Positions 1-64,000 of a stretch of DNA of 64,000 bases are shown here, piece after piece. Source of the stretch: Lodderomyces elongisporus (Eukaryota; Ascomycota; Pichiomycetes; Serinales; Debaryomycetaceae); contig NC_083676.1 in NCBI RefSeq assembly GCF_030384665.1, positions 806,001 through 870,000 of the forward strand. The letters are read 5' to 3'. A program made the position numbers and the translations under genes. Below the pieces are notes generated by a model that did not search any database, was not told the DNA's origin, and was given only the letters and a program-made list of their open reading frames with translations. Within the stretch, counting starts at the first letter, position 1; every line of letters begins with the position of its first letter.

Positions 1-1491
1 TTTGTTAATTTGTTTAGCTCAAGATTTAATAATACTTATATTATTGTTAATAATATTATTAATATTATTTTGTTGTTTTGTTTTGTTTTTTTCGGCAAAA
101 GACCCTGGTCAATGGAGTGCTATAAATACTTTTCACATTCAATTTGATAAGAGTAAATCTCCATACAAAATTGTTTTTTTTTTTTCCTTCTTCTTTTTTT
201 TTTTCTTCAAGTTTTAGTTTTAGCTTTAGCTTTGTTTAGCTTTGTTTAGCTTTGTTTAGCTTTGTTTAGCTTTGTTTAGCTTTGTTTAGCTTTAGCTTTG
301 TTTCAATTCTATAATGATTGCTGCAACTGGTCTAGTTGTGTTAGTGTCACTGTTATCGCACCTCCGTCACCTTCGTTGCCCTCATCGCCATCCTCATTAC
401 TACATTCTGAAGATCACGTAAGCAACTTTATGTGGGGAGCAATTATGTATGGCTGTGAAGCCGCATCCATATATGAATCTAGAACGTACCTGCTCTGGCG
501 CCGAGGAAGCAGTTAGAAAAAATAAAAAATAAAAAAAATAAAAACAAAATTAAATTTTAACACCTAAAATACATTCAACCATAATTGTTTAGATGAGGAA
601 CTACATTTTGAGGAACCATGTAGAGGGTTCGTTAAAAGAGAATTATAAACACCATTACTAAGCAAAGAGCATTCTGGACCAAAGTTTTTATACCATAGGC
701 TATCTAAGTTCTGTCACTTTGTGTATAGCAAAAGGGTTTTCAGTTCTTCTTGCTTTAATTTTTCTTTTTTTCTTTTTTTTTTTTTGCTTTTTGCTTTTTG
801 CTTTTTGCTTTTTGTTTCTTTGTTGTTATTGCTATTTCTTATCTACCGGTCCAGCCTGTTTTGCCGGAACGACAAGTGAGTGAGATTTATCCGATATTTT
901 ATTCTGCAGAAGATAATATATAAAAACTGGAACAAAAAAAAAATTATACTAAAAAAAGTGATACTAAAAAAGTCAAAAGTAATCACCCGAGAATCTCTAG
1001 TAGCAGATTATCCGATAAGCTTTAGTTTAACTACACTTTTGAGACTTGGGCCCAACGCCCATTTTTGTTGCAATACTGGGTAAACTGTTGCTAAGTATAT
1101 CGTCTAGGTATAGTACCACTTTTAACACCATTCCGAACCTCGATTATTGCAATGAACTGACGATTAAACCACTCCATTGTTGGCAAAGATCATCGATATA
1201 CAGCTACAATAGAGTATTCTGTTTAGTCGGGAACGGTTTAGTCAGCTAATTGTTTATAAACACAGTCAAATAACCCGCTATGACATATAAAGCAGTTCCC
1301 AACCTTACATTACTTTACTTTACTTTACTTTATTTTTTTTTACATTCTTTTTCTTTACTCCAAAATAATCTAATCTAGTAATATTGTAATTTACGGAGCA
1401 TCGCCTGTTGTAGTTTCTCCAATAGAATAGAGAGCACTTTTGTGCCTCAAAATCCACCAGTTGCAGTGGATCATACTTTCGAAAACTACAA

Positions 1492-1533
<42 letters not shown>

Positions 1534-2111
1534 TTGCATGATAAAAAGCCAGTTCAATTTTATAACCATTGACTGACAATGTGGCTAAAAGCAAAACAAA
1601 ACTCCAATTCACCTCAACTTGGCTCATTACTTTATAGATGCAAATATCCTCTTACTGGACAAGCACTACCCTCAGTGAATTAATAAACATTGTTTGTACC
1701 TATAAAAAAAAAATTAATAAATAAAAGAATAAAACAGAAAAAAAAAACTCTTGAAAACTTATGGCCTTACTTACAAGCAAAAGGAATTTACACTACCTAT
1801 ACAGTATTTCGTTTTCTTTATTTTTTTTTTTTTGTTTTTTTACTTTCTGTTCAGTTAAGTTTAGTTTAGTATAGTTAAGTTTAGTTAAGTATAGTTAAAG
1901 TTGATTAAGTTTGGTTTATGTTCACAACAAAGCTTCGGAGGAATTCGCCTCTTCCAGAATAAAATTTTAAAAAAAGTTTAGTCAATTCTTTCAAAAACCT
2001 TTCCAAGATTGAAAGTATAATCAGTAGAATAAAATTTAAATTTTTTCCACACCATCAGATCCTGCTGACACGTGTTGAATGGTGAATCAAACTTTTGAGA
2101 TTAGTGTTTGA
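1..2111. other. Gene-free low-complexity region
   Basis: No convincing gene. The short open frames here start at non-ATG codons or have low-complexity translations. It contains poly-T runs, a 10-bp tandem repeat near 231-290, an AT dinucleotide tract near 1495-1530 and TTTAGT/TTAAGT-type repeats near 1855-1915. The right end is the 3' flank of the STP-type gene, which is read leftward. A fragment of another gene or an old LTR between about 550 and 1250 cannot be excluded, but I could not match one. Confidence 0.6.
231..290. repeat. 10-bp tandem repeat, 6 perfect units
   Basis: Unit TTTGTTTAGC is repeated six times without interruption. Shorter related units (TTTAGC, TTTTAG) flank it on both sides. 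The period of 10 is not a multiple of three and no gene covers it. It is probably replication-slippage DNA. Confidence 0.9.
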
Positions 2112-4736
2112 TTAGTCAATGACTTCTTGTTTGATATAATGCGAAGCATGGTGCCTCAACTCAGCATCAAACTCGCTTTTGCTCTTGTATCCATTTGCTG
2201 CATTTTTCTCAGTATCATTATTACCATTGGTGGTTTCTCCCTTTGCGTCTGTCTCTGTCTCTGTCTCTGTCTCTGCTTGTACTTGAGTTTCATCTTGTGC
2301 TCCTACTTGACCAGTACCTTGCACCTTCAATCCCATTGACTCGACAAAAGTGGCAACTTCGTCATTCTCCTCATTTCCACACTCCGTCTCCAACTGTCTT
2401 CTCAATTTCTCCTTCATTGCAACTGTTCCTTGACACTCGCCACTTTCAATGTGATTCTCAAGCCATTGCGTATTGTTTTCAAAAAACTGAAAACATCCGG
2501 CACAGCGTCCACTGTATAACCCACGATCATTTGACTTTGTGCCTGGTGGGTAAATGAAATGCAAGGCCTTGAGATGTGTCTTGAACGTGTCGCGACGGCT
2601 GAATCCACCGGTGGGGTGACATTTGGTTCCCGAAAGTGCAAATCCATTGCTACTATTGATGTTATTGTTGTTGCTTCCGTTGCCCAGTTTGCTTGCAGTG
2701 GAGTCAGTCGTAGTGTCCTGGTAAAAGGGACAAGAGAATGCCTTGGCAAGGGAATGTTTCTTGAGATGGCGTGTAAGATATCCCTTTACTGTAAAATGTG
2801 ATTCACAATGTGGACATTCAAATATATGGTCAACCTTGCCGTTTTTGGAAGTGAAGGAGAGTTTGCGCACAGTAGTGTTGTTTGTCGTGGTAGTAGTCGT
2901 TGTGACAGTTGCGGTATTCAATGCGTCAAGTTTACCATCAAGCTTGTTGTCAAACTCTGTATTGTTTCTCCTTGCCAATGCGACGGGTACTGCAGAACCC
3001 CGACTTGGGCCTGTACCTGTGCCTATGCCCATCCCCGAGCTTGAGCTTGAGCTTGAGCTTGAAGTGCGCGACTTGGACTTGAGTGGTTTCACTTGTCTAT
3101 TTAAAGAAGTTTTTAATTTCTTGCTTTTGATGACAATTGTTGCTGCTGCCGCTGCTGTTGTTGTTGTTGTTGTTTTTGTTGTTGTTGTCGCTGCTGTTGT
3201 TGGGGATACAGGAATATCTGAATCAATTTGCAGAGATGATGGTGTAGATATTGATGAGCTTTCGTATCTTCTCTTGCGTGATTCAGTTTGAGGTTGAGCA
3301 AAGTCAATGGTTAATAGTGACAGTTGCTGCTCTGTTTGGGGTTGCAAACGAGTATTCATATGGTTTGATTGCTTAAACTTGCCAAAGAATTCATCATCCA
3401 AGGGACTCAAAAAACTCTCAGAGGATGAAACTGAAGAAAATTCAGGATCGTGGTTGTGAAAGTTGGTATTCGAGTTACTGTTGCTAATTACACTATTGTG
3501 GTCATTGTGGCCGTTATTCTGTCTCTTATTCTGTGATGCATCTGGCTCGTTGAAAGAGTTAAAGTCTTCAAAAAATGGCGGTGGTGAGTGTGGGTGTAAG
3601 TATGAATGTGGATCTTGTTCTACTTGTTGTTCTACTTGTTGTTGTTGGTATTGCGCAAAGTGGTGGTGCTGGTGTTGGTGTTGGTGTTGGTGCTGAGGGT
3701 TATACAGTTGTTGTTGTTGCAGAGTTTCAACAAAACGACCATCATGAGCAAAGTGGGCGTCCCTAGACTGGGAGGTGGTGCCTTGCGTCTTTGGTGAAAA
3801 GACAACAGTTGATTTTTGAATGATATCAAAGACATTCATCTTGTACTTGGATCTACCACCAACATTTCTCTCAAATATATGTTCGTTAAAGTTGTGATTG
3901 TTTGACGCTACCTGAATTGGTAGTGATTTATTCAAGTCTTGAGCAGCAAAGTGGTGTTGGTGTTGGTGTTGGTGTGCTTCATAAAAGTCATCAAATTCGG
4001 GAATAGTGATATTCAGTTTTGGTGCAGAAGTAGGGATGGATTGCGGATGGTATTGACTATTGACTTGCTGTTGCTGTTGTTGTTGCTGTTGTTGTTGTTG
4101 CTGTTGTTGTTGCTGTTGTTGTTGCTGTTGTTGTTGAAACAAGGGTGTTTGCAAGTTTTCATAAAATGCATTCTTGTCAAATTGGTGAAACTCGTGTGCA
4201 CCAAAGTCGTCTGTTGTGTGAACATTGTCGAATATCTGGATTTGGTTGGCATTGTCACCTTCAAACATAAAGTCCAAGTCGTCAACTGCACATGGTTTTG
4301 GGAAAGATAATGGTAATCTCGTTGAAGTTGCAGTTGAAGTTGCAGTTGCAGTTGCAGTTGCAGTTGCTGGTGATGCTGAGCTAAATTTTTTTGAGTTGTT
4401 TAGGAAATTGACATTGTCGATCGCGGGGAATAGTTCGTTAAGTCGTTTAGTCCCGTGGATTAGTCTATGGATAAACTTGTATACACTAAACTTGTGTTTC
4501 TTCAAGATGTGTAGTGAAGTGAATGAATTATAAATTGTAGAATTGAATAAAGGGGCTGCTTCTAAGGGGGTATTGGCATAAGTACCAGTTGTTGTGTTTG
4601 TATTTGATTTATTCTTTTGTGATGATGATGTTGATGATGTTGATGTTGATGATAATGGTGGTGTTGATTTGATTGTGTATACTTCGTCGAAGACCTGGTT
4701 GTGGTCTTTGAATAGGCCTATTGAAATGATGGCCAT
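2112..4736 (-). CDS. STP-family C2H2 zinc-finger transcription factor
   Basis: Predicted 874-residue activator of the fungal STP group. In yeasts some members are latent cytosolic factors, cleaved by the SPS amino-acid sensor and then switching on amino-acid permeases or secreted proteases. The zinc-finger block lies near residues 640-765. It includes an ECPHCESHF finger, the family motifs GYLTRHLKKH and GGFSRRDTFKTHLKALH, and a third Cys-rich finger ending near HIESGEC. A roughly 30-residue Ser/Asn-rich insert splits the middle finger. An N-terminal basic amphipathic stretch (KFIHRLIHGTKRL, near residues 80-95) resembles the retention region of processed STP factors. Long Gln (about 200-225), His-Gln, Ser, Thr and Ala runs fill the centre. 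The start is the first ATG. Which STP paralogue (1, 2, 3 or 4) it is cannot be decided by eye. The 4.5-kb upstream gap suggests complex regulation. Confidence 0.85.
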   Translation of the reverse strand: MAIISIGLFKDHNQVFDEVYTIKSTPPLSSTSTSSTSSSQKNKSNTNTTTGTYANTPLEAAPLFNSTIYNSFTSLHILKKHKFSVYKFIHRLIHGTKRLNELFPAIDNVNFLNNSKKFSSASPATATATATATSTATSTRLPLSFPKPCAVDDLDFMFEGDNANQIQIFDNVHTTDDFGAHEFHQFDKNAFYENLQTPLFQQQQQQQQQQQQQQQQQQQQQQQQVNSQYHPQSIPTSAPKLNITIPEFDDFYEAHQHQHQHHFAAQDLNKSLPIQVASNNHNFNEHIFERNVGGRSKYKMNVFDIIQKSTVVFSPKTQGTTSQSRDAHFAHDGRFVETLQQQQLYNPQHQHQHQHQHHHFAQYQQQQVEQQVEQDPHSYLHPHSPPPFFEDFNSFNEPDASQNKRQNNGHNDHNSVISNSNSNTNFHNHDPEFSSVSSSESFLSPLDDEFFGKFKQSNHMNTRLQPQTEQQLSLLTIDFAQPQTESRKRRYESSSISTPSSLQIDSDIPVSPTTAATTTTKTTTTTTAAAAATIVIKSKKLKTSLNRQVKPLKSKSRTSSSSSSSSSGMGIGTGTGPSRGSAVPVALARRNNTEFDNKLDGKLDALNTATVTTTTTTTNNTTVRKLSFTSKNGKVDHIFECPHCESHFTVKGYLTRHLKKHSLAKAFSCPFYQDTTTDSTASKLGNGSNNNNINSSNGFALSGTKCHPTGGFSRRDTFKTHLKALHFIYPPGTKSNDRGLYSGRCAGCFQFFENNTQWLENHIESGECQGTVAMKEKLRRQLETECGNEENDEVATFVESMGLKVQGTGQVGAQDETQVQAETETETETDAKGETTNGNNDTEKNAANGYKSKSEFDAELRHHASHYIKQEVID

Positions 4737-5260
4737 TTTTGTTTCTATTGCTGTTGATACTAGTATTATTTCTTAGGTTTGGTTTGGTTTAGATTAGTTT
4801 AGCTTTTGTATTATTATTTTTTTTTTGCCAACTTATGTGTATCAGCGCAACGTTGCGACGTTGGGACGTGAGGAATGGGGAATTAGGGGAATAAAGTGAT
4901 GGAGGAGGAGGAGGATACTTTATTTTTCGTTTCCTGCAATCACCAAGTTTGTTCTAATTATAGTTCCATAAATATGTATACATATATACATGTATATGTA
5001 TATATATATATATATATATAAATTGGAATGGAGGGATAATAGTAGTACAAAGATTAGTGTCTGAGTGGTGGAAAAGCCTAGTGAGAAGATTGTATGACTC
5101 TTGGAAACTCGGTTTCTTCTTTATATTCTAGTAAATATATATATATATAGATATAAATGTAGATATTGGATACAAAGAGAAAGAGAAAGAGAAAGAGCAA
5201 AAAAAAAAAGGAAGTAGAAGGAAGTAGATGAAATATTATAGGCTTAGGGCCAGAGGCTAA

Positions 5261-5293
<33 letters not shown>

Positions 5294-8200
5294 CTGGATA
5301 GCTAGAGATAGATAGATAGATAGATATGTGTATGTATGTATGTATGTATGTATGAGCGATATAAGTGTGGACATCGATTAAACGAACTTTTGCAAAAATT
5401 GTCATTTGTTGATCCCAATCTTTAAATTTTTTTTATTTTTTATTTTTTATTTTTTATTTTTTATTTTTTATTTTATATTTTTTCAATTTTGTGAGAGATA
5501 TGCAAGAGACAGAGAGACAGAGAGACAGAGAGATTAGAGCATGCAGATGAGGAGGAACATTCAAACAATAAGAAGAGATAGTTATCATACTATTGGAATG
5601 TGTGGTATTTGAAAAATTAAAAATTTTGTTTTTTTTTTTAATTTGATGAGAGTCGGCGGCTAATTTTTATTCTGTCTCTTCTTCTTCTTCCTCTTCTTCT
5701 TCTTCTTAGTCTACTACTACTACCTCTTCTCCCATCATCAACTTCATCCTACTTCTTCTTCTTCCTCTCCTCTGCTCTCTTCCCCCCCCCCCAAAAAAAA
5801 AAATAAAGAAAAAGAGAAAATTAAAATCACTCCAATTCCATCGGAATAAAAAACCAAATACGGAAATTAAACAATAAATAAAGAAATAAAAAAGATAAGA
5901 ATAGAAGCACTTGTTATATACTGATGTATGGATGTTACATTGAAACAATGCTAAATCAGTACATACATACATACATAAACGTATATAAGAATGAAATGAA
6001 TTAACAATCCACACTACTATTGTTTACCTATACGATTAGCCGAGGAACACACCCTACACTCTACACTCTACACTCTACACAATAACATTTACATTTACAT
6101 TTACATTCGAAAGAGAGAAGGAGTACAAAGCCACTCCTCCTCCTCCCCCCAAAAAAAAGAAAATAGACAAAAAAGAAAAAGAAATTTTTAAAGCTGGAAA
6201 AAAATAAAATAAATAAAAAATAGAAAATAAAAAAAAAGCGCAAGACAACAGAAAATTCAGTTTTGATGCCGTACGGAAGAATTTGCTGAGGATTGACAAA
6301 GGATTGACAAAGAATTGACATATTATTATTATTACTTTCTTTTTCTTTTAATTCACTAATTTTGACATTGTTCCATAGTAAATTACCTCTCCACAGTAAA
6401 TAGGAAATACCTGTGACTACCAGAAGGATAAATAAAAATAATATGAAAAAAAGAAAAGAAAAATAAAAGGATTTGGCATTTAGCATCTATCAGTAGCTGC
6501 AAACATGCAGATATGCACCACAGTAGCTAGTTTCAAGTGTATGTTGGCATATAGAAAACAGCAGAGGAGAAGGACAAAATTGAACACCACCCTTTTCTTT
6601 ACTCCTCTTCTGCATCTACATCTACAGCTACAGCTTCGTCTTCGTCTTCGTCTTCATCGTTGCTATTTCTTTTTGGTCTCACTCCACAGTTTAATTTCTT
6701 TGTATTTCGAAAGGGAAAAACAAAACACACACACACACACACACACACACAACTTTCACCACAGTTGTGAGAGATTTAGACTCGCATACTATTTTTGAGT
6801 ATTGTCAGTTCTTCTCTCAACAAACTGCTTTATCAAAATCGGGTTCACCACTTTTTAAGAACCCAAAAAAAAAAAAAATCAAAACAAATACTCTTTCTCT
6901 CCCTCCTCAGCCATATCCCTGTCTAATTATTCCGATTCCATTCTTGCTTATCTTTTGCTTTAAACACCTACTCTAATTATAATAAAGAGAAAGAGGAAAT
7001 AAAAAAAGAAAGAAGAAGATGTAGAGTCTTATCTCCTGTTCAAATACAAACTTAAATCAGGTACAGAAGATAAGAGAATACCCAAATTAGATTGGACAAC
7101 ATAATCCCATACATACTCCCATACATACTCCCATACACATACACACACACCCTTTCGAAATAACATCAACAACCTTCCATCTTCTTTCTGTGCTCCTTAT
7201 ATCCCTTTGTTCTATATTCTCACTTGCACAACTACTCTATCAACCATTATTTGTTTATTTTTTATGTGAATGATTTGAAAAAAAAAAAAAAAAGAGGAAA
7301 AATACGTGGGGAAAGAGTAAAAAAGAAAAAGAAGAAACTTGATGACAATTGTTACTTGTTGCTTTATGTGTGTTTGTGTGGGTGTGGGTGTGGGTGAATG
7401 TGTAGGTGTGGATTGTATTATTATTATTATAATAATAATAATAATAATAATAATAATTAGCTTTCCTTTCATTAGATTAAACGAATTTATCAAGACAACT
7501 TGCGCTCCAGAGGAAAAACACTTGCAGAATATGTTAGACCAACTTACGTTACATTTGAGTTGGTAACAGGAAGCATTACAGAAGAACAATCGAAATTTTG
7601 TCAAAACGCCCTTTGATGATAAGAACTTTTGCATCGTTTGAAGCTCCTAACCCATCTCTCCCCGGCAGCTTCTTTTTTTTTTTTTAGTTCTTTTTCACTT
7701 TCCCTCTTCTCTTCTCTTCTCTTCTCACCTCCGCAGTTTTTGACCAATGATCACAATATCAAAGTTGGAGGAAATATTACATTACTAAAATAGAATTAAC
7801 AAGTAGAATAGAGAATAGAGAAAAACGTTTCTAGTGGAAACTCTCCAGTACTCCAATAAATTGCTAAGACTAATTGCTTAGTCTTTGTCTTCAACTGACT
7901 CTGACTTTGACTCTGACTCTGAATCATACTGTCAACTTCACCCCTCATTTTCCTTTACGCCGCTTTCTCACTACCACCACCACCACCATCTCTTGCTCAA
8001 TACCACTCTCCTTAGGAAACAAAGAAAGGAAAAATTAAAAATTAAAAATAGAAATAAAATAGATACCCTACCTTTTAAATTCTCAAAACACAAACAAAAT
8101 AAATAAATAAAAAAAAATTGAAAAGAAAAAAGAAAAAAGAAAAAAGGAAGAAAAGAACAACTCCACAGTCCAGGATTTAATCCGATGATCGTGCTAATCA

Positions 8201-9203
8201 AATAGAGAGACAGAAAATAAAAGACATGAGATCTTCAGTTTTAGTCGTCAAGACGTCATAAATGGTAATGACAGTAGCTCTGGTGGTAGCTCTAGTGGTA
8301 GCTCTAGTGGTAGATCTAGTGGTAGATCTAGCAGTTCGAAGCTGTAGCAGAGTTTGATAAAAATCAAATGGTCTATTATGCTCAAGGGTTGCGCATTTGT
8401 CAACCAGAATCTTACAACGGAGTTATATCCAACCTTTAATTTAGTTAACGATAGAAATAAAACAAAAGTAGGGGGGAAAAAAAAAAAAGAAAGAAAACAA
8501 ATTCGGAATGACCTTGCTTATCAGCCAAAACCAACCCTAAATCCCAATTCTACACACTCACACACACACACTCACATATCTATACCCTCTCATCGCACTT
8601 ACACTTTATTGATTTTTTTTTTCTCCTTCCTTTTCCACTTAATTTATTCTATTCTTTCGTTCTTTCTTCTCTATCTAGTATCTCTTGGTTTCTATCAACC
8701 CACTCGTTAAAGCACGTCTCCTTTTCTTTCTTTTTTTTTTTATTTTTGTCTTGCTTGCTTGCTTGCTTTCCCTGTCCTTTTTTCATCTATTTCCCTTTCA
8801 TTTTTTAAAAATTTTCTTCACTTTTCCAAACCCTTGCTAAACTTAGGAAAACAAGAACCTTAACAGCTAAAGTAGAAGATTCCGATTTTTTTTACGATGG
8901 TGCTGTGTAAATAGAAAAAGATAAAGGGGGAAAAAAAACGTAGCAGGAGACATGACAAATACTTGGAATTTGATTGGTTCGGAATATACCGAAAATTAAA
9001 AGTTTTAAACCTATTTTTTTTTGAATTTGGTTCAGAAATGTACCAAAAAAAGAAATATCACTTGTACATACATATATTAGAAAAGAGAAAAGGAAAAAAA
9101 AAAAACATTTGGTTCTAAAAACAAAGAAATAAAAAATAAAAAATAAAAATAAATAAAAGGAAAACAAAAAAAAGTGAATTAGTAAAAGTGAAAAAAAATA
9201 AAC
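4737..9203. other. Long gene-free region upstream of the STP-type gene
   Basis: About 4.5 kb with no convincing protein gene. It is packed with poly-A/T, AT and CA dinucleotides, TTTTTTA repeats (5425-5475), a C11A11 homopolymer junction (5782-5803), TTA/ATA repeats (7417-7457) and GGTAGCTCTAGT-type repeats (8280-8335). Open frames of up to about 140 codons exist, but their translations are microsatellite-like. It probably contains the STP promoter and a long 5' leader. A noncoding RNA cannot be excluded. Confidence 0.6.
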
Positions 9204-9277
9204 TGATCACGCCCAGGATCGAACTGGGGACGTTATGCGTGTTAAGCATATGCCATAACCAACTAGACCACGCGACC
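9204..9277 (-). tRNA. tRNA-Val (anticodon AAC), copy 1
   Basis: A 74-nt cloverleaf on the minus strand. The acceptor pairs GGTCGCG with CGTGATC (two G-T pairs), with discriminator A. The anticodon loop is CTTAACA, giving AAC. The T arm is GTTCGATCC, which is also the B box. There is no intron. Downstream on the transcribed strand is a run of eight T (A run at about 9191-9198), which serves as Pol III terminator. The retrotransposon target duplication begins 11 bp upstream of the 5' end. Confidence 0.96.
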
Positions 9278-9287
9278 TGTTTTTGAT

Positions 9288-9292
9288 GTCTG
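9288..9292. repeat. 5-bp target-site duplication, left copy
   Basis: GTCTG directly abuts the left LTR. The same five bases follow the right LTR at 13822-13826. This marks the exact boundaries of the inserted element. Confidence 0.92.
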
Positions 9293-9341
9293 TGTTCTAT
9301 ATCGGATTCAGAGAATACGTTAGAATAGAACTTATTGTTTT

Positions 9342-9423
9342 CAATAGAGCATAGCCTCTATTGTTGTCGTTCAATTGAGCATAGCCTCCATTGTCCTCGT
9401 TCAATTGAGCATAGCCTCAATTG
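9342..9423 (+). repeat. Three tandem 22-nt hairpins in the left LTR
   Basis: Hairpins at 9342-9363, 9372-9393 and 9402-9423, with an exact 30-bp period and the same six-base loop CATAGC. Arms are CAATAGAG/CTCTATTG (perfect), CAATTGAG/CTCCATTG (one mismatch) and CAATTGAG/CTCAATTG (perfect). The first and third differ by a paired change that keeps the stem. The right LTR carries the same set at 13406-13487. Confidence 0.9.
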
Positions 9424-9514
9424 TTGTTGTCTAATTTCAACATAGTAATTATGTTGTATGTTAGTTATGTTTAGGACATAACAGTTCATAGTACGAAGAT
9501 GAGAAAAGTTCGAA

Positions 9515-9520
9515 TATAAA
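9515..9520 (+). promoter_or_regulatory. TATA box of the LTR promoter
   Basis: TATAAA inside the LTR, downstream of the triple hairpin block and upstream of the structured 3' third. This is the expected place for the U3 promoter of an LTR element. Assigned by sequence and position only. Confidence 0.5.
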
Positions 9521-9759
9521 AGAAGGACTTTGCTCACTCGAATTTCGGTTTATAGTTTATTTAGAAATTAACTTGTTTTAAGAGTCAGACACCGACACAT
9601 AGTAGAAGTCTACTATAGAGTAGTTCCATATAACGTGCAGTGCGTTATATGCGAATACAAGAACTTAACCACATACACACAGATCCTTGTCGCAAGTTCC
9701 AAGGATCCCAGATCTGTCATAGAGAAATACCGCAAGAAAGGAGGATATTATAAAACATC

Positions 9760-9771
9760 TGGTAGCGTCGC
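9760..9771 (+). other. Retrotransposon primer-binding site (tRNA-iMet type)
   Basis: TGGTAGCGTCGC begins two bases after the left LTR. TGG pairs with the CCA end of a tRNA, and TGGTAGCG is the start used by elements primed by initiator tRNA-Met. The exact length depends on this species' tRNA sequence, which is not in the window. Confidence 0.7.
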
Positions 9772-10089
9772 ATAAAATTATGATATTTTTCTTGAATGTT
9801 AATGAGCCCAAGAAACCCAAATGCAGCACACACGTTGCATGAAGGGAAAGTTGAAGAACCGCATGATTTGGTTTGACCTTATAGTTGCTAAATAGTATTA
9901 AAGGTTATGGTGGTAATGTTTATCACGAAGTGACAGATGATTTGGTGGTGCGTGACGGTGCAGGAATGAACTCGTACAATGTGTACCGGGTTCGAAGGCT
10001 GACTTTAACTCGGATGAGTTAGATGAAGCTGTACAACTGACAGATGTCAGTGAATCTTAGGATTTGGAAAGTGGCTCGCATGAGTCCAA

Positions 10090-10715
10090 AGAGCGAGAGC
10101 TCTTTGAATTTTCGTGAGAGAGGTATTTGGTCTGGATAAGATCATAGCTCTATCTCCCATTGAAAATATAAAGTTTTATGTTCCGGTTGTGATGATGCTG
10201 ACTGCTGTTTAAGGTAAGGAATGCATGGCATTGCTTGATTCCGGTTCGGTTGCAGATTTGGTGCTCGCCAAGTTTGTGGAAGGGAAGATCGATAGTCTCC
10301 CTCAGGATACTTGTTTATGTGACGTGGTCGTTGCATTTGGTACAAGTTTGGTGGCCATTCTAACTTAAAGGTTTAGGTTGGAGTGCTACACAGAAAGATG
10401 AAGTCAGAGTACTTCAAGAAACAGAAAATGGCCTGAACAAGGTAGTAGGGTCTAAAGAGCTTATGCTCTTTGAAATCGCCAAGGAAATCGAGATTTGATG
10501 TGATATCGAATCTCCGAGTAGAGAACAAGAAGTTCTAGGTTCCAGTTGAGATGACGTTGCTTGCGGTAAGAACGGCAAAGGTTGCCTAACGTTGTTCTAT
10601 ACTGGTTCGGGCGAGGGTTTGGTTTGGTATAATTCTAAAATAGAATTATTTTTTTTAGTGATGGGATGATGGATAGTCTCCCGAGATATGGCTTGCGGGT
10701 GTGACAAAAGGTGTC
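10090..10715 (+). pseudogene. Decayed, tandemly duplicated aspartic protease region
   Basis: One frame near 10190-10330 reads a retropepsin-like segment with the active-site motif ALLDSGS (DSG at 10237-10245) followed by a LVLAKFVEG-type strand. It is preceded by an in-frame stop. A second diverged copy of the same stretch follows at about 10455-10715, where the active-site region reads as a degenerate TGSGEGLVW. Both copies share the flanking landmarks GTTCC(G/A)GTTG and GATAGTCTCCC. Neither is open, so this is non-functional as it stands. Confidence 0.7.
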
Positions 10716-11263
10716 ATGCAGGATAAATTGCAAGCGGACATGTAACACTAGATGTGTTACCAGAACATTGCTATCATTAGGCCGGGTTGGAGACCCTTGA
10801 TAAGCAATAGCCCTCGAAACTCACAATAACCTGTGAAGGGGCGGAACTTCGTTAATGAACATGAGGAATTAGAGATTCCAGGAACATGGACTTGTGATGC
10901 TAGAGTATGCATACAATTGGATCCGAAATGTTGGTAAATTGCATGGACTTTACAGGGATGCAGTGAGTTGAACTGTATAAGGTAAAGTTGGTATGTTCAC
11001 TTAGGATACGAAGGAGAAACTTGATGAGAATGTTTTAAGAGGGGAAGGAAGAATATGTTTGTGATTTCCCAAAAACATTATCAAGTATAGAAACGGACAG
11101 TGTCACTTCAAAAGTTGAAGGAGATCGGAATGTCCACGAAAGACGAATGGATTAAGAGAAGATACTCTCGGGAATTCAGTCGGGATTAACCTCAAGGTAT
11201 AGACAATACTAGTTTAATGAGTGAGGGAGGAACCAAGTCCGTAAGAAAGTTGGTTCATGCTGA

Positions 11264-11602
11264 ATGTGTGCGGATCATTGGTTGCTTAGTTTAACAGTGA
11301 TTGAACAGTTGATCGAAAAGGTATCAGGATATCGCCACTACTCCACGTTGGATATGACGCAGAGTCTCCATCAGAACAGATTGGATAAGGGAAGTAGTCA
11401 TGTGACAGCTGTTACAGTATTTGGCAAGAAGTATGCTTATAACGTGTTGCCGATTGGTTTTATTAAAGCTTTGGCCATGTTGCAGGAAACGGTTTCTCGG
11501 TTAATACAGAAGAGTTCGGGTTGTGTTGCTTTATCGACGATATTGTTGGTTTACTCTAGTTGTACAGAGGAACACAGGAAGTCATTGCTGTTGTTGTCTT
11601 GA
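11264..11602 (+). pseudogene. Ty3/gypsy reverse transcriptase remnant
   Basis: The fragment carries the hallmark blocks of gypsy reverse transcriptase: IEKVSGYRHYSTLDM, LDKGSSH, GKKYAYNVLPIGF and, after a gap, VYSSCTEEH. The catalytic FIDDI block is present at 11530-11544 but in a different frame from VYS, so a frameshift splits the active site. Several conserved positions are replaced (NVLPIGFIKALAM where P.GL.NAPA.F is usual). Upstream and downstream sequence is full of stops. Confidence 0.85.
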
Positions 11603-11818
11603 AGTTTTCAGAAGAATTACAGTTTACTTTCAAGAGTTCAAGTGTGAGTTGGGAGTGTCGAAGATGACATCTTTATGTCATGAAGTTAGTTTAAATGGTA
11701 CCTGAATCTCCGAAGTGCGATTGGGAATTTTCAGAAGTGAGAAATGTTTAAGGATTGGTTATGGTGAGACATTTATAAGTCGAGGATACGGATCACGGAT
11801 CATTAGTATTGTTGGTGA

Positions 11819-11910
11819 GGTTAAAAGAGAATTTCTACCGGCGGCATGTAAGCTATGTGAGCCAGGTTAGGAGAAAATTTCTACCGGAGGCATGTAAGCT
11901 ATGGGAGCTA
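11819..11910 (+). repeat. 46-bp tandem duplication inside the retroelement
   Basis: Two adjacent 46-bp units (11819-11864 and 11865-11910) share the core ATTTCTACCGG and GGCATGTAAGCTATG. By eye they differ at six positions. They lie in the decayed pol region downstream of the RT remnant. Confidence 0.85.
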
Positions 11911-13343
11911 AGTCAGCAGTTAGATAAGTCTAACGGGAGCTCCAAGGAAAGAAATAGCTTGTCATGTTGGTAGCGAAAGAGTAGTTCAAGAAGAAGGAAC
12001 TAAGGATAGGAAACAAGTGTTGTTTCACTATCAGGACTAGACTGCAGGATTAGGCAGTTGATGTTGTGTTTGGTATTGTGTTTGGATGAACACATAGTTA
12101 ACATGAATTATTAGTCATTGGAGATGACGTTATGCTCGGTAAATATTGCTAACAAGGAATTGTCCGGATAGACAATTGTAACAAAAGGATTTTAGTTAGT
12201 TACAGCTGGTAGGTAATGCAAGATGTTGGTTACTTGAGCAAGAGTCAGCAGATCATTCAAATCTACTGATGAAGTATTATTCTTTGTGAATAGATCGGCT
12301 ACAAAGACAGCTGATATGAATATTGGTTTCACTAGGAATGGATAATTGAACATGTTGCTTAGCAAGGTGTTGCAATTGGTTGACGTTTGAATCGTGGTTA
12401 ACGAATGATCAGGAAAGGTACTACGGACTGATTGTCAAAAGGTAGTAGTCACAGTTGCTTATAGAAAGCTGCGAAAGACATCATAGTTAAGGTTCAACGT
12501 TTGTTTGTCAATCGGATGCTTGACTTAGGTTTGCTTTATGTTATAGGTTCGATACTGATAGAGAGGGGACACGCAATCCTCCAGAGCTCAAGGAGTGCTA
12601 TCAAGAGGTATGAACATGACAGAGATAAAGTGTTTGGGTGCTACGCTAGTTGGGTTTTTATACTAGTGTGCTCATGGTTAGTCAAGTGGAATGCTGCTTG
12701 TGGAATTGGATTTGTTTGTGAGTTTTGAAGATACTTGGGTTATAGACAGTACTATAAGGTACGTGTTGGATGATAGCCATATGTATTTCATAGGAACACA
12801 AGTTCGCTTAGTTTGTCGATAATAGAATGCACTAAGCCAGACGGTTGGTGAAAAGGTGGAAATTCTTTAGTGTGAGAATTTGCCTTGGGCATCATTGGTG
12901 ATGCGGATTAAGGACATGAAGTCATTAAGTCCAATGGTTTAAAACGGAAAGTTGGTACAACTTTATTGGAGCGGGGGAAGAAATCCTGTCCGTTCGTATA
13001 GTTGATAATGGGATTATGCTTTCAGGAGAGGATTATTGACGTCCAGGAATATAATGGAGAATTACAATTGTGTTCATGAAAGGGTTCTAAGTGAAGAAGA
13101 CTAGCATTAAGTTAGTGGTAGATCATGGGATATATGGAAGATTTCCATTTATGGAAATAGGAGTTTGGTTCTTACTCAGGTATGTTGAGTTTGATACTAA
13201 GTGAATGGTTGTAGACCAAGACATGGTTCTACTTGTCGTCCCAAAGTCAGGGGATTGGAAGTCGCTTAGGATGTTAACACATTTGTTGCTTGTTAATTAC
13301 AGTTGGTTACCCTGAAGATAGTCTTGAAGAGGAGGTTTGATTT

Positions 13344-13353
13344 AACAAGGGGG
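13344..13353 (+). other. Polypurine tract of the retroelement
   Basis: AACAAGGGGG lies three bases before the right LTR, the usual position for plus-strand priming. It is mostly purine; the exact cleavage point is not visible. Confidence 0.55.
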
Positions 13354-13356
13354 TGA

Positions 13357-13821
13357 TGTTCTATATCGGATTCAGAGAATACGTTAGAATAGAACTTATT
13401 GTTTTCAATAGAGCATAGCCTCTATTGTTGTCGTTCAATTGAGCATAGCCTCCATTGTCCTCGTTCAATTGAGCATAGCCTCAATTGTTGTTGTCTAATT
13501 TCAACATAGTAATTATGTTGTATGTTAGTTATGTTTAGGACATAACAGTTCATAGTACGAAGATGAGAAAAGTTCGAATATAAAAGAAGGACTTTGCTCA
13601 CTCGAATTTCGGTTTATAGTTTATTTAGAAATTAACTTGTTTTAAGAGTCAGACACCGACACATAGTAGAAGTCTACTATAGAGTAGTTCCATATAACGT
13701 GCAGTGCGTTATATGCGAATACAAGAACTTAACCACATACACACAGATCCTTGTCGCAAGTTCCAAGGATCCCAGATCTGTCATAGAGAAATACCGCAAG
13801 AAAGGAGGATATTATAAAACA
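13357..13821 (+). repeat. Right LTR (465 bp)
   Basis: Same length and, by visual comparison, same sequence as the left LTR, offset by 4,064 bases. It is followed immediately by the right target duplication GTCTG at 13822-13826. Confidence 0.95.
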
Positions 13822-13826
13822 GTCTG
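13822..13826. repeat. 5-bp target-site duplication, right copy
   Basis: GTCTG, identical to 9288-9292, directly after the terminal CA of the right LTR. Confidence 0.92.
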
Positions 13827-14329
13827 TAAAACCTACTACTTTGATCAGATATATCTTTATAGCAAATCATTGTTTGTGGTTGGTAGTGACAAAAAGAGCA
13901 AAACCAGACGACAAAAGACTAATGACAAAAGACTAACGACAAAAGACTAACGACAAAAGACTAACGACAAAAGACTAATGACAAAAGACAACATGTGATC
14001 CTATTACTCTCATTACCAGAACTAATATATCTTTCTTTTTCTTTTTCTTTCTTTCTTTTTTTTTTTTACTAAGTTGGTCTAGGATTGGCATACATATTTG
14101 TGTTTTTACGTTAATTGAAAAGGAAGGTATTATTCGTTAGTTACAGTAAGTATAATAACTATAAAGACTTGGGTTATAAAGAACCTTTATTCACTACAAA
14201 AGAGATGCAAAAGGGAGGAGAACAAGCAAGAAAAAAAAAAAAGAAATGATAAAGACAAGACAGGAAAAGTAAAGGTACCGAGAATCCATACGTATCTTGT
14301 GTCACAACAATAGTTGAAAGCCAAAAAAA
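13827..14329. other. Intergenic stretch with a 14-bp minisatellite
   Basis: No gene. Unit GACAAAAGACTAAC (or ...TAAT) repeats five full times plus a partial copy at 13910-13992. T- and A-rich tracts follow. It was joined to the 5' flank of tRNA-Val copy 1 before the retroelement landed. Confidence 0.8.
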
Positions 14330-14403
14330 TGATCACGCCCAGGATCGAACTGGGGACGTTATGCGTGTTAAGCATATGCCATAACCAACTAGACCACGCG
14401 ACC
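14330..14403 (-). tRNA. tRNA-Val (anticodon AAC), copy 2
   Basis: 74 nt and identical to the copy at 9204-9277, including acceptor, AAC anticodon and T arm. Downstream on the transcribed strand a run of seven T (A run just below 14330) can terminate Pol III. The immediate 5' flanks of the two copies share a short TTTTGATGT-like block, which suggests a local duplication that predates the retroelement. Confidence 0.96.
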
Positions 14404-15333
14404 TTTTGGATGTGAAAGTAAACACCTCTAAAATCCCCTAAAAATCATTTCAAGTCATGTGATATACATAAATATATATAGCTAATTTTGACATATTTTT
14501 CTTTAAATTTCTTTTTTCTTTTTTCAGAATTAGTAGACCGTAGTGATTGAGTGTACTACGACTATAGGTTTACAGAGTAAAGCAAATGTAATTGAAACAA
14601 CAAAAAAAAAAGAAAGAACAAAGAAACTGTTTTTGAGCTATTGCGGAGGTTTGTGCATTTCATCAACATGTCACTTCCATGTTCATATAAACATTCCCTC
14701 ATCTACACAATATCTGCAGAATATCTGCAGAATACCTAGCTTGTTTCTCCTTCTTTGAACTTAAATCTAAACTCAAACTCTCTAAAGACTTGTGAAATAA
14801 TTGTTATATGAGGGAATCAAGATGCATGTTTATCCAATAAAAAGAGAGATAAAATATCTCGTCCTCGTCCTCGTCTTGGTCTTGGTCTTGGTCTTGCTTT
14901 TTGTTTCACTTTATTTATTTTTTTTGTTAGAAAAAAGAAAAATGAAAAAAAAAAAGAAACTATAAGATCCTGGCAGTAGGAGCAGTCAATCGTCACAGCC
15001 GTACTCAAGTCACCAGACCTGGAAAGAGACGCAAAGCAAAAGAATCAAGAAATGAAACAATCTGAAGAATAGTACGTATTCTTCTTCATTTGAGAAAATA
15101 CAGAAAGAATGAAATAAAAGAAAATTAAACACGAAATCTAAGAAGCAAAACAGATTAAGAAGCCCAACATTAACGTGACTGTACTACAACTTTCTTTTTT
15201 TTTTTTTTCTCTCTCTTTCTCTTTCTCTCTCTATTTTTTTTTATTGTGTTGTTTTAGTTCTTCTCTTTCTAAACCAATCAAAGCATCGAAAAGATACAAT
15301 AAGCTTGTTGTACTATTGAATGATATACAATAT

Positions 15334-15377
<44 letters not shown>

Positions 15378-17350
15378 ATTTCATTAGAGCAATTGAAGCT
15401 CGCTTTCTCTTTTCTTTTCTTTTCTTTTCTTTTCTTTTCTTTTCTTTTCTTTTCTTTTCTTTTCTTTTCTTTTCTTTCAGTTGTTCTTTTTTGTTAATCT
15501 TTTATTTGACTAGGTTGGAAACAAGCCTTGATGGTTACTCACTTTTTTATTTCCTGGATTTTTATTGTTGCGCTGCTTTTCCACAAAGTTGCTTTGAAGC
15601 AGTGACTTAAACTGAAATTTGTTTTGGCTTTCTCTGTCTCTGTCTCTTTCTTGTTTTAATTTTTTCTTGTTTTTTTTTTTTAATTTATTGTAGAAAGCAG
15701 AAAGCAATCTTTTATTGGAGACGAAGAGGAACAATAGCCGTTATAACAATCGTGAAGAGACTGCTATTTCCATCATTCATTTACTTACACACTCAATCAC
15801 ACAAGGAAGAGATAAAAAAGAAAACCGTTTGTGCGTCAGGAACTGGAACTGAAATTGCCAATGGTTTTCTATTTCATTTTTCATTTTTATTTTTTGGTTC
15901 TTCAAAGTTGCTTTCAATGTAAGTACCATTACCTCATGTTTATAGTATATTCTATCTTCACTATTCACTGCTCGTGTTTTCTACCCACACATACACCTAC
16001 ACACATACACTTAGACACACACACACACACACTCTCTCTTTCATATATATATATATATAAATCACTTTAGATTACATTTCCTCTCTTCTCTTTTAGTTTC
16101 CTCGGATTATAGGAAAGAAGAGCCTGATACCTATACGTAAATTTCACTCAAACATAAAATAAAAAATATTCACTTGCTTACAACGTATACACTGCATTTC
16201 ATGTAGTAAAGGGATGCGCTCTACTTAATCTCATGCTTGTGACTTTTCCTTTCAAAACCCTCTTAAACCTCTAACAAAAAAAAGACAATAGCACTTTTGT
16301 ATTGGGTATAATCATTTGAGCACATGTGAAAAGATGCAAAGAAAGCAAGAAAGAAAGAAAGAAAGAAAAGAATTGTTGATTTGTGGAACTTGTTAATGAG
16401 GCTGACACGACAGATGAACTTTAGGACTCAAACACTCATTGGTACTATTGGTACTGATACTCTAGTTGTAGTTTCCCTAATAGTTGCTAGGGGATGAGGA
16501 GGGAGGAGGGGGCTGGGTCATCATTTTGTGAAAATTTACAAAAGTGGCACAAAGACAAAGTGACAGAGATTGTGAAATTTCAGGTTGCAGTTTTGTGCAA
16601 TAATTATAGTGTATTTCTATATGCAGGATCTGTAAACAAAAGAACAAAGTTCATAGTCCAAACGTCACCTTCTAAAGCCACTCCATAATATACACAAGCA
16701 CAAGCACACACATTGTTTGTTTGTTTCCTCCTCAGGAACAACTAGCATCTCTTCACATCTATATACAAATATAAATAAACTCAATTGCTCTTGCTCCTTC
16801 ACCTTTGCAACTTGTCATTATATAAGATCCAACTAAGTTCAACTCCATTCGCAATAAAAGAAAAAAGAAGTCGAGGAAGAAGAAAACGAAGAAGAAGAAG
16901 AAGAAGGATAGATTAAAAAAAACCAAATCTTTTTCAAACCACTTTTGTTCCTTTACACCTTGGGCTTTATACAACTATAAAGGCTATCAAAAATCAAACT
17001 TATACACCACCTAGAAAAAAAAAAGACAGATTTCTACAAAGCCATACTCAACCAAGCTTAATTGAACTTTTATTTTATTTATTATAAATTTGTTAAACTA
17101 CAAGATCAACAGAGATTTATCAAACTCATCACAGATTAGTGTCTTTTCAACCGTATTATATCATATCATATCATATCACATCGAATAATTTTATTTTATT
17201 TTAATTTATTTTGTTTTGTTTTGTTTTGAACTTTTCTTTTATTTCTTGTTTTTTTATTTATTTCTTTACTATATTTGTTTAGAGAATTAAAATAACTTCA
17301 AAAAAAAAAACTAAAAAGAAAGAAAGAGAACACACATTTCCTACTTCAAA
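14404..17350. other. Gene-free region upstream of RSN1-type gene
   Basis: About 2.9 kb without a supported gene. It contains a TA tract (about 15338-15373), a TTTTC pentanucleotide array (about 15402-15478), CA repeats near 16010-16035, GAA repeats near 16880-16905 and ATCAT repeats near 17158-17180. The last few hundred bases are the A/T-rich promoter and leader of the downstream channel gene. Confidence 0.6.
15402..15478. repeat. TTTTC pentanucleotide microsatellite
   Basis: About fourteen near-perfect copies of TTTTC, just after an (AT)n tract at about 15338-15373. This is typical slippage DNA. Confidence 0.9.
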
Positions 17351-20167
17351 ATGGCAGAACAAGCATCAACAAACAGTTCAGCCTCCCAATTCGTCTCGAC
17401 GCTTGTGCCTACATTGGTGATTGCAGCCGTTTATGTCATTATCTTTCTCATCATTAGAAACCGCCAGAAACGAGTTTATGAGCCAAGATCAATCGTCAAG
17501 TCCTTGCCCAATGACTTGCAGACCCCTCCACCTGCAACCGGTGCTTTTAGCTGGTTGACCTCATTGCTCAAGAAGCCAGAAACATTTATCATCCAGTATG
17601 CTGGTGCAGACGGTTACTTTTTCTTGAGGTTTTTGTTTGAATTTGGCGTCATCTGCTTGTTGGGAGCAATTGTCACATGGCCAATCTTGTTCCCAGTCAA
17701 TGCAACCAACGGTAACAACAACCAACCAGGCTCAACTGTTGCAGGCTTTGACATTTTGACCATTGCAAATGTCCGTAACAAATGGAGAACTTTTGCCCAC
17801 GTTTTCTTATCCTGGATATTGTTTGGCTTGGTGATCTTTTTGATTTACCGTGAGTTGGTTTACTACACCACTTTTAGACATGTGTTGCAAACCACCCCAT
17901 TGTACGACTCATTGTTGAGCTCAAGAACTATGCTTCTTACTGAGATCTCCACCACAAAACTCACAGACTCGACTTTGAGAGAATACTTTCCAACCGCCAC
18001 CAACATTTGGTATGCACGCGAGTACAAGAAGTTGGGTAAGGAGATTGAAGAGAGAACCAAATTGGCAAACAAGTATGAAGGTGCTTTGAACAAAGTTTTG
18101 ACCAAGTCGGTCAAGTTGAGAAACAAGTGCTTGAAAAAGAACAAACCAGCACCAGAGCCAGTTGACGACTTGAACAAATACTTGAAAGATGGCAAAAAAA
18201 GACCAACCCACAAGTTGAAGTTTCTCATTGGTAAGAAAGTCGATACCTTGAACTATGGTGCCGAGAGGTTGGGCGAGTTGAACAAATCAGTGGCCAAGCA
18301 ACAAGCTGAATTCCAAGCACAAGAACAACTCCCAGCTGTTTTCATTGAGTTCCCCACCCAATTGGAATTGCAAAAGGCATACCAAGCCATTCCATACAAC
18401 AAGGACTTTAAAGGCGTTAAGAGACTCATCAATGTTGCACCTGATGACATTATTTGGAAGAACTTGCAATTGACACCAATGAAGAGGAGAATCAAAAAGG
18501 TTCTTGCCAACACCTTTTTGACATTGTTGATTATCTTTTGGTGTATTCCTGTTGCCGTTGTTGGTGCCATTTCCAACATTAACTTTTTAACCGAAAAGGT
18601 GCCATTTTTAAAGTTTATCAACAATATGCCAAAGGTTATCATGGGTGTGATTACAGGTTTGCTTCCAGTTGTTGCATTGGCCGTGTTGATGCTGTTGATC
18701 CCTCCTGTTATTAAGTGGATGGGAAGAATTTCGGGCAGACTCTCGGTTCAACAGGTTGATGAGTATTGTCAAACTTGGTACTTTGCATTCCAAGTTGTTA
18801 ATGTGTTTCTCGCAATCGCATTGGGTTCTTCGGCTGCTTCCGTTGCGCAGGAGATTGTTAAGGACCCTGGTCTGGCTATGCAGCAGTTGTCTCAAAGATT
18901 CCCACCTTCGGTCAATTTCTACTATTCGTATTTGTGTCTTCAAGGATTAACTATAAGTTCCGGAACATTGCTCCAAATAGTTGCCTTGATTTTGTCCCAC
19001 ATCTTGGGTAGAATCTTGGATAGCACCCCAAGAGCCAAATGGAACAGATGGAACACTATTGGCCAACCAGGATTTGCCACTTTGTATCCAGGCTTCTCAT
19101 TGTTGACCGTTATTGCTCTTGCATACTCTGTCATTGCTCCACTTATCTTGGGTTTTACTGCAATTGCCTTTGCTGCATTCTACTTTGCTTATATTTACAC
19201 ATTGGTCTACGTCATGAGACCAGTTACCACCGAGGCTAGAGGTAAGAATTACGTCAAGTCTTTGTTCCATTTGTTTACAGGATTGTTTTTGGCCCAATTG
19301 TGGATTACCGCATTGTTTGTGTTTACCAAAAACTGGGCTTGTGTTGCTTTGGAAGCCGTGATTATTATTGTTACCATTGCCGCTAGGTGGTGGATGAAGA
19401 GAAGATTCTTGGCCAACATTGATGCTGTGCCAATTTCTGCGATCAAATACGCTGCAGGTGACACAACTTATGCTTACCCTATGTACGATCAAGGCTACAA
19501 GGAAATTAGAAGCGAAGGTCAAAACTACTGGGAAGGAGGCAATCAATTGGGTTTGACTCCTGGTGATGGTGGTTTGGATCAAGTTGTGGCAGATAGAAAT
19601 CCAGCAGCCGGAGCTCCAGCCTCTGCTCAAAGAGACAATTTGACAGTTGGAGATGCCGATTACTCCACTATGGGTGAAACCAAGGTGGGCAAATTTGATA
19701 GCGAAAAGGCTTCGACCAATGTCGACACTGGCAGAGCATCCTCGGTTACTGGTGGTCCGTTCCAAGAACCCAACTCCAATGATGAAGAAAAAGGAGGGTT
19801 TTCTAAGAAGAATGCTGTTTCCGGCGCTGCTGGTGCTCCAGGTAAAGGTGTTTCCTGGTTGAAGATCTTCTTCAAGCCAAAGACACAAACTTTTGACATG
19901 ATTAGAAACATCATGCCAAACACTTACTTTAACTATGTTGAGTATAATCCTGAGTTTGTGAGACACGCATACGACGATCCTAACGTGTCCGCTGAGGCGC
20001 CACACATTTGGATTGCCAGAGATCCAATGGGTCTCTCGGAGATTGAGAAGAACAAGGCCTTGAAAGAAGGTGTCGATGTTTCTGACGATAATGCCACTTT
20101 TAACGATAAGAGCCAAATCGTGTTTAGTGGTCCACCACCAACTTACGAAGAGGCCATTAGAGTTTAG
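17351..20167 (+). CDS. RSN1: RSN1-type CSC1/OSCA membrane channel (DUF221)
   Basis: 938 residues. The CSC1/OSCA/TMEM63 family forms osmosensitive or mechanosensitive cation channels; yeast Rsn1 is a genetic suppressor of salt sensitivity. Hydrophobic segments lie near residues 19-37, 90-115 and 147-170. A cytosolic RNA-binding-like loop runs to about 378, then a block of some eight membrane segments to about 670, containing the family hallmark FYYSYLCLQGL. The 260-residue cytosolic tail ends in PPPTYEEA, a PPxY ligand for Rsp5-type ubiquitin ligases, which suggests endocytic turnover. Codon choice is strongly biased (TTG for Leu, AGA for Arg), consistent with good expression. Codon 508 (18872-18874) is CTG and falls where relatives usually have Ser. 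Yeasts have several paralogues; assignment to RSN1 rather than another member is likely but not certain. Confidence 0.85.
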   Translation: MAEQASTNSSASQFVSTLVPTLVIAAVYVIIFLIIRNRQKRVYEPRSIVKSLPNDLQTPPPATGAFSWLTSLLKKPETFIIQYAGADGYFFLRFLFEFGVICLLGAIVTWPILFPVNATNGNNNQPGSTVAGFDILTIANVRNKWRTFAHVFLSWILFGLVIFLIYRELVYYTTFRHVLQTTPLYDSLLSSRTMLLTEISTTKLTDSTLREYFPTATNIWYAREYKKLGKEIEERTKLANKYEGALNKVLTKSVKLRNKCLKKNKPAPEPVDDLNKYLKDGKKRPTHKLKFLIGKKVDTLNYGAERLGELNKSVAKQQAEFQAQEQLPAVFIEFPTQLELQKAYQAIPYNKDFKGVKRLINVAPDDIIWKNLQLTPMKRRIKKVLANTFLTLLIIFWCIPVAVVGAISNINFLTEKVPFLKFINNMPKVIMGVITGLLPVVALAVLMLLIPPVIKWMGRISGRLSVQQVDEYCQTWYFAFQVVNVFLAIALGSSAASVAQEIVKDPGLAMQQLSQRFPPSVNFYYSYLCLQGLTISSGTLLQIVALILSHILGRILDSTPRAKWNRWNTIGQPGFATLYPGFSLLTVIALAYSVIAPLILGFTAIAFAAFYFAYIYTLVYVMRPVTTEARGKNYVKSLFHLFTGLFLAQLWITALFVFTKNWACVALEAVIIIVTIAARWWMKRRFLANIDAVPISAIKYAAGDTTYAYPMYDQGYKEIRSEGQNYWEGGNQLGLTPGDGGLDQVVADRNPAAGAPASAQRDNLTVGDADYSTMGETKVGKFDSEKASTNVDTGRASSVTGGPFQEPNSNDEEKGGFSKKNAVSGAAGAPGKGVSWLKIFFKPKTQTFDMIRNIMPNTYFNYVEYNPEFVRHAYDDPNVSAEAPHIWIARDPMGLSEIEKNKALKEGVDVSDDNATFNDKSQIVFSGPPPTYEEAIRV

Positions 20168-21395
20168 GATATCATTTCCATTTCCATTTTCATCGTCATT
20201 TTCATTTTCCGTTTTCATGTCAACGTCTAAAAAGCTGATATGAAGGACTTGTACTTGACTCCATTTGTCATTTCTGTAATAGCGTTTATTTATCTTCAAT
20301 TATAAAATTGAAATTTTGTTAGTTGCTTGTAATTTAATAATAATTTTCTTAATACTAGTCAACTTTTTTATAGTTGTTCCGTGATTCTGTAGCTTGTTCC
20401 TTTTAGATCTACCAGCACATGATGGATGGAATGGTATGTGGGCTGTGTCGCACACACACAAAAAAAATGAGGTTAGAAGAAGTAAAATATATAGTTAATA
20501 ATTTAAAGTGTTTTGATTTTGTAATGAACTTTTTTGTTTTGTTTTCGTAATTTTCATGCTTTCAGAAATTATGTAGAGCAAGGTATGAATGAAATTTTGA
20601 CAACGACAAGTAAGTAGATGAGTTGAGGAGTAGAAGCAAAGAGTTAAATAACAGAAGGATACATTGTATATGTTCATGGTTGACTTGCAAGATATGTAAG
20701 TTATAAGTTCGTAATTTACACCCAAGTGTGCCACTTTGTAAGTAAAAATTTTGCATCAATTTCGCATCAATTTTGCATATGACTTTTGGTGTGCTTTTCA
20801 ACTCGTCAAACTCGCCGTCTCCATATATAGCCAAACTACTCTACACTTTGTACATGAATATACATTTACAGTGCTCGTGCTCAAACAGTGAAAACACTTG
20901 CTTCATCATTATTTGATGATACATTTATAATTTACCCATGTTCAAAAGTGCGTGGTAAGTGCTGACGTTAAATAAAGATACAGAACATCCTCAGGACTAA
21001 TTTCCTTAGCTGCGCAAAAGAATGGTGAGCGAGAGAAATTAAAAAGGAAAAAAAAAGGAAAAAAAAAAAAGAAAAGGGAAAAAGGAAAAAGTACAACGAG
21101 GAAATAAGATGGGAGACAAGAGTTCATTTCATCGACATCACAGTAAGGAAAAGACCATAAGGTTGATTGCGTTACCCAAGCGTACCAAGTAAGTTTATTT
21201 AAACACACACATGGCTTAATTAAATTTTCGCAGCAGTTGCGCTGTTTTTCAGTTGCGAAGGGATTATGGGGCCGAGGTTCCGAGAATCGAGACGTTAGGC
21301 GCTGATGGGGGAGGGGGCGGGCGTGGCGGAAAGGAGGAAAGACTCTAGACAGACGGAGCTGTTTAAAAATGGGGGTTGTCAGACCCAACAAGTAA
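20168..21395. other. 3' flank of RSN1 and tRNA upstream region
   Basis: About 1.2 kb without a supported gene. It begins with ATTTCC/ATTTTC-type repeats directly after the RSN1 stop and has unique A/T-rich sequence to about 20940. A more G-rich stretch (21270-21390) then leads into the tRNA array. A 149-codon minus-strand frame at 20942-21391 has an unconvincing composition. Confidence 0.6.
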
Positions 21396-21469
21396 GCCTG
21401 CGTGGCGAAATTGGTTATCGCTTTTGACTTCTAATCAAAGGATTCCGGGTTCGAGTCCCGGCGTGGGTT
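21396..21469 (+). tRNA. tRNA-Arg (anticodon UCU), copy 1
   Basis: 74-nt cloverleaf. The acceptor is GCCTGCG paired with CGTGGGT (with G-T pairs). The anticodon loop CTTCTAA gives TCT. The T arm is CCGGG-TTCGAGT-CCCGG. Only four T follow, two of them inside the gene, then 16 bases separate it from tRNA-Phe. Confidence 0.94.
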
Positions 21470-21485
21470 TTCTTACTTACCAATT

Positions 21486-21558
21486 GCGGCTTTAGCTCAC
21501 CTGGGAGAGCGTCAGACTGAAGATCTGGAGGTACTGTGTTCGAGCCACAGAAGCCGCA
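21486..21558 (+). tRNA. tRNA-Phe (anticodon GAA), copy 1
   Basis: 73 nt. Acceptor GCGGCTT with the matching AAGCCGC and discriminator A. Anticodon loop CTGAAGA. No intron. It lies 16 nt after tRNA-Arg copy 1 and 18 nt before tRNA-Arg copy 2. No T run longer than three follows. Confidence 0.95.
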
Positions 21559-21576
21559 CTTGTTTCACACATTTAA

Positions 21577-21650
21577 GCCTGTGTGGCGAAATTGGTTATC
21601 GCTTTTGACTTCTAATCAAAGGATTCCGGGTTCGAGTCCCGGCATGGGTT
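21577..21650 (+). tRNA. tRNA-Arg (anticodon UCU), copy 2
   Basis: Identical to copy 1 except for a compensatory acceptor-stem pair: position 6 C to T and its partner G to A (GCCTGTG with CATGGGT). A 16-nt spacer leads to tRNA-Phe copy 2, with no T run longer than four. Confidence 0.94.
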
Positions 21651-21666
21651 TATCTTTTATTATTTT

Positions 21667-21739
21667 GCGGCTTTAGCTCACCTGGGAGAGCGTCAGACTG
21701 AAGATCTGGAGGTACTGTGTTCGAGCCACAGAAGCCGCA
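21667..21739 (+). tRNA. tRNA-Phe (anticodon GAA), copy 2
   Basis: 73 nt, identical to copy 1. It is followed at once by TTTTA and a run of ten T (21740-21754), the only strong Pol III terminator in the four-gene array. Confidence 0.95.
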
Positions 21740-21754
21740 TTTTATTTTTTTTTG
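21740..21754 (+). terminator. Pol III terminator of the tRNA array
   Basis: Four T, one A, then ten T, directly after the last tRNA-Phe. The spacers inside the array have no more than four consecutive T. Confidence 0.75.
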
Positions 21755-22073
21755 TTAATATTTCTATTTCTACTTTTCATTTCTATTTTTATTTCTACCT
21801 CGACTTTTAATTCTAATTCTAATTCTAACTTTTTTGTATTTTTTTTTAATTCTCTTTGATCATTTGCATGTTTATCTTCTTTGCTCATCTTTAACTCCAT
21901 AAAGATCATTAACCTTGGAAAATATTTGGTTAGAGCTTTATTTTACTTTTTTTTTTGAGAAAGAGAGATGGAACTAAAGCTTCTAAGAACCAGTATTTTT
22001 ATCTAGATTCATAGTTGAGTTTTAACACCCTTTCTTTTTTTGTTCTAGTTTCATTTTTAGTTTCACTTTTCAT

Positions 22074-22104
<31 letters not shown>

Positions 22105-22137
22105 TTTGTTGATTAGTTGTAGTCACTTCACTTTTCT
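21755..22137. other. 3' flank of PFF1-type gene
   Basis: A/T-rich, with ATTTCT/TTCTAA and TTTA repeats (22070-22107). No gene. Confidence 0.6.
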
Positions 22138-25020
22138 CTACACATGTACTTGTTTCGTATATGCTACTAAGCCTTTCTCTCTGTTGGCCCAAGAGACGCT
22201 AATAGGCGAGTATTGTTGAACCTCGTTGAATGCAGGAATAGCTTCAAACACAGTATTGTTAAGCGCAACTGGTGACAAGTCTGCCCAAAAACATTCAACA
22301 TCGAATTGCAATGTATTCGCTTCATCATCTATCCCCGGTAACCAGTAAAGCGAGATGTCAAAGCTTGAGTGCGAGTCGAGTTTATTAAGAGTCAAGTTCC
22401 ATATGCCCGATGTGTCCTTGTAAAAATGATCCTTGTTGAATGAATATCCACTTGGAAGATGTTTAAATGCTGGTGCAGACTCCAAACTCGACCCCACAAC
22501 TACCGCCTTGACCTTGCTGTCCCCAAAGTGTAGAGAACACGATTGGCTCTTTAGTGCCACTATTTTGATTTGATTATAGTTAACGCCAAAAAGCTGCGAG
22601 GGTGCCGAACCATTATTCGTAACCTCAATATAGTTTCCAAGCTCATATCCAGGCAAGATTTGCGGAGCAAGCGCACTCACAAAACTGCAGTCCTCCATTC
22701 CATCTGCTAATTGACTACAATGTATTGTTTCATTCGATTGACGCACAGATGGTAACTGTTCAAGCACTTCGGTTGCCAAACCTTTTCTTGCATATACGTG
22801 CACAGATGATGCATTGTTTTTACCATCAATTCGTTGCAAGAACCTTAGCTTAAGTGGATTTGCTTCGTTAAATGGCTGCACAACGTGCACTAAAAGTGTT
22901 CCCAAAACTCCAATCGCAATCAACACAAACACCATATACCTATTCAACTTTCCTGCAAACGGAATAAGCGGAAGCACTAGAGACACAGACACAATCCATA
23001 ACAAGTTGTAAACAAATGTTTCTGCTTTCGCAGACTCTTGAAGAGTCTTGTTGACACCCTCTAGTACGAGCCAGCCACTATTATAGATGATGAAAATAGA
23101 TAGAGGTACCGTGATTAAGTACTGCAAAGACCAGTCATAGCCAAATGAATGAACTGTTTCTTTGCATTGTTTCTTGTGCCGAGACTGGCTCTGCTGCTGC
23201 ACATGCGCTTCACCATGCTCGTTATCTTCATGGCCGTGTCGGTGCTCATGATCATGGTCATTATCACTTGAATATCTAGCGTCGATTCCATTCAAAAGAG
23301 GCACCGACTCACCTTCCGCCACTTGCAAATGAGAACGGTTTCGACAAAGACTCCAGCCAATCAAGCCCAAGAAAGAAGCCACAGCTTCCAAGGTAAACAA
23401 TATGCTGACTGCAAACTCACCCGAATGGCGAGCACTTTCAGCACCAGAAAGACCATGTGTTGTAAACGCTAACCCGACCCAGTATGCAAATGACAACTCC
23501 ACTATCGCCAATAGCCTCAAGTTTTCCTCTGCAATGATGGAAAAAAAGCTGAATGCAACCAAAATGATACTAAACACTAACAACAGGATCGACGTTATAG
23601 TGGCAACCAATAGTAAGGGCCTCGATGAAGGCAAATACTGGTTAAAGCTTTTATAGCTCTCCACAACCAAGTACACAACGATAAACATGGTAACTAGCAA
23701 TGCCACAGGGATAGATATAGCGCTCGAAAACGAAACTTGCCACTTTCTTGACCTGATAGTGTACAAAAGCAAGAGACCATTCAAGATTGGAAACACCGTC
23801 AAAAGTGCTACATTGATCTTGAAGAGTTGGGATGTAGAAATGGTAAAGAAATAGTTCAAAAACGATGCAAACACCGCTGGCTCCTCGAGCAAGTTGGGCT
23901 TTTCTTCAAGGTTCATTCCAAACTCTTTATCCTTCGACAAGTAATCGATAAAGTCCAAAGAGTTTGATAACATATGCCAAAGCGATTTTTCACTAGTTCT
24001 TCTTATGTTGTCCTCCGCAGTGTGGTAATAGTCTCTAGGCTTGAAAAATGCAAGATCCAAGCCTCGCATACCAGCTTCTTTGTATACTTTGTAGTCTGTT
24101 TCGCTGTGAACGAGGCCATTGGCAAATCCCTGCTGGAAAATTGACGAGGCGTACGGTGTTCTCACATTTTGAAAATACTTTGCAATACCATAGTCTGTAG
24201 CGCGAAACAAAATGGCTTTACCGCCGGCACCTGTGCCTTCCAAGTTCAAAAAGTATTTGACGAGTTTAAACCACGGGTGGCGTGTGAATGCTGTAGCACC
24301 AAGAAGACCAAACTCTTCGTTGTTGTTGAAATTCATCACAATGGTTCTTTCAGGTTGCTTTTTTTGTTGACTAAAATAGTTCAATATACCCAACATACTG
24401 GCTACACCCATTCCGTCATCAGTAACCCCATAACTGGTCGGCACCGAATCAAAGTGCGAGCTCAACAAAATACCCGGGAGTTTGGCATTTTTTCCCTCAA
24501 TTTTCACCAACAAGTTATTGCTCTCATAGTACGATACTGTTTTTGGATTCGAGCTAGACTCAAACATGAATGAGTTGTTACCATTGATGTCGTTGTCCCA
24601 AGTAATGAAGTTGGCACCTGTTATCAATTCTTGTATCCGTCTCTCCAAAAAATCATGTACACGATCGTTACCAATTGAGCCGTAGGGGTGTTGTTCTTTA
24701 GCAATCACCTGCAAATCCAGCCATGCAGCATTGAGCAAATTTACTTCCGACTCAACTGTTGGAAAACTGATAAAATCAACACTATTATCGATATAGGAAA
24801 GTGACACACATAGTGCTATCGTAGCCACAACAAATAATGAAAGAGATGTTTTTCGGTAACCAAACACAGATCTGAAAACACGGGTGATTAGACTTGGCCG
24901 CTCTTGTTGTCGCTGCTGATGCTTTTGTTGCCCCTGTTGCCCCTGTTGCCCAGCCTCATGCACATCATAGTCTTGCTCGTCAATTACCAGCGAGCCTGAG
25001 CTGCTATTATTGTCAGCCAT
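22138..25020 (-). CDS. PFF1: PFF1-type vacuolar membrane metalloprotease (M28)
   Basis: 960 residues, close to the roughly 976 of the yeast homologue. It is a multi-pass vacuolar membrane protein with a lumenal M28 zinc aminopeptidase-like domain. A single membrane segment after a Gln-rich N-terminus (near residues 55-75) is followed by the peptidase domain. That domain carries SSHFDSVPTS and TDDGMG (first His/Asp ligands, near 188), NNNEEFGLLGA (catalytic Glu pair, near 235) and YYHTAEDN (last His, near 329), so the metal site looks intact. Many hydrophobic segments follow between about 390 and 720, interrupted by a His/Asp/Glu-rich loop, and then a lumenal C-terminal domain. The first ATG is used. 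It is divergent with HEM12 across about 0.6 kb. The substrate is not known for the family as far as I am aware. Confidence 0.9.
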   Translation of the reverse strand: MADNNSSSGSLVIDEQDYDVHEAGQQGQQGQQKHQQRQQERPSLITRVFRSVFGYRKTSLSLFVVATIALCVSLSYIDNSVDFISFPTVESEVNLLNAAWLDLQVIAKEQHPYGSIGNDRVHDFLERRIQELITGANFITWDNDINGNNSFMFESSSNPKTVSYYESNNLLVKIEGKNAKLPGILLSSHFDSVPTSYGVTDDGMGVASMLGILNYFSQQKKQPERTIVMNFNNNEEFGLLGATAFTRHPWFKLVKYFLNLEGTGAGGKAILFRATDYGIAKYFQNVRTPYASSIFQQGFANGLVHSETDYKVYKEAGMRGLDLAFFKPRDYYHTAEDNIRRTSEKSLWHMLSNSLDFIDYLSKDKEFGMNLEEKPNLLEEPAVFASFLNYFFTISTSQLFKINVALLTVFPILNGLLLLYTIRSRKWQVSFSSAISIPVALLVTMFIVVYLVVESYKSFNQYLPSSRPLLLVATITSILLLVFSIILVAFSFFSIIAEENLRLLAIVELSFAYWVGLAFTTHGLSGAESARHSGEFAVSILFTLEAVASFLGLIGWSLCRNRSHLQVAEGESVPLLNGIDARYSSDNDHDHEHRHGHEDNEHGEAHVQQQSQSRHKKQCKETVHSFGYDWSLQYLITVPLSIFIIYNSGWLVLEGVNKTLQESAKAETFVYNLLWIVSVSLVLPLIPFAGKLNRYMVFVLIAIGVLGTLLVHVVQPFNEANPLKLRFLQRIDGKNNASSVHVYARKGLATEVLEQLPSVRQSNETIHCSQLADGMEDCSFVSALAPQILPGYELGNYIEVTNNGSAPSQLFGVNYNQIKIVALKSQSCSLHFGDSKVKAVVVGSSLESAPAFKHLPSGYSFNKDHFYKDTSGIWNLTLNKLDSHSSFDISLYWLPGIDDEANTLQFDVECFWADLSPVALNNTVFEAIPAFNEVQQYSPISVSWANREKGLVAYTKQVHV

Positions 25021-25629
25021 CTCTCTTGTTTAATCTTCGTGGTAATTGGTCTTTCTCTCTCTTTCTCTCTCTTTCTCTCTCTCTTTTCTTTATCTCTTCA
25101 GTTCTTCCAATCTTTCCAATCTTTCCAATTTCCTTAATTTATTACTATTTCTTTTTTTTTTTTTCGATTTTGCCAATTGTGTTTTTTTTGGCAAGGAAAA
25201 GAAGGAAAACAAATTAATCTCAAAGCCTGTAGTTTTTATAGATGTTACTTTTGCTGTTATAGTAATTGTAACTATTACTGTTATAATGGTAATTGTATCC
25301 GTTGTTATTGTTGATGTTATTGCTGAGAAACGGTTACTTCTTTTTCTTTTCTCCTCCTTGCAAACACTTGATTACACGATTGTTGGTCGCAATCTATCAT
25401 TTCGCCAGTACATCTGTTACACAAAAAGCAAATTTATAATAAGCAAGGAATATATACATATATTCATATATACATATATTGTTTTTTTTTTCTTGTAGAG
25501 AAAACTACACTGGAAAGAGACTTTATCCAGCGCAAGCACTTTTTCTGGGGGGTGAAAATTTCACATTCGTTCAACATCCCACACCATCATTCCACATCAA
25601 CTGAAGCACACACCAATCCCTCATTTACA
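25021..25629. promoter_or_regulatory. Divergent PFF1/HEM12 intergenic region
   Basis: 609 bp between two divergent start codons, so it must hold both promoters. It contains CTCTCTTT repeats next to PFF1, poly-T near 25152 and a TATA-like ATATACATATA region at about 25450-25480 before HEM12. No specific factor site was identified. Confidence 0.5.
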
Positions 25630-26712
25630 ATGTCTGATTTTGCACCATTGAAGAATGATCTCATTCTCAGAGCAGCTAAAGGAGAGAAAGTAGAAAGAGT
25701 ACCAATATGGATTATGCGTCAAGCAGGACGATATTTGCCAGAGTACCACGAAGTCAAAGGGAACAAGGATTTTTTCCAAGCATGCCAGGATGCGGAAACG
25801 GCATCAGCTATTACGATCCAGCCTGTTGACCATTTCGATGGTTTGATTGATGCTGCGATCATCTTCAGCGACATTTTAGTGATTCCACAAGCAATGGGCT
25901 TTGAGATAAACATGGTAGAGGGTAAAGGTCCGGTGTTTGCCTCGCCATTGAGAAGTCCAGATGATCTTGCACGTATTGACTTGAACCCAGACGTCAAGGT
26001 AAAGCTTGACTGGGCATACAAAGCCATCACATTGACGAGAAAAAAATTGGATGGCAGAGTTCCGCTTTTAGGTTTTGTTGGGGCTCCATGGACGCTTTTA
26101 GTGTATATGACAGAGGGTCAAGGTTCAAAAATGTTTAGATTTGCCAAGCAATGGATATTTGAGTACACCGAAGCCGCACACAAACTCTTGCAAGCAACAT
26201 GTGATGCTTGTATCGAGTTTTTGGCTCAGCAGGTGGTTGCCGGTGCCCAAATGCTCCAGGTCTTTGAATCATGGGCCGGAGAGTTGAGCCCAGCAGATTT
26301 CAACACGTTTTCCTTACCATATTTGAAACAAATTGCATCGAGATTACCAAAGAGATTATCAGAATTGGGAATTAAGGAGAAGATCCCATTGACTGTTTTC
26401 GCCAAGGGTGCATGGTATGCTCTTGACGATTTGTGCAATGCAGGGTACGACACAGTATCACTCGACTGGCTCTATGATCCTAAAGCCGCTAGAAAGGTAG
26501 TTGGCGACAGACGCATCACTTTGCAAGGTAACTTGGACCCCGGTGTCATGTATGGTTCTGATGATGTTATTGATCAAAAAGTGAAAGAAATGATTAGTGG
26601 CTTCGGCAAGGAGAACTACATTATAAACTTTGGACACGGAACACATCCATTTATGAAACCAGAAAAGATAGAGCGCTTCTTGAAGCTGTGTCATAAATAT
26701 GGCACGGCATAA
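25630..26712 (+). CDS. HEM12: Uroporphyrinogen decarboxylase
   Basis: 360 residues (yeast enzyme about 362). Converts uroporphyrinogen III to coproporphyrinogen III by four decarboxylations in the cytosol, the fifth step of haem synthesis. The signature [10 protein letters not shown] is at residues 31-40. [16 protein letters not shown] and the C-terminal [12 protein letters not shown] are also present, so all active-site blocks look complete. The frame is open 26 codons further upstream to a GTG, but the first ATG is at 25630 and starts the conserved [10 protein letters not shown], so that start is chosen. VMS1 follows on the same strand 300 bases downstream. HEM3, two steps earlier in the pathway, is 28 kb away; there is no clustering. 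Confidence 0.97.
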
Positions 26713-27012
26713 ACTAGATGTAGCCCCGGTATAAATAGTTATGTGCTAATGTATATACGATTGCTTTTTTCTATTTTGCAATTTCCCATTCTGCTCTTCG
26801 CTTCTTGTATCTTGTATTTTGTATTTTGTATTTTGTATCACTTTTTTTTTCTCTCTCCAATGTGAAAGAAAGTTTTTCGGTACTTCAAAGAGTGGCGGCT
26901 TGAGGAAAACCAACCTACGTCATTTATTCTTATTTTCTTTGCACATCTTCATTTCTTTACATTCTTTACATTCTTTTTCATTTCTTTTCATTTTTGGTCA
27001 AGAAATTAAGCA
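26713..27012. other. HEM12-VMS1 spacer
   Basis: 300 bp holding the HEM12 3' end (TATAAATA near 26731) and the VMS1 promoter. TTTTGTA and TTTACATTC repeats. No gene. Confidence 0.6.
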
Positions 27013-28911
27013 ATGGTTCAGACATATATCTACAGCTTAACAAAGGAGTTTCTTGACTCTTTAGAGTTACTATACTTTGACATTGAAACACACAAGGTTG
27101 TCAAGGCGCCCGAAGCAGAAGTTTCGGAGTCAGGCAAGCAGAATAACGTAATCAAAGATAAGCAATACTACAAGTCAGATCTCCATCGATACAATTTGAA
27201 GCGAGCGCAAAATGACCTTGAGCCCATAAATGAGGACGAGTTTAACAAGTTGTTGGAGGCCGAATCGGCAGAAAGTGCCTCAGAGGACTCTGATGAGTAC
27301 AGTGATACCGGTAGTGATACCGGTAGTGAACACATTGGTAGTGACACCGACGGTGATGACGACAGCGAGACAGAAGGTGAGTGGAACCTAAAAGAGGGTG
27401 GCTCTATAGATGCAGAGTTGTCACACTCTAGAAAAGCCAAAAAAGTAGAAAGCTTATTACGGAAGCTCCACACCAAAGATATATTACCAGAGGAAGTTTC
27501 TAGTGGGTCACACTTGCACACAAGAAGCCCAATGGTGCTTTTCCTGTCACTGGCAGTACCGACGGATAAGGTTGTTATGTTTTACAAAGCACTTTTCACA
27601 GAAGCCGAGCTCAAAGCGCCTCTTGAAAGTTTGAAGAGGTTTCAAAATAATGGAGATGCACGCACAGGTAAATCAGCGATTTTTATGTTAGGCGGTGGTC
27701 ATTTTGCTGGTGCCGTAATATCCCATGAGCCTGTGAAAGTTAAAGGGCAGTTATTGAATGAGGAATTACCATACCTGCAGAAGATACAGTCGATAAACGT
27801 ACTTGAGTCAAAGACGTTTCACAGGTACACCACTAGAAGGAAACAAGGTGGTTCACAAGGGGCCAGTGATAACTCGCGAGGAAAAGCCATTTCGGCGGGA
27901 TCAAGCATCAGACGGTACAATGAGCAAGCATTGGCAAAGGAGGTTCGCGAACTCCTTGAGACGTGGAGGGACCATTTACGAGAGTGCGACTCCATCTACA
28001 TTAGAGCAAATGGGCCGACCAACAAGAAAGTTATCTTGGGTTACGAGGAAGCTCCGTTGGCCGTTGGTGACCCTAGAGTAAAAAAAGTGCCCTTTTCGAC
28101 AAAGAGGGCTAGTCTTTCAGAGATTAAACGGATTTGGGTTGAGTTATCCAATTTAAAAGTTCTGGATTTCCCAAAAGTCGAAACAAAAGCAAAAGCTACA
28201 TCGCTATCACCATCACCATCACCATCACCATCACTATCACGGCCACTGTCACCTGCAGCAGTTAATTCCAGTATCTCCAATGCTAGAACCGAATCATCAA
28301 AGTCGCCACAAAAGCAAGACCCGTTGACCGAAGAATTGTTGAGTGCCTTGAAAAGACAAAAGGCTCCCGCTTTTGTTAAACTAATCAAGGAACATTCCAT
28401 AGATGTCGATTCCTTCAGTTTGAGTATCCTGGACAACAATGCACCGAGTTTACTCCACTTTGCATCTGCAAATGATTTGGCGCACATGGTCCAGGTATTA
28501 TTGGTTAATTTAAAAGCATCGCCACTAGTGGTGAATAAGACAGGTAAATACCCCGCGGAGGTTTCACGTTCCAATGCCAAGAGGGCCTTTCAGATAGCGC
28601 GAAGCAAGCTTGGAGAGGCTGCATGGGATTGGAATAAGGCAAAAGTTCTTCCAGCAAAAACAAAGGAGGAGTTTGACAAGGAGGCTGAAACGAAGGAGGC
28701 CGAAATGAAGAAAGAGAAGCTTGATATAATGAAGAAACTCCAAGAGAAAGAAGCACAAGAAAATGAAGCGGCACAAGCTAAAGTACCTCAGAGCAAATCG
28801 CCCATTCCACCTGTTTCAAGAATGCTGGGATTGAATGCTGAGCAAAAGAATAGATTGATGAGGGAGCAACGAGCAAGGGCAGCCGAAGCAAGGTTGAAAA
28901 GACAAACCTGA
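27013..28911 (+). CDS. VMS1: VMS1/ANKZF1 peptidyl-tRNA hydrolase of ribosome quality control
   Basis: 632 residues. Vms1 works with Cdc48 and cleaves nascent chains off tRNA on stalled 60S subunits; it also acts at stressed mitochondria. The eRF1-like VLRF1 domain occupies about residues 170-385. It contains TTRRKQGGSQGAS, where Q282 in GGSQ corresponds to the catalytic Gln of the family. Ankyrin-like repeats are at about 440-540 and a charged helix follows. The C-terminus has a Cdc48/p97-binding VIM motif, REQRARAAEAR (R-x5-AA-x2-R). The N-terminal region keeps the family sequence KSDLHRYNLKR, but the preceding part lacks the Cys pair of the usual C2H2 finger: there is no Cys in the first 100 residues. 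The gene converges on VPS70 across a 2.9-kb gap. Confidence 0.92.
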   Translation: MVQTYIYSLTKEFLDSLELLYFDIETHKVVKAPEAEVSESGKQNNVIKDKQYYKSDLHRYNLKRAQNDLEPINEDEFNKLLEAESAESASEDSDEYSDTGSDTGSEHIGSDTDGDDDSETEGEWNLKEGGSIDAELSHSRKAKKVESLLRKLHTKDILPEEVSSGSHLHTRSPMVLFLSLAVPTDKVVMFYKALFTEAELKAPLESLKRFQNNGDARTGKSAIFMLGGGHFAGAVISHEPVKVKGQLLNEELPYLQKIQSINVLESKTFHRYTTRRKQGGSQGASDNSRGKAISAGSSIRRYNEQALAKEVRELLETWRDHLRECDSIYIRANGPTNKKVILGYEEAPLAVGDPRVKKVPFSTKRASLSEIKRIWVELSNLKVLDFPKVETKAKATSLSPSPSPSPSLSRPLSPAAVNSSISNARTESSKSPQKQDPLTEELLSALKRQKAPAFVKLIKEHSIDVDSFSLSILDNNAPSLLHFASANDLAHMVQVLLVNLKASPLVVNKTGKYPAEVSRSNAKRAFQIARSKLGEAAWDWNKAKVLPAKTKEEFDKEAETKEAEMKKEKLDIMKKLQEKEAQENEAAQAKVPQSKSPIPPVSRMLGLNAEQKNRLMREQRARAAEARLKRQT

Positions 28912-31849
28912 GGTGGAAAGAACCCCAAACACGTTAAGATCACCAAATAAATTAAGCAACCCAACAACGTCGCCTGTTACTGAACTCAAGGAAGGGGCAT
29001 GTTAACATTAAGAACGTGAAAGAACTCAAAATTCAAAAGCCAGAAAAAAAGGCTGTTGAGGTCCTACTTCAGAAATGATAAAATCAACATCTGACCCATT
29101 AGCAAGACTAATTATTTAAAACATCTATAGATATGATGATAGATTACAATATATAGTTCCGTAATAGACTAGAGTATAGATTTTCCCAATCATTGAATTT
29201 CTGAAATCTATAAGTACGATTTAACATTCGCTATGATCGTGTAAAAAGAAAAAGAAGGAGACCACCAGTCGTCAATTTTTTTCCAATGGTAGTTAACTAC
29301 AAGTTAGAACAAGAAAATTCCTCTCAAAGAGCACTTATACTTAAGCAACATAAAATAGATCCCATGGATATATGGCAAGATCAAATAATACAGATAAAAA
29401 AACATCCTCACAAATATCAATAATCAGATGACCTAGAATACTAAGATTTCATTTACAAATTACAAAATTTGAGTCAATAAAAAACAATCGACAAAATGGA
29501 ATTTGAAACTTGATCTGTTTAATGCAAGACTGGTTAATAATCTTAGTTGACGACATTACTGATGCAACATTTATCATCCACTAAAACTGGTCTGACTACA
29601 TGTAAAAAGAAACATAATAAAGCAAAATTAAACTAAAAGTACAACTTAACATACTAAATCCAAAGAGAGACCATTCATCTCGCTAACATATACGTTTCAT
29701 GTATTGCCGAAACTCAAAAAATAAAATAAAAGGAACAATTTTTAATCTGATTATTAATCGATTCTTTGAGAATTCAAAGCACAAACAAAAAAACCAACAA
29801 GACACAACAATAGCTAATTTTTTCGTCTCAAAATTAACTACAGTAGACAAGCAACAAAGTATACTAGATAGTTATTTCGCTGCATGCAACTTATTTTACC
29901 AGAAAGAAATAAATGAAAGATTTCGAAAAATACAGTAATAATTACATTTTCAATGACAATTATTTCTCTACGAAACAAATTTGCAACTGGTACAAACCCA
30001 TAACATACAAGTAAACCAATCAAAATTTTCAATCACCGATTTTTCTTGAAAACTAAATACCTAGACGTTATCTTCAATAAAAAAACTATAGAGTGAAGCA
30101 TAAATATCTTGCATTTTTGTGATATAAAAATCACCAATAAATTGTGAACTACAAAACATATCTTTGGCCGCTTTAAACAAACTGAATCAAGAATTAAAAA
30201 GTCAAGATCCCATTTAGAGCAGTTCGTAATAAATGAAAAACTATATGCCTCCAAAGTTTTGGAGTTTTCAAGAATTGAATTAACTTTTCGGACTAATGGA
30301 ATATTCGCTAATGAGTAAAGCATACATAATTAATACAAACGATAGCTTTTTAAGATTTCATTTAGAAGAAACATAAACTGAATCACAGCTAAAAAATGCA
30401 CCTATAAATCATAAATTAATCATTGATTTTGATAATGTTGTTGACACGAAATGTAATCCAAACATTAGCTTTACTACGATATGCACACAAATTTCTTACA
30501 CTCCATACTAAGGTAGAAATCCTTCGCAAATATTATTCTTTTCAAATGGGCGTTCTTTATCAGTCTCTACATTGTAAAAACCTTGATTCAGATTTCAATG
30601 CATGAAAAGAATTATTTAAATTAGAGAAGGCGTACTGCTGAACGATGCGATCGAAGATAACTTCCGCTCCTTCTGAATGAAGAAAGCCTAGGTACAACGT
30701 GGGACATACCAGTAAGCAAGTTTATATCCAAATGATTTACAATCCATTTAGTTAGTTACCTTACTCCAACCATAGCAGAGTTAAGTACTTTAGTGAAAAG
30801 AATGTTGTTCATGCGAAATATACAATTTGCAATAATTTGTTTAACATTAATGGTAATTGAAATATGATAAGAATATGCATGTCGATGATTTATTGACAAT
30901 AAGATGCTAAATTTATTTGGTCTCGCACGTTTTGGCAAGGCTACTTCAAATCGTTTGCATTACTAGTGTAAAATAAAGTAAATGAAGGATCAGTTTTTGA
31001 GCCTCCCATTCTAAGCTTGATTTGGAATAACATATTGTATTCCACTAAATATATTTAGAACAGTTTCAAACTTTATGGTAATATTGTATGAATGCAAAAT
31101 TTTGAATATCTTTATTGCGTTAAAATTATAATGGAAGGTATACTTTCTGAATTGAGATGTAATTTTATAATGAACATGTGAACTTTTGTAAACATCATAT
31201 TTTGGAAATTCTTGATATTTCTTCCTATAGGTCCGTAATCACTTTATGTTTTTTAAATTAGTATTATTTCAGGTTTTTGTAGAAGCTGCGCTTAATAAAT
31301 TTTAACTTTGATTAAATACTTTTGTCTATTGTTGTTGAATGAACAGCTGGTTTGGGTTCGTAATTATTATTTTGAATCGTTCACTATCTCAACTTCTAAG
31401 TTTCGGTTGAATTTGGTTTTAGCGACGTTTTAAATATTTGAGTTTTTATTCTTTCATTCACGGCTAATTTTGTTTTGGTATCATTATGAGAGATTCTGTT
31501 AAGTTGCGTTTTGCTAGAATGAGTCATTGGTATTACATGTTACAGTCCTCCGATGGTTTTTAATGGCAAATTAATTACTTTACTTATGAGCTTTATAGTA
31601 AATTTTCCATTTTTAACAGTGGAATATAGATGCAATTCATGTATTCCTGTGGTGTTTTATTTATTTATTTTATATTTGCTATTTGTTTTCGCCAAGATAA
31701 TGTAGGTTTGTATACGGACCTCCATTTATATTGAAAACAAAGTCTTGGATGAGGAGATTTGGTGTTTAGAGTATTAGAAAGTTTCAATACACTATAAATT
31801 TTATACAAAACTTCTAACTAATTTTCTGAACTCAATACTGAGCAAACAC
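28912..31849. other. Candidate centromere / fixed replication origin
   Basis: 2,938 bp with no supported gene, between the 3' ends of two convergent genes, so no promoter is needed here. Unlike every other gap in the window it is almost free of microsatellites and long homopolymers. Its strand composition reverses. Five hand-counted 60-base lines in the left half (29401, 29461, 29641, 29821, 30121) total A128 T85 C56 G31. Five in the right half (31201, 31261, 31321, 31441, 31501) total A70 T141 G54 C35. The switch lies near 30.4-30.8 kb, around a more G+C-rich spot at 30.62-30.72. Such reversals mark long-fixed bidirectional origins and have been reported at Candida albicans centromeres. I saw no obvious inverted repeat, but could not search exhaustively. 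Confidence 0.55.
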
Positions 31850-34288
31850 TTAAATCACTCTTTGGTGTAAGTGATGTGAGACTCTGTGCACTGTTCTGTC
31901 GAGAATTCCAATCCACTTGCTCAATCTTCCGAGATCACCATCCTCGATTGCCTCGTTCAATCCTGGCAAGTCCTGGCCTGCATAGCCTGTAAATCTTCCA
32001 CTTGCAAACAAAATGTGTTTGAACCATGGTCGAGTGTCCAACCCTTCGTGGTGCAAAAAGTTTCGTTCAAAATACTTCAATGATCTGTTATGTTTCCGGA
32101 TCTTGAGATGCAACCAAATCTTGCCAGGAAGGGACAAATTCAAGTAATTATCGGCCTGGTCTTGGAGATGAAGCGATTTCTCGTCAAACGCTTGAGCTGA
32201 TTTCTGAAATCCATGCAAAAGGTGTAAAGTTTGGTCAAGTCTCTGTCCTAAAGTTGCAGTTTTCTTTGCTTCGAAACAATTGAGGCCATGTGTTAATCTC
32301 ATTTGCTGTTTTTTACGCATCGGACATGTGTATTGGCTTTGGGTAACGTCCCTGATAAATGTGTCCTCATCCAAGAGGTGGGATCCGCGGTAATCAGAAA
32401 AAGCTGTTGTCTTGTTGAGCCATTCGGCTGGAACACGTTGCGACGTCTTCTCAAAGTAGTCGATCAAATTAGAAGCGTACGACTCTAATCTAAACTGAAT
32501 AACTTCTTTTTCACTTAATCTTAATGCTAGCAATGCCAAATACTTTGCTGCCAAATTATGGTACACAAAGTTCTTGTCCCCAAACTTTTCCATCCAGTGG
32601 AAGGAGTCGTAGTTGGAATGATAATGATAGATGGGATCTTTCTTTCCGCCACCGAATCCCAAATCCACGGATGGAATGCCCAAGTGCTCAAGGTATACTG
32701 TATAATCAGATCCGCTTCCCAAGGATTTGATGGCGTCGCTTCCGTGTACTTTTACGTAATGATCATACAATGACCCACCTTCTGGGTATTCCAACTCTTT
32801 AGCGACATCTAGCAAAAGGTTGTTCAACACTGGTGATGAGCCCAAGCCCAAGTTTTTGCCACTCACAGAAACATCGAGGTTCAAGTATGCGACAACCTCG
32901 CGCTGGTACTTTTTAGCAAAATACTCTCCTTGCTCGGTAGAGCCGAGCAAACCGTACTCTTCGCCATCATAACTATGGAGCACAATTGTTCTCTTAAACT
33001 TGTGTCCCTTTGCCTTCAATGTACCCAACGCACGAGCAACCTCAAGCAATGTGGCCGAGCCACTATTTGGATCTCCTGCGCCGCCTTTTATCCATGCATC
33101 TCTATGGTTTCCCAATATTATGACCTCGTCGGCTTTCTCACCTTTAATCTCACCGTATACATTCCACATGGTGGCATATTTGAAGTCTTGGTCGCTATAC
33201 AAGTTGAGAGAGTACTCAGAAGGACCTGTCGTATACTCAAAGCCATCAAGCTCTCCTTCGAATCCTTTGACTTTTGCACCCTTGCCGTTTAGTTTCTGTA
33301 AAATAGGCTTGACCTCTCTGTATGAAATAGGCAATACAGGTATCTTGCCAATACTTGTGTGTGGGTCCTTGCGTTCAACCCCGGGCTTTGACGCATATCC
33401 AGGAGTGGTTGGGTCACCAGGTGCTGAGCCTTCCCCACCCAAGAATTGAACACTTCCTCTTTGGACCGAGCTTTCTTGCCTTGCTGGGCCGTGGGGATAT
33501 TGCTTATAGCCATTCTTGGGAGTAATACCAAAGTCATCTCCAGGGTCAGAGTATATCAAGACACCAACTGCACCTCTATCTTGGGCAAACTTCACTTTAA
33601 GACCACGAAAGATTTTACCATATCTCACAACTACAATCTTGCCAGTCACATCCACGTTATGTTCCTTCAACGCTTCAAAGTCACTCTTTGTTCCATAGTT
33701 TGCATAAACATACTGAGCAGTAACGTTTCCATTGGCTGCATAGCCCAAGAAAGTTGGCACTGTATTGTTATGTGTTGTTGGATCTTCATCAATAGAATCC
33801 TCTTTCAATGGAGCTGTATAAACGATTTGTTCATGCTTATCCAACAAGCTCAAGCTATGGTCTTTTGGGTAGCTTGCCAAAATCTCGTAGGAGTCAATTG
33901 TTGTATCAAAGCCATACTCCAGAAATTTTTGCTCTGTCCATTCAACGAGCGGATAGTTGGTCCCGGCCAAGTGTGCTTCAGCAGTATACTTTTGAGACCA
34001 GTTTCGTGCATAGTTCAGCTCAAGAGCATCAAGAACAATCTGTGCTGGTTCAACAAGGGCCAAGTTACCAATACTTGGTGGTGTGCTTATTGCAAACAAC
34101 CTGTAGAATAGGTATAGCAACCCTCCAATCAACAATAACTTCAACGGCCCTCCGTGAGCATTTGCAATCCTCTCTTGACTAACTTGTTGGAGGTGTCTAT
34201 TAGGCTTCGTTTTTGTATCCTTTTCCATTTCCATTTCCATGGTCTGTTCCTTTACTTTTTCCATCTCCATTTCCTTTTTGGCTTTCAT
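31850..34288 (-). CDS. VPS70: VPS70-type M28 peptidase (glutamate carboxypeptidase II family)
   Basis: 812 residues from the first ATG (34288); the frame is open further upstream only to a GTG. Yeast Vps70 is about 811 residues and affects vacuolar protein sorting. It is a type II membrane protein: a short Glu/Lys/Met-repeat cytosolic tail, one membrane segment near residues 48-68, a protease-associated domain, then an M28 peptidase domain. Zinc-site motifs are present: GNHRDAWIKGGAGDP (near 392), SYDGEEYGLLGSTE (near 440), LNLDVS, and YHYHSNYDS (near 555). A transferrin-receptor-like dimerisation domain closes the protein. Because the ligands are retained it may be active, unlike transferrin receptors. 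TRE1/TRE2-like relatives are the main alternative. An E-box TCACGTGA lies about 137 bp upstream. Confidence 0.88.
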   Translation of the reverse strand: MKAKKEMEMEKVKEQTMEMEMEKDTKTKPNRHLQQVSQERIANAHGGPLKLLLIGGLLYLFYRLFAISTPPSIGNLALVEPAQIVLDALELNYARNWSQKYTAEAHLAGTNYPLVEWTEQKFLEYGFDTTIDSYEILASYPKDHSLSLLDKHEQIVYTAPLKEDSIDEDPTTHNNTVPTFLGYAANGNVTAQYVYANYGTKSDFEALKEHNVDVTGKIVVVRYGKIFRGLKVKFAQDRGAVGVLIYSDPGDDFGITPKNGYKQYPHGPARQESSVQRGSVQFLGGEGSAPGDPTTPGYASKPGVERKDPHTSIGKIPVLPISYREVKPILQKLNGKGAKVKGFEGELDGFEYTTGPSEYSLNLYSDQDFKYATMWNVYGEIKGEKADEVIILGNHRDAWIKGGAGDPNSGSATLLEVARALGTLKAKGHKFKRTIVLHSYDGEEYGLLGSTEQGEYFAKKYQREVVAYLNLDVSVSGKNLGLGSSPVLNNLLLDVAKELEYPEGGSLYDHYVKVHGSDAIKSLGSGSDYTVYLEHLGIPSVDLGFGGGKKDPIYHYHSNYDSFHWMEKFGDKNFVYHNLAAKYLALLALRLSEKEVIQFRLESYASNLIDYFEKTSQRVPAEWLNKTTAFSDYRGSHLLDEDTFIRDVTQSQYTCPMRKKQQMRLTHGLNCFEAKKTATLGQRLDQTLHLLHGFQKSAQAFDEKSLHLQDQADNYLNLSLPGKIWLHLKIRKHNRSLKYFERNFLHHEGLDTRPWFKHILFASGRFTGYAGQDLPGLNEAIEDGDLGRLSKWIGILDRTVHRVSHHLHQRVI

Positions 34289-35286
34289 AGTGTACGGTTT
34301 GATTAGCTTGGGAACACAATTCAAAAACTTGCACTTGGGTTCGACAATTGTGGACACTCCCCTATTTATAACAATAGTGCCGTGTGGGACTGTGGATGCA
34401 AGTGAAAAGCAATTGCGGCTATCTTCACGTGATGTTATATATATATATACATATCTCTATATATATATGTGTGTTTGTATAAATAAATGTGTGTGCATAT
34501 ATTTGTATCGGTGTATCGGTGTTTTGCACACGTCTTTTCTGTACTATCTCGTCCAATTTCCTTCGAGTCCCATATCTGCCTGTCTTTACTTCCACACACA
34601 AACACTCACACCCACTTCCCACCGCAATTCCATCACATCGCACCACATTGCACCACGCTCGCTTTTATCTCCCTTCCAAAAGCCTAGAAGCACAAATGCC
34701 CAAAATCTATCACAATATATATGAGTAATTTGCGTCACTACTATCTTTTCTTTGCTTAAAGAATAATCTACATACTATGGCTCTTGTTAAAACGTATTTT
34801 TCCACTACTATTTGTCATCTTTGCCGTGCGTCTCTGCCTCGCAAGTAGTTTGCAGTCAACCCGTCAAAATGCGCGCACATCTAGTATATGCAAATTAGTG
34901 TCGAATCGGCGACGGGGTAAACACAATACTAGATTACAATCTCTGAACTGATTGTTACTGCTTCAAATGCTCAAGGAAATAAAAGTGTTTGCTTGATGGT
35001 TGAAGCTAAAAGATTTTATCCCGGTGGATTTGTTGCTTTTTTCTTATAGAAAAGAGAGAGAGATTATTTTCTCTTTGATAAGTGGTAATGAAGAAAACAA
35101 ATTTTTAAATGATTTTTTTGCTAAAAAATGACTCAATATATAATGCTCATGGTTGTTTTTATTTTCATTTCCATTCTTTTCATTTTCCAGTTGTTTATAA
35201 TAATCGCTATACAAAACTAATTCTACTAGTACCAGCACCTCTGAAATTCATCGAGTAAAGTGCTCAAGATGGCCAAGTGCAATGTC
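34289..35286. other. VPS70 upstream region
   Basis: About 1 kb, containing the VPS70 promoter (read leftward) and the 3' flank of the zinc-cluster gene. It holds the palindrome TCACGTGA at 34425-34432 and TATA-like ATATATATATACATA at about 34438-34452. No gene. Confidence 0.55.
34425..34432. promoter_or_regulatory. TCACGTGA palindrome (Cbf1-type E-box)
   Basis: Perfect 8-bp palindrome with the core CACGTG bound by Cbf1-like bHLH factors in yeasts. It lies about 137 bp upstream of the VPS70 start. The site is seen; the factor is inferred. Confidence 0.4.
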
Positions 35287-38200
35287 TTAAACCCCATTTG
35301 GTTCATCCATGCTTCCAAATAATGCCTTTTGAGCAGCTTCAAAGTTCTGGATCTCGTCCTTTAATTGGTTCAACGACAACTGCTTACCTGCGTGGGCTTT
35401 TTCCAAGTACTTATAAAAGTAATTAACTGCCGGTTCCACTTTGTAGTCGAATGAGTACATGCCCCTGCTAAAGTCAAATTCATAAGAGTGATTAATATTT
35501 GTGAAAAAGCCGTCCTCGTATAAAGGTTGATTTCCCCCGCTCAACCCTTCATACTTTTGCCGATACTCGTGTATTCTCACCTTTTGGTTGTGATTCTCGT
35601 GCTCGATTATTTTACGATACTCCTCGGTCCTGCCATTCAAGTGTGCACCAAAATTTATCAAAAGCGGATAGTTGTAAATGTTGACTATTGTATTGATGGA
35701 AAAGTTTGTGATCATTATTTCTTTAAAATCAATTTTTGCAGGCTTCAAGTGAACGATACCGGAAAACTGCTGACCGTCTATTATCGGGCCCTCAGCAGCC
35801 ACCAGCTCGAGGTATTGACCACCAGTTTCGAGTATCGATGTTGATGACATGTAATGCGAAATTATTTGCTGTCTAGTATTGAAAAACTTGATGATTCTTA
35901 GCAATTTGGCAGACAAGTTCGTGAGATAGTGATATTGGCTGTCGTCAGCCACATCGGATCGAGAATATGCAAACAATTTATAGTTAAAATCGACTTGAGG
36001 ATAGATTGCATTCCAAGTATCAATCAAATACGTACTTCTTATGATGGGAAATACATTTGATAAAGCCTTCGCTGTTGCAACATAAAAAAGGTAAAATGTT
36101 CGTTTCAATGGCGACATCTCGCTTCCCATTGAACGAGAATAGCTCGGAATAAGTTTGAGCCACCTATTGATGAACTCGTATAGCAAAGAAGGTGAGAAAT
36201 ATCGTATCCCGCTCTCCGTGTCTGTATCGCCATTTTTGGTTTTGAAATATTTATCAATCTGCAAGAAGCGTGGATACAATGTAGTGATGAGATCATTCAA
36301 AAAACTTTCCAATGCAAGAAAGTTTTTGATAATGTACCCATTTCTTTGTGAGGTCAACTCGGGGTTATAATTGATAAATGTCTTGAACTGAACTAGATTC
36401 GTATGCAACTCAGCAATGACATCAAACTTGTAATCGGGAGCAACAGCCGTAGACGTGTGGTTCCTTAATGCGAATATTATGAATTGCAAAGTTGGTGAAA
36501 TCTCTTCAAAGCCAGTATATCTATCCAAACAGTTCCACAACAATGACGCCGATCCTGCGTGGAACAAAGTCACAGCTTTGGCACTAGCTTGTGTATGCAG
36601 AAACCGAGACCACCCAGAAAGCCACGAAATAATGGTGGAGCTTTCAATGTCGACACCAGCAATTGATTCGCGCAAGTCTTTAATGAGATTGCCAAAATAG
36701 CTATATGATTTCTTTGTCAAGATCTTTTGGATTTCTGGTGTAAAGCACGTGGTGCTACTTGTCGAAGAAATTGATTTGTTACACACTTTGAGAATCACGT
36801 TCAACGACCTATCCATGAAAAACGTAAAGAAAATGAAATGGAGCACCAATGCTTGGGTGAAATTGCTCATCCACATTTTCTTGTCATCTTCTAGGGTCCA
36901 GTCGGGGTTTGAAAGCAGCATCAGGCAGTTGTAAGTCCACTTGCACTTTGAAGACCCCTTGGTAAATAATGGATGAAGACTTTGAGAACGTTTTAAAGTA
37001 GGAAAAGTCTTTAAGCACAATATAGCATTGGGCAATGCTTTGTCCATGTCTATCTTTCTTGATAAATCCAGTCTTTCTGGAGCAGATAGTTCGTAAATAT
37101 TGATTCCAAAATGCTGGTTGAAAATCGATGTTGAGTTTTCAAAGCTGTCAACGGAGCGGGTGTCAAAATCTTGTACATCAGTCTTTGCTTTTGTGTCTGT
37201 GTCTGTGTCTGTGTTTGCGTTTGCGTTTGCGTCTGCGTTTGCGTCTGCGTCTGCGTCTGTAGTTGCGTTCGTGTTCGTGTTTGGGTCTGTGTTTGTGATT
37301 GAATATTTAACAGCATCTGTGTCTACTATATTAGCTTCATTTGCAGTACCATTCAAGGTTGATACGCCGTGTCTTCCAACTTGGCCCCATTTCGGCTGCT
37401 TTCTTCCGTTTCCAAACGTTTCTGGTAGGTGCAACCCTTGAGACGACGATAGTTTGCTCATGGCGTCCTTATAAAGAGCCAAGTTCAAATCGACATCTTC
37501 AAGTGGAACATTAAGTAATTTGTCCCACTCACTTTCTTGCATAGGGATAAATAAATTGGGAGGAGTTGTGTCATTCTCCGATACATTGGGGATCTTTGAT
37601 GCTGAGTAATTCTTGAACAACTCATTTGTATTGTTAGGGGATTCCGAAAAGGGTGACGAGTTTAGCGAAACAGCTTTGTTGCTTGTGGGAGGAGTTATTG
37701 TAGTCAGAAACCCTTGAAACAACTCTCGCGTGTTGGATTCGGCAAAGTTTGGTGGCACTTGCAAACTTGTCAGATCGTAGTGCTGTAGTGCGGGACCCAA
37801 CCTCATGCGTTTTGTTTTATTAGGAAAAGTATCTGGAGCTGAGTTGTGAAAAGGCTCAAATTTCGACGTGACATTGGTTGTGTTGTTATAGCTCTTGTCT
37901 CCTAAAACACTATTACCACCATTGTTTAAGCTTGTATTTGGTACATTTTGAGATGTAGTAAGTGCAACTGCTGCTGAGGGTCGTCGCCTTTTACCACTTG
38001 CTGTAACTATAGGTTGTTCATTGCTGCTCAGTATACCTTCGCTGGCTCCTTCTTCCATCTCTTCGCTTGCTATTTGTGCGTGTTTTCTTCGTAGAGCATC
38101 CAATTTCTCTTTAGGATAGTCAAGGTAACCACAATGGTAGTTCTTTTTGATACAGTTCAGGCATGACGGGAGCTCTTCGGAACACTTGATCCTCTTCTGT

Positions 38201-38569
38201 TTACAGTTGGGACAGCCTAAAAAAGTGGAAACAAAAGTCAATATGTTAGAACCTTTTCTAATTTAATGCAAAAAAGCAAAAAAAGCAAAAGAAAAAGAAA
38301 AAAAAAAAGAAAAAAAATAGAAATAGGAAAACAAAATAGTTATGCATATGATAAAGTTTGAAAAGAAAAATGAAAAACATACCGTCTCTTGAGTTCTTAT
38401 GTGAACGTCTGCTTTTTCGTTCTTTGGTCCTTGGAGGTATCGGGTGGTGTGTGTGGTCTGTGCGGTCTGCTATATAAGCGGAAGGATCCAACGGCTCTGG
38501 GTGATGGTTATAGTTGTTGATACTATGGTTACCAAAGTTATTGTTGTAGTTATTGAGGTTATTGGACAT
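35287..38569 (-). CDS. Zn(II)2Cys6 transcription factor, two exons
   Basis: Exon 1 is 38383-38569 and exon 2 is 35287-38216, joined across a 166-bp intron. The spliced product is 1,038 residues. The splice falls just before the zinc cluster: exon 1 ends ...SHKNSRD plus one base, and exon 2 supplies GCPNCKQKRIKC. The six cysteines are at 64, 67, 74, 81, 84 and 91, with spacing C-x2-C-x6-C-x6-C-x2-C-x6-C, preceded by a basic stretch (KERKSRRSHKNSR). The middle has Thr/Asn/Asp/Ala microsatellite-coded repeats. The C-terminal 550 residues look like a fungal-specific factor domain. Without exon 1 the reading frame lacks a true start. I cannot name the orthologue; sterol-regulator-like (UPC2-type) or other zinc-cluster factors are possible. 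Confidence 0.85.
38217..38382 (-). other. Intron in the zinc-cluster gene
   Basis: 166 bp. Donor GTATGT (38382 to 38377), branch-like TTCTAAC at 38245-38251, acceptor TTTAG at 38217. Splicing joins the basic leader to the first Cys of the zinc cluster in frame. Confidence 0.88.
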
Positions 38570-40114
38570 TTATGGCTGTGGCAACTGAAGTTTTAATTGA
38601 ATGAGTCTGCTCTTATAGGGCGTAGTAGTTTTCAACTCATATGGCTGGCTTGACGTGTACTTGGTGTATATTCGTCGTTTTATGCTTTCTTGTACTGCTG
38701 TTGTTGCTGCTGTTGTTGCTTCTTCCTCTACTTGGACCTCTTTGTCTCACTAATATTTGATTTCTCAAGTATGGTGTACCTCCAAGTTATTAAAATAAAA
38801 TGAAGTAAAATAAAATAAAATAAGGTAAAAGAAGGAAGGAAAGAAGGAAAGAAGGAAAGAAAAATGGCGTCTGTTCAAGAGAGAAAAAAGTTGGATGCAA
38901 GATTCTGTAAAGTATGTCAAAATTGTCTTTGAGACAATCTGAGATAAATTTATTGTGTGCACATTATTGTATCTTAGTGGTGATTTTATTTTCTTTATTT
39001 TTTTAATTTATTTATTTTATTTTTTTGCGCTTTTTTTTTTCTCTCTTTTTTTGTTTTTGCGGGAGAGAGGGAAGTGGGGAAGAAGGAATTGGTGCTAAGA
39101 AAAAACTTGGAGATACAGAATGTGAAATTTCATCTTGCTCGCTGCAACTAGAGACTGAATTGTGTCAATGAATTTCATTGTGGTATGGCACTGCCCAAAA
39201 TCCATTTTTTATTGTTTATCTAGCTCCTCATAACCCAACTGTTGTTTATTGCCAGAAAACATATTGTAGCTTTAGATCAGACACTCTCATAGTACTTTTC
39301 GTCTTTCCCCAACGTGTTTATCAGAAACTGAACATCAATGGTAAAAAAAAAAAAAGAAAGACTTTGCTACAGCCATGTTTGCCTTCTACCACTAAGTCCC
39401 ACATAAATTCTCATCCACGTCATACATCTCCCAAAGGACCATCCTAAGCATGCTTTTCAAATTTCTTTTTTTCAATTTTCGTTTTTCTTCTTTTGTTTTT
39501 TTTCTCTTAAAAGAGAAAAACTTTTTCTTGTACCATCTTTTTGCCCTGTATATGAACTAGTACGTCATCGTATGATTGCAGAATGCAACAGCAGATTAAC
39601 CGGCTCAATAGTACATGAAGTTTCTGTTTGCAACTCTAGAGGTTATAAAAAATACAAGTATCCAAAAATAGATTGCTTTACGCATCAAATAAACAAACCT
39701 CAAGGGTGTGCCTCGCAAATATGCACTTAGCCACAAACAAGCATTCACTCAATCAATCAGTCAATCAATCAACTCCACATGCATGAGTTTAACAAGGTGT
39801 TGCATCTTTGAAAGAAGTCAAAAATATATATATATAAACATAAATCAAAACGGTTGGTAATAAAATTAATGGCCAGTTTCATAAGATGACCTGGATCATT
39901 CGATTTATAGTTTGCATGCATACATTAAATAGTAATTATAATTTCTTTCTTTTTTATTTTTTCAAAAAGAAAGGGGTTTGAGTAATATTAGTGCCAAAAA
40001 AGACAAAAGACAAAAGACAAAAGATAGAGTGAACGAAAGAGATAAGAAATTGATGGGATGGACTTTGCTTAATTCATTTACTGGTCTATACTTTTCTAGA
40101 GTGTACTCTGAGCC

Positions 40115-40169
<55 letters not shown>

Positions 40170-40601
40170 CGAGAAACTGGACGATTAGAAACCATGAGAT
40201 ACCAATAATATTCTTCTCTAGACAAGTGGATGATAATAAGTGTTTGTAGAGACAAAGTAAAGCAAATTAAATTTTCAAAAGAGTGAAAAATTTTACCCCA
40301 TTCTTTTTGTATCTCACAGCTTTGACTTTGACTTTGACTCTGACTTTGACTCTGAATTCTATTCCACTTTCACATTCAATTTCAATTTCACTCTTACTCT
40401 TACTTTTACTTTTACTTTCAGTTGCACTTACAATATTACAAATGGATGTTGGTTGTGCTAAATTTGGGAATACAAAGGCTTCTTGACCAAGAAAATTAGC
40501 ATCTCCTTCTCTAATAACAAAAAAAGCTTTATATTTAACTAATAATATTTTTTTGGCGTACTGAGAAGCTGTAGCGTATTCGCAATCTAGCTCTTACGTA
40601 T
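38570..40601. other. Zinc-cluster gene upstream region
   Basis: About 2 kb. Contains the promoter of the zinc-cluster gene, poly-T tracts, a (CAA)n array at about 40118-40170 and GACTTT/TTTACT repeats at about 40320-40425. The 76-codon frame over the CAA array starts at TTG and is not a credible gene. Confidence 0.6.
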
Positions 40602-40674
40602 ATTCCTGTGGTTTAGAGGTTATAACGTTTCGTTTACACCGAAAAGGTCCCGAGTTCGATCCTCGGCAGGGATA
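40602..40674 (+). tRNA. tRNA-Val (anticodon UAC)
   Basis: 73 nt. Acceptor ATTCCTG paired with CAGGGAT, discriminator A. Anticodon stem TTTCG/CGAAA with loop TTTACAC, giving TAC. T arm CCGAG-TTCGATC-CTCGG. No intron. A run of ten T follows within six bases as terminator. Starting with an A-T pair at 1-72 is slightly unusual for a Val tRNA. Confidence 0.93.
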
Positions 40675-40961
40675 AGTTAATTTTTTTTTTTGTGAATTAC
40701 TCTGCAGATTTTTAATTTTCTTTATGATGTGTTTTTTAGTTACATTTTACTACATTTTTTTTTTTAATATTTTTTTAAATTCTATCTTGCAAAATAAAAA
40801 AGAACAAATTGAATACAGTTTGAATGAAACGCATTCACCCCCTTGAGACGTATTAGGGAATTAAAAAGTTTTCATCTTTAGTCAAGTATAGATTCTTGTC
40901 ATTTCAAACGAGCAGCTTTGATTTACAAAATCTACAAAAAAAAAAATACAAACAAAAGTAT

Positions 40962-41987
40962 CTATAACTTAGAGGCATTGACGAACTCAACACCTTGGTC
41001 AATAGACCCTTTCAATCCATTCAAAGCGACTTTGATCAACTTATTCTCGTCTTCAGAAACACGTAATTGCTCAAATGGGTTGATAAATGACACGGTTTGT
41101 CCATGGTTCAAAACAACTGGCACGGAAAAGAACTCTATACCTCCCAAATATTTGGCCGAGAACTCTTTGCCCCCTTCAATACCAGGCAAGTAGATATAGG
41201 CCGAGTCAGGCACCTTGTAGTTATTTGGGCCTCCACTCAAAGTATCAATCAAATACTCGGCAAATCTGTATCCAGCATAAGCCATGGACAAGGTTGCTGA
41301 CCCAGCACCGTTCTTGGCTTTAACGACTTCATCACCGCCAAATTGCACACGGTGGACAAACTCGTCGTACTGCGACTTGTTCAACACCGGGACACTCGAG
41401 TTGTAGTTGATCAATGGCACAATTGTATCGCCAGAGTGACCGCCAATCACCGAGATTTTGCCTTTTAACTTTTGCGGGTTTGTGTTAGTCAACTCACCAA
41501 GAAAAGTCTCTGCTCTCACGCTGTCCAATGTGGTAACACCAAACAACTTTGTAGGGTCAAATACACCCAATTTTCTCAAGACTTGTGCAGCAATGGGTAC
41601 AGTCGAGTTGACTGGGTTAGAGATAATCAATATTGCTGCTTTTGGAGCTGTTCTGGCAATGTTGGCCACCAAATCACGGATAATAGATGCATTGATGTTG
41701 AACAAGTCGGCTCTGGTCATACCAGGCTTACGTGGAACACCAGCTGGAATTATAACAACATCGGTTCCTTTCAAGGCCTCTGTGATTGCCGTCTTGTCCT
41801 CTTTATTCTCTGGTTGATAGCCGGTGACCTTGGCTGGAGTGTTGATGTGTGACAAGTCAGCAGCCACACCTTTTGCGTTGACGATATCAAACAAGGCTAG
41901 CTCGCTAACATTTGTGTTTAACTTGAGCAACAACGACAATGGTTGTCCAATACCGCCGGCGGCACCTGCAACTGTAACTTTGACCAT
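40962..41987 (-). CDS. MDH3: Malate dehydrogenase, peroxisomal (ends SKL)
   Basis: 341 residues (yeast Mdh3 343). Interconverts malate and oxaloacetate with NAD. In peroxisomes this reoxidises NADH from fatty-acid beta-oxidation and serves the glyoxylate cycle. The NAD-binding GAAGGIGQPLSLLLK is at residues 8-22. The substrate-binding VPRKPGMTRADLF, the NPVNSTVPI block and the active-site His in IGGHSGDT are all present. The last three residues are SKL, a consensus PTS1 signal, and there is no N-terminal mitochondrial presequence, which argues for the peroxisomal isoform. The first ATG is used. Divergent from ATG27 across 1.3 kb. Confidence 0.94.
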   Translation of the reverse strand: MVKVTVAGAAGGIGQPLSLLLKLNTNVSELALFDIVNAKGVAADLSHINTPAKVTGYQPENKEDKTAITEALKGTDVVIIPAGVPRKPGMTRADLFNINASIIRDLVANIARTAPKAAILIISNPVNSTVPIAAQVLRKLGVFDPTKLFGVTTLDSVRAETFLGELTNTNPQKLKGKISVIGGHSGDTIVPLINYNSSVPVLNKSQYDEFVHRVQFGGDEVVKAKNGAGSATLSMAYAGYRFAEYLIDTLSGGPNNYKVPDSAYIYLPGIEGGKEFSAKYLGGIEFFSVPVVLNHGQTVSFINPFEQLRVSEDENKLIKVALNGLKGSIDQGVEFVNASKL

Positions 41988-43269
41988 ATTTGTTTAGATG
42001 TATATCCTGTAAGTGTATATTGGTGTATATGGACAAGACGGAAAGAAATGTACTACAAATATTTATATATATATATATATAAATATATATATATTTATAT
42101 ATGTAAATAAGTATGAGGGGAGAGGGAGAGGGGAAGGGAGTGGGGTGTGTAAAATAGACGGAAAGAATGTGTGAATCTGGGGGAGTATGAACAAGGGAAT
42201 TTGGCAGAAACAGATCCGAGGGTTGCGCGCGCACATGCAAACAAAAGGAGAAATGAATGGAAACAGAATAGTGGGGTAGCAGTAGTAGAAGAAGCAGAAG
42301 AAGAAGCAAAAGGAGAAGCAGAAGTAGTACTAGCTAAAGTAGTAATAGCAGCAGCAGCAGCAACAGAGGTTAGCGTTTGGAGTATCAACTGTGGTATTAG
42401 CAGTAGTAGCGGCGATAAAGACTGAAACAGTGATATTCTCACAATAAGGCGAAAGTTGCGAGAATGGTGAGCCAAAAAAACAAGCTCGATGTCAACGAGT
42501 ACATTTCTGTGAATGCGAGTGCAGGAACTTGCAAAATGCAGATATTATTCCTATTGAAACAGGAACCCACGCCCCACTTGCTTAGCCAGAGGCATGTGAC
42601 TATGAATGTGCAAACATTGTAAACATGCAGACATCGCATGTATGCATATATGTAAATATAAAACACCAGCTTTGACTTTTCTATTCTCCATTTTCCCTTG
42701 TGAGTCTTGACTGTTTATTTACTTGATATTTTAAGGATTTGAATCATCATTACAAAACAACTAAACACCAACTAAACACCAACAAAACACCAGCAAAACA
42801 CCAACAAAACACCAACAAAACACCAGCAAAACACCAGCAAAACACCAACAAAACACCAGCAAAAGCAAGCTTAAATTATAACTACTGAAACCGCGCAGCT
42901 ACAGATTATCCACTCTCTAACAGAGTCATTTTAACTAGCAACTCATCAAGTATATCCATCGACTATGTCATCTACTGCGTCTTTTACTCTCCCTCCCCAC
43001 CACCATATCTAACGTGCTCCCATTAAACGTTACTTTGATCTCGCGCGACTAACTTTTGTTCGGTCGGCAATAGAGAGTCGAAAGAAAAAGACAAAGGGAA
43101 AAAATGAAATATTAAAAAAAAATGAATTTTTACTTATAAAGAGAAAAAAGAAAAAATCAAGAAAGAAAAAAAGAACTTAACGCCATTATCGCAAAACACA
43201 CCCCTACATTTTTTTCTTTTTAGCTCTTGAGTACCTTCTTCATATAAGCATTTCACCCGTGATCACATC
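41988..43269. promoter_or_regulatory. Divergent MDH3/ATG27 intergenic region
   Basis: 1.28 kb between divergent start codons. It contains AT dinucleotides just upstream of MDH3 (about 42060-42095), AGAAGC and GCAGCA repeats (42280-42365), an 11-bp minisatellite at about 42755-42864 and A-rich DNA before ATG27. The open frames here are repeat-driven. Confidence 0.5.
42755..42864. repeat. 11-bp minisatellite (ACACCAACAAA type)
   Basis: About ten tandem 11-bp units alternating between AACACCAACAA and AACACCAGCAA forms, with ACTAA variants at the left end. It lies in the MDH3/ATG27 promoter region and is not within a gene. Confidence 0.88.
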
Positions 43270-44082
43270 ATGTTGAATAGATTGCTCATTTTCATCACAC
43301 TAGCACTAGCTGTAAGGGCACTCGACTGCTCTGCTAAGGAATTGCAACAGTACAATCTTGAGAGCGTAAAAGGAACCTATTCAATCTCAAATATTAAGTC
43401 CACACCTCCGTCGAAAACCAATATTACCTGGAGCATTGGAATCTGCGAGCCAATCAAGGATGTTGCCGATTGCCCTCAAAACTCGGATGTATGCGGAATC
43501 ACAAGCATTCTCATAGATGGCAAGTCCCCTGTTGTGTCGGAGATTATTGGGTTCAATTCGAATGTCCAAAAAGAGTATGAGACCATTGCCGAGGGGGATG
43601 GCGGAATAATCGTCAAAGACAAGGCTGTTAACTGGGGTGACTCCTTAATTGATGCCGAAATACATTTTATTTGTGATAAAAATGCCAAAGAGAACGATTT
43701 GAAACTTGACAAATGGGATGGCCAGAGTGTAAAGTTGTCCTTCAAGAGTAAAGCTGCTTGTATTACTAGCGATAAGGACAAAAAGAAAAACAACGGAAAC
43801 AACAACGATAATAACAAGAACAACGATAAGAAGAAGGATAATGGCGAGCTGTGGGGTTGGTTTACTTGGATCTTTATCTTTCTAGTGTTATTCTTGAGCA
43901 TTTATATTGTCGGAGGCGCGTGGTTCCAGTACAATAAGGGAAACGCCATTGATTTCCAGAGCGCTTTAAAGGAAGTTATCGAAAACTTTATTGACTTGTT
44001 AAAGAGTTTACCAAGCTTTATCAGGGAAATCATAGAGAGGTTTACAGGCAGTAGTGGCAGAGCGGAGTATAGTGCAGTTTAA
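43270..44082 (+). CDS. ATG27: Autophagy protein Atg27
   Basis: 270 residues (yeast 271). A type I membrane protein that cycles between Golgi, endosome, vacuole and Atg9-positive sites and helps Atg9 movement in autophagy. Signal peptide at residues 1-17. A Cys-containing lumenal mannose-6-phosphate-receptor-like domain runs to about 165, then an Asn/Lys/Asp-rich linker and one membrane segment near 197-217. The cytosolic tail ends exactly in YSAV, the tyrosine sorting signal (YxxV) described for yeast Atg27. The first ATG directly precedes the signal peptide. Confidence 0.93.
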   Translation: MLNRLLIFITLALAVRALDCSAKELQQYNLESVKGTYSISNIKSTPPSKTNITWSIGICEPIKDVADCPQNSDVCGITSILIDGKSPVVSEIIGFNSNVQKEYETIAEGDGGIIVKDKAVNWGDSLIDAEIHFICDKNAKENDLKLDKWDGQSVKLSFKSKAACITSDKDKKKNNGNNNDNNKNNDKKKDNGELWGWFTWIFIFLVLFLSIYIVGGAWFQYNKGNAIDFQSALKEVIENFIDLLKSLPSFIREIIERFTGSSGRAEYSAV

Positions 44083-44358
44083 GTAGATAAAAAACACCGG
44101 AGAGGAATAGGTAGCGATAGCGATAACGCAAAATAATATTTTTCAACAAAAATTAAAGGAATAAAAAAAAATGGAAAAAGGAAGAGAGAGAAAAACAAAG
44201 CATTTGGAAGAAAAAGTCAACTATGTACATGAAGACATAGATATATCTCTGTATAAAAATACACATAAACTTATAAATAAGCTTATATATAAACTTTTAT
44301 ATATATATATATTAATAAGTATACATACTTTATTGCAACTCACACCAACTGCTACACA

Positions 44359-46227
44359 ATGTCTAAAGTCAAAGACTTGATTTTGTCCTTGGGCCCTGAT
44401 GAAAAATTCATCTCTTTTGAGTTTTTCCCACCAAAAACAGATTCAGGATTCAGAAACCTACTTGCGCGATTGAATCGATTGCTGGCTTTTAACCCATTGT
44501 TTATCACTGTGACATGGGGTGCTGGAGGTTCAACGAGTGAAAAATCCTTGGATCTTGCGGCAACCTGTCAGAATAAGATTGGAATTAATACTGTGTTACA
44601 CTTGACATGCACAAACACCGATAAGGAGATCATTGATAGTGCACTTGCAAGAGCCAAGGCTAATGGGATTCGCAATATTTTGGCATTACGTGGTGACCCA
44701 CCAAGAACAGAGGAGTATTGGACACCAAACTGCGAGTTTAATAATGCTGTTGATTTAGTAAAGTATATACGCCAGCAATACGGAGACTATTTCTGCATTG
44801 GTGTTGCAGCATACCCCGAAGGTCACGTTGATGGTGCAGACACCGCTAATCAAGACCCAAGAAAGGATATTCCTTACTTGGTTGAGAAGGTGAAAGCAGG
44901 TGCAGATTTCATCATTACGCAATTGTTTTTCGATGCCGATAAGTTGGTCACTTTCCAAAAGATGTTGCAACTGACACCTGAATTGAAGGATATCCCACTC
45001 ATTCCCGGTCTTATGCCAGTGACAACTTATAAGGTATTTACGAGAGCAACCAAACTTTCGCACGCCACGATTCCCAGACCTATCTTGCACGAGTTTGAAA
45101 CAATCAAGAATGACGACGATGCAGTAAAACAACTTGGGGTAGACTTGATATGCGATATCATAGACAGGATAGATGAACACACAAACATTAAAGGCTACCA
45201 TTTCTACACACTCAATTTGGAAAAAGCAGTGGCTTCGATTATGAACCAATCTCAAGTGCTCAGAGGGGTACTTGAAGGACCCTCGACAAGCTCAGAGATT
45301 TCTAAAAACGAGGATGCAATCGCTTCGGACTCGGAGGATGAATCGCCAAAACACTTTAGAAGAAGATCATCAGTCAATGAAGTTGCTCGTGGCTCTTTAT
45401 CTTTCCATAGACAAAAAGACAAAAAATCAATCGTTGATATAAGTCGAGGCAAGGGAGCTTTAGGTAAGGATGCAACGTGGGATGATTTCCCCAACGGTAG
45501 ATTCGGGGACTCCAATTCTCCTGCATACGGTGAAATTGATGGCTATGGTCCTAGCTTGAAGATCCATAACGCTTCCGAGGCAATTGCCAAATGGGGCAGC
45601 CCGACAAACATCAAGGAGTTGGGCCAGGTATTTGTTGACTACCTCTCAGGGAAGATTGATGTTGTTCCATGGGCTGACACCTCACTTTCACCAGAAACGG
45701 CCTTGATCCAGGAAGAGTTGTTTGAACTCAACCAAAAGGGTTGGTTCTCTGTGGCATCGCAACCTGCAGTCAATGGATGCAGGTCGAATGACAATGTCTT
45801 TGGATGGGGTCCTGGGAACGGGGTAGTGTACCAAAAGTCCTTTGTCGAGCTTTTCATACCGGCAAAAGATTGGAAAGAGCTCAAGCCACGTTTGGATGAT
45901 GCCACGACGTATTATGTAGGAGATAAATCCGGACGGATCGAACTGTCCTTGTTTACAAATGAAAGCACCCGACATTTGAAAAATGCAGTCACCTGGGGTG
46001 TATTCCCGCTGAAGGAAGTTGTTCAGCCAACAGTCATTGACTACGAATCGTTCAAGGCTTGGAATGAAGAGGCGTTCTTGTTGTGGCTCGAGTGGGCTCG
46101 ATGCTATAAGAAAAACTCCAAAACGTACGAGTTGTTGAATTCAGTGCGCGACAATTATGTCTTGGTGAGCTTGATTCACCACGAATACCATGACGAATCG
46201 GCGCTATGGGACTTGCTCATGCAATAG
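44359..46227 (+). CDS. MET12: Methylenetetrahydrofolate reductase (MET12/MET13 family)
   Basis: 622 residues. Reduces 5,10-methylene-THF to 5-methyl-THF, the methyl donor for methionine synthesis. The N-terminal FAD-binding catalytic barrel (about 1-300) has SFEFFPPKT, FITVTWGAGGST, HLTCTN and ILALRGDPPR. The C-terminal regulatory domain (about 365-622) has DEFPNGRFGDS-like WDDFPNGRFGDSNSPAYG, NGWGPGNG-like and AVTWGVFP blocks, the region that binds S-adenosylmethionine in eukaryotic enzymes. The linker is Ser/Asp-rich. The catalytic domain reads more like Met12 than Met13 (FPPKT, WGAGGSTSEK), so MET12 is the better guess, but the paralogue is not certain. It lies 276 bp after ATG27 on the same strand. 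Confidence 0.9.
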   Translation: MSKVKDLILSLGPDEKFISFEFFPPKTDSGFRNLLARLNRLLAFNPLFITVTWGAGGSTSEKSLDLAATCQNKIGINTVLHLTCTNTDKEIIDSALARAKANGIRNILALRGDPPRTEEYWTPNCEFNNAVDLVKYIRQQYGDYFCIGVAAYPEGHVDGADTANQDPRKDIPYLVEKVKAGADFIITQLFFDADKLVTFQKMLQLTPELKDIPLIPGLMPVTTYKVFTRATKLSHATIPRPILHEFETIKNDDDAVKQLGVDLICDIIDRIDEHTNIKGYHFYTLNLEKAVASIMNQSQVLRGVLEGPSTSSEISKNEDAIASDSEDESPKHFRRRSSVNEVARGSLSFHRQKDKKSIVDISRGKGALGKDATWDDFPNGRFGDSNSPAYGEIDGYGPSLKIHNASEAIAKWGSPTNIKELGQVFVDYLSGKIDVVPWADTSLSPETALIQEELFELNQKGWFSVASQPAVNGCRSNDNVFGWGPGNGVVYQKSFVELFIPAKDWKELKPRLDDATTYYVGDKSGRIELSLFTNESTRHLKNAVTWGVFPLKEVVQPTVIDYESFKAWNEEAFLLWLEWARCYKKNSKTYELLNSVRDNYVLVSLIHHEYHDESALWDLLMQ

Positions 46228-46438
46228 CAACTAGCTAAGTGGAAGTTATGAAACACAATGAATATTAGCTTTCCTTTATATTTTCCACCCCTTTTTTCTC
46301 CCCTTTTTCTCCTTTTTCCCCTTTCTTCACCCTCCCTTCTTTATTTTTTTTTTTTATTCTCCACTTTTCTAGAGATTTTTTTTTTTTTTCATTTCATTTC
46401 TTATTTTTCATTCATGTAGTTCTCCTTTGCATTTATAT
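46228..46438. other. Convergent MTHFR/RMI1 spacer
   Basis: Short T- and C-rich spacer with poly-T runs that can serve 3' ends on both strands. No gene. Confidence 0.6.
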
Positions 46439-46987
46439 TCAGCCTCTAGATAACAAATCAATAGCTCTAGCTGCTGCTCCATCATTCAATGTCCTAACCA
46501 AAGCTGCATCTGCGGGATTTATACCTTTGTACTCGCAGTTTTTGTGGGTTAGGAACAAAACACCTCTTTTTATAGGTGCCCCTTGCTTAACAATAAGACG
46601 TCCACCCAAGCGAATAGGCATAGGCGTGCCTGTGTTTTCCTGCCTCATAAATCGTAATGGCTCTGCTTCATATGCATACGAGAAATTATTAAAGCCATCC
46701 CGCAAAAGCAATTTGTAAATAGCAGTCCCATTCGTATTTCCTATGTATGCTGTATCTCCCTCGGTCGCTTCTCCATCCCTATCGCCTTCATCACGAACTT
46801 CTCGGATGACTCTACTCTTCTTGATTCGGTCAGCGGACGCGTTGTGCGGATCAATAAAGTCTTTCCATTCATCTAGCTGGGCAACTTTTGATTTTGCAAT
46901 GTTTTCCACCCATAGAACGTGAAACATAACAACATGACTTAGTGATGCCAGTGTTGTTTCTGAATAATTTGAAGGAACATATGACAT
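46439..46987 (-). CDS. RMI1: RecQ-mediated genome instability protein 1
   Basis: 182 residues (yeast Rmi1 241). Third subunit of the Sgs1-Top3-Rmi1 complex that dissolves double Holliday junctions. The OB-fold core is near residues 100-165. It has the family pattern PIRLGGRLIVKQGAPIKRG, then VLFLTHKNCEYKGI (equivalent to KVLL..V.VRRGVLLL.P.N....G). Residues 60-85 form an acidic, low-complexity loop. The call rests on the OB-fold pattern and size, so it is probable rather than certain. Divergent from RAD1, another DNA-repair gene, with 324 bp between starts. Confidence 0.72.
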   Translation of the reverse strand: MSYVPSNYSETTLASLSHVVMFHVLWVENIAKSKVAQLDEWKDFIDPHNASADRIKKSRVIREVRDEGDRDGEATEGDTAYIGNTNGTAIYKLLLRDGFNNFSYAYEAEPLRFMRQENTGTPMPIRLGGRLIVKQGAPIKRGVLFLTHKNCEYKGINPADAALVRTLNDGAAARAIDLLSRG

Positions 46988-47311
46988 TGATTAATAAGCT
47001 GCAAAACTGGTGTTTATTACATGCAGGTGTTTCTCTCAGATCTATTCTAGTTTAGTTTTTTGTTTTTTGTTTGTTGTTTTTTTGTATTCTTTTTTTTTGT
47101 TCTTCTGTTTCTTTCCTATCCACCTCTGATCTTTTCCAAAACTTAATCAATCTAATTATACTTTTCACTAAAATTTTGTTTGTTTTTCCTGTAAAAAAGT
47201 TGATAAGATCTGTGAAGCGCAATCCATTTGTATTTTTTTTATTATTAAAGAAAAAAGGGAGAATATATACGCGCAATCTATCAAACTATATTCTTCATCA
47301 ACGGCACCAAA
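46988..47311. promoter_or_regulatory. Divergent RMI1/RAD1 promoter region
   Basis: 324 bp between the two start codons, T-rich near RMI1, with a TATA-like GAATATATACGCG at about 47261-47273 close to RAD1. No damage-response element was recognised. Confidence 0.5.
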
Positions 47312-50300
47312 ATGGCATCGTTATTTGTTGATGAGGACACAGATTTAGCTGCCGATGAAGCTCAAGAAGAGATTGAGCAAGTTGAGCCAACTCAGCAGAT
47401 TCAAGATGACGCTCAATATACAGCAGAGCCAGACACCATCCCAACGAGACGCCTGGAAAGTCCTCTGTCCATTCCAGTCACGTATCAAGATGACGAGATC
47501 ATCCCCATGTACCCGGAGCGCGAGGTGATTAGTGCATTGCCATTGAAGTACCAACAGGAAATTGTGGAAGATATGTTAACCAGAGACGCGCTCTTGATTT
47601 TGGGGAGGGGTCTCGGATGGGAGTTGATCACCGCCAACTTGCTACATGCCTTGAGCTCACCTTTTGTACAACTCGACAAAGTAAAGAGGAAAAGAAGCCT
47701 CGTCTTCATCCTAAATGCACAAGAAGAAGAGGTTATGAGGTTAAGCGAGGAGATTGCAGACTTGGGTTGGCTCAATGGCGAAACAGAGGAGTTGGTTATT
47801 CTAGCAGGAGATTCACTTTCATCTAAGCGGAAGACCGCGTACCAGAATGGAGGAGTGATTGCGATCTCAGCAAGAGTATTGGTAGTAGATATGCTTTCTG
47901 GAATGGTTGATCCCAATGACATAACTGGACTATTTGTGTTCCATGCCGAACGCATTAGAGAAACATCAAATAATGCATTTATCATCAATCTTTACCGCGA
48001 CAAGAACAAATGGGGGTTTGTAAAGGCTTTTTCAGATGAACCAGAACTGTTCTCCGGGTTTACTCCATTGGCCACAAGAATGAAAGTATTAAGGCTATCT
48101 AACGTTATTCTTTGGCCCCGTTTTCATGTTACTGTTACGCAGTCGTTCAAATATCACAAGGGAAACGAAGCACGCAAGTTTGTCACCGAAGTCAACGTCA
48201 AACTATCTTATAAGATGAATAGGATTCAGTCGGCCTTGCTAGCATGTATACAGGCGTGTCTTGGAGAAATGAAGCGACATAACCCTACTTTGGTGACTGA
48301 GCATTGGGATATGGAGAATGTCCACGATCCTGATTTTGTTAAAAAAGTACGGCATCCGTTGGACTCACAGTGGCACAGATTGACGTATACCACCAAGCAG
48401 TTAGTGGGTGATCTTGGTGTTTTGATTGAGTTGTTGGATGCATTGCTTACTGTTGACTCGGTGACTTTTTACCAAATGATCAAGAGTATTGTAGATGCAA
48501 ATGTTAAACAACAATCGACGGGGATAAACCGATCTATGAGTCCCTGGCTAAATCTTGATGAGTCGCAAACTGTAATCAGTTATGCAAAGGATAGAGCGTT
48601 GGGCACACTTGAAGGAAGCTATGTGTTGGAGGAGTTGCCCAAATGGAGTCACTTAGGTCAGTTGATAGATGATGCGATCTACGAGAAGACCTTGAGTCAA
48701 GATGACAATCGGAAGGGACCTATTTTGATTATGTGCTCTAGTAGGAAAGTGGCAAAACAGTTGCGCCGTATCTTGTTGACTATGAAAAGCGAACATAAAC
48801 TGACAACATCATTCCAATGCCGTTCTTATATGATCCAGAAATTAAATGAGTATCTATACTGGAAGGAAATAAATACTTTAGCAAAAACAATCAATATGGA
48901 GTTGAATAAGGAAGCTACGGAGCAACAACAGCACCAGCAGCAGCAGCAACAACAACAACAACAACAAATGGAAGCTACTGAAATCACAATGTCAAAAACT
49001 TTTACTAGAAACGGCCAGCCAATCAGTAAGAGGAGACGAAATCGAGGCGGAACCATTGCCACACGGGTTGAGAAATTGTACTCTACTGGAAACACGGAAG
49101 ACAATGAGCAAGAAGATATAGCGATCAAGGCTTTTGTAGAAAGAAATGGAAGAGGCGAAGGAGAAATTGGAGTGGCTGATCATAAGCGTGTGCGCGGTAG
49201 TGCGAAACTTGAAACTGAACTAGAAGAAGGAAAAGAGGAAAACGGGGGAAAAGAAGAAGTAGAAGAAGTTGAAGAAGTTGAAGAAGTTGAAAAAGACGAA
49301 GAGGACGATGATTTTGAGATTGAAGAATTGCACGCACACGGCGGGCCCGGATTTGAGTATGTTGACTCTGATGACCAAATTATTATTCAAGTTTATAATG
49401 AAAAGTATAGCGCTTCATTTTTAGAAGAGTTATCTCCTTCATTTATCATTATGTATCAACCAGATTTATCTTTCATTAGAAGAGTTGAGATATACCAAGC
49501 GACGAGGGGGGTTGATGCTGCTCAAGTGTATTTCATGTACTATGGAGATTCAGTTGAGGAGCAGAAGCATCTTTTGAGGATCAAAAAGGAAAAAGAGGCT
49601 TTCACGAGGCTAATCAAGGAGAAAGCCAACCTTGGCAAACATTTTGAAACTAGTGAAGACAATTACAAGTTCCGCATCCAAAAGAACCATGTGGTCAATA
49701 CAAGAATTGCCGGGGGCGCACATTTTCGCACGGAGCGAGACGAAATGCGGGTTGTTGTCGATACGAGAGAGTTTGGATCTTCTTTGCCAAACTTGTTGTA
49801 CAGAATAGGTATTCAAGTAGTTCCCTGTATGTTAACAGTTGGTGATTATATCGTTTCGCCTCGAATATGTATCGAGAGAAAGTCGATACCTGATTTAATT
49901 TCGAGTTTCAAGAGCGGAAGATTATACACCCAATGTGAGCAGATGTTTCGCTACTATGATCTTCCAACACTACTTATAGAGTTTGACGAAAATAAGTCGT
50001 TTTCCTTAGAGCCGTTCAGTGAGGCCAAATTTTTGAAGGCAAGAACCAGCCTGAGCAGCTCTTTGGATCCAAAATTACGGCAAAACTTACAATCGCAAAT
50101 TCTTTCACTTTTGTACTCTTTCCCGAAATTGAAGATCATCTGGTCATCATCGCCATACGAAACTGCGCAGATCTTTCTTGAACTTAAAGCCAACCAAGAA
50201 GAACCTGATGTAGGTAAGGCTTTGGATAAAGGTGTTAACAAGGCTGTGGTGACCCAGGATGGCGGTCCACCAATTTATAACGACGACCCAATTGATTTCA

Positions 50301-50464
50301 TTCAGAATATACCTGGTATAAACAATTTAAACTGTTATGCCCTTATACAGAAAGTGCGAAACATTGAGGAGTTGGTTAATTTGTCTGAAAAAGAGTTTAC
50401 CGATATTTTAGGCAACGAAAACGGAAGAAAAGCGTATGCGTTTTTGAACCGCAAACTTTATTGA
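47312..50464 (+). CDS. RAD1: Rad1 (XPF) nucleotide-excision-repair endonuclease
   Basis: 1,050 residues (yeast 1,100). Pairs with Rad10 to cut 5' of DNA lesions and to trim 3' flaps in recombination. The N-terminal part is the degenerate SF2-helicase-like domain (LPLKYQQEIVEDML near residue 77). The nuclease motif has VVDTREFGSSLP (near 814), then GDYIVSPRICIERKSIPDL, matching GD...ERK..xD (near 845-857), so the catalytic residues are intact. A tandem helix-hairpin-helix region (IPGINNLNCYALIQK) ends the protein. A Gln run (about 538-552, CAA/CAG) and an acidic Glu/Val repeat (about 645-670) expand the linker between the two halves. First ATG used. Confidence 0.96.
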   Translation: MASLFVDEDTDLAADEAQEEIEQVEPTQQIQDDAQYTAEPDTIPTRRLESPLSIPVTYQDDEIIPMYPEREVISALPLKYQQEIVEDMLTRDALLILGRGLGWELITANLLHALSSPFVQLDKVKRKRSLVFILNAQEEEVMRLSEEIADLGWLNGETEELVILAGDSLSSKRKTAYQNGGVIAISARVLVVDMLSGMVDPNDITGLFVFHAERIRETSNNAFIINLYRDKNKWGFVKAFSDEPELFSGFTPLATRMKVLRLSNVILWPRFHVTVTQSFKYHKGNEARKFVTEVNVKLSYKMNRIQSALLACIQACLGEMKRHNPTLVTEHWDMENVHDPDFVKKVRHPLDSQWHRLTYTTKQLVGDLGVLIELLDALLTVDSVTFYQMIKSIVDANVKQQSTGINRSMSPWLNLDESQTVISYAKDRALGTLEGSYVLEELPKWSHLGQLIDDAIYEKTLSQDDNRKGPILIMCSSRKVAKQLRRILLTMKSEHKLTTSFQCRSYMIQKLNEYLYWKEINTLAKTINMELNKEATEQQQHQQQQQQQQQQQMEATEITMSKTFTRNGQPISKRRRNRGGTIATRVEKLYSTGNTEDNEQEDIAIKAFVERNGRGEGEIGVADHKRVRGSAKLETELEEGKEENGGKEEVEEVEEVEEVEKDEEDDDFEIEELHAHGGPGFEYVDSDDQIIIQVYNEKYSASFLEELSPSFIIMYQPDLSFIRRVEIYQATRGVDAAQVYFMYYGDSVEEQKHLLRIKKEKEAFTRLIKEKANLGKHFETSEDNYKFRIQKNHVVNTRIAGGAHFRTERDEMRVVVDTREFGSSLPNLLYRIGIQVVPCMLTVGDYIVSPRICIERKSIPDLISSFKSGRLYTQCEQMFRYYDLPTLLIEFDENKSFSLEPFSEAKFLKARTSLSSSLDPKLRQNLQSQILSLLYSFPKLKIIWSSSPYETAQIFLELKANQEEPDVGKALDKGVNKAVVTQDGGPPIYNDDPIDFIQNIPGINNLNCYALIQKVRNIEELVNLSEKEFTDILGNENGRKAYAFLNRKLY

Positions 50465-50565
50465 GATAACCAAGAAAAGGAAGATAGTATGAAACGGTTC
50501 TGTAGTCGATTTTTTTTTCGCTTTTTTTTCGCTTTTTTTTCTTTTTTTTAAAAATAAAAAACTAT

Positions 50566-50611
<46 letters not shown>

Positions 50612-51115
50612 GTATGTATGTAAATGTTAAGCTACTAAGGAGCCAATACACGATTGTGAATCGTAGACGATAGATTGTACATTGTAGATTGTAGGTTATA
50701 GAGTGCTACCTGTAGATTAATAGCTGCAGGTCGAGGTTGAGTAGGGGTTATCAGAATGTGCGCCTCTTTCTCTGGCCTTGAATCATAGAACAATTTTTTT
50801 ATATGTTGTCTTGCAGCCGCGCCTCACCTGTGTTTATATCTATTCCTGATTTGGATTCACTGGAGGCGGAACCTCTCCTCCACAGCTTTTACATCCGTTG
50901 CTGCCTTCGCAAAGTCTTCACAGTCTTGACAGCTTTTAACCTTATTTCCTACATGGCAAGATACGAAAGCAAAACAAAGATTAAAGTTTAGTAGAAAAGA
51001 AGAGAGGATAGAAAGGGATAGGAAAGCATCAAAATAGATATTTAAGTTGTATCTAAACTTACTTTCTTGTTTTTTTGATTGTTTATTCTTTATCAAGCAG
51101 TAGTCAAGAGGAAAA
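50465..51115. other. RAD1-YVC1 intergenic region
   Basis: About 650 bp. TTTTTTCGC repeats after RAD1, an AT tract at about 50564-50606 and GATTGTA/GATTGTAG repeats near 50670-50695, then the YVC1 promoter. No gene. Confidence 0.6.
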
Positions 51116-53719
51116 ATGCTGAGGATCAGACAAAATAGTGGAAATCGAACCTCTACTTCCACCTTCGCCACTAACAATGCCTACCAACAATTTCAGCAAC
51201 AGCAACATCAGCAACAGCAGCAGCAGCAGCAGCAGCAACATCAGCACGCCCATCTAATCATGGAGTTCAAAAACCACTATTTCAAGCTTCAACAATTGAT
51301 CAACTCGCGAGTTCATCTAAGTTTAAAATATGACCAGTTGAAATCGCCCGAGATCCATTCGGCTTTGATCCTGCCTATTACTAAAGCAGCAATAGCCATA
51401 TGCGAGTCACAACAGCAGCCTAATTTGAAAGTTTCCACTCATGCAATTTTTACATTGTTGCTTATTCGTTATGAATACTTGATACAGCTGGAGAGTAATT
51501 TGATTTGCTATGATTTGTTGATTACAAAAGCTACAGTGTGCGAGATATTGGCAGTGAGAATGCTTCGTGAATATAAATCACAACAAAGAGTACAAATGAT
51601 ACTCTGGAGCTGTCCCTTGTCGATAAGCGGCATAGGTTCACGAGGGACAAGAATCAATACTTTAGAGCTTTGTGTGGTATCAAAACTGAAATTATTTCTT
51701 TCACAACCAATAATAGTGCAAATACTTGATAGATTCTACAATGGTAAATTTGTACCTATTGAAAACTGCATACAAAAAGATGGGGCTGGTGGTTGTGATG
51801 GTGGTGGTAAATGTAAATGTAGATCTGGATCTGGACTGGGACTAGGATTTGGATTCGGATCTGAAGTTGGGGGTAACGATGGCAATAACGACGATGAAAA
51901 GGGTTTGCTTCTTGGTGAAGAGATGATGAGAAAGTGGAGAAAGAGGTCGTCTCTTAAACAAATTATAGCCAAAGTCAACACTGTTCCGAAATATCAAAAT
52001 ATCGTCATTAACCTGAAATTGATTGCTTTTGCCACACTTTATTTTTTGATCATTTTCAAACGCCAGTACCCTTTACTCGAATGGGCATTTTGGCTGTTCA
52101 GTTTAAGCTTAAACATTGAAATGGCTATGAAGTTGATGTACATTGATTGGGTATTTATCAAGATGGTTATTTGGAACTATATTGATTTCTGTTTGATTAC
52201 CTTGCTCAACTTTTGCTTCATCTTGAGATTTGTTACCTTGCAAAGGTACTACAATGATTTCTTTAGCTTAATTGGTATTATTTTGTTTCCGCGAATATTG
52301 TCGGTGTTTGGAAACTATCAGTTTTTTAATTTGATTGTTGTATCATTCAACAAGATGATCTGGCATTTGTTGGGTTTAATTATGTTCTTCTTCACCTTGA
52401 TCAGTGGGTTTTACTTTAGTTTCATCGCTTTGAATATCAATCAGAGCAATGGTGAGATCTTGTTCAACATGGTCAAGATATTCTTTGGGTTTACCCCTTC
52501 TGTATGGAACTCGTGGGATGACTATAATACCTTGGGCAAAATTATGCAGATGCTCTATTTATTCTTGCTTCAGTTTATTGTTGGGACGATTCTCGCTATT
52601 TGTCTAAGCGGAGTTTTCCACAAAGCCCGGGAAAATGCCGATCAAGAGTTTGCGTATACAAAGCTGATTAACATGGTGCTGTATTTCAAGATGGCCAAGC
52701 TTAATCAAAGTCGTGGGGGTTTGAATAGGTTCTTGCAAGTATTTAAACTCCCCGTGGCTTTATTGATTAGTGTAATTGAGATAATCAAAATGAAATTCGA
52801 GAGACAGTTGAGCAATGAAGTTGATTTTAAAAACTTTGTATTCTTTACCAATGAAGTTAACGTTAATGGACTCAAAATGGGTAAAAGGAATCAACAAACC
52901 ATAAAGAACCACCAGTCAATTAGTACGCTTGGAGGTGTTCAATTGAGGACAGCATCGACAGATTCGTTTTTCATTGATCAGCTATTGAATCGCAAATATG
53001 GAGGAGTAGGTACGAGCGGCGGGACCGGTCTTGCAGCTACAGCCTCTGCAGTTGGAGGAGCAGGAACAATAATGGATAAATCGGTAAACATCGACGGGCT
53101 AAGAACATTATCAAAAACTTTGAGGCAGTCACAAGGTCCTCAAGGATATCAACCTGTTTTACAACCACCTTTTAGTATACCGCGTCGTCCAACTGCATTT
53201 CAACAATCTCCTATGTCATATGCTTCTCCATCAACAATTCGAGGAGGTTATATACCTATAGGATATTATGGAGGAGGAGGAGGAGGAGGAGGAGGAGGAG
53301 ACAAAAACGAAGACGAAGACGAAAAAGAAGAAAAAAAGGAGGGAGAGGAGGAGGAGGAGGAAGAAGTAGACAAAGAACATTTAGACGGGAAAGTGGGACT
53401 GGGACTGGGTTTGGGACTGGGACTAGGACTGGGTGTAGATATGGGTATGAACTTGAATATGGAATACATTCATATCAAGAATGCGTCTTTAGGACTTAAT
53501 ATTAAGCCAAACAAGATTTATGATATCAAAGAAATCAACGATTATGAAATAGACGACCATGACGACGACGACAATCTCGATAACGAGGATAACGAAAGAT
53601 TACTGATAAATTCGGAGACTGGGTCTGTCAAAATAAACAGAGATAGTTCAATAGCTATGAAAATTGATACACATACAGAAGATGAACTAGATCGTTATGA
53701 TAGTGATGAGACATTTTGA
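51116..53719 (+). CDS. YVC1: YVC1-type vacuolar TRP cation channel
   Basis: 867 residues, clearly longer than yeast Yvc1 (675). TRPY1/Yvc1 releases vacuolar Ca2+ on osmotic shock. The N-terminus has a Gln/His run (about 24-43), then the cytosolic helical region of the family. Hydrophobic segments begin near residue 299. The pore region FGFTPSVWNSWDDY (near 458-471) precedes the last membrane segment (FLLQFIVGTILAICLSGV), and the post-TM helix HKARENADQEFAYTKLINMV follows. The extra length is mostly low-complexity insertions: Gly/Leu and Gly runs near 240 and 720-730, a Lys/Glu run, and another Gly/Leu repeat near 760. The Asp-rich cluster near 815-830 corresponds to the acidic Ca2+-sensing tail reported for yeast Yvc1. 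Confidence 0.9.
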   Translation: MLRIRQNSGNRTSTSTFATNNAYQQFQQQQHQQQQQQQQQQHQHAHLIMEFKNHYFKLQQLINSRVHLSLKYDQLKSPEIHSALILPITKAAIAICESQQQPNLKVSTHAIFTLLLIRYEYLIQLESNLICYDLLITKATVCEILAVRMLREYKSQQRVQMILWSCPLSISGIGSRGTRINTLELCVVSKLKLFLSQPIIVQILDRFYNGKFVPIENCIQKDGAGGCDGGGKCKCRSGSGLGLGFGFGSEVGGNDGNNDDEKGLLLGEEMMRKWRKRSSLKQIIAKVNTVPKYQNIVINLKLIAFATLYFLIIFKRQYPLLEWAFWLFSLSLNIEMAMKLMYIDWVFIKMVIWNYIDFCLITLLNFCFILRFVTLQRYYNDFFSLIGIILFPRILSVFGNYQFFNLIVVSFNKMIWHLLGLIMFFFTLISGFYFSFIALNINQSNGEILFNMVKIFFGFTPSVWNSWDDYNTLGKIMQMLYLFLLQFIVGTILAICLSGVFHKARENADQEFAYTKLINMVLYFKMAKLNQSRGGLNRFLQVFKLPVALLISVIEIIKMKFERQLSNEVDFKNFVFFTNEVNVNGLKMGKRNQQTIKNHQSISTLGGVQLRTASTDSFFIDQLLNRKYGGVGTSGGTGLAATASAVGGAGTIMDKSVNIDGLRTLSKTLRQSQGPQGYQPVLQPPFSIPRRPTAFQQSPMSYASPSTIRGGYIPIGYYGGGGGGGGGGDKNEDEDEKEEKKEGEEEEEEEVDKEHLDGKVGLGLGLGLGLGLGVDMGMNLNMEYIHIKNASLGLNIKPNKIYDIKEINDYEIDDHDDDDNLDNEDNERLLINSETGSVKINRDSSIAMKIDTHTEDELDRYDSDETF

Positions 53720-54448
53720 TTAGATAAGCGTTTTGTAACAATAGTCAAGTACATTCTATTTGAATATATAGGTAACTATTGATTTAATAAAGATATTCCA
53801 AGATTGTCCACGTGACAAAAGAAACATGGATATAAGATAAAGTGCATTAATTAGATTTTTATTAGTATTATTAAGTTGCAAAATATGATTGGCTGAAAAA
53901 AAAAGAAAAAGCCATCGGTAGCGCAGTACTGCAAATAGTGGCAGATATCGGCACTGACTCGGTGAATGTAATTTATTTTTACATTTCAAATGATCCGCCC
54001 ACCATTTGCTGTTAGCCGGATTTAACCGGGGCTACCATGTGTAGTTATTATTAGCACTAAATGCTAAAGAAGATTAAAAAAAAAAAAAGCAATTCAAAGA
54101 AGAAGCACAAATCACCGTACGATAAAATGTGTGCGCAGAATACAATGTAGTAATATATTTATGAAACAGCCTCTAACAGAATTTCAGTTAATTGTCACAA
54201 GAAGAAAGAAAAAAAAAAAATTTTATAGAAAAAAGGCAAGAAGAGAATAGTAGAGAGGAGAGGAGATAGCACAGTAAAAATAGCCAACTACGCCTCACGT
54301 ATTACTGTAACAGGAAATAAAATCCTATCATCCACTAAATCAGAAGAAAGAACAAAATTAGCTGAAAAGTGTTTCTCTCTCCACTATATATAAAATAATT
54401 TTCACAGAGATAGATTTTTATCCAAATTTTTTAACTATATACAAGTAA

Positions 54449-54480
<32 letters not shown>

Positions 54481-54890
54481 TTTTTATTTCATTATCAGTC
54501 CATCAACGACCTACAAAGTCAACAACACCAACTAAAGTACCACTTTTGCTACTACTGCCGCTGCCCTTGCTGTTGATATCCAACTACCAAATCCGCGGAT
54601 ATATACTTACTTGTCACAGACTCACACACACACACACACAGACTCACATACATAGAGACTGACGTATACAAACAGCATATTCCCCCATCTCCTCCGCTCC
54701 ATTTCCTGTCTCTTTTCTTTCCCACCTTTGCTTTACTCCATTGCATCTACTTGTTTATAGCCTGCCAATCTAGCATTTCAACTATAGTGATTACTATATT
54801 AACCACTATTACTACCAGCCCAAACACTTTTAATAGTTTTGAACTTTTTTTCTTTTCATCATAATACAGCCATATATTTTCCACCCCCAG
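53720..54890. other. YVC1-HEM3 intergenic region
   Basis: About 1.2 kb without a supported gene. Contains CACGTG at 53809-53814, an AT tract at about 54449-54474 and CA repeats at about 54627-54640. The right part is the HEM3 promoter and leader. Confidence 0.6.
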
Positions 54891-55934
54891 ATGCCTCATA
54901 ATACTATGCCCATTGAATCCGCTTCGTCAACCACCAGTTTACCCCATCTACAAATTGGTGGTAGGAAATCAAAACTCGCAGTTGTGCAGTCCCAACTAGT
55001 CCAACAAGCTATTCAGAAAATCTATCCAGACTTGCCTAGCTCGATACTTGCATTAAGCACCTTGGGCGACAAAGTGCAAACCCAACCCTTGTACACCTTT
55101 GGTGGGAAATCACTTTGGACCAAGGAGTTGGAGATCTTGTTGATGGACGGTATCGATGACGAGTTTCCGCGTTTAGATCTCATTGTACACTCATTAAAAG
55201 ACATGCCAACCAACTTGCCTGAAGAGTTTGAGTTGGGCTGTATTTTTCAAAGAGAAGATCCAAGAGATGCTATAGTTATGAAACAGGGCAGCCCATACAA
55301 GTACTTGAGAGACTTGCCTGCTGGATCCATTGTTGGAACTTCGTCCATTAGAAGATCTTCACAGTTGATTAAGAACTATCCTCATTTGAAGTTTGAGAGT
55401 GTTCGAGGTAATATCCAAACGAGATTAAACAAGTTGGATGATCCAAGCAACCCTTACTGTTGTCTCATATTGGCGAGCGCCGGCTTGATCAGGTTGGGCT
55501 TGGGCGGTAGAATTACCTCGTGTTTGGACGAGGTGTACTATGCCGTTGGCCAAGGTGCTTTGGGCATTGAAATTAGAAAAGATGACCACCAAGTGAAGGA
55601 AATATTAAAGAAAATCGAAGACCCCGTAGCAACTATATGTTGTCTTGCTGAACGATCGTTGATGAGATACCTTGAAGGTGGCTGTTCAGTTCCACTAGGT
55701 GTGCACTCAGAGTATAACGAATCTACCAAGAAATTAACATTGAAAGGAATAATAGTGAGTCCCGATGGAAGCAAATCCATTGAGGATGAAGTAACAAAAA
55801 CAATCGAGTCTAGAGAAGATTGCGAAGCAGTGGGTATTGATTTGGGTGACCGATTAAAAGCAAAAGGAGCTAAGGAGATCCTAGATAGCATTGATATGAC
55901 AAGAAACATCAATGCCAGACCAACAGAAGTATGA
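54891..55934 (+). CDS. HEM3: Porphobilinogen deaminase (hydroxymethylbilane synthase)
   Basis: 347 residues (yeast 327). Polymerises four porphobilinogens into hydroxymethylbilane in the cytosol, the third step of haem synthesis. The N-terminal IGGRKSKLAVVQS, the HSLKDMPTNLP block, the GTSSIRRSSQL segment and RGNIQTRLNKLD are all present. C265 in LEGGCSVPLG is the residue that carries the dipyrromethane cofactor. The start is the first ATG; a second Met at codon 6 is equally possible. The roughly 20-residue leader before the conserved domain is Ser/Thr-rich and not an obvious targeting sequence. Confidence 0.97.
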   Translation: MPHNTMPIESASSTTSLPHLQIGGRKSKLAVVQSQLVQQAIQKIYPDLPSSILALSTLGDKVQTQPLYTFGGKSLWTKELEILLMDGIDDEFPRLDLIVHSLKDMPTNLPEEFELGCIFQREDPRDAIVMKQGSPYKYLRDLPAGSIVGTSSIRRSSQLIKNYPHLKFESVRGNIQTRLNKLDDPSNPYCCLILASAGLIRLGLGGRITSCLDEVYYAVGQGALGIEIRKDDHQVKEILKKIEDPVATICCLAERSLMRYLEGGCSVPLGVHSEYNESTKKLTLKGIIVSPDGSKSIEDEVTKTIESREDCEAVGIDLGDRLKAKGAKEILDSIDMTRNINARPTEV

Positions 55935-56367
55935 GTGGAGATGACCAATGACTAAGATAATTTGACTTTGACCACAAAACCTCCCTTATAGACCCTTGCA
56001 AATATATTTATATATATCAATATAGTATCATCATTGTCATGACCATCGTCAGCATTATTTATAGTCATTGTGGACGCCACCAACATCACCATAATCATTA
56101 TTGTCATGACCGGTTTGTTTCTTCATTTTTGGGCCTTTCTTTGTTTGTTTTTTGTTTGCTTTTTGTTTGCTTTTTGTTTGTTTTGTTTTTTATTTTTAAT
56201 TTCTATATTTTTAATTTCTATTTTTAAAACTTTTTTCTTTTAATGCAGTTACGACTATTCACTTCACAAGGAAAAGAAAGAAAGAAAGAAAGAAAGAAAG
56301 AAGGAATGAAAAAAAAAGGTTTAATTATCTATTTACAATTTAATCTAAGTATATTTTTTCCATCCTC
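55935..56367. other. Convergent HEM3/MRX10 spacer
   Basis: About 430 bp, with TTTTTGTTTGC repeats (56140-56185), TATTTTTAATTTC repeats and a GAAA array (56276-56300). No gene. Confidence 0.6.
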
Positions 56368-57501
56368 CTATTTCTCATTTGTCATCTCCCCTTTCACTTT
56401 GCTTCCTTTTTCCGCTTTTTTTTCTTCATACTTCTCATAGAAATGGAAGATTTCAAACCCCACTTCCACCATTATCAATAATATAATGATCCATTCGAGC
56501 CTTGTTGATTTCTTCTCATTCAACACACCTAAGAACGCCCTTTGTTCTTCTGTTGCGTAATCCAATTTCCGATTCATTATTGATATTCGCGAGTTGATAT
56601 CCAAGATCTTGGATACTGAATTGTAAATCTTCTCCAAAAACGGTTCACTCCAATACAAGTCTGGCGTATCGATCAACTCCGAGTACAAGTTCAATTTTCC
56701 TCGAAGAAGAAACAATTTCCCCGTTATTTGTAGAAACTCGTGTTCCGATGTAGTCAACTTAGCTCCGTTGGCCAAAAGATTTGCATTTTGTTTTGTCATT
56801 TCCAAAAACTCATCCAACTGCTGCTCTAGGATCGATAATCTTGTCGATCGACTTAAACCAATGGCAAAAGCTGCCATATCCAACAACCGTTTCTCCTTTG
56901 AAGAGCCTTGAACAACCAAGATTTCACCGTGCAAATAACTGTTTCCATTATTTAGCGGGTGATCAGGAACCTCTTTCAACTCAATCCAGTCAATTTCCTC
57001 ACTCTCAATCTCTTCTGTGCGGCCCTCAATAGCATCTTGAATCGTTGGGAGATACGAGTTCAAAATCTCTTCCTCTGTCAAGTTCCATCCAACCAATGTA
57101 CCATTCGACAAAATCATCAAATTGCTCTTTGGTGTACTAATATTTATCACCTCTTCTGAAATTACAACGTGATGGTCTAGTGAAATGATTGCAGGGAGAA
57201 CTTTTTCGAAATTGATGGAGTCCCCCACAGTCACTGAAGTCACGATACTCAAATGCTTCTCCAACGACTTTGCATCAACATGTTCTTTATTTTCATTAAG
57301 CAAAGAGAGTATATAGCTGATAGACTCGTTCTGAAACTTTGGATCAGCTCGACGCAACTTTTGTGCCCCGATCTTCTTCTTGGGTAAATTCTTGCTGCCT
57401 CGTATTTTTGTTGTTATCGATGAGTTGGATCGGTGTAAAGTTATCAGTAAAGGCGTTCGTGCTCTTAATTGCTTGATTAGAAGATGCGTACGGATAAACA
57501 T
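56368..57501 (-). CDS. MRX10: RMD1/MRX10-type mitochondrial inner-membrane protein (DUF155)
   Basis: 377 residues. Belongs to the DUF155 family (yeast Rmd1, Rmd8 and Mrx10/YDR282C; human RMND1), linked to mitochondrial translation. The N-terminus is rich in Arg, Ser and Thr without acidic residues (about 1-45), as expected of a mitochondrial presequence. The central domain has LMILSNGTLVGWNLTEEE, the LDMAAFAIGLSRSTRLSILE helix and a long coiled region to about 325. One membrane segment near 335-357 (WIIILLIMVEVGFEIF) precedes a short charged tail, the usual DUF155 layout. The presequence points to the mitochondrial member (MRX10) rather than cytosolic RMD1. Confidence 0.85.
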   Translation of the reverse strand: MFIRTHLLIKQLRARTPLLITLHRSNSSITTKIRGSKNLPKKKIGAQKLRRADPKFQNESISYILSLLNENKEHVDAKSLEKHLSIVTSVTVGDSINFEKVLPAIISLDHHVVISEEVINISTPKSNLMILSNGTLVGWNLTEEEILNSYLPTIQDAIEGRTEEIESEEIDWIELKEVPDHPLNNGNSYLHGEILVVQGSSKEKRLLDMAAFAIGLSRSTRLSILEQQLDEFLEMTKQNANLLANGAKLTTSEHEFLQITGKLFLLRGKLNLYSELIDTPDLYWSEPFLEKIYNSVSKILDINSRISIMNRKLDYATEEQRAFLGVLNEKKSTRLEWIIILLIMVEVGFEIFHFYEKYEEKKAEKGSKVKGEMTNEK

Positions 57502-58342
57502 GGTATCTTAAAAAGTGTAGTTTGTGGAGAGTTTGTTATGTACATACATATATACATATATACATGTATTAATGTCTATGTCTATGTCTGTGTCTATGTC
57601 TGTGTCTATGTCTGTGTCTGTGTCTGTGTCTGTGTGTGTGTATTTCAGCACTTAGGTGTATGTAGGTTTTGGATCGGAAGCTTCCAGCGAAATCTTGTAT
57701 CTCAATACACTATTGGATCAGTTGAGGGTGATGGAAGCGGAGAGAAGGGAAGGGGGGAATGCAAACAAGGATCCGCGTCTTTTCCCTTCTTTTTTCCCCA
57801 ATGCCTTATTTCTTAACAGTAGAATGCTTACTAGAGTTTACGATTCTTAAAAGTTTCTATTCACATATTACTCACCACACCTTTCTTTGCGATCCCTTGT
57901 TTTTTCACCTATGCACAATTGAAATAAACCCAACTTTTGCATCTCAACCCCAGCCTTACTCTCTTTTCTTCCCTCCCCCCCCCCTCGCCTCTCTCTCTAT
58001 GTTTTTTTATCCATTTTGAGCACAATTCTCACTAAAAAGAGGTATGAAATATATATAATGTGCTGTTAAACCGTCACGTGACCAATTTTACGGCTCTCAG
58101 AGGTTTATTAACCATTTTTTTTAAACTCTTCTTTTTTTGTGTCTGTATGTCTCTTTGTCTGTATGTCTCTGTGACTGTGTATCTCTTTGTCTATGTGTAT
58201 TTTTAATATTAAAATCCTTGCATTCAAAAATTTTATAGCAATTTGCAGCCAAATTTCTGAAAAGTGAACAACGAGTGCCAACACGTAAAGACAAATTGGT
58301 TGTGGAAGTCATAAATCTAACTCCAAATTTTCCAGCCTTCAA
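57502..58342. promoter_or_regulatory. Divergent MRX10/unknown-gene intergenic region
   Basis: 841 bp between divergent starts. TGTCTA/TGTCTG hexanucleotide repeats near MRX10 (about 57565-57640), a run of 13 C near 57976 and the palindrome TCACGTGA at 58074-58081. A second TGTATGTCTC repeat lies near 58141-58195. Confidence 0.5.
58074..58081. promoter_or_regulatory. TCACGTGA palindrome (Cbf1-type E-box)
   Basis: Same 8-bp palindrome as upstream of VPS70. It lies 262 bp upstream of the unknown gene and about 570 bp from MRX10. Factor inferred from the motif only. Confidence 0.4.
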
Positions 58343-59158
58343 ATGCTAATTTTCGTCTTTTTATACTTTATTAGCAGTTTCATCTCTTATATACTGTGTA
58401 AAGTTTTCCCTCCTACTGTGCCAGTATATGGCCACCTACAGGATGATAGCAACGAAAACGTTAACAAACCATTCATTTTTTATACAGAATCACTACAGAG
58501 TTTGGAAAAAAATATAAACAAGTTCAAAACAAAATATAAAGAAAGTAATGACGTTCATAACGGTCACGCGATAGTCTACTTTACCAATAACAATCATTTT
58601 TTGATTTCGGAAGTCGATGCCGAACCCAAACGACAAGTACCTAAAATGCAAAATGAGAATACTCATACAAGTTTTGATTTGTTCTCACAAGGATTCCCTA
58701 AACACTGGGTAGAGTTTTACACCACCGACGTGAATCAAACCCTTGACAAAGCAGGATTCGTAGTACAAACATTGACTGTTGTTAATGATGAATCAGCAAA
58801 GGGAGAGATTGCATACTCAAGAGGCATAGCAAACAAGTTCACTTTAGAATACGATATAAGCACCACTTTATTCGAAGGTTTATTTGCTGTTGTTGGTGGC
58901 ACCCTGGGAGCAGCATTTACTCCAGAGATAACTTTTGCAAAGAGTGCTTCGACATACTATTCTTGTCCCGTAATTAGAGGTAGGACTGCTCAAATTAAAG
59001 TGTTCCCCACAACAACCACGCTTAAACCATTGAAGAGAAAAGTGCTTTGGAATGAAGCAAAGCGCAAGTTTATCCCAGATTTAGATTTCGAGAAAAGTGG
59101 AAAACTAGCTCTTATATTTTTAACAGGATTAGAAGACGTTGAATGTAGCTATATATGA
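58343..59158 (+). CDS. Unrecognised membrane or secreted protein
   Basis: 271 residues, function unknown to me. An N-terminal hydrophobic stretch (about residues 2-20, with Cys) could be a signal peptide or anchor. The rest is soluble-looking and normal in composition, with no microsatellite-coded runs. Residues about 120-235 form a compact, beta-rich region with a Gly/Ala-rich hydrophobic stretch (LFAVVGGTLGAAF), then YYSCPVIRGRTAQIKVFP. Two further cysteines lie near the ends of the domain (CPV, and ECSYI at the C-terminus). A real gene is likely given its length, ATG start, even composition and own upstream region. No enzyme motif is visible. Confidence 0.65.
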   Translation: MLIFVFLYFISSFISYILCKVFPPTVPVYGHLQDDSNENVNKPFIFYTESLQSLEKNINKFKTKYKESNDVHNGHAIVYFTNNNHFLISEVDAEPKRQVPKMQNENTHTSFDLFSQGFPKHWVEFYTTDVNQTLDKAGFVVQTLTVVNDESAKGEIAYSRGIANKFTLEYDISTTLFEGLFAVVGGTLGAAFTPEITFAKSASTYYSCPVIRGRTAQIKVFPTTTTLKPLKRKVLWNEAKRKFIPDLDFEKSGKLALIFLTGLEDVECSYI

Positions 59159-59441
59159 ATGTATCCTAAACAAATAAGTAAAATTTCGAAAAAGAAAAAC
59201 TGTCATCCGACCGTATTTCTAATCCTTCGTGCTAAATGTTTATTACTCCTCCAAATCTTTCGAATTTTTAAATCCATTCATTTATTTCTTCTCTTTTTTG
59301 TTCTTCTCTTTTCTTTACCTTCCTCCATTCAACAAATATTTAGCTAGCATACTAAATTCTTTAGCTTCAGCCTTCAGCTTTCAGCTCCAAAAAAAAAAAT
59401 AAAGAAGAGACAAGGCAAATCTACTGAATGTTGTCACTTTC
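59159..59441. other. Convergent spacer before YOP1
   Basis: 283 bp, T-rich then A-rich near YOP1, suiting 3' ends on both strands. No gene. Confidence 0.6.
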
Positions 59442-60254
59442 TTAGATGTGGACAGATGTGGAAACGCCTTCAGCGGTGTTTTGAACTCTGTCAGCAAAAT
59501 TCTCGTGGCTTCTGTCACCAAAATTGGTGTGACCGAAACCTGAACCCGAGCCTGAGCCTGAGCCAGAAATGGAGCTGGCACTTGAGCCAATATTGGATCC
59601 AATCTTGGAGTCAATTGGGCGAACGTATTGGTCAGAAACTGGTTTGATCACAGTCTTGTAGATGATTTCAGCACCTCCAGTATATGGAAGGCCAATGTAC
59701 AACAAGAAAATGGTCTTGAACAAGTAGTAGAATGGGATCCAGTACAAGATTGCTTTTGACCAGAATTCAATCACATTCAAGAATGCAAAAACAACCCAAT
59801 AAGTCAAGATTTGAGTATCGTCTTTCGAAGTTGCAGTTTGCAACGCCAAGATTGAATAGTAACCGGGAACAATAAAGCCGGCAATGTTTGACAACAATTG
59901 GCCAACACCACCAAAGTTTAAGAATATCATAAGGAAGTAGACACCAACAAAACCCAAGACCGCATATGATCTTGGAAAGCCGGTTTGTCTTTCAAACTGG
60001 GTCAAAATGGAAAGTCCACTAGTGTTCTAAAAAAAAATAATTGGAATTGCTTATGTTAGTAAACTATCGGAGCAGAGAGGGTGATGGATCTATTCAATCA
60101 CCAACATTTCTAATAAAGTCGTTGAATGTGGTTGAACTTGGTTGTTTATTCTAGCAAAATGTTTAGCGCACCATCACGATTATATAGCAAACTATTCACA
60201 TACCTTATCGATTTCACTCAAAATTCTTTTGACTTGAACTGGTAATCCTGACAT
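59442..60254 (-). CDS. YOP1: Yop1/REEP5 ER membrane-shaping protein, two exons
   Basis: Exon 1 is 60204-60254 (17 codons, MSGLPVQVKRILSEIDK) and exon 2 is 59442-60026. The spliced product is 211 residues (yeast 180). Yop1 wedges into the outer leaflet of ER tubules and binds reticulons and Sey1. Two hydrophobic hairpins lie near residues 38-80 and 95-140. The second carries the family core SKDDTQILTYWVVFAFLNVIE and FWSKAILYWIPFYY, then LPYTGGAEIIY. The C-terminal 45 residues are a Gly/Ser-rich extension, SGSGSGSGSGFG, not usual in the family. The 177-bp intron has consensus GTATGT, TACTAAC and TAG. Confidence 0.95.
60027..60203 (-). other. Intron in YOP1
   Basis: 177 bp. Donor GTATGT (60203 to 60198), branch point TACTAAC (60055-60061), poly-pyrimidine tract and acceptor TTTTAG at 60027. 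Phase 0 between Lys17 and Asn18. Confidence 0.95.
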
Positions 60255-60890
60255 TGTATTTGGTTAACAAATTCTACTGTATCTATTCTGAAAGGGGAGG
60301 AATATTAGGTATAACTTTTCTATTTGTTTTCTTGATTTCAATGACTTCTTAATCTTAAGATATGTTCAATTGCCACCAAGAATATAATAATAGTAATAAT
60401 GGAAAAATAGATAAGCAAGAGAAGAAAGAAGGATTCAAAGAATGAATAATTTTTTGAAATTTCACCACCAGTGTAATGTATTTTTTTTCCCTCACTTTCC
60501 CCCCCCCCCCCCCCCACCCCTTCGCTCTAGAGAATTTTATCCAGATAAATGAACATTGGCAAGTGTGGTTCGCAAAGAAAGGTATAGCAATTGAAATATA
60601 TTATATGCAGGATAACACTATCTTTTTATTTTTATTTTTATTTTTATTTATTTTTTTATTTTTCGGGTTTTTGCAAAGATTACATCATACACCAAAAAAA
60701 AGAAGAAAAAATTCATACTTTTTTCATTTTCATCATACATCTTGAATGATAACTTTGAAAGTTTTTGATTACAAGCTTCTTCGTGAGTACTCTTTGAAAT
60801 AGGAAAATTAGTAAATTTTCTTCTTTTCCAGCTTTATATATATATATATATATATTGTATACTTCACTACTTCACTACTTCACTACTTTA
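60255..60890. other. YOP1 upstream region and RRP14 3' flank
   Basis: 636 bp. A run of 17 C followed by ACCCC at about 60499-60520, TTTTTATTTTTA repeats, an AT tract at 60834-60856 and CTTCACTA repeats (60861-60890) abutting the RRP14 stop. No gene. Confidence 0.6.
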
Positions 60891-62422
60891 CTATTTTTTG
60901 GTTTTTGGCTTGGACTTGACACTTCCCTCGAATCCAGCTCTTTTTTTGCCCAGTGCCGCTTTCTTATTAACAACACCAGAGAACTTGCGCAATTTTGGTT
61001 GATTCTTTTTCTTGTGTCCTTTAAGACCTTTGCTCTCTTTACGTGCTTTCAAATTCTCTTCTCTTCTTTTAGCTCTGGCTGCAACTGTGTCCTTAACTAC
61101 TTGTTTTCTGTCTCTCCATTCAATTTCACTCTTTAGTTTCTTTTTCTCCTTTCTCTTTAATGCTTTCTTCAAAAGTTTCTCATCATCCTTGACCTTAATA
61201 CCTTCAGCCTGGTTAAGCACCCTTTGCCACTTATCCTTCTTATCCTGTTGTTCTCGCTCCTCTGGTGTCATTGACGCCAACTTTAATTTCTTCTTTTCCA
61301 ATTTTTTCAAATGGGCCTTGATGTCATTGTTGGCAGGTCCTTTTTGCTTCTTCTTATCAGCAGATCTTCGAAGATTGGTCAAGTCCGAGGTTACTTGTGA
61401 CCCATCTTGAAATGCAATGTTTCCAAACATTACAGAATGAGCATTAGCGCCATTTTTTTCGCCTTCTCCATCATCGTCGTCATTGATATCTGAAAAGTCC
61501 GAGTTGTCAGAATTATTCTCGTCATCCTCCATTTCTTCCAATTTACGTTTTTGTTGCTTGGACAATTCCACTTTCCTCTTTCGCTCTGCCAAAATTTGTT
61601 CTCTAGATTGTGGGGCGCCTTGTGTTTTTGTACCAACAGCCTTCCTTTTTTCTCGCAAGCTATTGATTTTCGATTCCAATCTTTCCCTCAACTCATTCAA
61701 TTTCTTCTGCTTTGCTTCTTGCTCCTCCGGTGTCAACAGTCGTGATTTGGATTTTCCAGCAGCGCCGGCAGCAGCATTATTTCGAAGCCCTTGTTTTGCG
61801 TAGCTCTCATTCGCAATTTCATTCCCGTCATCATCAAATATCATCTGCTCGTCGTTATTCATCAAATTTTCGTCATTATCATGATCATCATGATCATCTT
61901 CTTCAACGCTATCCTCTTCGACATCTACATCTCCAGACTCATTTTCTTCATCATCATCATTTTCTTCATTCCCAACATTCTCAACATCCTCTTCCTCTTC
62001 TTCTTTACTCTCTATTCTATGCAAAGATTTGCGTCGCTCATTTTGCCCACTTTGCCCATTGCTTTGTTGCTGGACACGCTTGGATCGATTTTCCATCACA
62101 TCTTTGGCACTGGCATGTGCATTATTAGTTTCATCAGCTGTACTCTTTGAATTCGGATTGAATTTTGCTCGCTTATTCTGGTTCTTCTCTTCCTTGGACT
62201 TTTTCTTTTGTTGCCACTGATCCTGTGTGGCATCATCATAAAAGTATTTGGCAGGTATCAAGGACAAAAGCCCATCGAAGGCTGTTGAATGTTCTTTTAG
62301 ACGTTCCTTAAAAAAAAAAACAAAAGGTATTTGTTAGTATTCTTGCACTCTTTGTCAATGTTAGCTATATTGAAAAAAAAATAAAGCTCAAAAGAACAAC
62401 ATACTTCTAAGGTATTACTCAT
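60891..62422 (-). CDS. RRP14: Rrp14/SURF6 ribosome biogenesis protein, two exons
   Basis: Exon 1 is 62405-62422 (six codons, MSNTLE) and exon 2 is 60891-62306. The spliced product is 477 residues (yeast 434). A nucleolar assembly factor for both subunits. The N-terminal RRP14 motif ERLKEHSTAFDGLLSLIPAKYFYD is restored only by splicing. The middle is a long Asp/Glu-rich acidic region (about 90-160). The SURF6 C-terminal domain (about 250-477) is strongly basic and coiled: EERKRKVELSKQQKRK, SVMFGNIAFQDG, then WQRVLNQAEGIKVKDDEKLLKKALKRKEKKK. A Lys-rich tail ends the protein. Divergent from VMA5, the same two genes that flank TEF4 in Saccharomyces cerevisiae. Confidence 0.95.
62307..62404 (-). 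other. Intron in RRP14
   Basis: 98 bp. Donor GTATGT (62404 to 62399), branch point TACTAAC (62333-62339), a T-rich tract and acceptor AAG at 62307. Phase 0 between Glu6 and Glu7. Confidence 0.95.
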
Positions 62423-63221
62423 TGCTACTGCTGTAATGACAAATCTGATTCAACAAGCGGTGTTCAAAGATATTCAAAGAATCTGTTTTCCTATCAGAAG
62501 AGTGTAGAAGCAGAAGCAAAAGCAGAAGCAGAAACAGAAGCATAAGCGATGCTCATTATCTAATTTTTTCTTTTTTCTTTTGTCTTACTCAAAAGAGATG
62601 CTTTCCTTTAATTTTAATTCTAATTTTAATTTTAATTCTAATTTTAATTTTAATTCTAATTTTAATTTTAATTTTTTTTTTTTTTTTTTTTTTATTTCGT
62701 TAATGTTCTTTTTCTTTTTTGCAACTTTGTTTATTAACTAGTGCTTGTCTCTGCAAAGAGCATAACTACCAAATTAAAACACTCAAGAGACGTAGTAACT
62801 ATAGCATTCGTAGTAGTGGATATGCAATTACGGAAGTAGATGATACGATGGAGTATAGACTCTTTATCGACTCAGTTCATGCATTGGACAAAGGAGGGTG
62901 TGATGAACCAGGCTTTATAGGTGAGGATCTAGCCAGCCTTATTAACAAGGGTCGTGCACTTTACATAATCGAATTGCGCGGTTTTCAAAATTACCAACGA
63001 AGTTTGAAGTCAGTGGAGATACGAAGATAGAGAGAGAAAAAAAAAGGGTAAAACAAAGAGAGAGAGTGAGAGTGAGAGAGAGGATATATGTGTGTGCATA
63101 CAAGTGTGAGTAAGTGAAATTGAGACATTCAGGATCACAACAACTATAGCAACGACAATTACTATTACAACCACAACCACAACAACCACAACCACAACCA
63201 CAACCACAACAATATATAAAC
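62423..63221. promoter_or_regulatory. Divergent RRP14/VMA5 intergenic region
   Basis: About 800 bp. GCAGAA repeats (62505-62545), TAATTTTAATTC repeats (62608-62670), a run of about 24 T, a small open frame (see below), GAGAGT repeats (63060-63085) and ACAACC repeats (63165-63210) just before the VMA5 start. Confidence 0.5.
62848..63030 (+). CDS. Small open frame of unknown status
   Basis: 60 codons from the first ATG, extending an open frame that starts near 62719 without an ATG. The translation (for example CDEPGFIGEDLASLINKGRALYIIE) is not low-complexity, unlike most intergenic frames in this window. It could be a small gene, a remnant of one, an exon whose first part is missed, or chance. 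No family recognised. Confidence 0.25.
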   Translation: MEYRLFIDSVHALDKGGCDEPGFIGEDLASLINKGRALYIIELRGFQNYQRSLKSVEIRR

Positions 63222-64000
63222 ATGTCAGGAACATCTCAGCACCTGCTTATTGCTGATTATTTGATTCTTTCCTTACCACAGTCAGCGCATGCCGAAGAAT
63301 GGTTAGAACAATCTTTAAACAATGGTAAGCAACCATTGTACAAGTTGAAAATTCCAGATTTCCAGAGTGGCACTTTGGACTCCTTGGTGCAAGAAAGCGA
63401 GGAGTTGAGCAAAATTGATCAGCAGTTGGGTGGCTCAGTTTCCAAAGTTGTGGAGATTTTGAACTCCGTGAGCGAGTCCAAGTCAAACTCAAACTCGTCA
63501 CGCACAATCCAATCGAGATCTGTTTTTGACTATGTTCAAAATTTCCAATGGAATACCTCGAAGTATCGTCTAGACAAACCAATTAGTCAGTTGGTGAAGA
63601 TTATCTCAAGTGAAGCCGTAACATTGGACAGCGATGTTCGTTCTACTTTTCAAAATTACCAAACGGCAAAATCCAATTTCTTGGCAGCTGATAGGAAGAG
63701 AAATGGGGACTTGTCAATCAAGTCGCTCCACGAGATTGTCAAGCCAGAGCAGTTTGTTTTGGACTCGGAAAACTTGGTCACCATTCTAATTGCTGTGCCA
63801 AACAATTTAGTTTCCGAGTTTAAAAACAAATATGAAACACTAACACAGTTTGTAATACCCAGATCCGCCGAGGCGATTGCAAAGGATCTGGAGTTTACCT
63901 TGTTTACAGTTACACTTTTCAAGAAGTTTCAGCAAGAGTTTATCAACAATGCACGCGAACAAAAGTGGCACCCACGTACTGATTTTGTTTACAGCGAAGA
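63222..64000 (+). CDS. VMA5: V-ATPase V1 subunit C (Vma5), 5' part
   Basis: The frame is open from ATG 63222 to the window edge, about 259 of some 390 residues. Subunit C links V1 to V0 and is released and rebound during reversible V-ATPase disassembly in response to glucose. The N-terminal LIADYLILSLPQ, the ESEELSKIDQQLGGSVSKVVEIL region, FQWNTSKYRLDKPI, AADRKRNGDLSIKSLHEIVKPE and the VTLFKKFQQEF block all match the family in order. An ACAACC repeat ends only a few bases before the start codon. Confidence 0.95.
   Translation, partial: MSGTSQHLLIADYLILSLPQSAHAEEWLEQSLNNGKQPLYKLKIPDFQSGTLDSLVQESEELSKIDQQLGGSVSKVVEILNSVSESKSNSNSSRTIQSRSVFDYVQNFQWNTSKYRLDKPISQLVKIISSEAVTLDSDVRSTFQNYQTAKSNFLAADRKRNGDLSIKSLHEIVKPEQFVLDSENLVTILIAVPNNLVSEFKNKYETLTQFVIPRSAEAIAKDLEFTLFTVTLFKKFQQEFINNAREQKWHPRTDFVYSE

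Follow-up and report, generated by a model that had tools for sequence, protein, structure and literature searches.

A 2938-nt gap between two convergent genes on contig C4 of Lodderomyces elongisporus is likely to be the centromere of this chromosome: its sequence points to a small regional centromere of the Candida albicans type, without inverted repeats, which would be kept epigenetically. It also fits, in its traits, the centromere candidate published for L. elongisporus on this chromosome, with which it is probably identical. As set out below, the gap contains no detected gene or RNA, is unique in the genome and lacks simple repeats, and its strand composition reverses so that the two sides mirror each other.

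An ORF-free gap between convergent genes

We analysed a stretch of 64,000 nt (C4:806001-870000, hereafter the window, whose coordinates are used unless C4 is named) from the genome of L. elongisporus NRRL YB-4239 (16,086,460 bases, 8 contigs), for which GCA_030384665.1 is the PacBio assembly (PMC10586162). The species is a CUG-Ser1 yeast close to the C. parapsilosis group, to which it serves as outgroup (PMC7263194). ORFs are taken here as ATG-to-stop reading frames and not from annotation, and an ORF-free gap is one with no ATG ORF of at least 100 aa. Two samples of gaps were used for comparison, in both of which some gaps are truncated by the ends of the stretches: the main sample comprises the 32 ORF-free gaps that reach 1.2 kb in the window and C4:1-200000 (264 kb, simple sequence masked), and the extra sample comprises 13 gaps of 900 nt or more, drawn from eight further 10-kb stretches (80 kb), seven of which lie on other chromosomes. 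The skew-flip scan covered 274 kb of the 2058 kb of C4 (13%) and 70 kb from the other seven chromosomes.

A preliminary description of the window had reported a gene-free gap of about 2.9 kb between convergent genes, and its coordinates proved exact, with 2938 nt devoid of any ORF of at least 100 aa. The gap and its neighbours are composed as follows:

27013-28911, + strand: VMS1-like gene, left neighbour, directed into the gap (bVLRF1 domain; some named relatives are called VMS1)
28912-31849, no strand: candidate regional centromere, an ORF-free, simple-repeat-free gap (ORF calls, masking, one genome match)
28912-30770, no strand: left arm, A + C excess on the + strand (base counts)
30771-30911, no strand: flip zone, putative centre or origin (cumulative minima)
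30912-31849, no strand: right arm, T + G excess on the + strand (base counts)
31850-34288, - strand: VPS70-like M28 peptidase / transferrin-receptor-like gene, right neighbour, directed into the gap (domain, relatives)

In the window and C4:1-200000, 20 convergent gaps measure 100 nt or more (median 408.5 nt), and this one is the longest; the next longest measure 2844 and 1970 nt, the latter holding four tRNA genes. Its GC content is 30%, and many other gaps are no higher (range 0.28-0.38). When the genome was searched with the gap DNA at E up to 10, skipping simple repeats and very common words, the sole match was the gap itself; as a check for a point-centromere motif this gave no DNA match elsewhere in the genome, by a search that would miss a short motif. 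The preliminary description had also proposed a self-alignment to look for flanking inverted repeats. No long ones were present up to about 2.4-3.2 kb from the gap: of 37 pairs between 26.5 and 35 kb, none of the 25 longest had an arm above 30 nt, and arms were at most 20 nt where both lay in the gap, although this search can miss repeats with insertions or deletions. Four short inverted repeats were found within the gap, against 2.2 expected, and as many occurred in 65 of 300 simulations.

We also compared the longest contigs that carry relatives of VMS1 and VPS70 in other yeasts. These were of equal size for the two genes in C. oxycetoniae, S. coipomensis, P. carsonii and M. farinosa, and differed in C. 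jiufengensis, C. pseudojiufengensis, S. passalidarum, S. amazonensis, S. xylosifermentans and S. tanzawaensis.

Strand composition reverses within the gap

The reversal noted in the preliminary description was confirmed, in that an A/C excess on the left gives way to a T/G excess on the right, turning at about 30.8-30.9 kb. No window of the gap gives exactly the base counts that it quoted for two 300-nt samples, although those at 29955 and 31222 come within 2 counts in total. GC skew, about -0.24 at 29.4-30.2 kb, reaches +0.25 at 31.4-31.8 kb, and AT skew falls from +0.26 to -0.31. In the left arm, GC skew is about -0.13 and AT skew +0.22 (over 28912-30400), with z values of 6.8 for A-T and 3.1 for C-G. 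The cumulative minima lie at 30771 (GC), 30911 (T-A) and 30777 (combined, G+T minus A+C), and the mean-corrected change points at 30771, 30415 and 30530, respectively; as the two estimates differ, the centre of the flip is placed to about 0.5 kb. The change-point statistic of 4.18 was reached in none of 2000 Markov simulations (maximum 2.34).

The two sides of the flip resemble each other as mirror images. When 1070 nt on either side of 30775 were compared, the left side was at a base-composition distance of 0.03 from the reverse-complemented right side and of 0.31 from the right side read directly; the corresponding trinucleotide distances were 0.21 and 0.46. With the axis at the gap midpoint, the trinucleotide mirror preference was highest in this gap among the 14 gaps of at least 2.1 kb (0.104), but with the runners-up so close (0.096 and 0.064) the mirror is marked only when it is taken at the flip point.

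Among the 32 masked gaps of the main sample, a strong switch of this sign was found only here (4.18; next positive value 1.69), and the highest change in the same direction among the 13 gaps of the extra sample was 2.32. A flip of like size and opposite sign, driven mainly by GC (Z -4.05; GC -5.28, T-A -1.16), occurs in the gap that contains much of an LTR element. In raw sliding windows, with neither masking nor removal of coding DNA, equal or larger flips were seen, for example at window position 5492 (opposite sign) and at C4:27258, 37555, 50037 and 133237, and the raw flip was therefore dropped as a discriminator. These flips presumably come from coding skew and low-complexity DNA; the flip of the gap stands out only within ORF-free, repeat-masked DNA.

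The flip is local, and the neighbouring genes give no significant extension of the skew. Within 26 kb, GC skew at fourfold sites was +0.06 where genes run co-directionally and -0.21 where they run head-on, which has the sign that replication predicts but was not significant in a gene-level permutation (2931/20000), and fourfold T-A skew did not differ between the two classes (-0.04 and -0.06).

The LTR element (9293-13656, about 4.4 kb) lies about 15 kb to the left of the gap and is recent, but apparently non-coding or broken: its two 300-nt LTRs are 100% identical, G strongly exceeds C, and no open frame is longer than 112 aa. It is flanked by two tRNA-Val(AAC) genes found by ARAGORN (9189-9281 and 14315-14407, 94% over 93 nt), both of which are missing from the Rfam list at gathering score. 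Elsewhere in the window, a tRNA-Arg(TCT)/tRNA-Phe(GAA) pair is tandemly duplicated (21395-21740, a 181-nt unit in about two copies).

A simple-repeat desert

The lack of microsatellites, by which the gap had been set apart from every other long gap, was borne out by DUST-like masking, which found 0% low-complexity sequence in the gap and 5-76% in the 31 other gaps of the main sample. Tandem Repeats Finder called no array between 28711 and 34457. Runs of at least six A or T were at 0.75 of expectation (the mean of 30 dinucleotide-preserving shuffles), compared to 1.07-2.40 in every one of the 20 other gaps that reach 1.5 kb, and short 2- and 3-base repeats numbered 2 against 4.0 expected, while the other gaps each had at least 2.4 times their expectation. 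In 14 of 15 parameter settings, no simple-repeat-free, ORF-free run in 344 kb, the LTR element aside, was as long as the gap; in the exception (ORF cut-off 150 aa, threshold 1.75), the left end of C4 gave the longest run. When the ORF cut-off is lowered to 60 aa, the gap is divided by small ORFs and the repeat-free run shrinks to 0.9-1.5 kb. As a rough extrapolation, an exponential tail fitted to 142 runs of at least 200 nt, leaving out the gap itself and the window runs starting at 8601-14999 (the LTR element), puts the number of runs of 2938 nt at 0.0035 per genome. The body of the LTR element is likewise free of simple repeats, and hence the desert alone is not specific.

Two ORFs of the window without a Pfam domain, of 874 aa (2112-4736) and 923 aa (35287-38058), contain short tandem repeats with periods that are mostly multiples of three.

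Origin, RNA or relic

The best of the alternatives, although an unlikely one, is that the gap is no centromere but a very efficient, long-fixed replication origin, with forks leaving from about 30.8 kb and a mutation bias producing the flip in a region that has no kinetochore. Both the direction of the flip, with G and T on the presumed leading strand, and the mirror composition would agree with this, and a supplementary legend of Koren 2010 names two internal C. albicans origins with a weaker skew (PMC2924309). However, such an origin would not account for a region that is 2.9 kb long and free of both genes and repeats, and according to the same paper C. albicans origins in general are no stronger in skew than non-origin sites (PMC2924309). 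Matches to the ACS with at most one mismatch were also at chance level (9 against 9.6 expected, none exact), though the motif used is that of S. cerevisiae.

Less likely again is a transcriptional source of the skew, in the form of a long non-coding RNA or of read-through from the convergent VMS1 and VPS70 genes, the transcribed strands having an A + C excess. Convergent neighbours would indeed yield a mirrored pattern, and Ola 2020 doubted two of the L. elongisporus candidates of Koren on account of strong transcription (PMC7263194). Read-through or 3'-UTR composition was nonetheless rejected, since the sense strand downstream of stop codons, in averages around genes computed without the gap, has a GC skew of +0.20 and +0.12 in the first and second 100 nt (AT skew +0.02 and -0.04), which is opposite in sign to the GC skew of the left arm; read-through from the neighbours is thus not an explanation of the flip. 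A known structured RNA was rejected because nothing in the gap reached the gathering score of any Rfam family; a snoRNA model, with 24.6 of 48 bits, was the one match at E up to 1. The gap has no exact match to the telomere repeat of at least 10 nt and is therefore not an obvious telomerase RNA, which was rejected as well.

A decayed gene or mobile-element relic, once coding and hence repeat-poor, with two relics in opposite orientation making up the flip, is the least probable: it could draw on the equally repeat-free body of the LTR element, on a first 600-nt piece of the gap whose 3-periodicity of 3.6 is one that genes also show (1.3-8.4) and exceeds the 90th percentile of 89 long-gap pieces (2.5; maximum 5.0), and on a 96-aa ORF, the longest in the gap, with an equally long one arising in 29 of 500 simulations, but the other seven (overlapping) pieces score 0.2-1.7, a genome search at E up to 10 gave no second copy of any part of the gap, and the LTR element differs in composition (GC 0.39, T and A nearly equal). 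The 96-aa ORF had no relative at E up to 1 in a search that needs shared 5-residue words, which one candidate had, and of five small ORFs compared with Pfam, one gave two sub-threshold matches (E 0.028 and 0.05) and four gave none. A coding gene or pseudogene was accordingly rejected, as neither significant relatives nor periodicity past the first piece were found.

Comparison with known and predicted centromeres

For this species the centromere reading has a published precedent. In Koren 2010, every C. albicans centromere showed a flip of GC and AT skew, with G and T enriched on the presumed leading strand, and the centromeres of L. elongisporus were predicted from skew, with one distinctive pattern per chromosome (PMC2924309). 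Of the nine L. elongisporus candidates considered by Ola 2020, six were held likely and three, on scaffolds 9, 7 and 10, were doubted, one because it lies beside rDNA and two because they lie in strongly transcribed regions (PMC7263194). C4 (2,058,218 bases) is the fourth longest contig (C1 has 3,597,007 and C3 2,328,861 bases), so that the old scaffold is unlikely to have been 7, 9 or 10 if scaffolds were numbered by size. The published candidates lack inverted repeats and are mostly unique sequence (PMC7263194), and the C4 gap resembles them in these respects as well as in its intergenic position, its joint GC and AT flip and its species, the strain being presumably the same. It differs in its desert and its mirror composition, of which the available portions of the two papers make no mention. 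As far as we found in the open-licence literature, L. elongisporus has predicted centromeres but none mapped by experiment.

The small regional centromeres of C. albicans and C. dubliniensis are likewise gene-free and unique, with GC and AT flips in the same direction. In the reports consulted, however, the gaps of C. albicans measure 4-18 kb with 3-5 kb of Cse4, compared to 2.9 kb for the C4 gap, some of its centromeres have flanking repeats, and its GC jump is far larger (74%, PMC3459929) than the change from about -0.13 to +0.08 between the halves of the C4 gap. C. lusitaniae and C. auris have AT-rich centromeres (Clavispora type); those of C. auris are reported to be ORF-free over 2,081-2,576 bp, unique and repeat-free, and skews are reported for C. 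lusitaniae and C. fructus (PMC8262905). C. parapsilosis and C. tropicalis, of the same clade, have one kb-sized intergenic core per chromosome, but theirs are inverted-repeat centromeres, and the C4 gap has no long inverted repeat. A further difference separates it from the retrotransposon-cluster centromeres of S. stipitis and D. hansenii, with Ty5-like elements or LTRs in the core: the gap matched no other sequence of the genome, the LTR element of the window included.

The centromeres of C. auris are also reported to lie in GC3 troughs (PMC8262905), in contrast to the C4 gap, for which no such trough was found: the nearest two genes on each side (25630-38058) have a GC3 of 0.44-0.45, while the median of 60 ORFs from the left end of C4, each of 180 aa or longer, is 0.38. 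Across 17351-50464, the GC3 of genes is mostly 0.43-0.50, with one at 0.35. The suggestion in the preliminary description that this may be the centromere stands in most respects at the level of sequence, being favoured by kb-sized, gene-free, unique DNA, by a joint GC/AT flip in the C. albicans direction, by the lack of recognisable coding sequence and known RNA, and by the precedent in the same species, and is weakened by the missing GC3 trough.

A search for the other seven centromeres was made through TOM40 of C. albicans and NTH1/NTH2 and RMD1 of S. cerevisiae, which we take to be centromere neighbours. Genes of the DUF155, Porin_3 and trehalase families were located in the genome, and the search gave no centromere. 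One of the three DUF155 genes of the genome (RMND1/Mrx10/Sif2 family) lies in the window at 56368-57501; RMD1, of the same family, presumably adjoins CEN4 in S. cerevisiae, which is a weak lead on a conserved centromere position. A supposed link between UTP20 and C. albicans CEN5 was wrong, as UTP20 is on chromosome 3.

Proposed mechanism and implications

In the centromere that we propose, CENP-A (Cse4) nucleosomes would cover most of the 2.9 kb, and an early origin at about 30.8 kb would fire in nearly every S phase, its forks moving outward. Over long times, strand-biased mutation would then enrich G and T on the leading strand and lead to the mirror composition, and the lack of promoters, together with a presumably rapid turnover of the DNA, may keep out the poly-A/T and microsatellite tracts of ordinary gaps. 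We lean towards replication as the cause of the skew, and give another centromere-linked strand bias a smaller but still substantial chance; according to Marsolier-Kergoat 2012, the skew jumps of C. albicans are too large and too local to stem from replication (PMC3459929). The repeat desert is the part of this picture that, as far as we found in the open-licence literature, is not in print.

In summary, this is a precise candidate in a gapless assembly, given with its neighbours and its flip point, which makes the prediction directly testable. It may be, although we would sooner expect otherwise, that in this yeast, rich as it is in microsatellites, centromeric DNA is not only strand-skewed but also kept clear of simple repeats, with CENP-A chromatin or constant turnover removing slippage tracts or preventing them, and that a repeat desert plus mirror skew can be read as a centromere mark from sequence alone. 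If so, the two traits should recur together once per chromosome on all eight, and would sort the real centromeres from the three Koren candidates doubted by Ola. A recurrent desert would then provide a second, independent sequence mark, and would raise the question of why no microsatellites form in centromeric DNA.
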